A model generated the notes under the pieces. That model worked only from the letters and a program-made list of their open reading frames with translations, made no database searches and was not told the origin of the DNA. A DNA stretch of 36,144 bases, from IMG/VR virus record IMGVR_UViG_3300045284_000152, positions 1-36,144 of that record, one strand, 5' to 3'. The stretch comes from a virus. A program made the translations under genes and the position numbers. Positions 1 through 36,144 of the stretch are shown here, piece by piece; position 1 is the stretch's first letter; every line of letters begins with the position of its first letter.

Positions 1-87
1 GCTTTCCGCGAGTGTCAGTACCGCTAGCCCAGCCTAGCCATAGACGCGCGCGCGATGTCTCGTAACCACGTAACCGAGGCGTAACCA
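1..87. promoter_or_regulatory. Leader before the terminase genes
   Basis: This non-coding stretch precedes the first gene. It contains CTAGCC twice, at 24-29 and 34-39, exactly ten bases (about one helical turn) apart. It also contains three copies of CGTAACC at 61-67, 69-75 and 80-86. If the window ends are joined, the stretch together with 36103-36144 forms the only gap between the last HNH gene and the terminase genes, which is where packaging sites often lie. No convincing sigma-70 promoter was seen. Confidence 0.4.
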
Positions 88-150
88 TTGACCGCTCAGC
101 GTGACCGCGCCGCCTACATGCGCGCCTACCGAGCGCGTAACCACGTAACC
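61..150. repeat. Clustered CGTAACC repeats, candidate packaging (pac/cos) or operator site
   Basis: CGTAACC occurs five times in 90 bases: 61-67, 69-75, 80-86, 136-142 and 144-150. Four of these form two identical 15-base blocks, CGTAACCACGTAACC, at 61-75 and 136-150, exactly 75 bases apart. The second block lies inside the small-terminase-like gene. Small terminase subunits of several phages bind repeated sites in or beside their own gene, so a packaging recognition site is the favoured reading. A transcription operator is the alternative. Confidence 0.45.
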
Positions 151-366
151 ACGGAGGTCGCCGAGGAGCACGAGGACCCTCCGGTGGCTCGGCTGACCGC
201 GCGCATCCTCGAACTCGAGGAAGAGGTGCGGCACCTCAAGGCCGAGCTGGCAAAGCGACCACCCGCCGCGCTGGCGTACAGCAGCGCCGTACCGATGTTT
301 CAGCCCGAGCCGGGGTTCAACACCCGACCGTTCACGCCCGTTCCGAAGGTGCGCCCTTCACGCTGA
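88..366 (+). CDS. Putative terminase small subunit
   Basis: This 92-residue protein starts at TTG (88). It opens with a basic segment, RDRAAYMRAYRARN at about residues 5-18, of a kind common at the start of small phage DNA-binding proteins. Residues about 32-56 (RLTARILELEEEVRHLKAEL) are predicted to form a coiled coil, followed by a proline-rich tail. Position directly upstream of the large terminase, and overlap with it by four bases, make a small terminase role likely, but no diagnostic domain is visible. ATG at 118 is an alternative start that would cut the basic segment. Confidence 0.55.
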   Translation: MTAQRDRAAYMRAYRARNHVTTEVAEEHEDPPVARLTARILELEEEVRHLKAELAKRPPAALAYSSAVPMFQPEPGFNTRPFTPVPKVRPSR

Positions 367-1778
367 GGCACTTCCGGGCATGGGCTCGGCGCCTCGAGCT
401 GGACAACGGCGACCAATGGGAGGTCGAGGACTTCCAGGGCGCGTTTATCGAAGACCTGTTCTCGGGCGTCGCCGAGTGCTGGCTGATCGTGCCCGAGGGC
501 AACGCCAAGACGACGCTGTTCGCCGGCCTCGCCCTCTACCATGCCGAGTTCCGACGCTCGGCGATGGTCCCCGTGGCGGCATCATCGCGGGACCAGGCGC
601 AGGTCATGTACGCGCAGGCCGAGGGCTTCATCCAGCGGAGCGAGCTGCGGGGCTTCAAGCTCCATCCGGGCTATCGCCGGATCAAGCACGCCGGGTCGTT
701 CTCCACCGTCCAGTTCCAGGCCGCCGACGATCGGACCGGCGACGGCGTCATCCCGACGCTCGGCCTGCTCGACGAGCTCCATCGCCACCGCGATCTCCGC
801 CTCTACCGGACGTGGCGCGGCAAGCTCTTGAAGCGTGGCGGGCAACTGGCCGCGATCAGCACCCGCGGCGAGCCCGGCAGCGAGTTCGAGCTGACGCTCG
901 ACCGCATCCGCCGCGAGGCGACCGACCTCCACACCGAGGGCACGTTCACCCGAGCCGCCTCGCCGCGCTTCGTCCTCCACGAATGGGCCGTGCCGGAGGG
1001 CGGTGACGTCGAGGACATGGCCCTCGTCAAGTCGGCCAACCCGTTGAAGGCGATCACCGCCCCGATGCTCGCCGAGAAGCGGGCCAGCCCGACGATGACG
1101 CTCGGCCACTGGCGCCGGTTCGTCTGCAACCTGCCGACCCGCGACGAGGACTCGGCCATCACCGAGGCCGAGTGGTACGCCGCGAAGGTCGACGACGGCA
1201 TCCCCGAGGGCCAGCCGGTCGCGGTCGGCCTCGACGTGGCGTGGAAGTGGGACACGACGGCGGCCGTGCCGCTGTGGGTCCGCGATTCCGACTACCGGCT
1301 GCTCGGCCCGGCGACGATCCTGACCCCGCCGCGGGACGGCAACAGCCTCGACCCGTCCCTCGTCGAGAACGCGCTGCTCGACATCCACGCCCGCAACCCG
1401 ATCCACACCGTCGTCATGGACACGAGCCGCGCCGAGCAGCTCGGCCAGTGGATCGGCGACGCGATCGGGGCCGTCGTCTTCGACCGCCAGCAGACGAACA
1501 CGCTCGCCGTTCAGGATTACGACTACTTCATGGAGGGTCTGCGGTCGGGCGCCCTCAAGCACACCGGCGACGCGGGCCTGACCCGCCATGTCCTCAACGC
1601 CATCGCCCGCGTCCTGCCCTTCGGCGACGCGCGGTTCGACCGGCCCAACCAGTCCCGTCTCGGGCCGGAGCAGGAGCGACGCGTGATTGACGCCCTTACC
1701 GCCGCTTCGATGGTCCACGCCCACGCCATGACCACGGTCGAGGAGCCGGCCGAGGAGCCGCTGGCCGCATGGGGCTGA
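363..1778 (+). CDS. terL: Terminase large subunit (ATPase-nuclease), CTG start proposed
   Basis: TerL is the motor that pumps DNA into the prohead and cuts it. The ATPase half has Walker A VPEGNAKTT (residues 43-51) and a Walker B-like LLDELHRH (acidic pair at 137-138). The nuclease half begins at VGLDVAWKWD (Asp 291), with a later VVMDTS strand. The reading frame upstream encodes RHFRAWARRLELDNGDQW, the usual start of this terminase family, but contains no ATG, GTG or TTG between the stop at 138-140 and GTG 489, and a GTG 489 start would lose the segment before Walker A. CTG at 363 overlaps the previous stop as CTGA and gives 471 residues. A -1 frameshift from the upstream gene is the alternative. 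Confidence 0.9.
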   Translation: MRHFRAWARRLELDNGDQWEVEDFQGAFIEDLFSGVAECWLIVPEGNAKTTLFAGLALYHAEFRRSAMVPVAASSRDQAQVMYAQAEGFIQRSELRGFKLHPGYRRIKHAGSFSTVQFQAADDRTGDGVIPTLGLLDELHRHRDLRLYRTWRGKLLKRGGQLAAISTRGEPGSEFELTLDRIRREATDLHTEGTFTRAASPRFVLHEWAVPEGGDVEDMALVKSANPLKAITAPMLAEKRASPTMTLGHWRRFVCNLPTRDEDSAITEAEWYAAKVDDGIPEGQPVAVGLDVAWKWDTTAAVPLWVRDSDYRLLGPATILTPPRDGNSLDPSLVENALLDIHARNPIHTVVMDTSRAEQLGQWIGDAIGAVVFDRQQTNTLAVQDYDYFMEGLRSGALKHTGDAGLTRHVLNAIARVLPFGDARFDRPNQSRLGPEQERRVIDALTAASMVHAHAMTTVEEPAEEPLAAWG

Positions 1779-3184
1779 GAGACCGACTCATCACCACGTT
1801 CGACCCGCTCCGCAACGCGGTCATCCCCGCGTGGCCGACGGGGTACGACAACTTCTCGCCGTATGCGTTCCTCGCCAACGGCCAGTCGTTCCCGCTCGAC
1901 CTCAACTTCACGATGCCAGGCTCGCGCGAAGAGGACATCGAGAACAGCTTCGAGGGCTACGTCTCCCGCGCGTTCAAGGGCAACCCCGTCGCGTTCGCCT
2001 GCGAGCTCACCCGGCTCATGATCTTCTCCGAGGCGCGGTTCCAGTTCCGGTCCTTCACCAAGGGACGGCCTGGCAACCTGTTCGGAGACCCGTCGCTCGC
2101 CATCCTCGAGCACCCGTTCGGCCCGAACTCCGCGACCGGCGACCTGCTGACGCGAGCCCTCGCCGACGCCGACCACGCCGGCAACTGCTACCTGACCCGG
2201 CGCCGGACGCGGACCTCCGACCGCATCGTCCGGATGCGCCCGTCGTGGGTCACGATGGTCTTCGGCAGCAACGACCCGGCCGTCTCACCCGACGAGCTGG
2301 ACGCGGAGTTCCTCGGGATCATCTACTACCCCGGTGGGGAGTATTCCCCGACCGGCGACCCGGTCTACCTCCAGCGCAGCGAGATCGCCCACTTCGCGCC
2401 GATCCCCGACCCGACCGCCCGCGGCCGCGGCATGAGCTGGATCACGCCCATCGTCCGCGAGATCATGGCCGACGGCGCGGCCTCGACGCACAAGCTTGGC
2501 TTCTTCGAGCATGGCGGCACGCCGAACCTCGCCATCGTCCGCACCGACGCCCCCGACAAGGAGGCGTTCGACAAGTGGCGGACGATCATCACGTCCGGCC
2601 ACAGCGGCGTCGCCAACCAGTACAAGTGGCTGTTCCTGACAGCCGGCGCGACACCCGTGCCGCTCGGCAAGGACATGCAGCAACTGGACTTCAAGGTCGT
2701 CCAGGGCGCGGGTGAGACCCGCATCGCCGCAGCCGCCGGGGTCCATCCCGTCGTCGTCGGGCTGTCCGAAGGGATGCAGGGCTCCAGCCTCAACGCGGGC
2801 AACTTCAACTCCGCCCGGCGGATCACCGCCGACAAGACGTTCCGCCCGCTGTGGCGGAACTTCGCGGGCTCGATGGAGACGCTCGTCCCGCCGCCCGCCG
2901 GTAGCCAGCTCTGGTACGACGGCCGCGACATCGCCTTCCTCCGCGAAGACAACAAGGATGCGGCCGAAATCCAGCAGACCAAGGCCGCGACGATCCGACA
3001 GCTCGTCGACGCGGGCTACAAGCCCGAGACCGTCGTCGCCGCAGTCGAGGCCGAGGACATGAGCCTGCTCAAGCATTCCGGCCTGTTCAGCGTTCAGCTC
3101 CAACCGGCGGGCTCCAGCCCCACGCCTGCCATCGCGCCGACGAACGGTAAGGCTCCCACGCCCACAGGAGGCGCCGCGACATGA
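1769..3184 (+). CDS. Portal protein, HK97-like
   Basis: This 471-residue protein overlaps the end of terL by ten bases and has the length and placement of an HK97-type portal, the dodecameric ring through which DNA enters and leaves the capsid. Supporting features are the alpha/beta core with DADHAGNCYLTRRR near residue 130, the GVHPVVVGLSEGMQGSS segment near 325, and a C-terminal helical region ending in a low-complexity tail rich in proline and threonine. Its own stop overlaps the next start (ATGA). Identification rests on family resemblance plus fixed gene order terL-portal-protease-capsid. Confidence 0.88.
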   Translation: MGLRDRLITTFDPLRNAVIPAWPTGYDNFSPYAFLANGQSFPLDLNFTMPGSREEDIENSFEGYVSRAFKGNPVAFACELTRLMIFSEARFQFRSFTKGRPGNLFGDPSLAILEHPFGPNSATGDLLTRALADADHAGNCYLTRRRTRTSDRIVRMRPSWVTMVFGSNDPAVSPDELDAEFLGIIYYPGGEYSPTGDPVYLQRSEIAHFAPIPDPTARGRGMSWITPIVREIMADGAASTHKLGFFEHGGTPNLAIVRTDAPDKEAFDKWRTIITSGHSGVANQYKWLFLTAGATPVPLGKDMQQLDFKVVQGAGETRIAAAAGVHPVVVGLSEGMQGSSLNAGNFNSARRITADKTFRPLWRNFAGSMETLVPPPAGSQLWYDGRDIAFLREDNKDAAEIQQTKAATIRQLVDAGYKPETVVAAVEAEDMSLLKHSGLFSVQLQPAGSSPTPAIAPTNGKAPTPTGGAAT

Positions 3185-5511
3185 CCACCGAGACCAAGGC
3201 GCGAACGCGGCCGCCTCGCGACAATCTCGTCCGCGCCTTCTCGCCCGGCATCGAGTTCCGTGCCGCGCTGGCGGACGGCGGGCTCGGCACCCTGTCGGGC
3301 CACTTCTCCGTGTTCAATGCGTGGTACGAGGTCGACTCGCTCTGGGAGGGCAGGTTCTTGGAGCGCGTCGCTCCGGGCGCGTTCAAGAAGACGTTTGCCG
3401 AGAACCGAGACAAAATCCGCGTCACCTTCAACCACGGCCAGGACCCGGACCTCGGCGACAAGGTTCTCGGTCCGATCACCGCGCTAAGCGAGGACGGCGT
3501 CGGCGCGGCCTACGAACTCGAGCTGCTCGACGGTCTTCCGCCCCTCCTGCTGAACGGCCTCCGCCGTGGTGTCTACGGCTCGTCCTTCCGGTTCCGTGTC
3601 GTCAAGGAAGAGTGGGACGACGTGCCGAAGGCGTCCGAGGACAACCCGAGCGCGTTGCCCGAGCGGACCATCAAGGAAGTCGACGTGTTCGAGTTCGGTC
3701 CGGTCACGTTCCCAGCGTCGCCGACCGCCTCAGCCGCCGTCCGATCTCTCACCGACATCTACGCCATGCGCCAGTTCACGCGCGATCCCGCGCGGATGGC
3801 CGAACTTCTCGAAGCATCACGGGAGACAGCACTCCCCGACGACGGAGCCGACGAAGGTCACTCCGACGAGGGAGCCGCAGCGACCCCCGCCGAGCCGGAC
3901 GAACCGGCACCCCAGCCGCCCGCTGCGGCACCACCGCCGGACGAACCGGCAACCGAGCCCGAGGACCCGCCAGAAGGCGGGTCTTCTGATTCCAGGAGTG
4001 CAACCGTGGACATCGCAGACCTCAAGACAACCGACGAGATTCGGGCTCGGTTCGACGAGCTGAACGGAACGCTCAAGGACCAGCACGCGAAGTACCCCGG
4101 CGTCATGCCCGAGGACGAGCAGGTCAAGTTCGACGCCGACACCGACGAGCGCGACAAGCTCGGCAAGCACCTCAAGGCATGGGAGGCGCGGCAGGCCGTT
4201 CTCATCGAGGCCGCCAAGAAGGGAACGGGCACGGAGCCCGGAGAGGATCGTGGCGTGCCCAAGGACTACAGCGACCGCACCGTCATCCGAACCAAGACGG
4301 ACGCGGAGCTGCACAGCCCCGAGTCGCGGTCTGCCACGTTCGAGGGCCGGACGGCTGAGTACCGCGACGACGCCAAGCGCCTGCTCGAGAAGGTGTCATT
4401 CCCGACGGACTGGGTCGACGCGCAGCGCAGCCGGGATCGCATCTCCGATCTGCTCGACCACCACGACTCGCCTGACGGCGAGCTGGCCCGGCGGGTCAAG
4501 TACACCAGCTCGCCGGCCTACGAGCGGGCGTTCCACAAGTTCATCACCTCGCGCGGCCAGACGCTCGGCTTCACCCTCGAGGAGCAGCGCGGCACGGCCC
4601 TCGCCGTGGGCGTCGACGCGACAGGCGGCTTCGCCGTCCCGTTCGCGTTCGACCCGACGGTCATCGCCATCGGCGTCAACAACGGCGCGGTCAACCCGTA
4701 CCGGGCCACCTGCCGCGTCGTGTCGATCGTCGGCACCGACACATGGAACGCCGTGACCGCCACCGCGGTCGTGGCGACCCGGACGACCGAGGCCGCGCCC
4801 TCCGTCGAGCAGGGTCCGACCTTCGCCCAGCCGCAGTACGTCGTGAAGCGGGCGCAGGGCCAGATCACGGCCAGCTTCGAGATGTTCCAGGATCGGTCCG
4901 ACCTCGCGTCCGAGCTCGGCTCGCTGATCCAGGAAGCCAAGGACAACGAGGAAGAGACCTCGTGGGCCGTCGGCGCGGGCGGTGCCACCGCCTCCATCGG
5001 CGTCGGCCCCGTCTCGGGCACCTCTGGCGCGTTCACGGCGCAGGCTGGCGCGGGCGCGGGCGTCCTCGCCGAGGTCGACTTCACGACGACGGAGTCGGCG
5101 CTGCCGGTCCGCCATCGCTTCACGGCCCAGTGGTTCATGAACCGCGTCAACATCCGCAAGGCCCAGTCGCTCGAGACCACGGGCGGCAAGCTGTTCGGCG
5201 GATCGGCCTACCCGAACGTCGGCAACATCGCCCTCTCGGGCGTCGGCAACACCGGCCTCCGGCTGCTCGGCTACCCGGTCAACGAGTCGCCGTCGCTGCC
5301 GACGGCCACGACGACGACGATCACCGCCGCGACGCTCTGCAATGTCAACCAGTACGTGATCGTCGACCGCGTCGGCCTGTCGGTCCAGTTCATCCCGTTC
5401 ATCTTCAACAGCTCCGCGCTGGCCACCGGCCAGCAGGCGCTCTACTTCCTGTACCGCAACCACGCGGCGCCGCTCAACGTGGACGCCGGCCGGACCCTTC
5501 GCTTCCTGTAG
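3181..5511 (+). CDS. Prohead protease fused to HK97-fold major capsid protein
   Basis: This single 776-residue frame holds two proteins normally separate. Residues about 20-190 are an HK97-family prohead protease, with candidate catalytic His 85 (TFNHGQ) and Ser 134 or 135 (YGSSFRF), then the typical EVDVFEFGPVTFPAS strand. Residues about 220-268 are an acidic, proline-rich linker. From about 276 there is a scaffold-like charged segment, then the capsid domain (about 440-776), with typical phrases TGGFAVPFAFDPTVI and GQITASFEMFQDRSDL. An internal GTG at 4006 has a good ribosome binding site. The protein may therefore be made both as a fusion and as free capsid subunit. Fusions of this type are known in other phages. 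Confidence 0.88.
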   Translation: MTTETKARTRPPRDNLVRAFSPGIEFRAALADGGLGTLSGHFSVFNAWYEVDSLWEGRFLERVAPGAFKKTFAENRDKIRVTFNHGQDPDLGDKVLGPITALSEDGVGAAYELELLDGLPPLLLNGLRRGVYGSSFRFRVVKEEWDDVPKASEDNPSALPERTIKEVDVFEFGPVTFPASPTASAAVRSLTDIYAMRQFTRDPARMAELLEASRETALPDDGADEGHSDEGAAATPAEPDEPAPQPPAAAPPPDEPATEPEDPPEGGSSDSRSATVDIADLKTTDEIRARFDELNGTLKDQHAKYPGVMPEDEQVKFDADTDERDKLGKHLKAWEARQAVLIEAAKKGTGTEPGEDRGVPKDYSDRTVIRTKTDAELHSPESRSATFEGRTAEYRDDAKRLLEKVSFPTDWVDAQRSRDRISDLLDHHDSPDGELARRVKYTSSPAYERAFHKFITSRGQTLGFTLEEQRGTALAVGVDATGGFAVPFAFDPTVIAIGVNNGAVNPYRATCRVVSIVGTDTWNAVTATAVVATRTTEAAPSVEQGPTFAQPQYVVKRAQGQITASFEMFQDRSDLASELGSLIQEAKDNEEETSWAVGAGGATASIGVGPVSGTSGAFTAQAGAGAGVLAEVDFTTTESALPVRHRFTAQWFMNRVNIRKAQSLETTGGKLFGGSAYPNVGNIALSGVGNTGLRLLGYPVNESPSLPTATTTTITAATLCNVNQYVIVDRVGLSVQFIPFIFNSSALATGQQALYFLYRNHAAPLNVDAGRTLRFL
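3964..4008 (+). promoter_or_regulatory. Hairpin plus Shine-Dalgarno element and internal GTG start for the capsid protein
   Basis: GACCCGCC (3964-3971) and GGCGGGTC (3976-3983) form a perfect 8-bp stem with loop AGAA. It is followed by GATTCC, then AGGAG (3994-3998) seven bases before an in-frame GTG at 4006. The same design recurs before the tail tube gene at 13235-13281, with an A-T stem pair replaced by G-C. Translation from GTG 4006 would give a 501-residue capsid protein with its own scaffold-like region. Confidence 0.65.
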
Positions 5512-5520
5512 TCCACTGAC

Positions 5521-5548
5521 GGGCGGCGGGCTCACGCACCCGCCGCCC
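5521..5548 (+). terminator. Strong hairpin after the capsid gene
   Basis: GGGCGGCGGG (5521-5530) and CCCGCCGCCC (5539-5548) form a perfect 10-bp, all-GC stem with an 8-base loop, nine bases after the capsid stop. No T-run follows, so it may be an mRNA 3' stabiliser or processing boundary, or a weak terminator, rather than a standard intrinsic terminator. A similar hairpin follows the tail tube gene. Confidence 0.6.
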
Positions 5549-5574
5549 ACCCACTCCCCGAGGAGACCCATCGC

Positions 5575-5859
5575 ATGGCGAAGGACGACATCTACCAGGT
5601 CACGACGACCTTCGTCATCACGCTCGGTGACGCGGACGTCGAGTATCACGCGGGCGAGATCGTCGATGGCGACGACCCCGCCTACAAGCGCGTGCCGGAG
5701 CACTTCGGCCCGGTCGAGTTCAAGCACCGCAAGGCCGAGAAGCCGAAGACCGAGAAGGCTGAGAAGGCCGAGGCGCCGAAGGTCGAGCAGGCCACGGCGG
5801 CACCCGGCGAGCAGCGGGGCAAGGCCATCACGACGGCCTCGTTCAAGGGCAGGCAGTAG
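5575..5859 (+). CDS. Small lysine-rich virion-associated protein (hypothetical)
   Basis: This 94-residue protein starts at ATG with GGAG 11 bases upstream. Residues 1-55 look like a small beta fold (YQVTTTFVITLGDADVEYHAGE). Residues about 57-75 are a Lys/Glu-rich run of KAEK-type repeats, and the end is basic. The gene directly follows the capsid gene, a common place for small head or decoration proteins. The layout, compact beta domain then low-complexity tail, recalls the 72-residue protein at 13055. No family was recognised. Confidence 0.75.
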   Translation: MAKDDIYQVTTTFVITLGDADVEYHAGEIVDGDDPAYKRVPEHFGPVEFKHRKAEKPKTEKAEKAEAPKVEQATAAPGEQRGKAITTASFKGRQ

Positions 5860-6453
5860 ATGGGCTACGCGTTCACCAACACCGCCGCCGCGACGACGGC
5901 GGTCACCAACCGCTTCGTCGCCAGCACGAACATGAGCCTGACGACGTACACGATCGCCAACGCCTCGCCGACGTGGTCGGGCGGCTGCCTCGTGACGGTC
6001 ACCCACACCACCGTCGCTGGAACCGACACGCTCGGCACGATGACCCTCGTCGGCACCGACCTCGCCGGCCGGCCCCAGTCCGAGACCCTGACCCCGGTCG
6101 CCGACTCGACGGTCACCAGCACCAAGGTCTACCGCACCGTCACCAGCCTGACGTCGCTCGGCTGGGCCGCGGTGAGCACCGCCGACACCATCGTCGCGGG
6201 CTGCGCCGCCGGCAACGTCGTCTGCGGCAGCCAGGGCACGCTCGGCGGCGTCCTCGTCAACAACAGCGTCGCAGCCGCGGTCACCATCAGCGACGCGAGC
6301 CGGACGATCATCACCATCCCCGTGTCGCAGGCGGCCGGGACGTTCTACCCGCTCGGCGTGGACTTCGGCGGTCGCCTAGTCGTGTCGACGACGAGCACGA
6401 ACGACATCACCGTGTTCCATACCGGCACTACGCCCTCGAGCTACGCGCTGTGA
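5860..6453 (+). CDS. Beta-rich virion protein (hypothetical)
   Basis: The 197-residue product begins one base after the previous stop. It is almost entirely Thr/Ser/Val/Ala-rich beta-strand sequence (for example SGGCLVTVTHTTVAGTDTLG), with no charged clusters and no signal peptide, as expected for a virion surface protein. Position after the capsid gene makes a head decoration or head-fibre protein plausible. Its composition resembles the products at 6620, 7405 and 16948, so these may be related structural proteins. No family was recognised. Confidence 0.7.
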   Translation: MGYAFTNTAAATTAVTNRFVASTNMSLTTYTIANASPTWSGGCLVTVTHTTVAGTDTLGTMTLVGTDLAGRPQSETLTPVADSTVTSTKVYRTVTSLTSLGWAAVSTADTIVAGCAAGNVVCGSQGTLGGVLVNNSVAAAVTISDASRTIITIPVSQAAGTFYPLGVDFGGRLVVSTTSTNDITVFHTGTTPSSYAL

Positions 6454-6623
6454 GCTGGCGCCGGCTCAGGCTGTTTCTCAGTCCCGAGCCGGCGCTCTGC
6501 TCGACGTGTGACCACCTCATCCGCGAGCGCGTCCGCCGTCCGTGCCCCCGCTGCGGCGACACCCGGCGAACCCTGTCGCGCGGCATTGACGCCTCCGTCC
6601 GAACCGAGGATCGCGTGACATGA
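6450..6623 (+). CDS. Micro-protein with zinc ribbon
   Basis: A GTG start overlaps the upstream stop (GTGA) and the stop overlaps the downstream ATGA, so the 57-residue gene is coupled on both sides. CSTC at residues 17-20 and CPRC at 32-35 form a four-cysteine zinc-ribbon pattern in a basic protein. Its role among virion genes is unknown. The double overlap and intact cysteine knuckles support a real gene rather than a shadow frame. Confidence 0.65.
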   Translation: MSWRRLRLFLSPEPALCSTCDHLIRERVRRPCPRCGDTRRTLSRGIDASVRTEDRVT

Positions 6624-7408
6624 GCAACCTGCCACGGATCGTGGTCCCCGAGGACGCCTCGCACCTCCGGGTCATGCGCGGATCGCGGCTCGTCGAGTCG
6701 GTCCACCACGGGCCGAACATCTGGACGGCGACCGTCATCCACCCCGACGGCTCGTATGACGTCAGCCAGGGCCACAACCTGCTGACGACTGCGGGACGCG
6801 ACCTCATCGCCGCGGGCTATGGCAACCCGACCGGCAAGGACGGCGCGCTCACCGCGAGCTCGGCCACCAGCGCCACCCCGGCGGGCGGCGGCCTGACGAC
6901 CGACCAGTACAAGGGCTGGCGCGTCTTCTGCCCCGTCACGGGCCTGACCACGGCCCCGGTCTACGGCAACATCGGGTCCAACTCCACGACGGTCCTCACG
7001 GTCGACGGCTGGTGGGTCGGCACCGCCGACACGATGACCGGCGCGACACCGGCCTCGACGAACGGCTACCACATCCAGCCATCAGTCGAAGCCCGGTTCA
7101 TGGGCCTGACGGTGGACACCGGCGCGGCGGCGGCGGGCGACACGGTCCTCGCCTCGGAGCAGACGGTCAACGGCCTCGGCCGGGCCAAGGCGACGTACGC
7201 CCACACACCGGCGGCGGCGACGTACACCCTCGCCAACACCTTCAACGTCATCACGACCGGCCCGATCACGATCCACAAGGGTGGCCTGTTCACCGCCGCC
7301 AACACGACCGCGGCCGGGATCATGGTGTTCGAGGCGGTCCTCTCCGCCGACGCCATCGTGCAAGCCGGCGACACCCTGATCGTGACTGCGACGGTGACCC
7401 TCACATGA
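6620..7408 (+). CDS. Beta-rich virion protein (hypothetical)
   Basis: This 262-residue protein has an N-terminal region of about 65 residues (VVPEDASHLRVMRGSRLVES and the Gly/Asp-containing strands after it) and then a long Thr/Ala/Gly-rich beta region. It lacks a signal peptide or membrane segments. Overlaps on both sides place it in the post-capsid structural operon. A role in the virion surface, either head fibre or tail fibre, is inferred from composition and neighbours only. Confidence 0.7.
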   Translation: MSNLPRIVVPEDASHLRVMRGSRLVESVHHGPNIWTATVIHPDGSYDVSQGHNLLTTAGRDLIAAGYGNPTGKDGALTASSATSATPAGGGLTTDQYKGWRVFCPVTGLTTAPVYGNIGSNSTTVLTVDGWWVGTADTMTGATPASTNGYHIQPSVEARFMGLTVDTGAAAAGDTVLASEQTVNGLGRAKATYAHTPAAATYTLANTFNVITTGPITIHKGGLFTAANTTAAGIMVFEAVLSADAIVQAGDTLIVTATVTLT

Positions 7409-7941
7409 CGCGCCAGTACTTCGCCGACCTCCTCGTCGACTCGGCAGGGACGAACTACGCGACCATCACGGCCACGACCGAGACCGTCCTCATCCCGACG
7501 CTCTGGACGGGCATCCCCGCGATGGAGCCGCGGGCCGGCAAGATCTACCGGCTCGAGGTCGGCGGGACGGTCACCACCGGCGCGTCCGGCACGATGATCA
7601 TCACGCCGCGCTTCGGCACGGTCATCGGCGGCGTGGCGCTGGGCGCGAGCCCGACGCAGACCGTGGTGCCGTCGATCACCCTCGCCCCGTTCTACCTCGT
7701 CTATACCCTCGTGTTCCGCACGATCGGCCAGGCGGGCGCCAACTCGACGTGCGTCGGGACCGGCTACTGGACGTCCAACGGCGCGGTCGCCACGGCATCG
7801 AGCGAGACGGCCTGCACGTTCGGCAGCACCGGCAGCGTGTCGGTCGACACGTCGGTCGCCTCCGCCCTCTGGATCGGCGTCACGTTCTCCATCGCGCCGT
7901 CGATCATCCCGTTGTGGAGCACCTGGCAAGCCCTAAACTGA
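7405..7941 (+). CDS. Beta-rich virion protein (hypothetical)
   Basis: The 178-residue product starts at ATG overlapping the previous stop. It is strand-rich with few charges (GKIYRLEVGGTVTTGASG, then repeated Thr/Val/Ala strands) and ends IPLWSTWQALN. The composition is like a trimeric fibre or decoration domain. It is followed by a nine-base gap carrying the Shine-Dalgarno site of the next gene. No family was recognised. Confidence 0.68.
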   Translation: MTRQYFADLLVDSAGTNYATITATTETVLIPTLWTGIPAMEPRAGKIYRLEVGGTVTTGASGTMIITPRFGTVIGGVALGASPTQTVVPSITLAPFYLVYTLVFRTIGQAGANSTCVGTGYWTSNGAVATASSETACTFGSTGSVSVDTSVASALWIGVTFSIAPSIIPLWSTWQALN

Positions 7942-7949
7942 GGTAGGCC

Positions 7950-9455
7950 ATGCCCGCCCTCGGACATGGCCGGGGGCCGCTCGATCCACGAGCCTTCTAC
8001 ACCCCACGCCTCACGGCGCCACAGGTCGTTGCCCTGGTCGTCGGAGACCCTGCGGCACTGACGACCGGCGATCTCACGATCGCGGGTCGTGTCAGCGGCC
8101 TCGGCCTCGGCTTCGTCTATGTCGATGATGCTTCAGCCGCGGACTTGACGCGGCGGCTCGTCGTCATCTGCGAGTCCTGCTCGGGCGCGACCGTAGGAAC
8201 GAAGTACCGCAACGCGACGATGGGCGTCGTCGTGTTCGAACGCGCAGCCATCCTCAACATGGACATGGCCTCGGTCGACGCGACGAACGGCGACGTCGAC
8301 AACGAGGACAAGGTCTCGATCCTCATCGCCGGCCACGGGCTGGCGGGCGGGCTCACCGGCATCGTCAACGTCCAGACGCCCGGCAACCGCGTCGACTACA
8401 ACAACGCCTCGGAGCTGGCTGCGAGCGCGCAGCAGGTCTACTCGACCGAGGCATCCGCGACCCAGATCGCGGGCTACGGCTACGAAGCCGGCGCGACGAT
8501 GCAGGCCGCCCACGTCGCCGAGGCCCGCCGCGTGTGGTGCGGCATCGCGGCCGACAGCTCGATCACCAACCTCGACTTCGCGGGCGGCGCGACGCTCATC
8601 GACGCGGCGATCATCTGGGCGATGGGCTCCGCGTCGGGCGCGGTGACGCTGAACGTCAGCCTGACCGAGGCCGTCGCGAGCTCCGACGCATGGGCGCGGG
8701 TCGGCACGTTCAACCGCGCCGGCACCGAGACCGTGGCATCGGCCGATGCATGGAACCGGGCAGGCACGTTCCTGCGGGCTCTGACAAGCTCGGTCGCGTC
8801 ATCGGACGCGTGGGCTGGCGTCAAGGTCTTCGTCCGCGCCCTCACCGAGTCCGTGGCGTCGAGCGACGCGTGGACCAGGACCGGCACGTTCGCACGGAGC
8901 CTGACCGAGAGCGTCACCAGCTCCGACGCATGGGGTCGGGTCGCAAACCTGCCGCGTGCGCTGGCCTCGTCCGTGGCCTCGGCCGACGCATGGACCCGCT
9001 CGGGCACGTTCCTGCGGGCTCTCGCGGGGTCAGTCGCCTCCGCCGACGCATGGGTCGGAGCGAAGGCGGGCGCCATCCTCGCCGGATGGTCCGAGAGCGT
9101 TACCTCGAGCGATGTCTGGACCCGCACCGGGACGTTCCGCCGGACGCTCACCGGCGCAGTCTCGCAAGTCGACTCATGGGCCGGCCAACTCGGGACCATC
9201 ATCATCGGCGGCCTCGGCCCTCGCATCGGCTCGGCGGTCAACGCGATCGTGCAGGCGGTCGGCATGAGGGCCGGCCCACCCGAAGCCAACGCCACGAACC
9301 CGACCGTGCCCGGACGGGCGACCACGCCGAAGTCACAGGGCATCGCGGAGACGACCACGCCGGGCTCACTCGGAGCGGGCAACGGGTCAGGAGGAAGCAC
9401 GACCGCCTTCCGCTGGAACATCAACAAGTGGAATGACGGAGGCGACTACTCGTGA
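7950..9455 (+). CDS. Virion protein with nine ~20-residue tandem repeats
   Basis: The 501-residue protein starts at ATG after GAGGTA. Residues 1-235 form a globular beta domain (contains AAIIWAMGSASGAVTLNVS near its end). Residues about 238-415 are nine tandem units of about 20 residues with consensus LTESVASSDAWTRTGTFxRA. The Asp-Ala-Trp and Gly-Thr-Phe positions are best conserved. A Gly/Thr/Pro-rich tail follows. The repeated Trp/Phe spacing suggests a rod-like fibre shaft or adhesin. The stop overlaps the spike gene, so the two products probably act together. Confidence 0.75.
   Translation: MPALGHGRGPLDPRAFYTPRLTAPQVVALVVGDPAALTTGDLTIAGRVSGLGLGFVYVDDASAADLTRRLVVICESCSGATVGTKYRNATMGVVVFERAAILNMDMASVDATNGDVDNEDKVSILIAGHGLAGGLTGIVNVQTPGNRVDYNNASELAASAQQVYSTEASATQIAGYGYEAGATMQAAHVAEARRVWCGIAADSSITNLDFAGGATLIDAAIIWAMGSASGAVTLNVSLTEAVASSDAWARVGTFNRAGTETVASADAWNRAGTFLRALTSSVASSDAWAGVKVFVRALTESVASSDAWTRTGTFARSLTESVTSSDAWGRVANLPRALASSVASADAWTRSGTFLRALAGSVASADAWVGAKAGAILAGWSESVTSSDVWTRTGTFRRTLTGAVSQVDSWAGQLGTIIIGGLGPRIGSAVNAIVQAVGMRAGPPEANATNPTVPGRATTPKSQGIAETTTPGSLGAGNGSGGSTTAFRWNINKWNDGGDYS
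8661..9193 (+). repeat. 60-bp coding tandem repeat
   Basis: About nine diverged copies of a 60-base unit encode the ~20-residue repeats of the virion protein above. GACGCATGG (Asp-Ala-Trp) recurs nearly once per unit. Copies differ mostly at third positions while key residues stay, which indicates selection on the protein. One unit (around 9040-9110) is about two residues longer. Copy number could vary by recombination. Confidence 0.8.
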
Positions 9456-11107
9456 GCCTCACCGCGGTCGTATCCGGCAACGACGCCCTCGCCTCGGACC
9501 TCAACCAGTACCGGAACCTCTACCGCGGCGGCTCGGTCTACGACGTCCGCAACGGCTACGGCGCGGTCGGCGACGGGACGACCGACGACCAGCCCGCGAT
9601 CCAGGCGGCGATCGCCGCCGCAGGGGCGGCAGGCGGCGGGGTCGTCTACTTCCCGGCCGGGACGTACAAGCTGTCGGCCCTCGCCATCTCAGCCGTCGGG
9701 GCCGAGGCGCACCTCCACATCCCATACAACGGCATCACGCTGGCGGGACAGGGCGCGAGCTCGGTCCTGTACGCGACCGACACCGCGGCGATGATCTACG
9801 TCGGCTCCTCCACGCTGTTCCTGCCGGACGCCACGGTCTACACGATGACCGCCACGGCGCAGATGGCGATGACGACGACGCTCGCCACGCCAGCCAACGC
9901 GGGCAACTTCGCCGCCGGCGACTGGTGCTACATCCGCACCGGCCAGACGATTACCGGTTCGCGCGAGCCGGACGCGGAGATCAACCGGATCGTCTCGGCC
10001 TCGGCCGGGACGGGCGTCCTGACGCTGGCCTACCCGACGGCCAAGGCGTACGCGCAGGAGTACTACATCAGCGGGACGTCGGGCCGGACGACCACGACGC
10101 CGACCGCCAACCTCGCGCCGTTCGGCGTGGCGAAGGTCACCGACCGGGTGATGACCGACCTGACGATCCGCGACCTGAACTTCGTGCATACGGGTTTCCA
10201 GTACGTAATGTACGGAGCCGGGCAGGTAGTCGGGCTCACGATCGAGAACTGCCAGGGCACGCTCCGCGGCGGCTTCATGTCGCTGGGCAACTACCGCTTC
10301 TCGCGGGTCACCGGCTGCCGCTTCCACCACACGGGCACGGGCGCCCAGACGTACACCCTGACCACGGCCACGGGCTGCTCCGACGTCCAGTGGACCGACA
10401 ACCTCCTGAGCGGCGAGCGGGTCATCCAGCTCCACGTCGCGGAGGGCGCGGCCAACGTCCGCATCATCGGCAACTCCATCCTCAGCGCGGGCTCGGCGAC
10501 GGACGAGAACCAGATCTCGGTCCATGCGCGGGCGTACGACATCCAAATCCTCGGCAACCACCTTGCGGGCTCGCCGGGGTCCAACGCCATCTATGTCGAA
10601 GACCTGTGCGACGGCGGCGGAACGATCACCGGCAACACGATCCTCTCGGACGGCGGGACGGCCATCCAGGTCGCCGCCGCCAACTGGCACGTCACGGCCA
10701 ACCGGACGCCGAACGCGGGCCAGTCGATGGCCCAGTACACGGGCTCCGACAGCGACGTCCGATACCTCTCCGCGTGGGTCACAACGACTCACCCCGAGGT
10801 CATCCTCGGAGTCCTGCCGGAGCACGTCTACGTCTCGGGCGTCAGCCTGTGGGTCCTCGACGCGTTCAACTCGTCGGGCACCGACACGATCAGCGTCGGG
10901 GCCGACCTCGACCACACGATCTTCGGGACCGCGACGGACGTCTCGACGGCCGGCCTCAAGGTCCCGACGCCGGGCTCGTGGACGGGCTACGGCTTCGACG
11001 GCCGGAGCTGGATCGCCAAGGCGTACTACGTCGCTGGCGGCGGCGCTCCCTCGACGGGCAAGGTCCTGGCGGTCCTCGCCTATGCCCACGTCCCGGTCCA
11101 TCCATAG
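9452..11107 (+). CDS. Pectate-lyase-like spike protein
   Basis: This 551-residue protein begins with a short attachment region and then the signature of pectate lyase superfamily beta-helix spikes, DVRNGYGAVGDGTTDDQPAI (residues about 31-50), followed by GGGVVYFPAGTYKL. Successive beta-helix turns run to about residue 440, and a beta-sandwich-like C-terminal domain ends the protein. Such trimeric spikes bind and cleave host capsular or cell-wall polysaccharide. The GTG start overlaps the upstream stop. The last 28 bases overlap the end of the antisense HNH gene. Whether it sits on head or tail is not shown by the sequence. Confidence 0.82.
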   Translation: MSLTAVVSGNDALASDLNQYRNLYRGGSVYDVRNGYGAVGDGTTDDQPAIQAAIAAAGAAGGGVVYFPAGTYKLSALAISAVGAEAHLHIPYNGITLAGQGASSVLYATDTAAMIYVGSSTLFLPDATVYTMTATAQMAMTTTLATPANAGNFAAGDWCYIRTGQTITGSREPDAEINRIVSASAGTGVLTLAYPTAKAYAQEYYISGTSGRTTTTPTANLAPFGVAKVTDRVMTDLTIRDLNFVHTGFQYVMYGAGQVVGLTIENCQGTLRGGFMSLGNYRFSRVTGCRFHHTGTGAQTYTLTTATGCSDVQWTDNLLSGERVIQLHVAEGAANVRIIGNSILSAGSATDENQISVHARAYDIQILGNHLAGSPGSNAIYVEDLCDGGGTITGNTILSDGGTAIQVAAANWHVTANRTPNAGQSMAQYTGSDSDVRYLSAWVTTTHPEVILGVLPEHVYVSGVSLWVLDAFNSSGTDTISVGADLDHTIFGTATDVSTAGLKVPTPGSWTGYGFDGRSWIAKAYYVAGGGAPSTGKVLAVLAYAHVPVHP

Positions 11108-11646
11108 CGGCGATATCGCCACTCCGCCAGCAGGCGGGCGCTCTTGCTGCCGTTGCAGAAGTCGCATGCGGGCACGAGATTGCCAATCGAGTGGCGACCG
11201 CCGCGGGAGATCGGGATGACATGGTCCTGATCGAGCGGCACGCCCGTGGCACCGCAGTAGGCACAGGCATTCCGGTATCGGTGGAGCACGCGACGCCAAT
11301 CGCGCGCGGTGATCGTAAAGACGCCGTTGCCGAGCTTACGAGCCCGACGGCGGTTCTCGATCTCGGATAGGCGATCTCGGTTGGCTGCGGCGTAAGCCGA
11401 GCGCCGGTTCGCGTAGTACTCGGGATGAGCGGCATACCAGCGTCGGCCGGTGGCGCGTGACCGTTCGCGATTGGCTTCTAGCCAGGCTCGGCCTTGGGCT
11501 TTGACCTTGTCGGGGTTGGCGGCGCGCCACGCCTCGTTTCGCGCCTTGATCTCGGCCTTGTGGGTCTCGTAGTACCTCGCGCTGTAGATGGCGGCTCGCT
11601 CGGGATGAGCAGCTTTGAACTTGGCTGAACGCTCGGCCGGGGTCAC
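11080..11646 (-). CDS. HNH homing-type endonuclease
   Basis: The 188-residue product (GTG start at 11646) has an N-terminal region of repeated basic helices (RYYETHKAEIKARNEAWRAA type, several variants), which probably grips DNA. The C-terminal HNH nuclease has a CAYCG knuckle, LDQDHVIPISRGG (catalytic His pair region) and CDFCNGSK. It is on the opposite strand inside the late operon, between the spike and connector genes, as expected for a mobile homing endonuclease. Its 3' end overlaps the spike gene and its 5' end lies 45 bases from the connector gene. Confidence 0.85.
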   Translation of the reverse strand: MTPAERSAKFKAAHPERAAIYSARYYETHKAEIKARNEAWRAANPDKVKAQGRAWLEANRERSRATGRRWYAAHPEYYANRRSAYAAANRDRLSEIENRRRARKLGNGVFTITARDWRRVLHRYRNACAYCGATGVPLDQDHVIPISRGGRHSIGNLVPACDFCNGSKSARLLAEWRYRRYGWTGTWA

Positions 11647-11691
11647 CAGTGACTCGGAAGGTGTGACATTCCCAACATCATTCGCGTCCTC

Positions 11692-12594
11692 GTGGAAAAT
11701 CCGGATGAGTTGCTGAACGCGGGTGCCTATGCGGCGGGCGCTCTGGTCCGCGTCCAGTGGTCCGCGACGGAGGCTGGTGCATTTGCCGATGTCTCCGGCA
11801 CAGGTTCGACACCAACGATCCCGATCGTCACTGCCGTCCGGTCATACACGGGCTACGACCCTTCGGGAACTGTCTCCACATTCTACCGGACGCGCTACGA
11901 GAACGCGGGCGGCACGCGCGTCAGCGACTGGGTCCCGGCGTTCCAGGTCGGCGACGAGACGGGCGGGCTGCTGTGCTCGCTCTACGATGTCAAGCAGGAG
12001 CTCGGCCGCACCAGCCCGACCGACACCGGCGACGACGAGCTGATCCTCGAGAAGATCAAGCAGGTCTCCGCGGCCATCGAGCTCCACTGCCAGGCGTGGC
12101 TCGCGCCCCGCCCGACGAACCCGACGTCGGAGACGACGCTGCTGTTCGACGTCCCCTATACGAGCCGCAGCCTGTACGTCGAGCGCGGCTACCGACGCCT
12201 CGGCATCCGCACCCTCTCGACGCTCGGCATCGCCACCCAGAGCCAGCCCGAGACGGGCGGGACGTACACGAACGCCACGCTGGCCACCGTCCTCCTCCGG
12301 CCCCGCCCAACCGCCGATGGCCCGGCATGGCGACTGGAGTTTAGCGACACCAGCGGCGGCTTGTTCTACGCCGGCTACAACACCGTCTCGGCCACCGGCG
12401 CGTTCGGTCCGGCCTCGGTCCCGGCCGACATCCAGGGCGTGGCGCTGCGGGCCGTCGTGCGCCGCGTCATGGGCAAGGGCGCGGGTGCGGTCGGCATCCC
12501 GATCGGACCCGAGGGGACGGTCATGCTGCTGCCCGACCTGTCGGGCGCTGACCGGGCGACGCTCGACATGTACCGCGTCCCGGCCGTCGCGTGA
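11692..12594 (+). CDS. Head-tail connector (gp6-like) with N-terminal fibronectin-like part
   Basis: Residues about 85-150 (LCSLYDVKQELGRTSPTDTG, then a helix-rich region ending ELHCQAWL) match the small helical connector fold that docks on the portal. Residues 1-80 look like an Ig/FN3-type beta domain (VRVQWSATEAGAFADVSG). The rest, to residue 300, is mixed. GTG 11692 is the only standard start nearby, but the in-frame codons upstream (from 11653) read IPNIIRVLV, which looks like continuing protein. The true start may have been altered by insertion of the neighbouring HNH gene. Confidence 0.7.
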   Translation: MENPDELLNAGAYAAGALVRVQWSATEAGAFADVSGTGSTPTIPIVTAVRSYTGYDPSGTVSTFYRTRYENAGGTRVSDWVPAFQVGDETGGLLCSLYDVKQELGRTSPTDTGDDELILEKIKQVSAAIELHCQAWLAPRPTNPTSETTLLFDVPYTSRSLYVERGYRRLGIRTLSTLGIATQSQPETGGTYTNATLATVLLRPRPTADGPAWRLEFSDTSGGLFYAGYNTVSATGAFGPASVPADIQGVALRAVVRRVMGKGAGAVGIPIGPEGTVMLLPDLSGADRATLDMYRVPAVA

Positions 12595-13055
12595 ACCTGT
12601 ACACGATCGCGACCGCCATCGCGACGACGTTCGGCACGGTCACGGCCACGAACGGCACCGAGACCGAGACGGTCACGGCCACGGCCGACCTGCCCGACCA
12701 GGTCAGCAACCTCGTGCTGCTCGTGTTCCCGCCGTTCGGGCCGATCGAGATCGGCGCATCCCAGCGGCGGAACGACCTCTACACCTTTCCGGTCCGGCTG
12801 CTCCGCGACCCGTTGAGCGTGCCAGCCCGGACCCGCTGGCTGTACGCGTGGTACGACGCCATCCACGACAGGATCGCCACGACCCACATCGCGCTCGGCC
12901 TCAGCTACGTCTCGATGGCCGAGCCGACCCAGATGCGGGCCGAGATCGACGGGGCGAAGTACAGCAGCGTCGATGGCACCTACGCCGACCTCGACGTGGT
13001 CGAGCTGATGCTCGAAGTCCTCGTGAACGAACACGTAGCGGGAGTGACTGTGTGA
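12591..13055 (+). CDS. Tail completion/terminator-like protein
   Basis: The 154-residue product starts with GTG overlapping the connector stop. Its length, the mixed alpha/beta pattern (NLVLLVFPPFGPIEIGASQR, then RTRWLYAWYDAIHDR) and its place between connector and tail tube match the neck or tail-terminator proteins of siphoviruses, which cap the tail tube and join it to the head. Assignment is by position and general fold pattern only. Confidence 0.6.
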   Translation: MNLYTIATAIATTFGTVTATNGTETETVTATADLPDQVSNLVLLVFPPFGPIEIGASQRRNDLYTFPVRLLRDPLSVPARTRWLYAWYDAIHDRIATTHIALGLSYVSMAEPTQMRAEIDGAKYSSVDGTYADLDVVELMLEVLVNEHVAGVTV

Positions 13056-13273
13056 TGGCGAAGTCCGAAGGTCTGACGGTCTACCCAATCTTCAACGGGC
13101 AGAACGTCCAGTTCATTCCCGGCATCCCCGCGACGATCCGCACGGGGCTGACCAAGAAGGAAGCCGAGGAGCTGATCGCGACCGGCGCGTTCACCTACGA
13201 CAAACCACCCGCAGGGGTGGACGTTCCGACCGAAGGCCCGCCAGACGGCGGGCCGCTTGATTCCAAGGAGTGA
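13055..13273 (+). CDS. Small head-tail region protein (hypothetical)
   Basis: This 72-residue protein starts at ATG at the last base of the previous stop (TGATG). Residues 1-50 are a compact domain (TVYPIFNGQNVQFIPGIPAT, then LTKKEAEELIATGAF), and a proline-rich tail ends PPDGGPLDSKE. The tail is encoded by the hairpin-Shine-Dalgarno element that precedes the tail tube gene, just as PPEGGSSDSR in the protease-capsid linker is encoded by the related element. Function unknown. Confidence 0.7.
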   Translation: MAKSEGLTVYPIFNGQNVQFIPGIPATIRTGLTKKEAEELIATGAFTYDKPPAGVDVPTEGPPDGGPLDSKE

Positions 13274-13281
13274 CCTAGATG
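13235..13281 (+). promoter_or_regulatory. Hairpin plus Shine-Dalgarno element before the tail tube gene
   Basis: GGCCCGCC (13235-13242) and GGCGGGCC (13247-13254) form an 8-bp stem with loop AGAC. GATTCC, AAGGAG and GTGA follow, then ATG at 13279. The layout matches the element before the capsid start at 3964-4008. One stem pair differs between the two by a compensatory A-T to G-C change. Both precede the two proteins needed in the largest numbers. Confidence 0.65.
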
Positions 13282-14271
13282 CCGGTCCACACGTTCAAGA
13301 CCCTGCGGGCCGGTCTCGAGACGACCCGCGGGACGGGTGTCGCGATGACGCGCGGCATCGAGTTCACCACGGCCGACCACAAGCAGAACATCGACACGAT
13401 CTACCCCGAGGAGCTGCGGAACTCGTACGAGGCGCACTACGCCGCGACGGCCGGCGCCGAGACGAACACGATCGACGTCGAGTACCCGCTCGACTTCGAC
13501 GCGATGGCGTGGTGGGGCAACCTCCACATCAAGGCCGTGCCGACGCCGACCGGCGCGGGCGCCGACCGCACCTGGACGTTCGTGCCCACGCTCACCTCCG
13601 ACGACCAGAAGTCAGCCACCGTCCAGCTCGGCTACACCGACAACATCGGCGCGACGAGCCCGGCCGTGTCGATCCCCTACGTCATCGGCGACGTCCTCAA
13701 CATCAACTGGAACAAGTCGCCGGGCTCGCCCGGCGTCATGTGCAAGTCGTCGCTCGTCTCGCCCAAGGCGGCCAGCCAAATCTCCGCGTTCACCGGCACC
13801 GGCACGTACACGACCTCCGAGCTCGCCAAGGCCCAGGCGACGGTCGTCACCATCGACCCGACGACGATCGGCACCACGACCGACAACGACATCGTCACGG
13901 CCGACTGGACCTACACCTCGGGCTTCGTGAACCTCTACACGCTGAACAACACGACGGCCGCGCAGGACACCTTCCGGCCCAACCCCCTCCAGTGGGAGTT
14001 GAAGCTGACGCGGTACATCCGCAACGACAACGAGTGGGACCGCTACGTCGACAAGGCCAAGCGGAAGATCAGGATCAAGACGACAGGCTCGGTCCTCGGC
14101 GGCTCGTTCTATTCCGTCCAGCTCGACTGTTACGGCACGCTGTTCGACCGCTCCGTCTCGGAGACCGACGGGCTCGGGATGGAGGAGCTGACGTACCGGC
14201 CGCTCTACGACACGTCGTTCGGCGGGACAACCCAACTCATCGTCGTCAACGACCTCACCACGATCACCTAG
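13279..14271 (+). CDS. Major tail (tube) protein
   Basis: The 330-residue protein follows a strong ribosome binding site (AAGGAG). It has the size, beta-rich pattern and N-terminal phrase common in siphovirus tube proteins (MPVHTFKTLRAGLETTRGTG), then strands such as TWTFVPTLTSDD and a Lys/Arg-rich segment before the final strands. It lies just upstream of the frameshifting tail assembly chaperones, the normal position for the tube gene. Many copies stack as rings to form the tail tube. Confidence 0.8.
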   Translation: MPVHTFKTLRAGLETTRGTGVAMTRGIEFTTADHKQNIDTIYPEELRNSYEAHYAATAGAETNTIDVEYPLDFDAMAWWGNLHIKAVPTPTGAGADRTWTFVPTLTSDDQKSATVQLGYTDNIGATSPAVSIPYVIGDVLNINWNKSPGSPGVMCKSSLVSPKAASQISAFTGTGTYTTSELAKAQATVVTIDPTTIGTTTDNDIVTADWTYTSGFVNLYTLNNTTAAQDTFRPNPLQWELKLTRYIRNDNEWDRYVDKAKRKIRIKTTGSVLGGSFYSVQLDCYGTLFDRSVSETDGLGMEELTYRPLYDTSFGGTTQLIVVNDLTTIT

Positions 14272-14277
14272 CCGTGT

Positions 14278-14309
14278 CGGGGCGGGGGGACCACAGGCTC
14301 CCCGCCCCG
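14278..14309 (+). terminator. Strong hairpin after the tail tube gene
   Basis: CGGGGCGGGG (14278-14287) and CCCCGCCCCG (14300-14309) form a 10-bp GC stem with a 12-base loop, seven bases after the tube stop. No T-run follows. Like the hairpin after the capsid gene it may protect or delimit the 3' end of an abundant message. Confidence 0.55.
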
Positions 14310-14329
14310 GCGTCACCTGTGGAGGCATC

Positions 14330-14641
14330 ATGCGAATCCCCCTGCGCGACGGCCAGTGGGCCGAGCTGCGCGACCGGATCACCCATGGACAGGACAAGGA
14401 GATCAAGCGGGCGCGCGTCCGGGTCCAGCAGAACGCCGAGGCGGTCGTCGACTGGTCGACGATCATCACCCGCGCGTTCATCGTGGCGTGGGACGTGAAG
14501 GACACCGACGGCAACCCCATCGACCTCAACGATGAGGATGCCCTCGACCGCGCGCCCAACGACATCATCGACGTCCTGTTCCCCCACGCGGTGAGCCAGT
14601 ACAAGGCGACCACCGACCCAAACCCCGATACGCCGAGCTGA
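14330..14641 (+). CDS. Tail assembly chaperone, short (gpG-like) form
   Basis: The 103-residue product starts at ATG after GGAGG. It is charged and helical (LRDRITHGQDKEIKRARVRV), and it sits between tube and tape measure genes, as the lambda gpG type of chaperone does. It coats the tape measure protein during tail assembly. A slippery heptamer near its end (14617-14623) would let some ribosomes shift by -1 into the next reading frame to make a longer form. Confidence 0.75.
   Translation: MRIPLRDGQWAELRDRITHGQDKEIKRARVRVQQNAEAVVDWSTIITRAFIVAWDVKDTDGNPIDLNDEDALDRAPNDIIDVLFPHAVSQYKATTDPNPDTPS
14617..14623 (+). other. -1 ribosomal frameshift slippery site CCCAAAC
   Basis: CCCAAAC fits the X XXY YYZ rule, and the zero-frame codons are CCA (14618-14620) and AAC (14621-14623), exactly the required phase. 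After slipping, reading continues CCC CGA TAC from 14623 in the frame of the next ORF to the stop at 14830-14832. The fusion would be 167 residues: 98 from the first frame and 69 from the second. The zero-frame stop is at 14639-14641. Confidence 0.75.
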
Positions 14642-14643
14642 TC

Positions 14644-14832
14644 GTGCGGCTCGGCCTCATGGACGTCTACGAGGCGGAGGTTGACCTCCTGCCCGACCCC
14701 GACCTGTTCCGAGACGCGGTGCTGCTGGCTGCCTCGGGCTGGCCCGTCAGCGAGCGCGATCTCGACGAGACCGACGCGCTGCTGTTCGCCCTCGCGCGCC
14801 GGCTGCGGAACGTCAAGCGGAGGAAAGGCTGA
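14644..14832 (+). CDS. Tail assembly chaperone, frameshift extension (gpT-like)
   Basis: This reading frame (DVYEAEVDLLPDPDLFRDAV and a basic end) is most likely expressed as the C-terminal part of a gpGT-like fusion entered at 14623 by -1 slippage. A separate start at GTG 14644 is possible but has no clear ribosome binding site. The fused form normally bridges tape measure and tube subunits. Continuous in-frame coding from 14623 through the zero-frame stop region supports this. Confidence 0.7.
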   Translation: MRLGLMDVYEAEVDLLPDPDLFRDAVLLAASGWPVSERDLDETDALLFALARRLRNVKRRKG

Positions 14833-14833
14833 G

Positions 14834-15247
14834 ATGCCGGTCAAGTTCAAGACCTCCGTGTCGACCAAGGGTCCGTTCTTCCAGGGCGATCCGTTGAAGA
14901 AGTGGGCCGACAACAAGCGGGAGTTCATGGAGCGGTGGGCGGAGATGGGCGCGAAGGACGTCCGCGGCCGCCTCGTCGCCGGGCAGAGCGGGCGCTACCC
15001 GCTCGGCATGGGGCTCGGCCGCGTCTCCGACCACGTCCACGGCAGGGTCGTGTCGCTCGAAGGCAAGCACTGGAAGGCGACCGCGGTGGTATCGGTCAAC
15101 AACCGCGGCTTCACCAAGGCGCAGGGCATCAAGCTCATGGCCGCCGCATCGTGGCTTGAGCAGACAGAGCACCCGTTCCGCCGCGCTAAGGGCGCGATGC
15201 GCCGCGCCAAGGCCGTGAACGTCGACATGCTCAAGGGTCTGCGGTGA
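14834..15247 (+). CDS. Tail protein upstream of tape measure (hypothetical)
   Basis: A basic 137-residue protein starts at ATG, one base after the chaperone stop. It contains a helical region (KKWADNKREFMERWAEMGAK), a Gly/Ser-rich middle and a strand pair (WKATAVVSVNNRGFTKAQG). The stop overlaps the tape measure start (GTGA). The position suggests a tail assembly or tail completion role, but no family was recognised. Confidence 0.7.
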   Translation: MPVKFKTSVSTKGPFFQGDPLKKWADNKREFMERWAEMGAKDVRGRLVAGQSGRYPLGMGLGRVSDHVHGRVVSLEGKHWKATAVVSVNNRGFTKAQGIKLMAAASWLEQTEHPFRRAKGAMRRAKAVNVDMLKGLR

Positions 15248-16947
15248 GCGGCAACCGGCTGACGTTCGCGGCGACGTTGCAGGATCAGGTCTCGCGTGGC
15301 CTCGACCTCATCAATACGCGCTTCAAGCAGACGAGCACCCAAGCGAGCCTGCTCGGCAACGTCGGCGCGATGGCCGTCGCCAAGGGCTTCGGCATCGTCG
15401 ACCAGGCGCTGTCGTCCGTGATCGGCGTCATGGGCGAAGCGGTCAAGGGCGCGATGGCCGACGAGGAGTCGCAGAACCGCCTCGCCGCCTCCCTCAAGGC
15501 GAACGTCGCGGGCTGGGACGGCAACACCGCCGCCATCGAGAAGTCGATCCTCGCGTCGCAGCGGCTGGGCTTCGACGACGAGACGCTCCGCGACAGCCTG
15601 ACCGTCCTCGTCGGCGCCACGCACAACGTCGCCAAGGCACAGCAGATTCAGGCGACGGCGATGGACCTTGCCCGGTTCAAGGGCATCGACCTCCGCACCG
15701 CATCCGAGGCGCTCATCAAGGTCGAGGGCGGCCACTACCGCTCGCTCGTCCAGCTCGGCATCAAGCTCAAGGACGGCGCGACGCAGACCGAGGCGCTGGC
15801 CGCGGTGCAGGCGGTCGCGGCGGGACAGGCCGAGGCGTACGCCGACACCACGTCCGGCAAGGTCGCCGCCGCGCAGGTGAAGTGGAACGAGGCGCTCGAG
15901 CAGGCGGGCTACACGCTGCTGCCGCTCGTGACCGAGGGATTGAGCGACCTGTCGCGAGGACTGGACCCCCTCAGCGTTTCGCTCGAGGACACGGCCAAGG
16001 CGGCGGCCGGTGGATCGCAGTCCGCGGCCGGTCGGTTGCAGGCGCTACAGGAGCAGCAGGACGCCACGGCCGCGTCGGCGGTCGAGGCCGCCAAGCACAT
16101 CAACCAGGCCGAGACGCGCTACCTCCAGACGGAGCCCATCGACGCGATGGGGCAGGCCGCCCTCGACGCGGGTGCCGACACCAAGACGGGCATGGACTCC
16201 ATCGTCCTCTCGTTCGCCAACACTCGCAGCTCGCTCGAGTCCATCGCGGACGGCTTCGGCGAGTCCGTCTACGGGCCGCTCATCGCCAAGGAGGAGCTGC
16301 TCGCGCTCCAGGCCGAGGACCGGGCGCTGCGCCAGAAGCGCGCCGCCAAGGAGACGACCGTCGAGGAGAAGAAGCAGATCGACCTCCAGCTCAACCAGGA
16401 CTACCAGAAGCAGGTGGGGATGCTGGCCCACCTCGCGGCGATCGGCGACGCGGACGCGACGATGCAGCTCACCCGCCTCGCCAATGAAATCCTCGCCGAC
16501 AAGAACTCGTCCGCCGAGAACAAGACGTGGGCAAAGGGCGTCCTTCACCAGCTTGGCCTTGTCAAGCAGGGCTACAAGGACATCTACCACTCGGCCCAGC
16601 AGTCGATGTCCGTCAACCCGTTCCAGTGGATCAACAAGTTCGGCGGCGGCGCCAACGCAGAGGGCACCAAGTTCTGGGAGGGTGGCCTCACCCTCGTCGG
16701 CGAGAAGGGGCCGGAGATCGTGAACCTGCCGCGCGGCTCGGCCATCTACAGCAACGCCGACTCGAAGGCAATGATGCGCGGCGGCGGCACGGTGAGCATG
16801 CCGTGGTCCGGCGGTGGTGGGAAGAAGACGCTCGTCGTCCCGCTCATCGTCAACGGCCGCGAGATCGCGCGGGCGACGATCCCCGACTTCGATGAAGAAG
16901 ACTACTGGCAGGGTCAGCTTGCCGGCGGATCGACGGTGGAGAACTAA
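15244..16947 (+). CDS. Tape measure protein
   Basis: The 567-residue protein is largely helical and Ala/Gln/Lys-rich. A glycine/alanine hydrophobic segment lies near residues 35-75 (ASLLGNVGAMAVAKGFGIVD), followed by a conserved-type domain (LTVLVGATHNVAKAQQIQATA, shortened here). The C-terminal phrases FWEGGLTLVGEKGPEIVNLP and RGSAIYSN are typical of tape measure proteins. It sets tail length. At about 1.5 angstrom per residue, a tail of roughly 85 nm would be expected (inference). GTG start overlaps the previous stop. Confidence 0.9.
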   Translation: MSGNRLTFAATLQDQVSRGLDLINTRFKQTSTQASLLGNVGAMAVAKGFGIVDQALSSVIGVMGEAVKGAMADEESQNRLAASLKANVAGWDGNTAAIEKSILASQRLGFDDETLRDSLTVLVGATHNVAKAQQIQATAMDLARFKGIDLRTASEALIKVEGGHYRSLVQLGIKLKDGATQTEALAAVQAVAAGQAEAYADTTSGKVAAAQVKWNEALEQAGYTLLPLVTEGLSDLSRGLDPLSVSLEDTAKAAAGGSQSAAGRLQALQEQQDATAASAVEAAKHINQAETRYLQTEPIDAMGQAALDAGADTKTGMDSIVLSFANTRSSLESIADGFGESVYGPLIAKEELLALQAEDRALRQKRAAKETTVEEKKQIDLQLNQDYQKQVGMLAHLAAIGDADATMQLTRLANEILADKNSSAENKTWAKGVLHQLGLVKQGYKDIYHSAQQSMSVNPFQWINKFGGGANAEGTKFWEGGLTLVGEKGPEIVNLPRGSAIYSNADSKAMMRGGGTVSMPWSGGGGKKTLVVPLIVNGREIARATIPDFDEEDYWQGQLAGGSTVEN

Positions 16948-17547
16948 GTGGCAGGCTCATCGGTCCAGATCAACAGCGCCGGCGGGACGCGTCTCGCGAC
17001 CAACTCGTACACCGAGGGCGGCGTCACCGTCCATGACGAGAAGACGATCCTCGGCGAGCCGTACACCGCCTCGTACGTCCTCGGCTTCGCGGCGATCTCC
17101 ATCGCGACCTCCGCCGATCACGTCCTCCAGATCATGGCCGGGTCGTCGCTCAACGTCCGCATCCGACGCATCCGCCTCTACCAGCTCGCGCTCGCGGGCA
17201 CGGCCTCCACGACGCCGTTCATCATCCACCGCCTGAGCACGGCGGGGACGGGCGGCACGGCCGTCGGCGCGCGCGCGGTCGACAGCGGCGACGCGGCGGC
17301 GGGCATGACCGCGATGACCCTTCCGACCGTGAAGGGCACCGAGGGCAACTTCTTCTACCGCTGGACGATGGGCCTGTACGCCGCGCACCCGATCGTCGCG
17401 CCGGCGTTCGAGTGGGTCCAGCTCCCCAACTCCAAGCCGTTCATCATCCCCGCCGGGACGACCAACGGCATGGCGATCAAGGTCACGACCGGCGTCGCGA
17501 GCGCCACGATCTCGGGCTGGGTCGAGGCCGACGAGACGTCGTTCTGA
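16948..17547 (+). CDS. Minor tail/virion protein (hypothetical)
   Basis: A GTG directly after the tape measure stop begins this 199-residue, beta-rich product (IRRIRLYQLALAGTASTTPF; then FFYRWTMGLYAAHPIV). No signal or membrane segment is present. Its stop overlaps the following ATG (TGATG reading). Between tape measure and hub one expects a distal tail protein, but composition is more like the post-capsid decoration-type proteins. Function uncertain. Confidence 0.68.
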   Translation: MAGSSVQINSAGGTRLATNSYTEGGVTVHDEKTILGEPYTASYVLGFAAISIATSADHVLQIMAGSSLNVRIRRIRLYQLALAGTASTTPFIIHRLSTAGTGGTAVGARAVDSGDAAAGMTAMTLPTVKGTEGNFFYRWTMGLYAAHPIVAPAFEWVQLPNSKPFIIPAGTTNGMAIKVTTGVASATISGWVEADETSF

Positions 17548-18692
17548 TGCTGGCAGCCCTGCTCGCCAACGCCGACTCGACCTCGGACCCCTTCCGGCTG
17601 TTCGTCAACGACGAGGACATCCTGACGCCGCAGTCGGGCGGGTCGGGCGGCGTGCCGCTGGAGTCGCTCGAGTGGGAGTACTCGGGCGGCAGCTCGCCCG
17701 CCGCCATGAGCTTCGACCACTGGGACCCGCCGCGCGCGTTCAGCATCGCCGGCCATGCCCGCGTCCGGTTCTGGTCGCTGGCCGACGACACCCAGTTCAC
17801 CGGCAACCTCATCGCCCGCGTCTCGCAGCCCGCCTTCGCAACAGGGCGGATCGTGCAGATGCGGGCGGTCGACCTGTCCCTGGACCTCGACCGGAACGTC
17901 GTCGAACGCTGCTCGTTCCCGGCCGGACTCTCGGACCAGGCGATCATCCAGGGGCTGTGCGGCCAGTTCCTCGTCGGCTCCGAGGTCTCGTTCCTCGGCA
18001 ACGTCGGCGCGACGTCGTACATCGACCTCATCGAGTCGACGATGCCCGCGATGACGTTCGAGATGCAGTCGCTCCGCTCCGCCCTGGAGCAGGTGGCGAT
18101 CACCGCGAACGCGGACGAGAACCGGCCGTACACGATCTATGTCGACGAGGTCGGCCGGCTGAACTACCACGCCACGCTGACCGGTCCCGCCGCGCCGTAC
18201 GCCATCGTCGAGGGCGTGCCTGCGGGCGGCGAGGCGAACGCCATCGACCTCGAGTACACGAACGACGACTCGAACATCATCAACGCGGTCTACGTCGACG
18301 GCAAGAACGCGGCGGGCTCGGGCTGGGTCACGAAGGGCGGCTCCATCGCGCAGTACGGCTGGGCGGCCGAGGTGCTGTCCGCGCCCGACAGCGACACCTC
18401 GACGAAGAAGCGCATCATCGGCTCGTCCTACATCAGCTCGCGCGGAGCGCCCATCGCCCGCGGCACGTTCAAGACCGTCGGCAAGACGGGCTGGATGCCG
18501 GGCCAGGTCGTGACCATCACGAACACGGGCGTCGGGCTGTCGGCGCAGACGTTCGAGATCAAGCACGTCACGGTCCGGGCCATCACCGGCACGCCGACGT
18601 ACGAGCATACCATCGAGTTCGGGGCACGGCGGCCGTCGGCCTCGCGCGGGTCGCGGTTCAACGCGAACCAGGCTCCGCCGCTGCGGAGGTAG
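17547..18692 (+). CDS. Tail hub-like minor tail protein
   Basis: The 381-residue protein starts at ATG 17547. It has the alternating strand pattern of tail hub/baseplate proteins: an early beta domain (LESLEWEYSGGSSPAAMSF), FTGNLIARVSQP, a middle region with RSALEQVAITANADENRPYT, IYVDEVGRLNY, and a late beta-barrel (GWMPGQVVTITNTGVGLSAQ). These match hubs that cap the tube tip and carry the fibres. The gene position, two genes after the tape measure, fits. Confidence 0.72.
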   Translation: MLAALLANADSTSDPFRLFVNDEDILTPQSGGSGGVPLESLEWEYSGGSSPAAMSFDHWDPPRAFSIAGHARVRFWSLADDTQFTGNLIARVSQPAFATGRIVQMRAVDLSLDLDRNVVERCSFPAGLSDQAIIQGLCGQFLVGSEVSFLGNVGATSYIDLIESTMPAMTFEMQSLRSALEQVAITANADENRPYTIYVDEVGRLNYHATLTGPAAPYAIVEGVPAGGEANAIDLEYTNDDSNIINAVYVDGKNAAGSGWVTKGGSIAQYGWAAEVLSAPDSDTSTKKRIIGSSYISSRGAPIARGTFKTVGKTGWMPGQVVTITNTGVGLSAQTFEIKHVTVRAITGTPTYEHTIEFGARRPSASRGSRFNANQAPPLRR

Positions 18693-18694
18693 GG

Positions 18695-19216
18695 ATGGCT
18701 GGCATCGGGTCGGGGCGAGGCACCGGGGTGATCACGCCGAGCACGAGTGCGGGCATCGTCGTCTCGGACGCGAACGCCGTGGACCGGGTGCTGCTGGGTG
18801 ACCTCGGCAACAACGACTACGGGCTCAAGGTCACGTCGTCGGATGGGTCGACGGTCATCATCGACGGCACGTCTGACATGTTCCGCATCGTCGCCAGCGG
18901 GACGCTGACCGCCACGTTCAACGCCGCCCCGAGCGCCCATATCTCGACCGTCACCCTCAGCAGCTTGGGCTCGTTTTCGACCCAGCCCGTCGTCCTCTGG
19001 GTCGTCGGAACCGACAACACCTCGACGGCGCAGAGGTCCATTGGCATCCAACTGAGCGTCAACGGCGCGGCCGGGACGATCGCCTTCTTTGCCGAAGGCT
19101 ACTCGTCTCTGTCCGCCGGGCAACTGGCCGTGGCAGTCCAGGCGACGTCCAACACCGTGAACCCCGGCACGACGGCCGCCGGTCGCTACTACGTGCTCGT
19201 CCAGGTGGCAATCTGA
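18695..19216 (+). CDS. Minor tail protein (hypothetical)
   Basis: The 173-residue product is preceded by a strong GGAGGT (18685-18690). An N-terminal Gly/Ser-rich segment (MAGIGSGRGTGVITPSTSAG) leads into beta strands ending YYVLVQVAI. It resembles small tip or fibre proteins that follow the hub gene. No specific family was recognised. Confidence 0.7.
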   Translation: MAGIGSGRGTGVITPSTSAGIVVSDANAVDRVLLGDLGNNDYGLKVTSSDGSTVIIDGTSDMFRIVASGTLTATFNAAPSAHISTVTLSSLGSFSTQPVVLWVVGTDNTSTAQRSIGIQLSVNGAAGTIAFFAEGYSSLSAGQLAVAVQATSNTVNPGTTAAGRYYVLVQVAI

Positions 19217-19461
19217 TGGCGCGCCTCATCGCCTATGACGCCGACGGCAACGTGATCGCGACCCTCGACTGGCTCGTCCGTCCTGACGACGGGCTGGCGG
19301 ACTTCGCCGTCGAGCATGACGCGGATCACATCGAGACCTGGAACGTCGAGGGAGCGAAGGGCTCCAAGGTCTGGGAAGGCCCGCTGCCGCCGGGACCGCT
19401 GGTCGTGGAGCTCACCGGGCCGCCGGGCAGGAAACGGATCGCGAACGTTCGCACGCGCTGA
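19216..19461 (+). CDS. Last gene of the structural operon (hypothetical)
   Basis: This 81-residue protein starts at ATG overlapping the previous stop (TGATG). It reads as a small beta domain (LIAYDADGNVIATLDWLV) with a proline/glycine turn region and a basic end. Its stop codon abuts the intrinsic terminator. Such short proteins often end siphovirus tail modules. Function unknown. Confidence 0.7.
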   Translation: MARLIAYDADGNVIATLDWLVRPDDGLADFAVEHDADHIETWNVEGAKGSKVWEGPLPPGPLVVELTGPPGRKRIANVRTR

Positions 19462-19490
19462 ACCCCCGCCTTCGGGCGGGGGTTCTTTTC
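19461..19490 (+). terminator. Rho-independent terminator of the late operon
   Basis: AACCCCCGCC (19461-19470), loop TTCG, then GGCGGGGGTT (19475-19484) form a 10-bp stem with the very stable UUCG tetraloop, followed by CTTTTCTATTT. It ends the structural operon where it meets the convergent lipoprotein gene. On the minus strand the stem lacks a T-run, so it mainly serves the plus strand. Confidence 0.92.
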
Positions 19491-19891
19491 TATTTGCCGA
19501 GCGTGAAGCCGACCTTCCAGTCGTGCTGCTGCATCTCGTCGCGGGAGTACGTCAGCTCGCCGCGGTGCGACACCGCCACGACGTAGAAGTCGGCGTCTGG
19601 CACCGCGACCGTGAAGTCGTACGCGCAGCCGGTGTCCTGCGAGCCCTCGACGTTGGTCGAGAGCCTGCCCGTGCCGATGACCTTGCCCGCCCCGTCCTTG
19701 ACCGTGACGTCGGTGCCGTCGCCGATGTCCGAGTAGCCGCCCGTGCCGCTGCACGTCGTCCCGGTTCGCGCCACGCCGGGGTCGGTCAGGACGAACGAGC
19801 CGCTGATCGTGTGGCCGGAGGCGGAGCAGGCCGCCAGGAGCAGGGCTATGGTGACGGCCAGCACCACCTTTTCCGCACCGGACCACACCAT
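19490..19891 (-). CDS. Lipoprotein, candidate superinfection-exclusion or lysogenic-conversion factor
   Basis: From ATG 19891, the 133-residue protein has a short n-region, hydrophobic core (VVLAVTIALLLAAC) and a lipobox with Cys 22. The mature part holds two further cysteines and the pattern DFYVVAVSHRGELTYS, a style common in actinobacterial and chloroflexi lipoproteins (from memory). It lies 106 bases downstream of the repressor on the same strand, so it is probably expressed in the lysogen. ATG 19936 is an alternative start with a longer basic n-region. No good ribosome site is seen for either. Confidence 0.72.
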   Translation of the reverse strand: MVWSGAEKVVLAVTIALLLAACSASGHTISGSFVLTDPGVARTGTTCSGTGGYSDIGDGTDVTVKDGAGKVIGTGRLSTNVEGSQDTGCAYDFTVAVPDADFYVVAVSHRGELTYSRDEMQQHDWKVGFTLGK

Positions 19892-19997
19892 TGCAATGCG
19901 CGCGTAACGCGGAAACGGGAACCGCAACGGCATCATCGCGGAGTCATTATCCGGGGGTCATCAAGCGTGGGGAGTTTCATGCCCAACCCCGTGCTCA

Positions 19998-20501
19998 TCA
20001 TGACCGGCCACGCGGTTGCGCTGGCCGCGGCGATGGAGGTCCGTCGTCGGTTCGTGGAAGCTCTACTCCGAGCCGAGCTGCAACGGGACCAAGGACTTCG
20101 GCGAACCCGCCGACGGCACCGGTCACGCCGTTCGCCATCCGGTCGATCGACGCCGCCAGAGTGAGGAACGCCGCGGTCTGCTCGCGCAGCGCGGCGGTGT
20201 TGGCCTCGAGGTAGGCGGCCAGCTCCGGTTGAGTTGTGGCCCCACCGGAGCTGGCCATGGATGAGTCGTCGGGCCAGTAGCCTAGCCAATCGGCCAGGAC
20301 CACCGCCTCGGACTCGGAGGGTTGCCGCGTGCCCATGTCGATCGCGATGTAGGCGGCGCGGCTCTTCGGTGAGAAGCCTAGCCGTGGGCCGAGCAGCTCG
20401 AACCCCTCGGTCTGGCTGATCCCCTCAGCTTTCCGCTTCGCGTGTAGCGCAATGGCCCACTTCCCACGAGGCTCCGTGGACGGCGGCCGGTACCCGTGCA
20501 T
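19998..20501 (-). CDS. CI-like repressor with N-terminal helix-turn-helix
   Basis: The 167-residue protein has an Xre-like DNA-binding region at about residues 10-75 (KWAIALHAKRKAEGISQTEG and SPKSRAAYIAIDMGTRQPS), then a helical, possibly dimerising C-terminal part and a Pro/Arg-rich tail. No peptidase (LexA-type) domain is visible. It is divergent from a Cro-like gene across three similar operators, the classic arrangement of a lysogeny switch. ATG 20501 lies about nine bases after a predicted -10 box, so the mRNA would be nearly leaderless. An upstream ATG (20561) would lie inside the operator region and is not favoured. Confidence 0.78.
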   Translation of the reverse strand: MHGYRPPSTEPRGKWAIALHAKRKAEGISQTEGFELLGPRLGFSPKSRAAYIAIDMGTRQPSESEAVVLADWLGYWPDDSSMASSGGATTQPELAAYLEANTAALREQTAAFLTLAASIDRMANGVTGAVGGFAEVLGPVAARLGVELPRTDDGPPSPRPAQPRGRS

Positions 20502-20510
20502 CCCGTCAGC

Positions 20511-20539
20511 ATGCTGCCGTACGTCGTGACAGTTGTCAA
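20511..20539 (-). promoter_or_regulatory. Predicted repressor promoter
   Basis: On the minus strand, TTGACA (20539-20534) is followed after 17 bases by CAGCAT (20516-20511), a weak -10. The -35 is perfect and lies inside operator O1. Transcription would start about at 20504, only a few bases before ATG 20501. Confidence 0.5.
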
Positions 20540-20611
20540 GACATGATGCCATCCCGTGCACGGGGGTTGGTGACAGTCGTCAAACGTCACCTAACGTCTT
20601 GACAAACGTCA
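20527..20611. promoter_or_regulatory. Three operators O1, O2, O3 of the lysogeny switch
   Basis: Three related 12-base near-palindromes lie between the divergent genes: TGACAGTTGTCA (20527-20538), TGACAGTCGTCA (20571-20582) and TGACAAACGTCA (20600-20611). The arms read TGAC and GTCA. The outer two overlap the -35 boxes of the two divergent promoters, so repressor or Cro binding would block each directly. Confidence 0.72.
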
Positions 20612-20627
20612 CAACCGGGCGGACACT
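20599..20627 (+). promoter_or_regulatory. Predicted Cro/early promoter
   Basis: TTGACA (20599-20604), 17 bases, then GACACT (20622-20627). The -35 is perfect and lies in operator O3; the -10 matches three of six. The first transcribed base would be at about ATG 20634, with no Shine-Dalgarno, so the first gene would be read from a leaderless mRNA. Confidence 0.55.
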
Positions 20628-20633
20628 ACCGCC

Positions 20634-20831
20634 ATGCCAACGTCTGGACCGGAGCTCCGGATGGAGCGCCTTCTCTCCGAGATCAGCGTCACTGCCCTGG
20701 CCGCACAGATGGGCACCTCGCGAACGTCGCTATGGGTGCTCGAACGATCCGCCAAGGTCTCCTCCGAACGAGCCGCGAAGTACCGCGAGGCGGTCAAGAC
20801 GTTACGTGACAGCGGGGTCGACGCGGCATGA
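20634..20831 (+). CDS. Cro-like helix-turn-helix regulator
   Basis: The 65-residue protein has a helix-turn-helix at about residues 12-42 (LLSEISVTALAAQMGTSRTS) and a charged third helix region. Size, divergence from the repressor, and the shared operators fit a Cro role in committing to lytic growth. No ribosome binding site precedes ATG 20634. It heads a chain of overlapping small genes reading to 22104. Confidence 0.75.
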   Translation: MPTSGPELRMERLLSEISVTALAAQMGTSRTSLWVLERSAKVSSERAAKYREAVKTLRDSGVDAA

Positions 20832-20974
20832 TCCTCGAGCCCGTCCCCTCTCCCACCGTCCGCTGGGTTGCCGACGTCACGTTCGCGACTGACTGCTGGG
20901 TATTCGCTCGGACGCTCGCCCTGTGGACCGGCTTCGGGCTGCTCCTGACGCACACGTTCGGACTGCTCCCGTGA
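20828..20974 (+). CDS. Small membrane protein (48 residues)
   Basis: ATG overlaps the Cro stop (ATGA). The product ends with a hydrophobic helix (ARTLALWTGFGLLLTHTFGL), a likely membrane segment. Overlaps on both sides suggest translational coupling. Function unknown. Confidence 0.55.
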   Translation: MILEPVPSPTVRWVADVTFATDCWVFARTLALWTGFGLLLTHTFGLLP

Positions 20975-21048
20975 TCGAGATGGTCGTCGTCCTCGCCGCC
21001 GCGGCGCTCTTCCTCGCGGGCTTCGTCCTTGGACGGCTGTTCGCATGA
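20971..21048 (+). CDS. Single-pass membrane micro-protein (25 residues)
   Basis: GTG overlaps the previous stop and the stop overlaps the next ATG. Almost the whole product is one hydrophobic helix (MVVVLAAAALFLAGFVLG) with a basic end. It is short, so it could be a chance frame. The precise double overlap favours a real gene. Confidence 0.45.
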   Translation: MIEMVVVLAAAALFLAGFVLGRLFA

Positions 21049-21146
21049 GCCCCGCCGAGAACCTCGCCCTCATCTGGATCGCGGCTGCGGTCAGCATCGC
21101 GTTCGTCTGGCATCTGCTGGCCGACCACTACAAGGGCGACCGATGA
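21045..21146 (+). CDS. Single-pass membrane micro-protein (33 residues)
   Basis: ATGA overlap on both ends. A hydrophobic helix (LALIWIAAAVSIAFVWHLLA) is followed by a charged tail (DHYKGDR), predicting a membrane anchor with a cytoplasmic end. Function unknown. Confidence 0.5.
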   Translation: MSPAENLALIWIAAAVSIAFVWHLLADHYKGDR

Positions 21147-21454
21147 CGATGCAGCCGCCGCCGGGTGCGACCAACCACTGGATCGACTACGGCGCGCGCA
21201 ACGGGTACGACTTCTCCTGCAAGCGCGAGGCGGAGTTCTGCCACAAGTGCGGGCGACAGCTCATCGAGCACTTCGAGTTGACGGGCATGATGTCCCACTC
21301 GACAGGTCAGCCGACCTACGCTCGGTTCCACTCATGCCCGACGTGGTTCACGGGCTGGCGTGCCAGCCGGTGGGCCAAGAGCTGGGCGACGCCCGGCTGG
21401 GGCCACGACTCCCGCGACGCCGACAACCCGCTGTCCGGGCGGACCTACCGATGA
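21143..21454 (+). CDS. Early protein with CxxC motif (hypothetical, 103 residues)
   Basis: ATG overlaps the previous stop; a second in-frame ATG follows two codons later. The protein is Trp/His-rich, with CHKC at residues 33-36 and a further Cys at about 66, suggesting a metal-binding fold (FCHKCGRQLIEHFELTGMMS). It lies in the coupled early gene chain. Function unknown. Confidence 0.65.
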   Translation: MTMQPPPGATNHWIDYGARNGYDFSCKREAEFCHKCGRQLIEHFELTGMMSHSTGQPTYARFHSCPTWFTGWRASRWAKSWATPGWGHDSRDADNPLSGRTYR

Positions 21455-21558
21455 CCGACGACGGCTGGAACGTCATCGCCATCTGGGTCCTCATGGCGAT
21501 TGCCCTCGGCGCGACGTGGCTGGCAGCCGCGCTCTACTCCAGGAAGCACACGCGATGA
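21451..21558 (+). CDS. Single-pass membrane micro-protein (35 residues)
   Basis: ATGA overlap at both ends. A membrane helix (VIAIWVLMAIALGATWLAAA) is followed by a basic tail (LYSRKHTR), so the C-terminus is probably cytoplasmic. Function unknown. Confidence 0.5.
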   Translation: MTDDGWNVIAIWVLMAIALGATWLAAALYSRKHTR

Positions 21559-21779
21559 AGCGCCGCTACCTAGTCGGCCGCGAGATCGGCCTATCGCGAC
21601 GGGCTGCCCTCTACGGCGCGCTGCCGACGCGGCTCCACGCCGTGGTCGCCCTTGCTCGTGGCGGCACCGTCATCTATCGGGCAACCATTACGGCCCCGGT
21701 GCGCGTCAATCGTCCTCACTCGTTCATCGCCGAGTCCACCTTCGTCGGTGAGTGGACCGACAGCGGGACGCCGCGATGA
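21555..21779 (+). CDS. Small basic early protein (74 residues, hypothetical)
   Basis: ATGA overlap at both ends. The product is basic with beta-strand character (HAVVALARGGTVIYRATITA) and starts MKRRYLVGREIGLSRR. No family was recognised. Its place in the coupled chain supports expression. Confidence 0.58.
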   Translation: MKRRYLVGREIGLSRRAALYGALPTRLHAVVALARGGTVIYRATITAPVRVNRPHSFIAESTFVGEWTDSGTPR

Positions 21780-21877
21780 CCTGTCGCCGTTGCTGTCATC
21801 CATGGTTCTGGCACACCTACGGCCAGCATGCCCGCTGTTTCACCATCACGTGTCCGTGTCGCGGGATGCTCGTCTGA
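21776..21877 (+). CDS. Cysteine-rich micro-protein (33 residues)
   Basis: ATGA overlap upstream; the stop TGA shares one base with the next ATG. The product has cysteines at 3, 6, 7, 21, 26 and 28 plus two histidines, giving a likely metal-binding knuckle. It starts MTCRRC, like the next gene's MTCRGC, so the two may be paralogues. Function unknown. Confidence 0.48.
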   Translation: MTCRRCCHPWFWHTYGQHARCFTITCPCRGMLV

Positions 21878-22104
21878 TGACCTGCCGCGGCTGCCAGCGT
21901 GCCGCTCGCCACGAGAGTCCGTGGTGCGACGACTGCTTCAACGACGCCGTCACCGCCGCCTTCTCGACGGTGCGACTTCATCGGGTCGGACCGCTCCGGG
22001 GAGAGCAGCACGACTCCGGGTGCCCCCCCACCCGTGATGTTCTGCTCTCCCCGCGGCCGCCTGACCGTTCGACACCTTCGTGGGTGTCGAGGAACACCGG
22101 CTAA
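21877..22104 (+). CDS. Small zinc-ribbon protein (75 residues)
   Basis: CRGC (residues 3-6) and CDDC (17-20) form a four-cysteine zinc-binding site in the first third. The rest is basic and low in order. The start shares a base with the previous stop. A small hairpin (TCGACACC 22069-22076 with GGTGTCGA 22083-22090) lies within the 3' part. It ends the chain of overlapping micro-genes. Confidence 0.55.
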   Translation: MTCRGCQRAARHESPWCDDCFNDAVTAAFSTVRLHRVGPLRGEQHDSGCPPTRDVLLSPRPPDRSTPSWVSRNTG

Positions 22105-22123
22105 GCGGCCGGCTAATTCCATA

Positions 22124-22156
22124 GGGCCGGCGGCTCCACTGGTCGGCCGCCGGCCC
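22124..22156 (+). terminator. Strong hairpin between early gene groups
   Basis: GGGCCGGCGGC (22124-22134) and GCCGCCGGCCC (22146-22156) form a perfect 11-bp stem with an 11-base loop. No T-run follows, so it could be a partial terminator, an antitermination-sensitive pause or an mRNA processing site separating the micro-gene chain from the recombination genes. Confidence 0.5.
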
Positions 22157-22176
22157 AACCTCCATCGGAGCCAACG

Positions 22177-22419
22177 ATGACGAGAACGCAAGAGCTCGAC
22201 AACTACGAGACCGCCATCGCCCGGCGCAACATCGCGTGGGCGAAGTGGCGGAACGCGATCGAGTTGCTGCGGCACGCCGAGGCGCGTGATGAGGACTCGG
22301 TCCCCTACCGCCGCGTCTCCAACGCCGCGCAGCACGACTACGAGTGGGCGGCCCGCGACCTCGTTCGCGCTCGCGTCTGGTTTGCCGCAGGGCTTGTCAG
22401 CACGGTCAACGCGGCATGA
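22177..22419 (+). CDS. Helical early protein (80 residues, hypothetical)
   Basis: The protein starts at ATG after CGGAG. It is predicted wholly helical, with many Arg, Ala, Glu and Trp residues (YETAIARRNIAWAKWRNAIE). Its stop overlaps the next ATG. Helical proteins of this kind are common upstream of phage recombination genes, but no family was recognised. Confidence 0.65.
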   Translation: MTRTQELDNYETAIARRNIAWAKWRNAIELLRHAEARDEDSVPYRRVSNAAQHDYEWAARDLVRARVWFAAGLVSTVNAA

Positions 22420-22604
22420 GTCGCGGTCCGCTGGCCGACGTTCGTTGGCGCGCCGGCCGCGACCAGATCGCCCACGCCTTCGTTCGCGGCAGCGTTCGCA
22501 ACCTCTGCGGCTGCCCCGTCGTCGCCGAGCGGCTGGCCTGGCCGCCGACCGCTCGGTGCCCGGACTGCGTCTCGCTCTCGGGCCTGCGCCCGGTCGCCGC
22601 CTGA
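22416..22604 (+). CDS. Small early protein with cysteine pairs (62 residues)
   Basis: ATGA overlap upstream and TGATG overlap downstream. Cysteines at about 31, 33, 48 and 51 (NLCGCP and CPDC) could bind one zinc ion. The rest is basic. It precedes the YqaJ-type nuclease. Function unknown. Confidence 0.58.
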   Translation: MSRGPLADVRWRAGRDQIAHAFVRGSVRNLCGCPVVAERLAWPPTARCPDCVSLSGLRPVAA

Positions 22605-23254
22605 TGCCGCCGCTCACGCCGGCCAATGTCCAAGTCCGAGCACAGAACGTCACCGCATCCGAGTGCGCGGCGCTGATGGAGGGGGGTCATCCATACGCCA
22701 CCCCCGAAGCCATCTATGACCGCCTCATGGACCCGATGCTCGACGTCAGGTCGAGCCAGGCCATGCGTATCGGCAGTCACATGGAGTCAGCGATCCTGCG
22801 CTTCGCCGAGTCCGAGTGGGGCTTCAAGGCCCGCGCCAACTCCCGCACGTTCGTCCACTCCCGCGTCCGCCTCTGCGCTACGCCCGACGCGTTCCCACGA
22901 ACCCGCATGCCGTGGGAGTTCGCACCGGCCCGCGCGATCATCGAGGTCAAGATGTCCGGCCGATCCGAACTCTGGCGCGAGGTGCCGAGCTACATCGAGT
23001 GGCAGTGCCGGGCGCAGATGGCCTGCACCAACCGCGACGTCGTCTACATCGTCGTGCTCGCAGCAATGCAACTGCTGAGCTTCCCCGTATTCCGCGAGCC
23101 GGACAAGGAGGCCGAGCTCCTCGCGGCCGTCGACGCCTTCTGGCACGACCACATCGCCGCCCGCGTGCGGCCCGAGCCGACGGTCTCGGCACCCAGCAGC
23201 CCATTCAGCTTTGACGCTGACCCCGCGATCGGGGAGAAAGAGGCAATCGCATGA
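22604..23254 (+). CDS. YqaJ-type viral recombinase/exonuclease
   Basis: The 216-residue protein carries the YqaJ (lambda-exonuclease-like, PD-(D/E)xK) fold: a start TASECAALMEGG, GSHMESAI with Glu 61, TPDAF with Asp 95, IIEVKMSG with Glu 114 and Lys 116, then a glutamine helix SYIEWQCRAQMA. These place the active-site residues in the right order. It would chew one strand of DNA ends for phage recombination, working with the SSB-like protein encoded next. Confidence 0.85.
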   Translation: MPPLTPANVQVRAQNVTASECAALMEGGHPYATPEAIYDRLMDPMLDVRSSQAMRIGSHMESAILRFAESEWGFKARANSRTFVHSRVRLCATPDAFPRTRMPWEFAPARAIIEVKMSGRSELWREVPSYIEWQCRAQMACTNRDVVYIVVLAAMQLLSFPVFREPDKEAELLAAVDAFWHDHIAARVRPEPTVSAPSSPFSFDADPAIGEKEAIA

Positions 23255-23853
23255 CCGACGACTACGAGATTCCGACAGGTGACACCGGGCACGAGCCCGG
23301 CACGTTCCTCATGGTGCTGACGGCCCTCAAGCCGTTCACGCTCTACGAGACCCGCAACGGCTGGACTCGGGAGAAGCCCGAGGATGGCACGCTCGTCGAG
23401 GCGTACAACAAGATCGCGTGGGTGTTCGCCGACGTCGAAGGCGACGAGACGGCCGAGGGCACAACGAGCACCGCGCGCTCCGAGCGGTCGACGCTGTTCG
23501 CATGGGCAACCGGGCTGGGGCTGTCGCCCCAGATGGTGCTCGACCGGACCAAGCCCATCCCCGCCTCGCAGCTCATCGGGCGCCAGGCGATGGTTACGTT
23601 CCAGCCCGACCCCAAGAGCGGCTACAGCCGCATCAAGAGCGTCGTCCCGGCGCCTCGTGCTCGTGCCACTGCTCCGGCCGCGGTTCCAGCGGGGCCAATC
23701 CGCGAGGTTATCCCGCCGCTCGTACCCGGCGCCGGTCCGGCGGTGGTCGTCCCGTCCATCCCGATTGGGGCATTTGGCGAGGCGGGTCCGCAGCCAGCGG
23801 CCGAAGTGCCCGGCACGCGTCTGCCCAACCAAGTCGACGATCTCCCGTTCTAG
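23251..23853 (+). CDS. SSB-like DNA-binding protein with DDLPF tail
   Basis: ATGA overlap links this 200-residue protein to the nuclease. Residues 10-130 are a beta-rich domain (TFLMVLTALKPFTLYETRNG; QLIGRQAMVTFQPDP). Residues 131-190 are Pro/Ala-rich and disordered, and the last five are DDLPF. A flexible linker ending in an acidic, Phe-terminated tip is the hallmark of single-stranded DNA-binding proteins, used to recruit partners. The N-terminal domain is not an obvious OB fold by eye, so it could be an annealing protein or other DNA-binding family. Confidence 0.68.
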   Translation: MTDDYEIPTGDTGHEPGTFLMVLTALKPFTLYETRNGWTREKPEDGTLVEAYNKIAWVFADVEGDETAEGTTSTARSERSTLFAWATGLGLSPQMVLDRTKPIPASQLIGRQAMVTFQPDPKSGYSRIKSVVPAPRARATAPAAVPAGPIREVIPPLVPGAGPAVVVPSIPIGAFGEAGPQPAAEVPGTRLPNQVDDLPF

Positions 23854-23867
23854 TCCGCACCGACACC

Positions 23868-26069
23868 GTGACGGCGAGCCCGGACGTGATCGCGCAGGCC
23901 ATCGCTCAGATCGAGCAGGGCTTTGCCGCGTTCGCGCTCCGGGCGAACGCCAAGGTCCCGATCACGGAGCACGGCTTCAAGAACGCCACGACCAAGCCGG
24001 AGTGGATCGAGACACAACTCCAGGCGCCGCCGGCAGGCAACTACGGCATCGTATGGCCGACGGGGGTGCCGCCCGTCGTCGTGTTCGACCTGGATGACGG
24101 TGGCGGGGCCGACCGGCCGTGGCAGGACCGCCTGTTGGCGCTGATCGCAACCAACGGCCGCCTCCCCGCGACCAAGTCGACGACGACGCCCTCGGGCGGG
24201 CGTCACGCGTTTTTCCGGTGGCCGACCGAGACACCGATCCCGCCGGGTGACGAGCTGTTCGGCTTCACCGTACGTTGGCCCGGCCGTGGCTACCTCGTCG
24301 GACCCGGCTCGTCGATCGACGGCAAGGCGTACACCGCTGGGCCAGAGCCGACGATCGCCGACCTACCACAGCCGTGGGTCGAGGCGGCCTTACGCGAACT
24401 CCCACAGAAACGATACGGCGTTGGAGAGGACGGCGAGTTCGCGATCCCGGCGAGTGGCTACGTCCTGCCAGAGAGCATCGCCAGCGGGCGCCGTTACTCG
24501 GCAGTCCGTGACTTTGTCGCCAGCAGGTATAACGCCGCACTCCCCCGCGAGGAGTTGTGGCAGCTCGTCAGGACGGTCGTCGCGCCGCGCTTCCAGATCG
24601 CCAAGACCGAGGATGAGTTGCGGGGCGACTTCGAACGCGCCATGGCGAAGATCACCGAGCGGCTAGGCCCACCGGCTCGACTCGCCCGAATGGCACCCGA
24701 GGACGCCGTCGCGGCCGTCCGTCCGATCGAGGTACTCAACCTTGCGGAGATCGCCGTCGAGGCCGTGACGTGGCTATGGCATCGCTTCCTGCCGGTTGGC
24801 TCCATCACGCTGTTCGACGGCAACCCCGGAGAAGGGAAGTCGACGATCATCGCCGACGTCATCGCTCGCCTGACCACGGGTGGCGACTGGCCTGACGGCA
24901 CCCCTGTCGGCCCCGCTGGACGGGCGCTCTACATCACCAAGGAAGACGACGCTGCGACACAGGTCCGACCGCGGATCGAGGTCGCCGGCGGCGACGTGCG
25001 GCTCGTCGACTTCGTCGCGGCCGACCTCCTGTTCCCACGGGATGCGGGTCGCTTCCGCGAGCTCCTGGAGTCGACGCGTCCGCGGCTTGTCCTGCTTGAT
25101 CCACTGATGTCGTACCTCGAGGGCAAGGTCAAGGTCATCTCCGACAACGAGATCAGGTCGGCGATCATGACGCCCCTGGCTGAGATCGGTCGCGACCTCG
25201 CCTGCACCGTCCTCGTCATCCGACACTTCAACAAGGGTAGCGGGCAGTCAGCACTACTGCGCGGGGCGGGGTCGCTCGGTGGCCTCGCCGGGGCCGCTCG
25301 CATGGTCCTCGCACTGACTGGCGATCCAAGCGATGACGACGATCGCGCGCGGGTGTTCGGGGTCGTCAAAAGCAACTTCGAGGCCAAGCCACCGAGCCTC
25401 AAGGCGCTGATCGAATCGGCCCCTGTCGAGGGCTTCCAGATGACGGTCAGCCGCGTCACCTGGCACGGCAACTCGACGACGTCCGTGGCCGACCTGATGG
25501 AGCGAACGCGGGAGGAGCACCAGCTCGTCGAGGACGCCAAGGACTCGCTCGCAGAGTTGCTCGAGCCCGCTGGGAGCAGGGTTCCAGCGACCGAAATCCA
25601 CTCCAAGATGAAGGGCAAGGGCCACTCGCGGAACGCCACCTACAACGCCCTTGGAGCCCTCCACGGCAAGATCGTGCGGGAAGGTTTCCCGAGCCGCAGC
25701 TTCTGGACGATCCCGACAGCCGTCGACTTCGACGACACACATCCCAGTGGTACCGAGGGTGGTACGACAGGGATGAGTGGCACCAATCCCAGTCGTACCA
25801 CCCTCTACGAGACCCCTACGACAGGGATGACAGGGATGAGTGGACCGGAGTCACACACTTCCCACACATCCCTGTCATCCAGTGGAGCGGGTGCCCCCCG
25901 CGCGCGCGCACGCGAGACCGACCGACCGAGCCTCGTCGTCGTCCGGGATACCGTCGACCGTCCGACGACCTGGTGCCACTACTGGCGGGAGCACGCCCTC
26001 CGGCATCGCGATGTCCAGGGCGAACATCCGTGGTGCGAAATCTGCTCCCCGCAGGGGCACTCGGCATGA
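23868..26069 (+). CDS. Primase-polymerase fused to RecA-like helicase
   Basis: From GTG 23868 the product has 733 residues. The N-terminal AEP primase-polymerase has the DxD motif VVFDLDDG (Asp 74, Asp 76), SGGRHAFF (His 113) and WPGRGYLVGPGSS. The C-terminal RecA-like ATPase has Walker A GNPGEGKST (318-326) and Walker B RLVLLDPL (Asp 411), with VIRHFNKGSG afterwards. It should prime and unwind DNA at the phage origin. The last ~110 residues are low-complexity with cysteine pairs near the end (WCEICSP), and their DNA contains iteron-like repeats. Start choice is uncertain, with GTG 23886 possible. Confidence 0.85.
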   Translation: MTASPDVIAQAIAQIEQGFAAFALRANAKVPITEHGFKNATTKPEWIETQLQAPPAGNYGIVWPTGVPPVVVFDLDDGGGADRPWQDRLLALIATNGRLPATKSTTTPSGGRHAFFRWPTETPIPPGDELFGFTVRWPGRGYLVGPGSSIDGKAYTAGPEPTIADLPQPWVEAALRELPQKRYGVGEDGEFAIPASGYVLPESIASGRRYSAVRDFVASRYNAALPREELWQLVRTVVAPRFQIAKTEDELRGDFERAMAKITERLGPPARLARMAPEDAVAAVRPIEVLNLAEIAVEAVTWLWHRFLPVGSITLFDGNPGEGKSTIIADVIARLTTGGDWPDGTPVGPAGRALYITKEDDAATQVRPRIEVAGGDVRLVDFVAADLLFPRDAGRFRELLESTRPRLVLLDPLMSYLEGKVKVISDNEIRSAIMTPLAEIGRDLACTVLVIRHFNKGSGQSALLRGAGSLGGLAGAARMVLALTGDPSDDDDRARVFGVVKSNFEAKPPSLKALIESAPVEGFQMTVSRVTWHGNSTTSVADLMERTREEHQLVEDAKDSLAELLEPAGSRVPATEIHSKMKGKGHSRNATYNALGALHGKIVREGFPSRSFWTIPTAVDFDDTHPSGTEGGTTGMSGTNPSRTTLYETPTTGMTGMSGPESHTSHTSLSSSGAGAPRARARETDRPSLVVVRDTVDRPTTWCHYWREHALRHRDVQGEHPWCEICSPQGHSA
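25741..25880. repeat. Iteron-like repeat cluster, candidate replication origin
   Basis: Within the 3' part of the primase gene, TACGACAGGGATGA occurs at 25763-25776 and 25817-25830; CAGGGATGAGTGG follows directly at 25831-25843 and also occurs at 25768-25780. An inverted CATCCCTGT lies at 25867-25875. ATCCCAGTGGTACC (25741-25754) and ATCCCAGTCGTACC (25786-25799) form a second pair. The encoded protein stretch is low in order, so the repeats may act as DNA. Origins inside replication genes are known, as in lambda. Confidence 0.5.
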
Positions 26070-26548
26070 CCCGCATCCTCGCCGTCGACCCCGGCTCCGA
26101 GCAGTCCGCCTGGCTGCTGCTGGCCGGGGGCGTGCCGGAGCAGTTCGGCATCGACGCCAACGAAATCCTGACCCGGCTGATGCGGGTCCGGTTCGCGATG
26201 CCAGACATCATGGTCGTCGAGCAGATCGAGAGTTACGGGATGCCCGTCGGTCGCGAGGTGTTCGACACCGTCTGGTGGGCCGGCCGCTTCGCCGAGGCGT
26301 CGGAGGCGGAGGGCTGCCCGACCGTCCGGCTGCCGCGGAGGGCCGTCAAGCTCGAGCTGTGCGGCACCAGCACCGCCAAGGACGCCAACGTGCGCCAGGC
26401 GTTGATCGACCGCTTCGGCGGCCCGAGCTCCGTCGGGACGACGAAGCAGCGTGGGCCGTTGTATGGCATCCACAAGGACGTCTGGTCCGCACTGGCGATC
26501 GCCGTCACGTTTGCCGCCGGCGCCCGACCCGAGAGGACCGCAGCATGA
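26066..26548 (+). CDS. RuvC-like Holliday junction resolvase
   Basis: The 160-residue protein shows the RuvC/RNase H fold order: LAVDPGS (Asp 8), IMVVEQIESYG (Glu 52), KDANVRQAL (Lys 105-Asp 106) and a closing HKDVWSALAIAV (Asp 138). Four acidic sites fit a two-metal nuclease that resolves branched DNA before packaging. ATGA overlaps at both ends link it to the primase and the next gene. Confidence 0.82.
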   Translation: MTRILAVDPGSEQSAWLLLAGGVPEQFGIDANEILTRLMRVRFAMPDIMVVEQIESYGMPVGREVFDTVWWAGRFAEASEAEGCPTVRLPRRAVKLELCGTSTAKDANVRQALIDRFGGPSSVGTTKQRGPLYGIHKDVWSALAIAVTFAAGARPERTAA

Positions 26549-27738
26549 CCCCGACCCAACTCGAAGCCGCCATGCGCCGTGCCGGCGTCGGCCAGTACGA
26601 GAACATGACCGGCACGCCCTACCCGTACAAGAGCCGCCTGGAGGAAGCCGAGGCGATCGTGGCAGAGCTGCCGGGGAAGCCGCCCGTGAAGTGGGCGACG
26701 ATCCGGCAGGACGCGGCTGAGCGCGGCCTGTACTCCGTTGTGGACGAGGCCATGATCGGCCGCAAGCTGATGCCGAGCCGCAGGCGACTCATCGTCGGCA
26801 ACATCGTGATGGCCGTCGCCAAGTGGCGCGAGTCCTTCCGCGATTGCGGCTGCTGGAAGACCGAGGACGGTTACGCGCTCTGTCCGTGGCACCGATCCAC
26901 CCTCCCGCCGAGTCGTCCGATGCTGAGTGACCTTGACAGCCGCCGGTTCTGGTCATCCGTTCGCGTCGGCGACAACGGCTGCTGGGACTGGATGCGTAAC
27001 CACTTCCCGAGTGGGTATGGGCAGTTCAACTTCGCCGGGGGCCACCGGGTAGCCCATCGGATCGCCTACGAGTTGATGCGCGGCCCGGTCCCCGATGGCC
27101 TAGACCTCGACCACCTGTGCCGCAATCGCGGTTGCGTCAACCCGGCCCACTTGGAGGCTGTGACACCGCGCGAGAACACCCTGCGGGGCGTCGGTCCTAC
27201 CGCTCGGGCCGCGGTCGCGACCGAGTGCCCGCACGGGCACCCGTACGACGAGCTGAACACCTGGATCAAGCCATCGACGGGTGAGCGGAAGTGCCGCGCC
27301 TGCAAGCGGGCCTCGGAGCAGCGCCGCTATGCCAAGCGGAAGGCCGAGCGTGAGGCCCCCGCCCCGGCAGGGCTGGACGTGGAGCGGCGGATCGTCCTGT
27401 TCGACATCGACGGTGTGGTTCTGGCCGTGGACGGGACGCCGATGCCGGGGGCTCAGGCGCTCGTGGACACGTTGATGTGTCTCGGATACGAGGTCCACTT
27501 CTGGTCGGCTGGAGGCACGCTTCACGTTGCTGATGCTCTCCAGCGGGCGGGCATCTACGGCGGGTTCAAGGCTCACGAGAAGCCCACCTATCCGCCGACC
27601 GAAGACGAGGCGCTGCGCATCGTCGGCCGTCGTCCCGCACTCCAGATTGACGATGACCCGACCGAGCGAGTAGCCGATTGGCCGTTCATGGTGTGGGCCG
27701 CCACCCGACCCGCCGAGGACGCAGGGGAGAGGCCGTGA
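26545..27738 (+). CDS. Three-part protein: unknown domain, HNH nuclease, HAD phosphatase
   Basis: In this 397-residue frame, residues 1-125 are helical with a late CGCW...CPWH cysteine/histidine cluster. Residues about 131-260 are an HNH endonuclease (GCWDWMRNHFPSGYGQFNF, then DLDHLCRNRGCVNPAHLEAV). Residues 282-397 are a HAD-like phosphatase domain with FDIDG (Asp 287, Asp 289), WSAGG (Ser 321) and LQIDDDP. MLSDLDSRRFW at 126 looks like an HNH gene start, so a homing nuclease may have fused in frame between two older genes. The phosphatase part could process DNA or nucleotide ends. Confidence 0.72.
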   Translation: MTPTQLEAAMRRAGVGQYENMTGTPYPYKSRLEEAEAIVAELPGKPPVKWATIRQDAAERGLYSVVDEAMIGRKLMPSRRRLIVGNIVMAVAKWRESFRDCGCWKTEDGYALCPWHRSTLPPSRPMLSDLDSRRFWSSVRVGDNGCWDWMRNHFPSGYGQFNFAGGHRVAHRIAYELMRGPVPDGLDLDHLCRNRGCVNPAHLEAVTPRENTLRGVGPTARAAVATECPHGHPYDELNTWIKPSTGERKCRACKRASEQRRYAKRKAEREAPAPAGLDVERRIVLFDIDGVVLAVDGTPMPGAQALVDTLMCLGYEVHFWSAGGTLHVADALQRAGIYGGFKAHEKPTYPPTEDEALRIVGRRPALQIDDDPTERVADWPFMVWAATRPAEDAGERP

Positions 27739-28019
27739 GCACCCCAATCCAACTCGTATGCTCAACGTGCGGGTCGAAGAACTGGTACGCCGCGCAGAAG
27801 TCCATGGACGAGCGGTGGATGATCGCCCGCTGCCCTGACCATCAGGACAAGCGCAACCCGCTGACGCCGCTGATCTCGGAGCGTGCCTTTGCGAAGCGCC
27901 AGCGGCGAGCCCCCGACAAGGCCCCCGAGGACCTGTTCGGGACGCTGAACGACGACGAACGGGCAGCCCTCACCAAGGCCGTCAAGTTCACTTCGATCAA
28001 CGGGGGCGGCAACTCGTGA
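27735..28019 (+). CDS. Small zinc-binding early protein (94 residues)
   Basis: The GTG start overlaps the upstream stop. CSTCGSKNW at residues 9-17 and a later RCPDH give a C-x2-C...C-x2-H metal site near the N-terminus; the remainder is charged and helical. The stop overlaps the excisionase-like gene. Function unknown. Confidence 0.62.
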   Translation: MSTPIQLVCSTCGSKNWYAAQKSMDERWMIARCPDHQDKRNPLTPLISERAFAKRQRRAPDKAPEDLFGTLNDDERAALTKAVKFTSINGGGNS

Positions 28020-28204
28020 CCACCCTCCTCTCCGCCGGTGAGGTCGCCGCATGGCTGGGCGTCTGTACCCGGACGGTCCATCGCATGAAGAACCGGGGCG
28101 ATTTCCCCTACACGATGGTCGCCGGCGAGGCCCGCTTCGAGCAGCGCCACATCGAGAAGTACCTGCGGTCCCGGCAGCGACAGGCCAGGAGGGCGGCGGC
28201 GTGA
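28016..28204 (+). CDS. xis: Excisionase-like winged helix-turn-helix protein
   Basis: The 62-residue protein is a MerR/excisionase-type HTH: LLSAGEVAAWLGVCTRTVHR, a basic wing (MKNRGDFPYTMVAGEARF), and a C-terminal helix ending in arginines. Such proteins bend DNA at attachment sites to direct integrase to excision. It lies two genes upstream of the integrase, which supports an excisionase role, though a general regulator is possible. Confidence 0.68.
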   Translation: MTTLLSAGEVAAWLGVCTRTVHRMKNRGDFPYTMVAGEARFEQRHIEKYLRSRQRQARRAAA

Positions 28205-28623
28205 GGCGGATCGGGTCGCTCGATCTCGCCTTCTACCTGCTCCGCCGCGAGATGCGCCACTGGCCCGACCTCGCGTTGGACGAGATGGGCACCGGCGGCT
28301 CGTGGGGCGGGAACTCCGACACGGGCGAGGCCGCGACCGTCACGTCCGGGTCATGGGCGACGATCAACGAGGACTGGTGGTACGTCACGGTCTCCGCCCG
28401 AGCAGGCTTCGAGCATGAACGCGAGCACTACCAGGGCAACGGCACGACGCTGCGCGAGGCCGTCACCGGCCTCCGCGACGAACTCCGCAGCCGCCGGACG
28501 GACCCGCACCGCTGGCACATCGAGGACTGGATGCGAGAGAGTCACTTCGTCGTCGGCTGCGCCGATTGCGAGCGCGAGGCCAACGAGATATTCCACGGCG
28601 AAGTCGAGTGGGTGGAAGCGTAG
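28201..28623 (+). CDS. Hypothetical protein upstream of integrase (140 residues)
   Basis: The GTG start overlaps the upstream stop. The acidic, Trp-rich product (INEDWWYVTVSARAGFEHER) has a CADC pair near residues 120-123. It ends nine bases before the integrase start. No family was recognised. Confidence 0.65.
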   Translation: MRRIGSLDLAFYLLRREMRHWPDLALDEMGTGGSWGGNSDTGEAATVTSGSWATINEDWWYVTVSARAGFEHEREHYQGNGTTLREAVTGLRDELRSRRTDPHRWHIEDWMRESHFVVGCADCEREANEIFHGEVEWVEA

Positions 28624-28632
28624 AATGCCGCC

Positions 28633-29646
28633 GTGGCGCGAGCGAAGCGGGGAGCGGGCTGGCCCAGGCGGCTGCCCAACGGGCGCTGGCAAGCACAGGT
28701 CAGCCGCACCGAGGGCGGACGACGCATCCGCGACACGCGATCCTTCGACCTCAAGACCGACGCCGACTGGTGGCTCGCCCAAGCCAAGCGGGGCCATCTC
28801 CCCGACGCCGACCTCTCCGTCAGCGAATACCTCGACCGATGGCTCCGCGGCAAGCGGGACATCCGCGAGTCCACCCGCACCCTCTACCGAAGCCACATCG
28901 AGGTCCATATCAAACGAAACCTCGGTTCGTTTGAACTACTCGACCTCCGGGCTCGCCATATTGAAGCGTTCGTTGATGGCCTGCCTGTTTCACCGTCCAC
29001 ATCCAGCAGCATCCTGCGAACTCTGCGCATGGCGCTCGAAGATGCTGTACGCCGCCACGATCTACCCGAGAACCCCGCCGCCCATGTCAAGCCGCCGCGG
29101 GTCGAGCGGAAGCCCGTCGAACCCCTCACCGAAGCCGACGCCGCAGCCCTCATCGAAGCCGTCCGCGGATCGTGGATCGAGCTCGTCGTCCGCTTCCTCT
29201 TCGGCTCTGGCTGCCGGATCGGAGAAGCCCGCGACCTCGACCAGCGCGATGTCCAGGCGGGCTTCGTCATCATCCGCGACCCCAAGACCGTCCCGAGAGC
29301 CACGATGATCTCCGAGGACGCGCAGGCGGCGCTCGCCGAGGCCATCCGCATCGCCCCCCGCGTCGGCCCCCACGAGCCGGTATTCTTCGGCCCCCGAACC
29401 GGCGACCGGATCGACCGCTCCACCGTCAACAAGGCGCTCCGCCGGCTGGCCCACACCCATCCGCACGCGATACGGCATTCTGTCGCGACGCTCATGGTCG
29501 GGGCAGGCATCCCGATGCGGGTGGTGGCCGACCAGCTCGGCCACGCGGACCCGTCGATGACGGCCCGCGTCTATGCCCACGTTTTGCCGCAGTCGAGGCG
29601 CGATGCCATCGCGGTCCTTGACCGGGTTGCGAAGGAGAACGGATGA
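28633..29646 (+). CDS. int: Tyrosine-type site-specific integrase
   Basis: The 337-residue recombinase has an N-terminal arm-binding region (GWPRRLPNGRWQAQVSR), a SAM-like core-binding domain (about 62-150), and a catalytic domain with Arg 195 (GCRIGEA), His 278 and Arg 281 (HAIRHS), His 304 (LGHAD) and nucleophile Tyr 314 (ARVYAHV). All key residues are present, so the enzyme should be active. It would integrate the phage at attP, proposed in 30302-30541. Confidence 0.93.
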   Translation: MARAKRGAGWPRRLPNGRWQAQVSRTEGGRRIRDTRSFDLKTDADWWLAQAKRGHLPDADLSVSEYLDRWLRGKRDIRESTRTLYRSHIEVHIKRNLGSFELLDLRARHIEAFVDGLPVSPSTSSSILRTLRMALEDAVRRHDLPENPAAHVKPPRVERKPVEPLTEADAAALIEAVRGSWIELVVRFLFGSGCRIGEARDLDQRDVQAGFVIIRDPKTVPRATMISEDAQAALAEAIRIAPRVGPHEPVFFGPRTGDRIDRSTVNKALRRLAHTHPHAIRHSVATLMVGAGIPMRVVADQLGHADPSMTARVYAHVLPQSRRDAIAVLDRVAKENG

Positions 29647-29957
29647 ACGACACGGACATCCGCGATCGGTTCGTGACGACTCTCCTCACACCCCATTCGT
29701 CGCGGACGTTCTGGGATCGCTGGACGAACCCTGACTCCTTCCGCGGCAAGATGCTCGCGCTGGAGGACAGGCTCGCGGAGGTCCAGGTCGCGCTCGCTAC
29801 TGCCCTCGCCGGTCCCCTCGATGAAGTCGCGGCCCTGCTCCGCGAGTGGTGGGCCTCCCAGCCCGGTATGCCCTACACGGCCCCGTCGCTCTGGGACGCC
29901 TCGCAGATGGCGTCCGGCGGCGTGCTGGACCGGGCGGTCAGGAAGGAGACGGGATGA
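29643..29957 (+). CDS. Hypothetical protein after integrase (104 residues)
   Basis: ATGA overlap with the integrase stop. The product is helical and acidic with several tryptophans (DEVAALLREWWASQPGMPYT). It is probably coupled to integrase translation. No family was recognised. Confidence 0.62.
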   Translation: MNDTDIRDRFVTTLLTPHSSRTFWDRWTNPDSFRGKMLALEDRLAEVQVALATALAGPLDEVAALLREWWASQPGMPYTAPSLWDASQMASGGVLDRAVRKETG

Positions 29958-30301
29958 GCGCAAACGCACAGTACGACCGAGACGGGAACCTGACGGTAAC
30001 GGTGGCCGTGCCACCCGAGCCGGAGTGGGCTAGCCGCATCGACAGCGCGTTCCACCGCATGGAGCAGTTCTGCACGCCGACCAACCGGTGGCACTTCGTG
30101 AGTCTGTCGGTGCCGAGTTACTCCTACGGCTACATCTGCGTCATGGAGAAGAAGGACGTCACCCAGTCGATGAGCGGCTCGGCCGGATTGGCGGCGGCTG
30201 TCGCCGGTTTCGGTGCCCACCAGACCGCCGCCATTGACGATGCTGTTGAGCGGGCCAAGGCATGGGATGAGGCGGATCAGTCAACCGTTCAGCCAACATA
30301 G
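29954..30301 (+). CDS. Hypothetical protein (115 residues)
   Basis: ATG overlaps the previous stop and follows GGAAGGAG. The first 60 residues form beta strands (YDRDGNLTVTVAVPPEPEWA), the last 40 are helical and Ala-rich. Its stop opens the candidate attP gap. No family was recognised. Confidence 0.62.
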   Translation: MSANAQYDRDGNLTVTVAVPPEPEWASRIDSAFHRMEQFCTPTNRWHFVSLSVPSYSYGYICVMEKKDVTQSMSGSAGLAAAVAGFGAHQTAAIDDAVERAKAWDEADQSTVQPT

Positions 30302-30541
30302 GTGATGAAATCCCCTCTCCCACGCACGATAGTCACAATACTGCCGGTATAGTGACTATGTGGTTTGTGCGTGCGTGAAGAGTTGGCTATCCGTGCGTGG
30401 CGTGGGTATTTTAGGTGACAGACGGTGACTCTTGGTCACACCCTTTGCCAACACGGTAGCCAACATCGGTAATGCGGCGTACCGTCATCCCGTGGCCCCT
30501 GCGCGCGTAACTCGTCACGCTGCCGCCCGTCCTCCGACGGG
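30302..30541. other. Candidate attP region with nested dyads and arm-type repeats
   Basis: This 240-base gap, lower in GC than its neighbours, follows the integrase cluster. It has a 31-base dyad (30329-30359; 13 of 15 positions symmetric, outer arms ATAGTCAC and GTGACTAT) flanked by CACGCACG (30321-30328) and CGTGCGTG (30370-30377). GTTGGCTA (30382-30389) is inverted at 30457-30464 as TAGCCAAC, and GTGAC recurs in both orientations. Such core-plus-arm patterns are typical of integrase and excisionase sites. The core cannot be fixed without the host site. A small CCCGTC/GACGGG hairpin closes the region at 30526-30541. Confidence 0.5.
30445..30473 (+). promoter_or_regulatory. Predicted promoter for the lysis/late-right module
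   Basis: TTGCCA (30445-30450), 17 bases, then GGTAAT (30468-30473) match five and four of six sigma-70 positions. The site reads toward the membrane/lysis genes beginning at 30542 and sits in the only gap upstream of them. Confidence 0.45.
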
Positions 30542-30850
30542 ATGGGGCCACAGCCTCTCAGCCCCGGACACGGCACGACGTGGATGACGCCCGAGCAGGC
30601 CAAATCGCTTGCCGAAGCCGGTCCGTGGACAGTCCTGATCTTCTTCGTGGCGGTCGTCGGCATCGTCATCGGCCGGACGCTGCAACTCCTGTGGCGGGAG
30701 CACCTGAAAGCCGACCAGGATGATCGCGACCAGCGTGACCGGGCCATCGCGGTCGTGGAAGCCCTCGTGCCGACGATCAAGCAGATGGCGAACGCGTGGG
30801 ACGCCCGCAACAGGGCCGACGCGGCAAGGCGGCGACGTGGTGACGCGTGA
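30542..30850 (+). CDS. Single-pass membrane protein with coiled-coil tail
   Basis: The product (102 residues; ATG 30584 would give a shorter form starting MTPEQAKSLAEAG) has one membrane helix (VLIFFVAVVGIVIG) and then a long charged helix with an Arg-rich end. This topology occurs in phage holin-associated or spanin-like proteins. It is the first gene of the lysis region. Exact role unknown. Confidence 0.6.
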   Translation: MGPQPLSPGHGTTWMTPEQAKSLAEAGPWTVLIFFVAVVGIVIGRTLQLLWREHLKADQDDRDQRDRAIAVVEALVPTIKQMANAWDARNRADAARRRRGDA

Positions 30851-31023
30851 ACTGGCGCAGGGTCGCTGAGCTCATGCACCTCCACGGTGCGATCCGGCTC
30901 ATGGATGAGCGCGCCCAGCGAGCGAAGCGCCTGACGATCCTCGAGCGCGAGGCGCGCGACGTGACGGGCCGCGTCAGGGACATCAAGCCGCCCGAGAACG
31001 GCAACGGCCACGCCACGCCATGA
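30847..31023 (+). CDS. Small basic helical protein (58 residues)
   Basis: The GTG start overlaps the previous stop. The product is one charged amphipathic helix (MDERAQRAKRLTILEREARD) with a short disordered tail. It may pair with the neighbouring coiled-coil membrane proteins. No family was recognised. Confidence 0.5.
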   Translation: MNWRRVAELMHLHGAIRLMDERAQRAKRLTILEREARDVTGRVRDIKPPENGNGHATP

Positions 31024-31037
31024 GCGGAGCGTCGTGA

Positions 31038-31526
31038 ATGCCCTCGTCGAAGCACGATGCGATCCTCGCCGAGATCAAGCGCCTCGACCAGCTCCGCTCG
31101 TCGGACCAGGTCGCGACGACCACGGCCCTGAGCGCGGCGGAGAAGGCCGTGGCGGCGGCGCTGGCAGCCTCGGACAAGGCCGTCGAGAAGTCGGAGACCG
31201 CACAGAAGGGCGTCAACGAGACGCAGAACGAGTTCCGTGGAACGCTCCGCGACCAGGCGGCGACGTTCATGCCCCGCTCGGAGGCGGAGAGCCTCGTTCG
31301 CGAGCTCCGCGGCCTGATCAACGTCCAGGGCGAGACGATCAACACCCTGCGCTCGCGCCTCGACGTGGGCCCGCCCTCGCTGGCGGCGATGCAGACGCGC
31401 TCGGACGAGAGCGTCGGACGCCGGGCCGGTGCGGCCGACACGCAGAAGATGGTCTTCGCCCTCATCGGCGCGGCCATCGCCGCACTGCCGCTGCTCGCCA
31501 TCTACCTCGCCTCGGCGGGGAAGTGA
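31038..31526 (+). CDS. Coiled-coil protein with C-terminal membrane anchor
   Basis: This 162-residue protein has a long coiled coil with the motif ALSAAEKAVAAALAASDKAV and NEFRGTLRDQAATFMPRSEA, a pattern seen in many phage membrane proteins near lysis genes (from memory). A C-terminal membrane helix follows (VFALIGAAIAALPLLAIYLA). It may be a holin-like or lysis accessory protein. Confidence 0.68.
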   Translation: MPSSKHDAILAEIKRLDQLRSSDQVATTTALSAAEKAVAAALAASDKAVEKSETAQKGVNETQNEFRGTLRDQAATFMPRSEAESLVRELRGLINVQGETINTLRSRLDVGPPSLAAMQTRSDESVGRRAGAADTQKMVFALIGAAIAALPLLAIYLASAGK

Positions 31527-31532
31527 CGTGAC

Positions 31533-31739
31533 ATGGACCAGGAGATGGACGACCGCGTCGTCCGTCCGCTCCGGGTCACGCGGCGGCTCGCGTTGATGAA
31601 CGGCTGGACCATCGAGCAGGCCGACAGCCTCGTGGCATGGCGCGACGGCCTGTCCGCCTCGCAGCACTGGACGCTGCGGCAGGTGTGCGAGGTCGAGTTC
31701 CTGCGCTGGCTCCGTGAGCATGGGCGGGCTGACGGGTGA
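31533..31739 (+). CDS. Hypothetical protein (68 residues)
   Basis: ATG lies seven bases after the previous stop. The product is Trp/Arg-rich and helical (MNGWTIEQADSLVAWRDGLS). Its stop overlaps the GTG of the LuxR-type gene. No family was recognised. Confidence 0.58.
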   Translation: MDQEMDDRVVRPLRVTRRLALMNGWTIEQADSLVAWRDGLSASQHWTLRQVCEVEFLRWLREHGRADG

Positions 31740-31981
31740 TTGATGGTCGGCGGGGAAGCAGTCAAGCTCAGTTGGTCGCGGACCCGCCGGCCATCTCCGA
31801 ACGCCAGCGCGAGGTGCTGCGGAAGGCCGCGCTCGGCCAGACCTACGGGGAAATCGGGCTCGACCTGTACGTGTCCGAGCACACGGTCAAGAACCATCTC
31901 CAGCAGGTTTACCGCAAGCTGGGCGCGCACTGCCTGACCGACGCGCTGCGGGCCATGGGCTGGCTGGTCGTACCCCAATGA
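31736..31981 (+). CDS. Small LuxR-type (GerE) helix-turn-helix protein
   Basis: The 81-residue product is nearly just a LuxR-family HTH domain: ISERQREVLRKAALGQTYGE, then IGLDLYVSEHTVKNHLQQVY and RKLGAH. It has no sensor or receiver domain, so it is probably a constitutive DNA-binding regulator. Within the lysis module it might time late gene expression or act on host genes. GTG start overlaps the previous stop. Confidence 0.75.
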   Translation: MIDGRRGSSQAQLVADPPAISERQREVLRKAALGQTYGEIGLDLYVSEHTVKNHLQQVYRKLGAHCLTDALRAMGWLVVPQ

Positions 31982-32376
31982 CCCGCTCCGATGCCGTCCT
32001 CATCACCTGCTGCGCGGGCCTCCTGGCCTTCATCCTCATGGCCGTCAGCCTCGTCCAGACCCACGCCGCGCAGGGCAAGGCGTCGTGGATGCCCGAGCGG
32101 TTCGGCGCCCGCTACCTCGCGCTGCCCGGCGGTCCCGGCATCACCGTCGTAATCTGCGGAGCCCGTTGCTTAACCATGACCTCGACCGACGCCGGTCCTA
32201 GTAAAGCGATGCAGCGCATGGGCCGGGTCGCCGACATCGGCGTCCGCTCATGGGAGCACATCTGCGGCCTGCCCCGCTCCGTCGGGCTGTGCCCCGTGAC
32301 GGTCGCGCCCGTGCTGGTGCTGCCATCGACTGACACCGTTGCGGTGACGGGGCGGACGTGGTGGTGGGCGTTGTGA
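31978..32376 (+). CDS. Membrane-anchored protein with barrel-like domain (RlpA/DPBB-like)
   Basis: ATGA overlap upstream. The 132-residue protein has an N-terminal membrane helix (AVLITCCAGLLAFILMAVSL) and an outside domain with FGARYLALPGGPGITVVICG and STDAGPSKAMQRMGRVADI. The order of glycine turn, cysteine and an aspartate-rich loop resembles double-psi beta-barrel domains acting on cell wall (from memory). A cell-wall-related role near the endolysin is plausible but unproven. Confidence 0.6.
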   Translation: MTRSDAVLITCCAGLLAFILMAVSLVQTHAAQGKASWMPERFGARYLALPGGPGITVVICGARCLTMTSTDAGPSKAMQRMGRVADIGVRSWEHICGLPRSVGLCPVTVAPVLVLPSTDTVAVTGRTWWWAL

Positions 32377-32576
32377 ACTGGCTTGCTGATCCCACGACGC
32401 ATGAGCCGCTGGCGGCATTCAAATCCGCCCCGCAGCCCCCCGGTTACCGCCCGCCAGAGTGGCGCGGTGAGCATGAGCCGCGCTATCGCGGCTGGGAGCG
32501 TTCAACCCCCGACTCGTTGGGCTTCGAATACATCCGAAAGTGTCAGCGGGACTGTTGCCGGGGCACTGGAGCGTGA
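32373..32576 (+). CDS. Small hypothetical protein (67 residues)
   Basis: The GTG start overlaps the previous stop, and the stop overlaps the endolysin GTG. The product is rich in Pro, Arg, Trp (RPPEWRGEHEPRYRGWERST) and ends with a CC pair. GTG 32358 is an alternative start five codons upstream. Function unknown. Confidence 0.52.
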   Translation: MNWLADPTTHEPLAAFKSAPQPPGYRPPEWRGEHEPRYRGWERSTPDSLGFEYIRKCQRDCCRGTGA

Positions 32577-33514
32577 CGATCTACCCCTTCAAGCAGGGCA
32601 TCGATTATGGCCCGCGCGACGGCACGTTGGGTCTGAGTTTTCACATGACTGAGGGCGGCGACGGGACGCTGGGCTTCCTCCAGCGCCACGCGGGCGAGTC
32701 GATGGGCGAATGGGTCAACCGAGTCAACGGCGTGAGCTGCAACGCGCTCCTGCTCACCGATGGGACCATCGTCCAGATGCTCGACTGGGGCCATGCCAGC
32801 GGCAACCTCAACCCCGGCGACCGGGCGGGCGAGTACGGCTACTACGGCCACCACCACCTCGTTGACGTGCTGGGAACTCACTGGACCGACCCGAACACCT
32901 GGACCATCTCGATGGAGATATGCGGCTACCGCTCGACCGCCACCGCGCCCTCGACGTGGCACCTGCCGCCCGGCCCGACCCCCGCTCAGACTGCGGCGGC
33001 CATCGCGTGGGGCAAGGAGATGACTGGTCGCTTCCCGACGCTGCGAGGAGCGACCGGTCACCACGACCAGTCGCCCAAGGGCTGCCCCGGAACGACCGAC
33101 AACATGAAGGCCATCTTCGACGGCATCGGCGGTCACGGCCTATGGCCGGAGGAGGTTCCAGACGTGCCAGGACTCACCATCACCGACCTCGTATCCGCGC
33201 CGGGCACGGTGACGGTCAAGAACATCGCCGGGGTCCAGGCCGTGCAGGTCGATGACCCGTCGCAGCGGTTCACGATGCCGCCGGGCTCGGTCAAGACGAC
33301 CGTCGCCAAGGGCAAGCTCGTGGGCGACCCGCTCGGAGCCGACACGCCCGGCAACGACCGCCATACGGTCCGCCTCATCGGCGACGAGCTGGCCGTGTTC
33401 CTCGACGGTCAGGTCGACTACGTCGCGACGGACCCCGGCTGCGCCGACAAGGTCGCAGCCGAGCATGAGCGGACCCGAGCCGCTGACATCGCAGCCTTGG
33501 AGGCACTCCCATGA
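32573..33514 (+). CDS. N-acetylmuramoyl-L-alanine amidase endolysin
   Basis: From GTG 32573 (GTGA overlap, GGAG just upstream) the protein has 313 residues. The amidase-2 fold supplies zinc ligand His 24 (LSFHMTEGG), catalytic Glu 115 (TISMEICGY), His 163/164 (TGHHDQSP), and KGCPG near 169-173, with Cys 171 at the third ligand position. A C-terminal beta domain (about 205-300) probably binds the wall. It would cleave peptidoglycan at lysis. GTG 32540 is an alternative start. Confidence 0.88.
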   Translation: MTIYPFKQGIDYGPRDGTLGLSFHMTEGGDGTLGFLQRHAGESMGEWVNRVNGVSCNALLLTDGTIVQMLDWGHASGNLNPGDRAGEYGYYGHHHLVDVLGTHWTDPNTWTISMEICGYRSTATAPSTWHLPPGPTPAQTAAAIAWGKEMTGRFPTLRGATGHHDQSPKGCPGTTDNMKAIFDGIGGHGLWPEEVPDVPGLTITDLVSAPGTVTVKNIAGVQAVQVDDPSQRFTMPPGSVKTTVAKGKLVGDPLGADTPGNDRHTVRLIGDELAVFLDGQVDYVATDPGCADKVAAEHERTRAADIAALEALP

Positions 33515-33774
33515 GAGAGCTCATCGACACCGGAGCCAAATACGTCATCGCCTTGGTCGTGGTGGTCGGCTGCCTGATCCTGATCTTCCAGGCCAAGGGC
33601 GATGAGACCCAGGCATGGACGATCATCGGCCTCGTCATCGGCTGGATCATCCGCGACTCGGCCGGCAACAGCTCATCTGCCAACCTCGTCCGGCTGGCAC
33701 AGGCGCAGCCCACGGTGACGACGGGCGGCAATCCGCCACGGACCACCGTCACGCCCACGGAGGTACCAGCATGA
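33511..33774 (+). CDS. Holin-like membrane protein (87 residues)
   Basis: ATGA overlap with the endolysin stop. Two membrane helices (YVIALVVVVGCLILIF and WTIIGLVIGWIIRD) are separated by a short charged loop, and a polar Thr/Pro-rich tail follows. Class-II-like holin topology and position directly after the endolysin support a pore-forming role in lysis. Confidence 0.72.
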   Translation: MRELIDTGAKYVIALVVVVGCLILIFQAKGDETQAWTIIGLVIGWIIRDSAGNSSSANLVRLAQAQPTVTTGGNPPRTTVTPTEVPA

Positions 33775-33974
33775 TCTCGCGCCTGATCCTGGCCGTCGTC
33801 GTCGCCATCGTGGTCGGCCTCGTCTGCATCCTCCTCGGCATGATCCTCGTCACGCTCAAGGTGCCCATCGCCGTGACGATCGGCGACTTCCTCGCCGCAT
33901 GGGGCTGGGTCATCGGCGTGCTGGCGGGCCTGTGGTTCTTCTTCACGGGCGGCACGTTGCCGGGGCGCGCATGA
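33771..33974 (+). CDS. Second holin-like membrane protein (67 residues)
   Basis: ATGA overlap, with a GGAGGT 7 bases before ATG. Two membrane helices (LILAVVVAIVVGLVCILLGM and WGWVIGVLAGLWFFF) leave short ends. A tandem of two small membrane genes suggests a holin-antiholin or holin-accessory pair. Confidence 0.7.
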   Translation: MISRLILAVVVAIVVGLVCILLGMILVTLKVPIAVTIGDFLAAWGWVIGVLAGLWFFFTGGTLPGRA

Positions 33975-34111
33975 CTGACTTCCACATGTTCCGGCCGAAG
34001 CGGGCGTGGGTGCCCGAATGGCTTTGGCGCATCGTCAAGCACGTCGTCCTTTGGGAGCCATTTACGACGCTATTCACCGAGCCTCCGAATGAGGAGGACT
34101 GGGGTAAGTGA
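33971..34111 (+). CDS. Small hypothetical protein (46 residues)
   Basis: ATGA overlap upstream, GTGA overlap downstream. The product is aromatic and basic (PKRAWVPEWLWRIVKHVVLW) with an acidic end. The amphipathic Trp-rich helix could associate with membrane. Function unknown. Confidence 0.5.
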   Translation: MTDFHMFRPKRAWVPEWLWRIVKHVVLWEPFTTLFTEPPNEEDWGK

Positions 34112-34719
34112 CCGCCCTGCCGACGCTCGCCGCCGCGCTCGAATGGGCGAGCAAGCACTGGGACGGCCGCAATCCGCCCTACACCCTCAACGTCCACGAC
34201 ACGGAGGGCGAGCTGGGCGGCCTCGCCTACTCCAAGGCGTTCATCGGCTACCTCTCGGCCACGCCGAACCAGACGACCGAGGAGACCGTCACCGCGCCGT
34301 GCCAGCACTGGGCACGCAAGCTGCCAGCGCTTTGCCCGGTCTGCGGCGTCCGCGACCGCGACGGCAAGGTGATCGCCGAGACCAACGTCTACTCCAAGAC
34401 CGTGCTGCGCTACCGCTGGCCGATGTGGCGCGCCATCACCAAGCTCCAGAACGCCCTCCGTCCAAGGAACGAGCCGCACCCGTACGCGCTCATCCTCGTC
34501 CTGGCCCGCTACGGCTGGCAGCCTCGGAGCGCGGCTCGCGAACTCGGGCTGCCGTGGGACTACGCCGAGGCGTCGTTCCTGCGAGCCATCCGCCAACTTC
34601 ATGGTCGCTACGAGGAGGCACCTGTGGATACCCGCCGCTCGACGAGCCACGCCGCGGCGTGGACGGAGCTGAGCGTCAGCCAGCAGAACGCGATCATCGG
34701 AGGAGAAACAGCGGCATGA
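34108..34719 (+). CDS. Putative late regulator with zinc knuckle and HTH-like segment
   Basis: The GTG start overlaps the previous stop. The 203-residue protein has a metal-type knuckle (PCQHWARKLPALCPVCGVRD) and a C-terminal helical region (LILVLARYGWQPRSAARELG, then LGLPWDYAEASFLRAI) that reads like a helix-turn-helix. Phage late regulators and Q-like antiterminators can have such pieces, but the match is not specific. Its stop overlaps the crystallin-like gene. Confidence 0.55.
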   Translation: MTALPTLAAALEWASKHWDGRNPPYTLNVHDTEGELGGLAYSKAFIGYLSATPNQTTEETVTAPCQHWARKLPALCPVCGVRDRDGKVIAETNVYSKTVLRYRWPMWRAITKLQNALRPRNEPHPYALILVLARYGWQPRSAARELGLPWDYAEASFLRAIRQLHGRYEEAPVDTRRSTSHAAAWTELSVSQQNAIIGGETAA

Positions 34720-35201
34720 TGAACACCATGCGACACGTCACGATGGCGCGCATCTGGATCGCCCTCGGCATCCTCGCCCTGCTCGTGGGCCTGTGGGTCG
34801 CGGCTCATCCGCCCTACGCCGAGGCGGCGTGCAGCAACGCCAAGATCACGTTCTACGAGGACCCCCACCAGGGCAGCGACGGAACGATGCCGCTCCTCGT
34901 CTGCTACAACGCCGCGATCGACTACATGGGCAACTACCCGGCCAGCCCGGACAACGACTGCAAGGCGCTGCTCATCAACCACAGCAACTGGAACGACTGC
35001 GCCTCGTCATGGACGTTCTGGAGCTCGGTGAGCGGCGGCTGCGCCCACTTCGGGGTCAACCTCTACCGCGACTCGAACTACGGCGTCCTGCTCTGGTCGA
35101 CGTGGAGCGCCGGCGGCTACAACGGCGGCAGCATCGAGGACACCGTCTCGTCCATGAAGTTCAAGTACCGCCCAACGTGCCCAACGAGCCCCGAGCCGTG
35201 A
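34716..35201 (+). CDS. Secreted beta/gamma-crystallin-like protein
   Basis: ATG 34716 overlaps the previous stop after GGAGGAG. The 161-residue product has a Sec signal peptide (helix IWIALGILALLVGLWVA, likely cleavage after AEA at about 37). The mature part shows crystallin-type Greek-key motifs: ITFYEDPHQGS, LVCYN, then VNLYRDSNYGVLLWS and DTVSSMKF. Six cysteines (39, 63, 82, 95, 109, 155) could form three disulfides. Small secreted crystallin-like proteins include bacterial protease inhibitors. It may be a lysogenic cargo gene rather than a virion part. Confidence 0.72.
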   Translation: MMNTMRHVTMARIWIALGILALLVGLWVAAHPPYAEAACSNAKITFYEDPHQGSDGTMPLLVCYNAAIDYMGNYPASPDNDCKALLINHSNWNDCASSWTFWSSVSGGCAHFGVNLYRDSNYGVLLWSTWSAGGYNGGSIEDTVSSMKFKYRPTCPTSPEP

Positions 35202-35545
35202 CCGATGTGATCGACGTCGCGATCATGGATGCGCTCGGCCGGCGATTGGCCGAGTTGTTCCCCGTCGCCGCGCAGCATCGGGGTTGGACGGTCGCGAACC
35301 TGACCCACGCATACGAGCGGACCCCATTCGGCGTCGAGGAGTTGTGGTCGGCAGACATCTACGGGCCGACGGACTTCTACAGTCGCGAGCATCGCTTCGC
35401 TGATCGACCCGGACGCTCGTTCACGCTGGAACACCACTCGGACATTACGGGTCACATCGAGGCGGATACGCCCGAGCAGTTGGTCCTCCAGGCCAAGGTG
35501 CTCGTGGACAACCTCGGTCTGGCCGACCTCAGCGAACCACCGTAG
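35198..35545 (+). CDS. Hypothetical protein (115 residues)
   Basis: The GTG start overlaps the previous stop. The product is mixed alpha/beta (RRLAELFPVAAQHRGWTVAN), has no membrane or signal segments, and is not recognised. It lies in the accessory block before the terminase-proximal HNH gene. Confidence 0.6.
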   Translation: MTDVIDVAIMDALGRRLAELFPVAAQHRGWTVANLTHAYERTPFGVEELWSADIYGPTDFYSREHRFADRPGRSFTLEHHSDITGHIEADTPEQLVLQAKVLVDNLGLADLSEPP

Positions 35546-35605
35546 ACGCGCGTGGTAGCATCACCTCGCCGGAACGTCACATCCCCCGCTGAGGACCCGG
35601 CACCA

Positions 35606-35788
35606 ATGCAGCGGCCCTATCCGGGTTCAGCGACCCTGCTGCGCGCCGCTCTCGCCGTGCTCTTGAACGTTCCGCTCGGGGAAGTGGACGAGCACGCACG
35701 CCAACTCGTCAAGGCGGATGGCCGCGTCGTCATCCCCCGGCTCACCGAAGATGAGCGGCACGCTGCCCTTGGTCATGGCCTCTCGTGA
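35606..35788 (+). CDS. Small hypothetical protein (60 residues)
   Basis: ATG 35606 follows GAGGA at about 11 bases. A GTG at 35552 in the same frame would add 18 residues but lacks a ribosome site. The product is one or two helices (SATLLRAALAVLLNVPLGEV) plus a short acidic region. Its stop overlaps the HNH gene start (GTGA). Function unknown. Confidence 0.5.
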   Translation: MQRPYPGSATLLRAALAVLLNVPLGEVDEHARQLVKADGRVVIPRLTEDERHAALGHGLS

Positions 35789-36102
35789 AGCGGGCGTGCA
35801 TCGAACCCCGGTGCCCTCGGGATGTAGTCCGGCCCCCGCGCTGCGAGCTCCACCGGCTGGCATGGGAGCAGAGGCGCCGCCCCACCACCAGCCAGCGTGG
35901 CTATACCGCGGCATGGCAACGGTTCAGCCGGGCGCAGATCGAGGCGGTGGGCCACTGCCAGGCCGTGCCCCCCTGTCCCTACCCCGACGCAGGCACAGCG
36001 ACGAACCCACTCACGACCGACCACGCAACGCTCGGTCTCGTGCTGTGCCGTCGATGCAACAGCGCGAAGCAACACGCAGACAAGCGAGCACGCGCACGGT
36101 AG
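35785..36102 (+). CDS. HNH endonuclease beside the terminase genes
   Basis: The 105-residue protein has cysteines near the start (CIEPRCPRD), a GYTAAWQRFSRAQ helix, and the HNH core HCQAVPPC...LTTDHATLG...LCRRCNSAK. Small HNH proteins next to terminase are known in HK97-like phages, where they assist DNA cutting for packaging. If the window ends join, this gene lies directly upstream of the small and large terminase genes. GTG start overlaps the previous stop. Confidence 0.8.
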   Translation: MKRACIEPRCPRDVVRPPRCELHRLAWEQRRRPTTSQRGYTAAWQRFSRAQIEAVGHCQAVPPCPYPDAGTATNPLTTDHATLGLVLCRRCNSAKQHADKRARAR

Positions 36103-36104
36103 GG

Positions 36105-36144
36105 GGGGTACCCCGCGACGGAAAGTGAGCGGACGGCCCCAGAC
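36105..36144. other. Right end of the window
   Basis: After the last gene, GGGGTACCCC (36105-36114) is a perfect 10-base palindrome. CGGAAAG (36119-36125) is the reverse complement of CTTTCCG at 2-8, so joining the ends creates a 7-bp dyad around the junction. It could be part of a cos or packaging region, but the window does not show whether its ends are natural. Confidence 0.3.

Follow-up and report, generated by a model that had tools for sequence, protein, structure and literature searches.

Hairpin and Shine-Dalgarno modules at the capsid and probable tail tube genes of a soil phage family

In the gyrase mRNA of M. smegmatis a stem-loop is followed by the Shine-Dalgarno (SD) sequence, and disruption of the stem destabilises the mRNA (Unniraman et al. 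2002, as cited in PMC2358910); a further precedent comes from subtilis (PMC3997798). Phage elements that invite comparison are SAS and ESAS, described in Cluster K mycobacteriophages and Cluster EF Microbacterium phages (PMC3203893, PMC7302621), and an 18-bp motif located 21-30 bp upstream of the starts in Cluster EC Microbacterium phages (PMC7302621). No direct precedent emerged from our literature search on leader hairpins of phage capsid genes and on internal starts in protease-capsid fusions.

The two modules and the genes around them

The window analysed here is a 36,144-nucleotide stretch of viral DNA (IMG/VR record IMGVR_UViG_3300045284_000152) from a family of soil phages whose cultured relatives infect actinobacteria. 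Two modules, each combining a GC-rich stem-loop, GATTCC and AGGAG, lie exactly where the original prediction had placed them:

3964..3983, + strand, capsid-leader hairpin of 8 bp with loop AGAA (GACCCGCC-AGAA-GGCGGGTC)
3988..3998, + strand, capsid GATTCC (3988-3993) and SD sequence AGGAG (3994-3998)
13235..13254, + strand, tail-gene leader hairpin of 8 bp with loop AGAC (GGCCCGCC-AGAC-GGCGGGCC)
13259..13270, + strand, tail-site GATTCC (13259-13264), one A and SD sequence AGGAG (13266-13270)

When flanking pairs are counted, the capsid-leader hairpin reaches 11 bp (3961-3986). It is separated from its start codon by 22 nt, and the tail-gene hairpin from its own by 24 nt. A paired-hairpin search of the 36 kb with up to 3 mismatches returned only these two sites, two hits being obtained in 3 of 100 shuffled sequences, and the folding z-scores of the modules are -3.6 and -2.2. 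No Rfam family exceeded the gathering score in the window or in the relatives L011, L028 and L066, and a scan of positions 1-20000, limited to sigma-70-like promoters, found none, on which ground a promoter of this type before the capsid gene was rejected.

The capsid module is contained in a longer reading frame:

3181..5511, + strand, fused ORF of 776 aa, N-terminal head maturation protease and C-terminal HK97-fold major capsid protein (phrog_80, phrog_10)
4006..5511, + strand, putative internal capsid start and free capsid cistron of 501 aa; the GTG is codon 276 of the fused ORF, and AGGAG with an in-frame start is conserved at the junction

The original prediction had correctly positioned GTG 4006 and had read it as a separate gene start; since this codon is in frame within ORF 3181-5511, the start is internal and the capsid hairpin is also coding sequence. 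The same fusion occurs in most relatives, and in Rhodococcus phages where it is annotated as a major capsid and protease fusion. At the junction, AGGAG with an in-frame GTG or ATG is found in 53 of 68 fused ORFs, versus 33 of 2050 other in-frame start codons. This AGGAG falls in the three codon phases 33, 18 and 2 times, indicating that the RNA is conserved and not the peptide. The internal SD-start is thus conserved, which supports a capsid start inside the fused ORF, and we infer that this start is used and yields free capsid protein.

At the second site, two genes were delineated:

13055..13273, + strand, small gene of 72 aa, based on its C-terminal peptide and on relatives, with its start placed by reading
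13279..14271, + strand, tail protein gene of 330 aa with an ATG start (phrog_290, E 2e-7; relatives)

The final codons of the small gene form the tail-site hairpin, and its stop codon (13271-13273) overlaps the tail SD. The name tail tube, proposed earlier for the product of 13279-14271, is plausible from the match to phrog_290, a family labelled minor tail protein, and from the position before the tape measure gene; it falls short of proof, and we retain it as probable. Searching viral contigs with the tail gene gave a single close relative, L041, which lacks the hairpin, and the remaining tail-gene relatives were taken from contigs fetched by the capsid search.

Hairpins are also present after both genes, and these had been overlooked in the original prediction:

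5521..5548, + strand, hairpin of 10 bp after the capsid cistron, without a U tract
14276..14311, + strand, hairpin of -33 kcal/mol after the tail gene, without a U tract

Among the simple hairpins detected in the late region, the latter is the strongest. In the window, the capsid and tail genes are each bracketed by hairpins (3964 and 5521; 13235 and 14276). A strong post-capsid hairpin was found in 59 of 65 relatives versus 56 of 1300 random windows (4%), and its sequence is variable, with 53 different arms. It also occurs in cultured relatives, and in Brujita and Sbash, which grow on M. smegmatis mc2 155.

Stem pairing among the relatives

The scan of related genomes and the covariation analysis called for by the original prediction show selection acting on the RNA structure of the module. 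The stem is kept at about 30 module sites, with 94.4% of cells paired; double-sided changes number 13 versus 1.9 in shuffles, and the covariation score is 0.212, a slid alignment giving at most 0.14. In L028, L011 and L066 the tail-site stems have almost wholly different sequences and still pair. The proof of selection on the stem comes from these relatives and not from the two window copies, whose compensatory change had been presented as direct evidence; this was overstated, a single A-T/G-C difference being weak alone.

An unbiased pattern without the 5' arm was matched 23 times; every match preceded a capsid gene, and each came with a paired 5' arm. The stem ends 22-25 nt before the start codon in 10 family sites. 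Most hairpin-SD sites of the family belong to the capsid gene, the tail gene and the gene after the capsid; the proposed association with capsid and major tail genes is therefore upheld, and inside the family the module does not appear at random in low-expression genes. One candidate site, in L002, looks like a chance match and was discarded.

GATTCC, which had been described as part of the module, is frequent and not required, as shown by several natural variants: GATGA (L019), GATGC (L027), GATCC (L017), GTTTC (L093) and GCTGT (tail site of L066). We consequently rejected it as an invariant signal. Spread by duplication within the genome, which had also been suggested, is unnecessary, because the tail and capsid stems of the same phage strongly differ in L011, L028 and L066; the shared GATTC-AGGAG tail nevertheless hints at a common origin of the two modules.

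Function of the modules and competing explanations

Hundreds of copies of the capsid and tail-tube proteins are required, but few of the protease and connector proteins. All of these share one late mRNA, and here protease and capsid share even one ORF. A hairpin-SD cassette within the ORF, combined with a hairpin after the cistron, would be a simple answer to how the protein ratio is set. The best explanation overall, which we hold to be somewhat more probable than all others together, is a cassette for abundant virion proteins in which the hairpin stabilises the mRNA and insulates the start. At each site a GC-rich hairpin, whose end would lie just outside the area covered on the 5' side by the initiating ribosome, is followed by a spacer rich in pyrimidines, in most cases with GATTC at its end, and then by a strong SD. 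Placed in a long late mRNA, it could provide each of the two genes, capsid and major tail, with an efficient start of its own, and the leader and post-cistron hairpins would probably stabilise both mRNA segments relative to the rest, acting as 5' and 3' barriers after endonucleolytic cuts. The expected outcome is excess synthesis of the two commonest virion proteins. At the capsid, initiation at 3181 would yield a little protease-capsid fusion, and most of the free capsid protein would come from initiation at GTG 4006. What we infer from the arrangement is that expression is in excess, that the mRNA is stabilised and that processing cuts are needed. The earlier idea of a translation or stability enhancer is in agreement with it as a class, and had missed both the internal nature of GTG 4006 and the post-gene hairpins.

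Several points run counter to the cassette reading. The 5' hairpin is absent from about two thirds of the sampled fused relatives, which presumably still make capsid, so that the hairpin would be helpful and not essential. Ribosomes translating the fused ORF would repeatedly open it, a second hairpin pairing the pyrimidines with the SD could lower initiation, and the protease domain could itself cleave the fusion instead.

The hairpins might alternatively be intrinsic, possibly partial, terminators or pause sites which set late-operon polarity and are read through by a modified polymerase as in lambdoid phages, a reading that we consider unlikely. Unrelated phages do show the same layout with a real U tract (L001, L003, L004, L047, L052, L180, L215), the HK97 hairpins at the head and major tail genes carry a putative-terminator annotation, and the family spacer remains fairly U rich (TCTTCTGATTC). 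However, neither window module has its stem immediately followed by a U run (5 T or more in 8 bases) and neither was flagged by terminator scoring, which did flag the end-of-operon hairpin at 19460. Variants exist in which the Us are lost and the stem is retained (TCTCCTGATT, and CTGCTGTAG at the tail site of L066), most post-capsid hairpins are followed by 0-2 T within 8 bases, and a terminator immediately ahead of the gene in greatest demand, where a promoter would not fit, would work against the phage if nothing overrode it. The association of GATTCC with terminators in unrelated phages is suggestive, yet the search pattern itself selected for this combination, and we do not claim it.

A translation-control switch appears quite improbable. 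In this reading the leader hairpin would be followed by a smaller one, CUYCU-GAUUCN-AGGAG, which keeps the SD masked as long as no regulator or ribosome arriving from upstream melts it, by translational coupling or feedback. RNAalifold predicts this second helix, roughly 20 of 25 modules have a CUUCU, CUCCU or CUCUU able to pair with AGGAG, with GATTC as the would-be loop, and at the tail site the overlap of the upstream stop codon with the SD is the usual layout for coupling. Against this, the pairing is marginally better than in shuffled pyrimidine-rich spacers (P 0.01-0.2 per site) and worse than shuffles in L006, L015 and the window tail site. The second hairpin also occurs in non-translated contexts (L005, L070), and because the SD is fixed the helix cannot covary. 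With only this marginal gain over shuffles, we rejected the second hairpin as a candidate.

That the junction DNA persists because it provides the homology by which protease and capsid modules are exchanged is very unlikely as the primary explanation. The junction is indeed a recombination joint, protease and capsid identities across it being strongly discordant (77% versus 34% for L078/L138, 41% versus 80% for L082/L148), and the capsid module is nearly identical among capsids only 28% alike. But stem covariation, SD-start conservation and tail copies with other stems require selection on RNA, and many swaps involve hairpin-less partners; recombination at the junction more probably follows as a side effect from a functional element that is conserved. 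Finally, a coding artefact, with chance pairing among the codons of a conserved proline/glycine linker (DPPxGGSSDSRS) and suggested by the frame that both window copies share relative to the upstream protein (PPEGG..DS, PPDGG..DS), can practically be dismissed, since the module occurs in non-coding DNA before the capsid genes of L005, L006 and L070, the last with a loop of 5 nt, pairing survives peptide changes such as PP..GG to PS..DG, PS..EG or PL..SG, and the SD is kept in different codon phases.

Comparison with described systems

SAS resembles the modules as a conserved AGGAG element beside start codons, some copies having an upstream inverted repeat. As described, it is a 13-bp sequence (GGGATAGGAGCCC) with many copies at non-structural genes, whereas the window sites precede the capsid and tail genes and have the SD contexts CCAGGAGTG and AAGGAGTGA. 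The authors of the ESAS description found no support for RNA pairing of its repeats, while pairing of the module is strongly supported here. The Cluster EC motif, upstream of the ribosome binding site, has the same distance to the start codon as the hairpin; in its description it is asymmetric, forms no hairpin and is found mostly at non-structural genes.

The same fused architecture is reported in actinobacteriophages of Clusters EE, EL, AN and others and in the Rhodococcus phages REQ1, Jflix2, Shagrat and Madraxi. The published descriptions and annotations examined mention neither a conserved internal SD-start nor a leader hairpin, and annotations as "major capsid and protease fusion protein" probably conceal a second, shorter product. 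New here are the post-capsid hairpin in relatives, the bracketing of the tail gene and the junction as a recombination joint.

In coliphage HK97 (AF069529), hairpins at 3309-3335, 5192-5213, 6692-6719 and 7443-7462, annotated as putative terminators, likewise bracket the head cassette and the major tail gene. The leader of HK97 gene 12 (major tail), CCCGCCAGATGGCGGGTTTTCTTTTTCCAGGAG, matches the window capsid module at 29 of 33 bases. It has a true U tract, unlike the window; the HK97 head hairpin precedes the protease and that of the window the capsid; the hosts belong to different phyla, and the window capsid gene is not homologous to the HK97 tail gene. Late-operon hairpins filed as putative terminators, including those of HK97, may thus be devices for mRNA segments and start sites. 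As a tentative extension, phages may generally cut abundant virion cistrons from late mRNA as hairpin-capped, self-initiating segments, which in fused phages alone would set the protease:capsid ratio by internal initiation, with convergence or transfer explaining why the cassette recurs in phages whose hosts are unrelated, namely actinophages and HK97-like coliphages.

The gyrase leader remains the closest tested precedent, with a stem-loop directly before the SD in an actinobacterial mRNA. According to its description, that hairpin lies near a primary 5' end, whereas those of the window are internal to a polycistronic phage mRNA, even within an ORF; a hairpin immediately upstream of SD and start codon, as in the gyrase-type stabiliser, is found at the 10 family sites.

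Two modules in the window

Both modules, each a hairpin followed by a pyrimidine-rich spacer with GATTCC, a Shine-Dalgarno sequence (SD, AGGAG) and a start codon, were present in the window at the capsid and tail sites as the original prediction described. With 3 mismatches allowed, the paired hairpin was found only at these two sites in the 36-kb record, and two hits were obtained in 3 of 100 shuffled sequences. Folding of the native RNA regions gave z values of -3.6 (capsid site) and -2.2 (tail site).

Features of the two regions (window positions, strand as presented)
3181-5511: 776-aa fused ORF, its halves a head maturation protease and a major head protein
3964-3983: hairpin of the capsid module
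4006-5511: capsid cistron, probable internal start GTG 4006
5521-5548: very strong hairpin after the capsid gene, without U tract
about 13055-13273: small gene upstream of the tail gene, its last codons carrying the second hairpin
13235-13254: hairpin of the tail module
13279-14271: tail gene (probable tail tube), start ATG 13279
14276-14311: very strong hairpin after the tail gene, without U tract

The protease half of the fused ORF matches phrog_80 (head maturation protease, 5e-32) and the capsid half phrog_10 (major head protein, 1e-33). GTG 4006 had been proposed as the capsid start, but the original prediction missed that this GTG is in frame within the fused ORF and does not open a separate gene. 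The first hairpin therefore doubles as coding sequence, and the proposed capsid start lies inside a longer ORF. At the tail site, the stop codon of the small gene overlaps the SD. A second hairpin within the modules that hides the SD is possible, a reading whose support is no greater than base composition gives.

Stem pairing across relatives

Relatives of the fused protein were numerous in viral contigs and also occurred in some bacterial genome assemblies, and cultured Rhodococcus, Gordonia and Mycobacterium phages carry relatives at 28-34% identity. About 23 of the 68 fused relatives show GACCCGCC-NNNN-GGCGGGTC-TYCTGATTC-AGGAG, or a stem variant, at the junction. When the scan was made by the 3' part of the module only (GGGYCTYYTGATTCNAGGAG), the 5' arm being left unspecified, 23 loci were returned; all 23 have a paired 5' arm and directly precede a capsid start, with capsid proteins down to 28% identity with that of the window. 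The peptide can be altered with the pairs retained, PP..GG becoming PS..DG (L017), PS..EG (L019) or PL..SG (L013). In three loci (L005, L070 and L006) the module is non-coding. A separate gene occupies the protease position upstream of it, and the gene that follows it encodes a major head protein in L005 and is taken to be the capsid in L070 and L006 by its position and similar N-terminus. In L070 the loop is 5 bases long, which would put a reading frame out of register. The fused relatives L028 (9860 region), L029, L036 and L031 have an extra insert of ~50 aa between the two halves of the fusion, ahead of the hairpin.

At homologues of the 13279 gene in the retrieved contigs, the leaders GAGCCGACC-gaaca-GGTCGGCTC-TTCTGATTCACAGGAG (L028), GGCCCGGC-agac-GCCGGGCC-TCTTGATTCAGAGGAG (L011) and GAGACCCCGG-aagag-CCGGGGTCTC-CTGCTGTAGAGGAG (L066) are almost unrelated in sequence, with the pairing intact and in the same place; L030, L108, L155, L005 and L041 have no such hairpin at this gene.

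Covariation was tested on an alignment of 31 module sites (A2), where two tail sites are off by about one base, a misalignment that counts against structure. Paired stem cells amounted to 94.4% (88.3 when shuffled), double-sided stem changes to 13 (1.9 shuffled) and the covariation score to 0.212 (0.093 shuffled, slid versions at most 0.140), these shuffle tests being inflated by the relatedness of the sequences. The selection on RNA structure claimed earlier from the window is borne out by this pairing kept across relatives, and we consider it shown that the module is an RNA structure under selection.

Probable internal start and recombination joint

An AGGAG stands 4-10 nt ahead of an in-frame GTG, ATG or TTG at the junction in 53 of the 68 fused ORFs, compared with 33 among the 2050 remaining in-frame start codons of those ORFs; the search targeted SD-like sites near the expected border, where the chance expectation is a few percent, not 78%. 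Because this AGGAG occupies different codon phases (33, 18 and 2 cases), the nucleotides and not the peptide are conserved: it encodes Arg-Ser in some ORFs and Lys-Glu or Gln-Glu in others. AGG represents 4% of the Arg codons in fused ORFs, and the start residue varies between Val (GTG) and Met (ATG). From the sequences, we infer that the internal start is used.

Across the module, protease and capsid identities disagreed strongly, being 77% versus 34% for the relatives L078/L138 and 41% versus 80% for L082/L148. Judging from such identities, the two halves (window 3181-5511, relatives L011-L159) have evidently been swapped between phages, the junction being a recombination joint within the reading frame. 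When presence of the hairpin was mapped on trees, the capsid tree called for 8 changes (18.8 with shuffled labels) and the protease tree for 12, so the hairpin tends to travel with the capsid.

Bracketing hairpins and known systems

The hairpin at 14276-14311 is the strongest simple one detected in the first 20 kb of the window. Within 65 nt past the capsid stop, 59 of 65 distinct relatives have a stem of 9 bp or more; random windows had one in 56 of 1300 cases. The arms of these stems come in 53 different sequences, and the 8 bases that follow usually contain 0-2 T. Among cultured relatives, Brujita, Sbash, Mycofy1, Eyre, Nymphadora, REQ1, Jflix2 and Shagrat have a strong post-capsid hairpin, and in Madraxi it comes one short annotated ORF later. 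Hairpins 5-16 nt ahead of the SD were counted at 52 of 710 family SD-start sites, while two control windows gave 22 and 14. Most of them belong to the capsid gene, the gene that follows it, or the tail gene. In one relative (L093), the post-capsid hairpin AAGGCCCGCC-ctcaccc-GGCGGGCCTT followed by CTGATTCC-TT-GGAGG forms a GATTCC module serving the gene after the capsid. Another strong hairpin of the window (6458-6495, -28.6 kcal/mol) lies between genes 5860-6453 and 6620-7408. A canonical terminator, GAACCCCCGCC-TTCG-GGCGGGGGTTC-TTTTC (19460-19485), ends the tail gene block and contrasts with the module hairpins, which are U-poor.

The stem ends 22-25 nt ahead of the start codon at all 10 family sites measured, coding or not. 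This distance corresponds approximately to where an initiating 30S subunit has its 5' edge. Such spacing, combined with the hairpin that follows the cistron, fits an mRNA segment that would be protected and separately initiated.

Outside the family, a wider scan with the spacer unspecified (CCCGCCNNNNGGCGGG-N7-16-AGGAG-N5-8-RTG) matched at least 118 loci, many with a U-rich spacer. A terminator role would suit the U-tract versions in other phages but does not suit the family's own. Among the matches listed, 24 distinct genes follow a pyrimidine-rich spacer, and 13 of them match virion families, in a sample whose first ten were picked partly by eye and the others run afterwards, 'pyrimidine-rich' being the analyst's own cut-off. 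These 13 listed matches comprise major tail or tube (5), sheath (2), baseplate (2), tape measure, capsid, head decoration and a virion structural protein; one of them is gene 12, the major tail gene of phage HK97. The leader of gene 12 (CCCGCCAGATGGCGGGTTTTCTTTTTCCAGGAG) agrees with the capsid module of the window at 29 of 33 bases, a comparison in which the search pattern had specified the stem but left the spacer free. Features labelled 'putative terminator' in the HK97 record lie on both sides of the head cassette and likewise of gene 12.

Bracketing hairpins in HK97 (annotated putative terminators; positions in L286)
3235-3261
5118-5139
6618-6645
7369-7388

The protected-segment reading can be set beside bacterial leaders. 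In B. subtilis, a hairpin or ribosome-binding site near the 5' end is a known stabiliser (PMC3997798). The thrS leader of this species undergoes endonucleolytic RNase J1/J2 cleavage at GAUUCCG^UUU (PMC3997798, Table 2), and the GAUUCC which it shares with the modules (3988, 13259) is probably a coincidence. The modules are real and functional at the RNA level, and more interesting than first reported, because the start lies inside a fused gene and because hairpins bracket the genes. As cited in PMC2358910, the M. smegmatis gyrase leader has a stem-loop then an SD, and its disruption destabilises the mRNA; it is the closest tested actinobacterial precedent. The modules are a variant, not previously known, within the known hairpin-SD leaders and late-operon hairpins.
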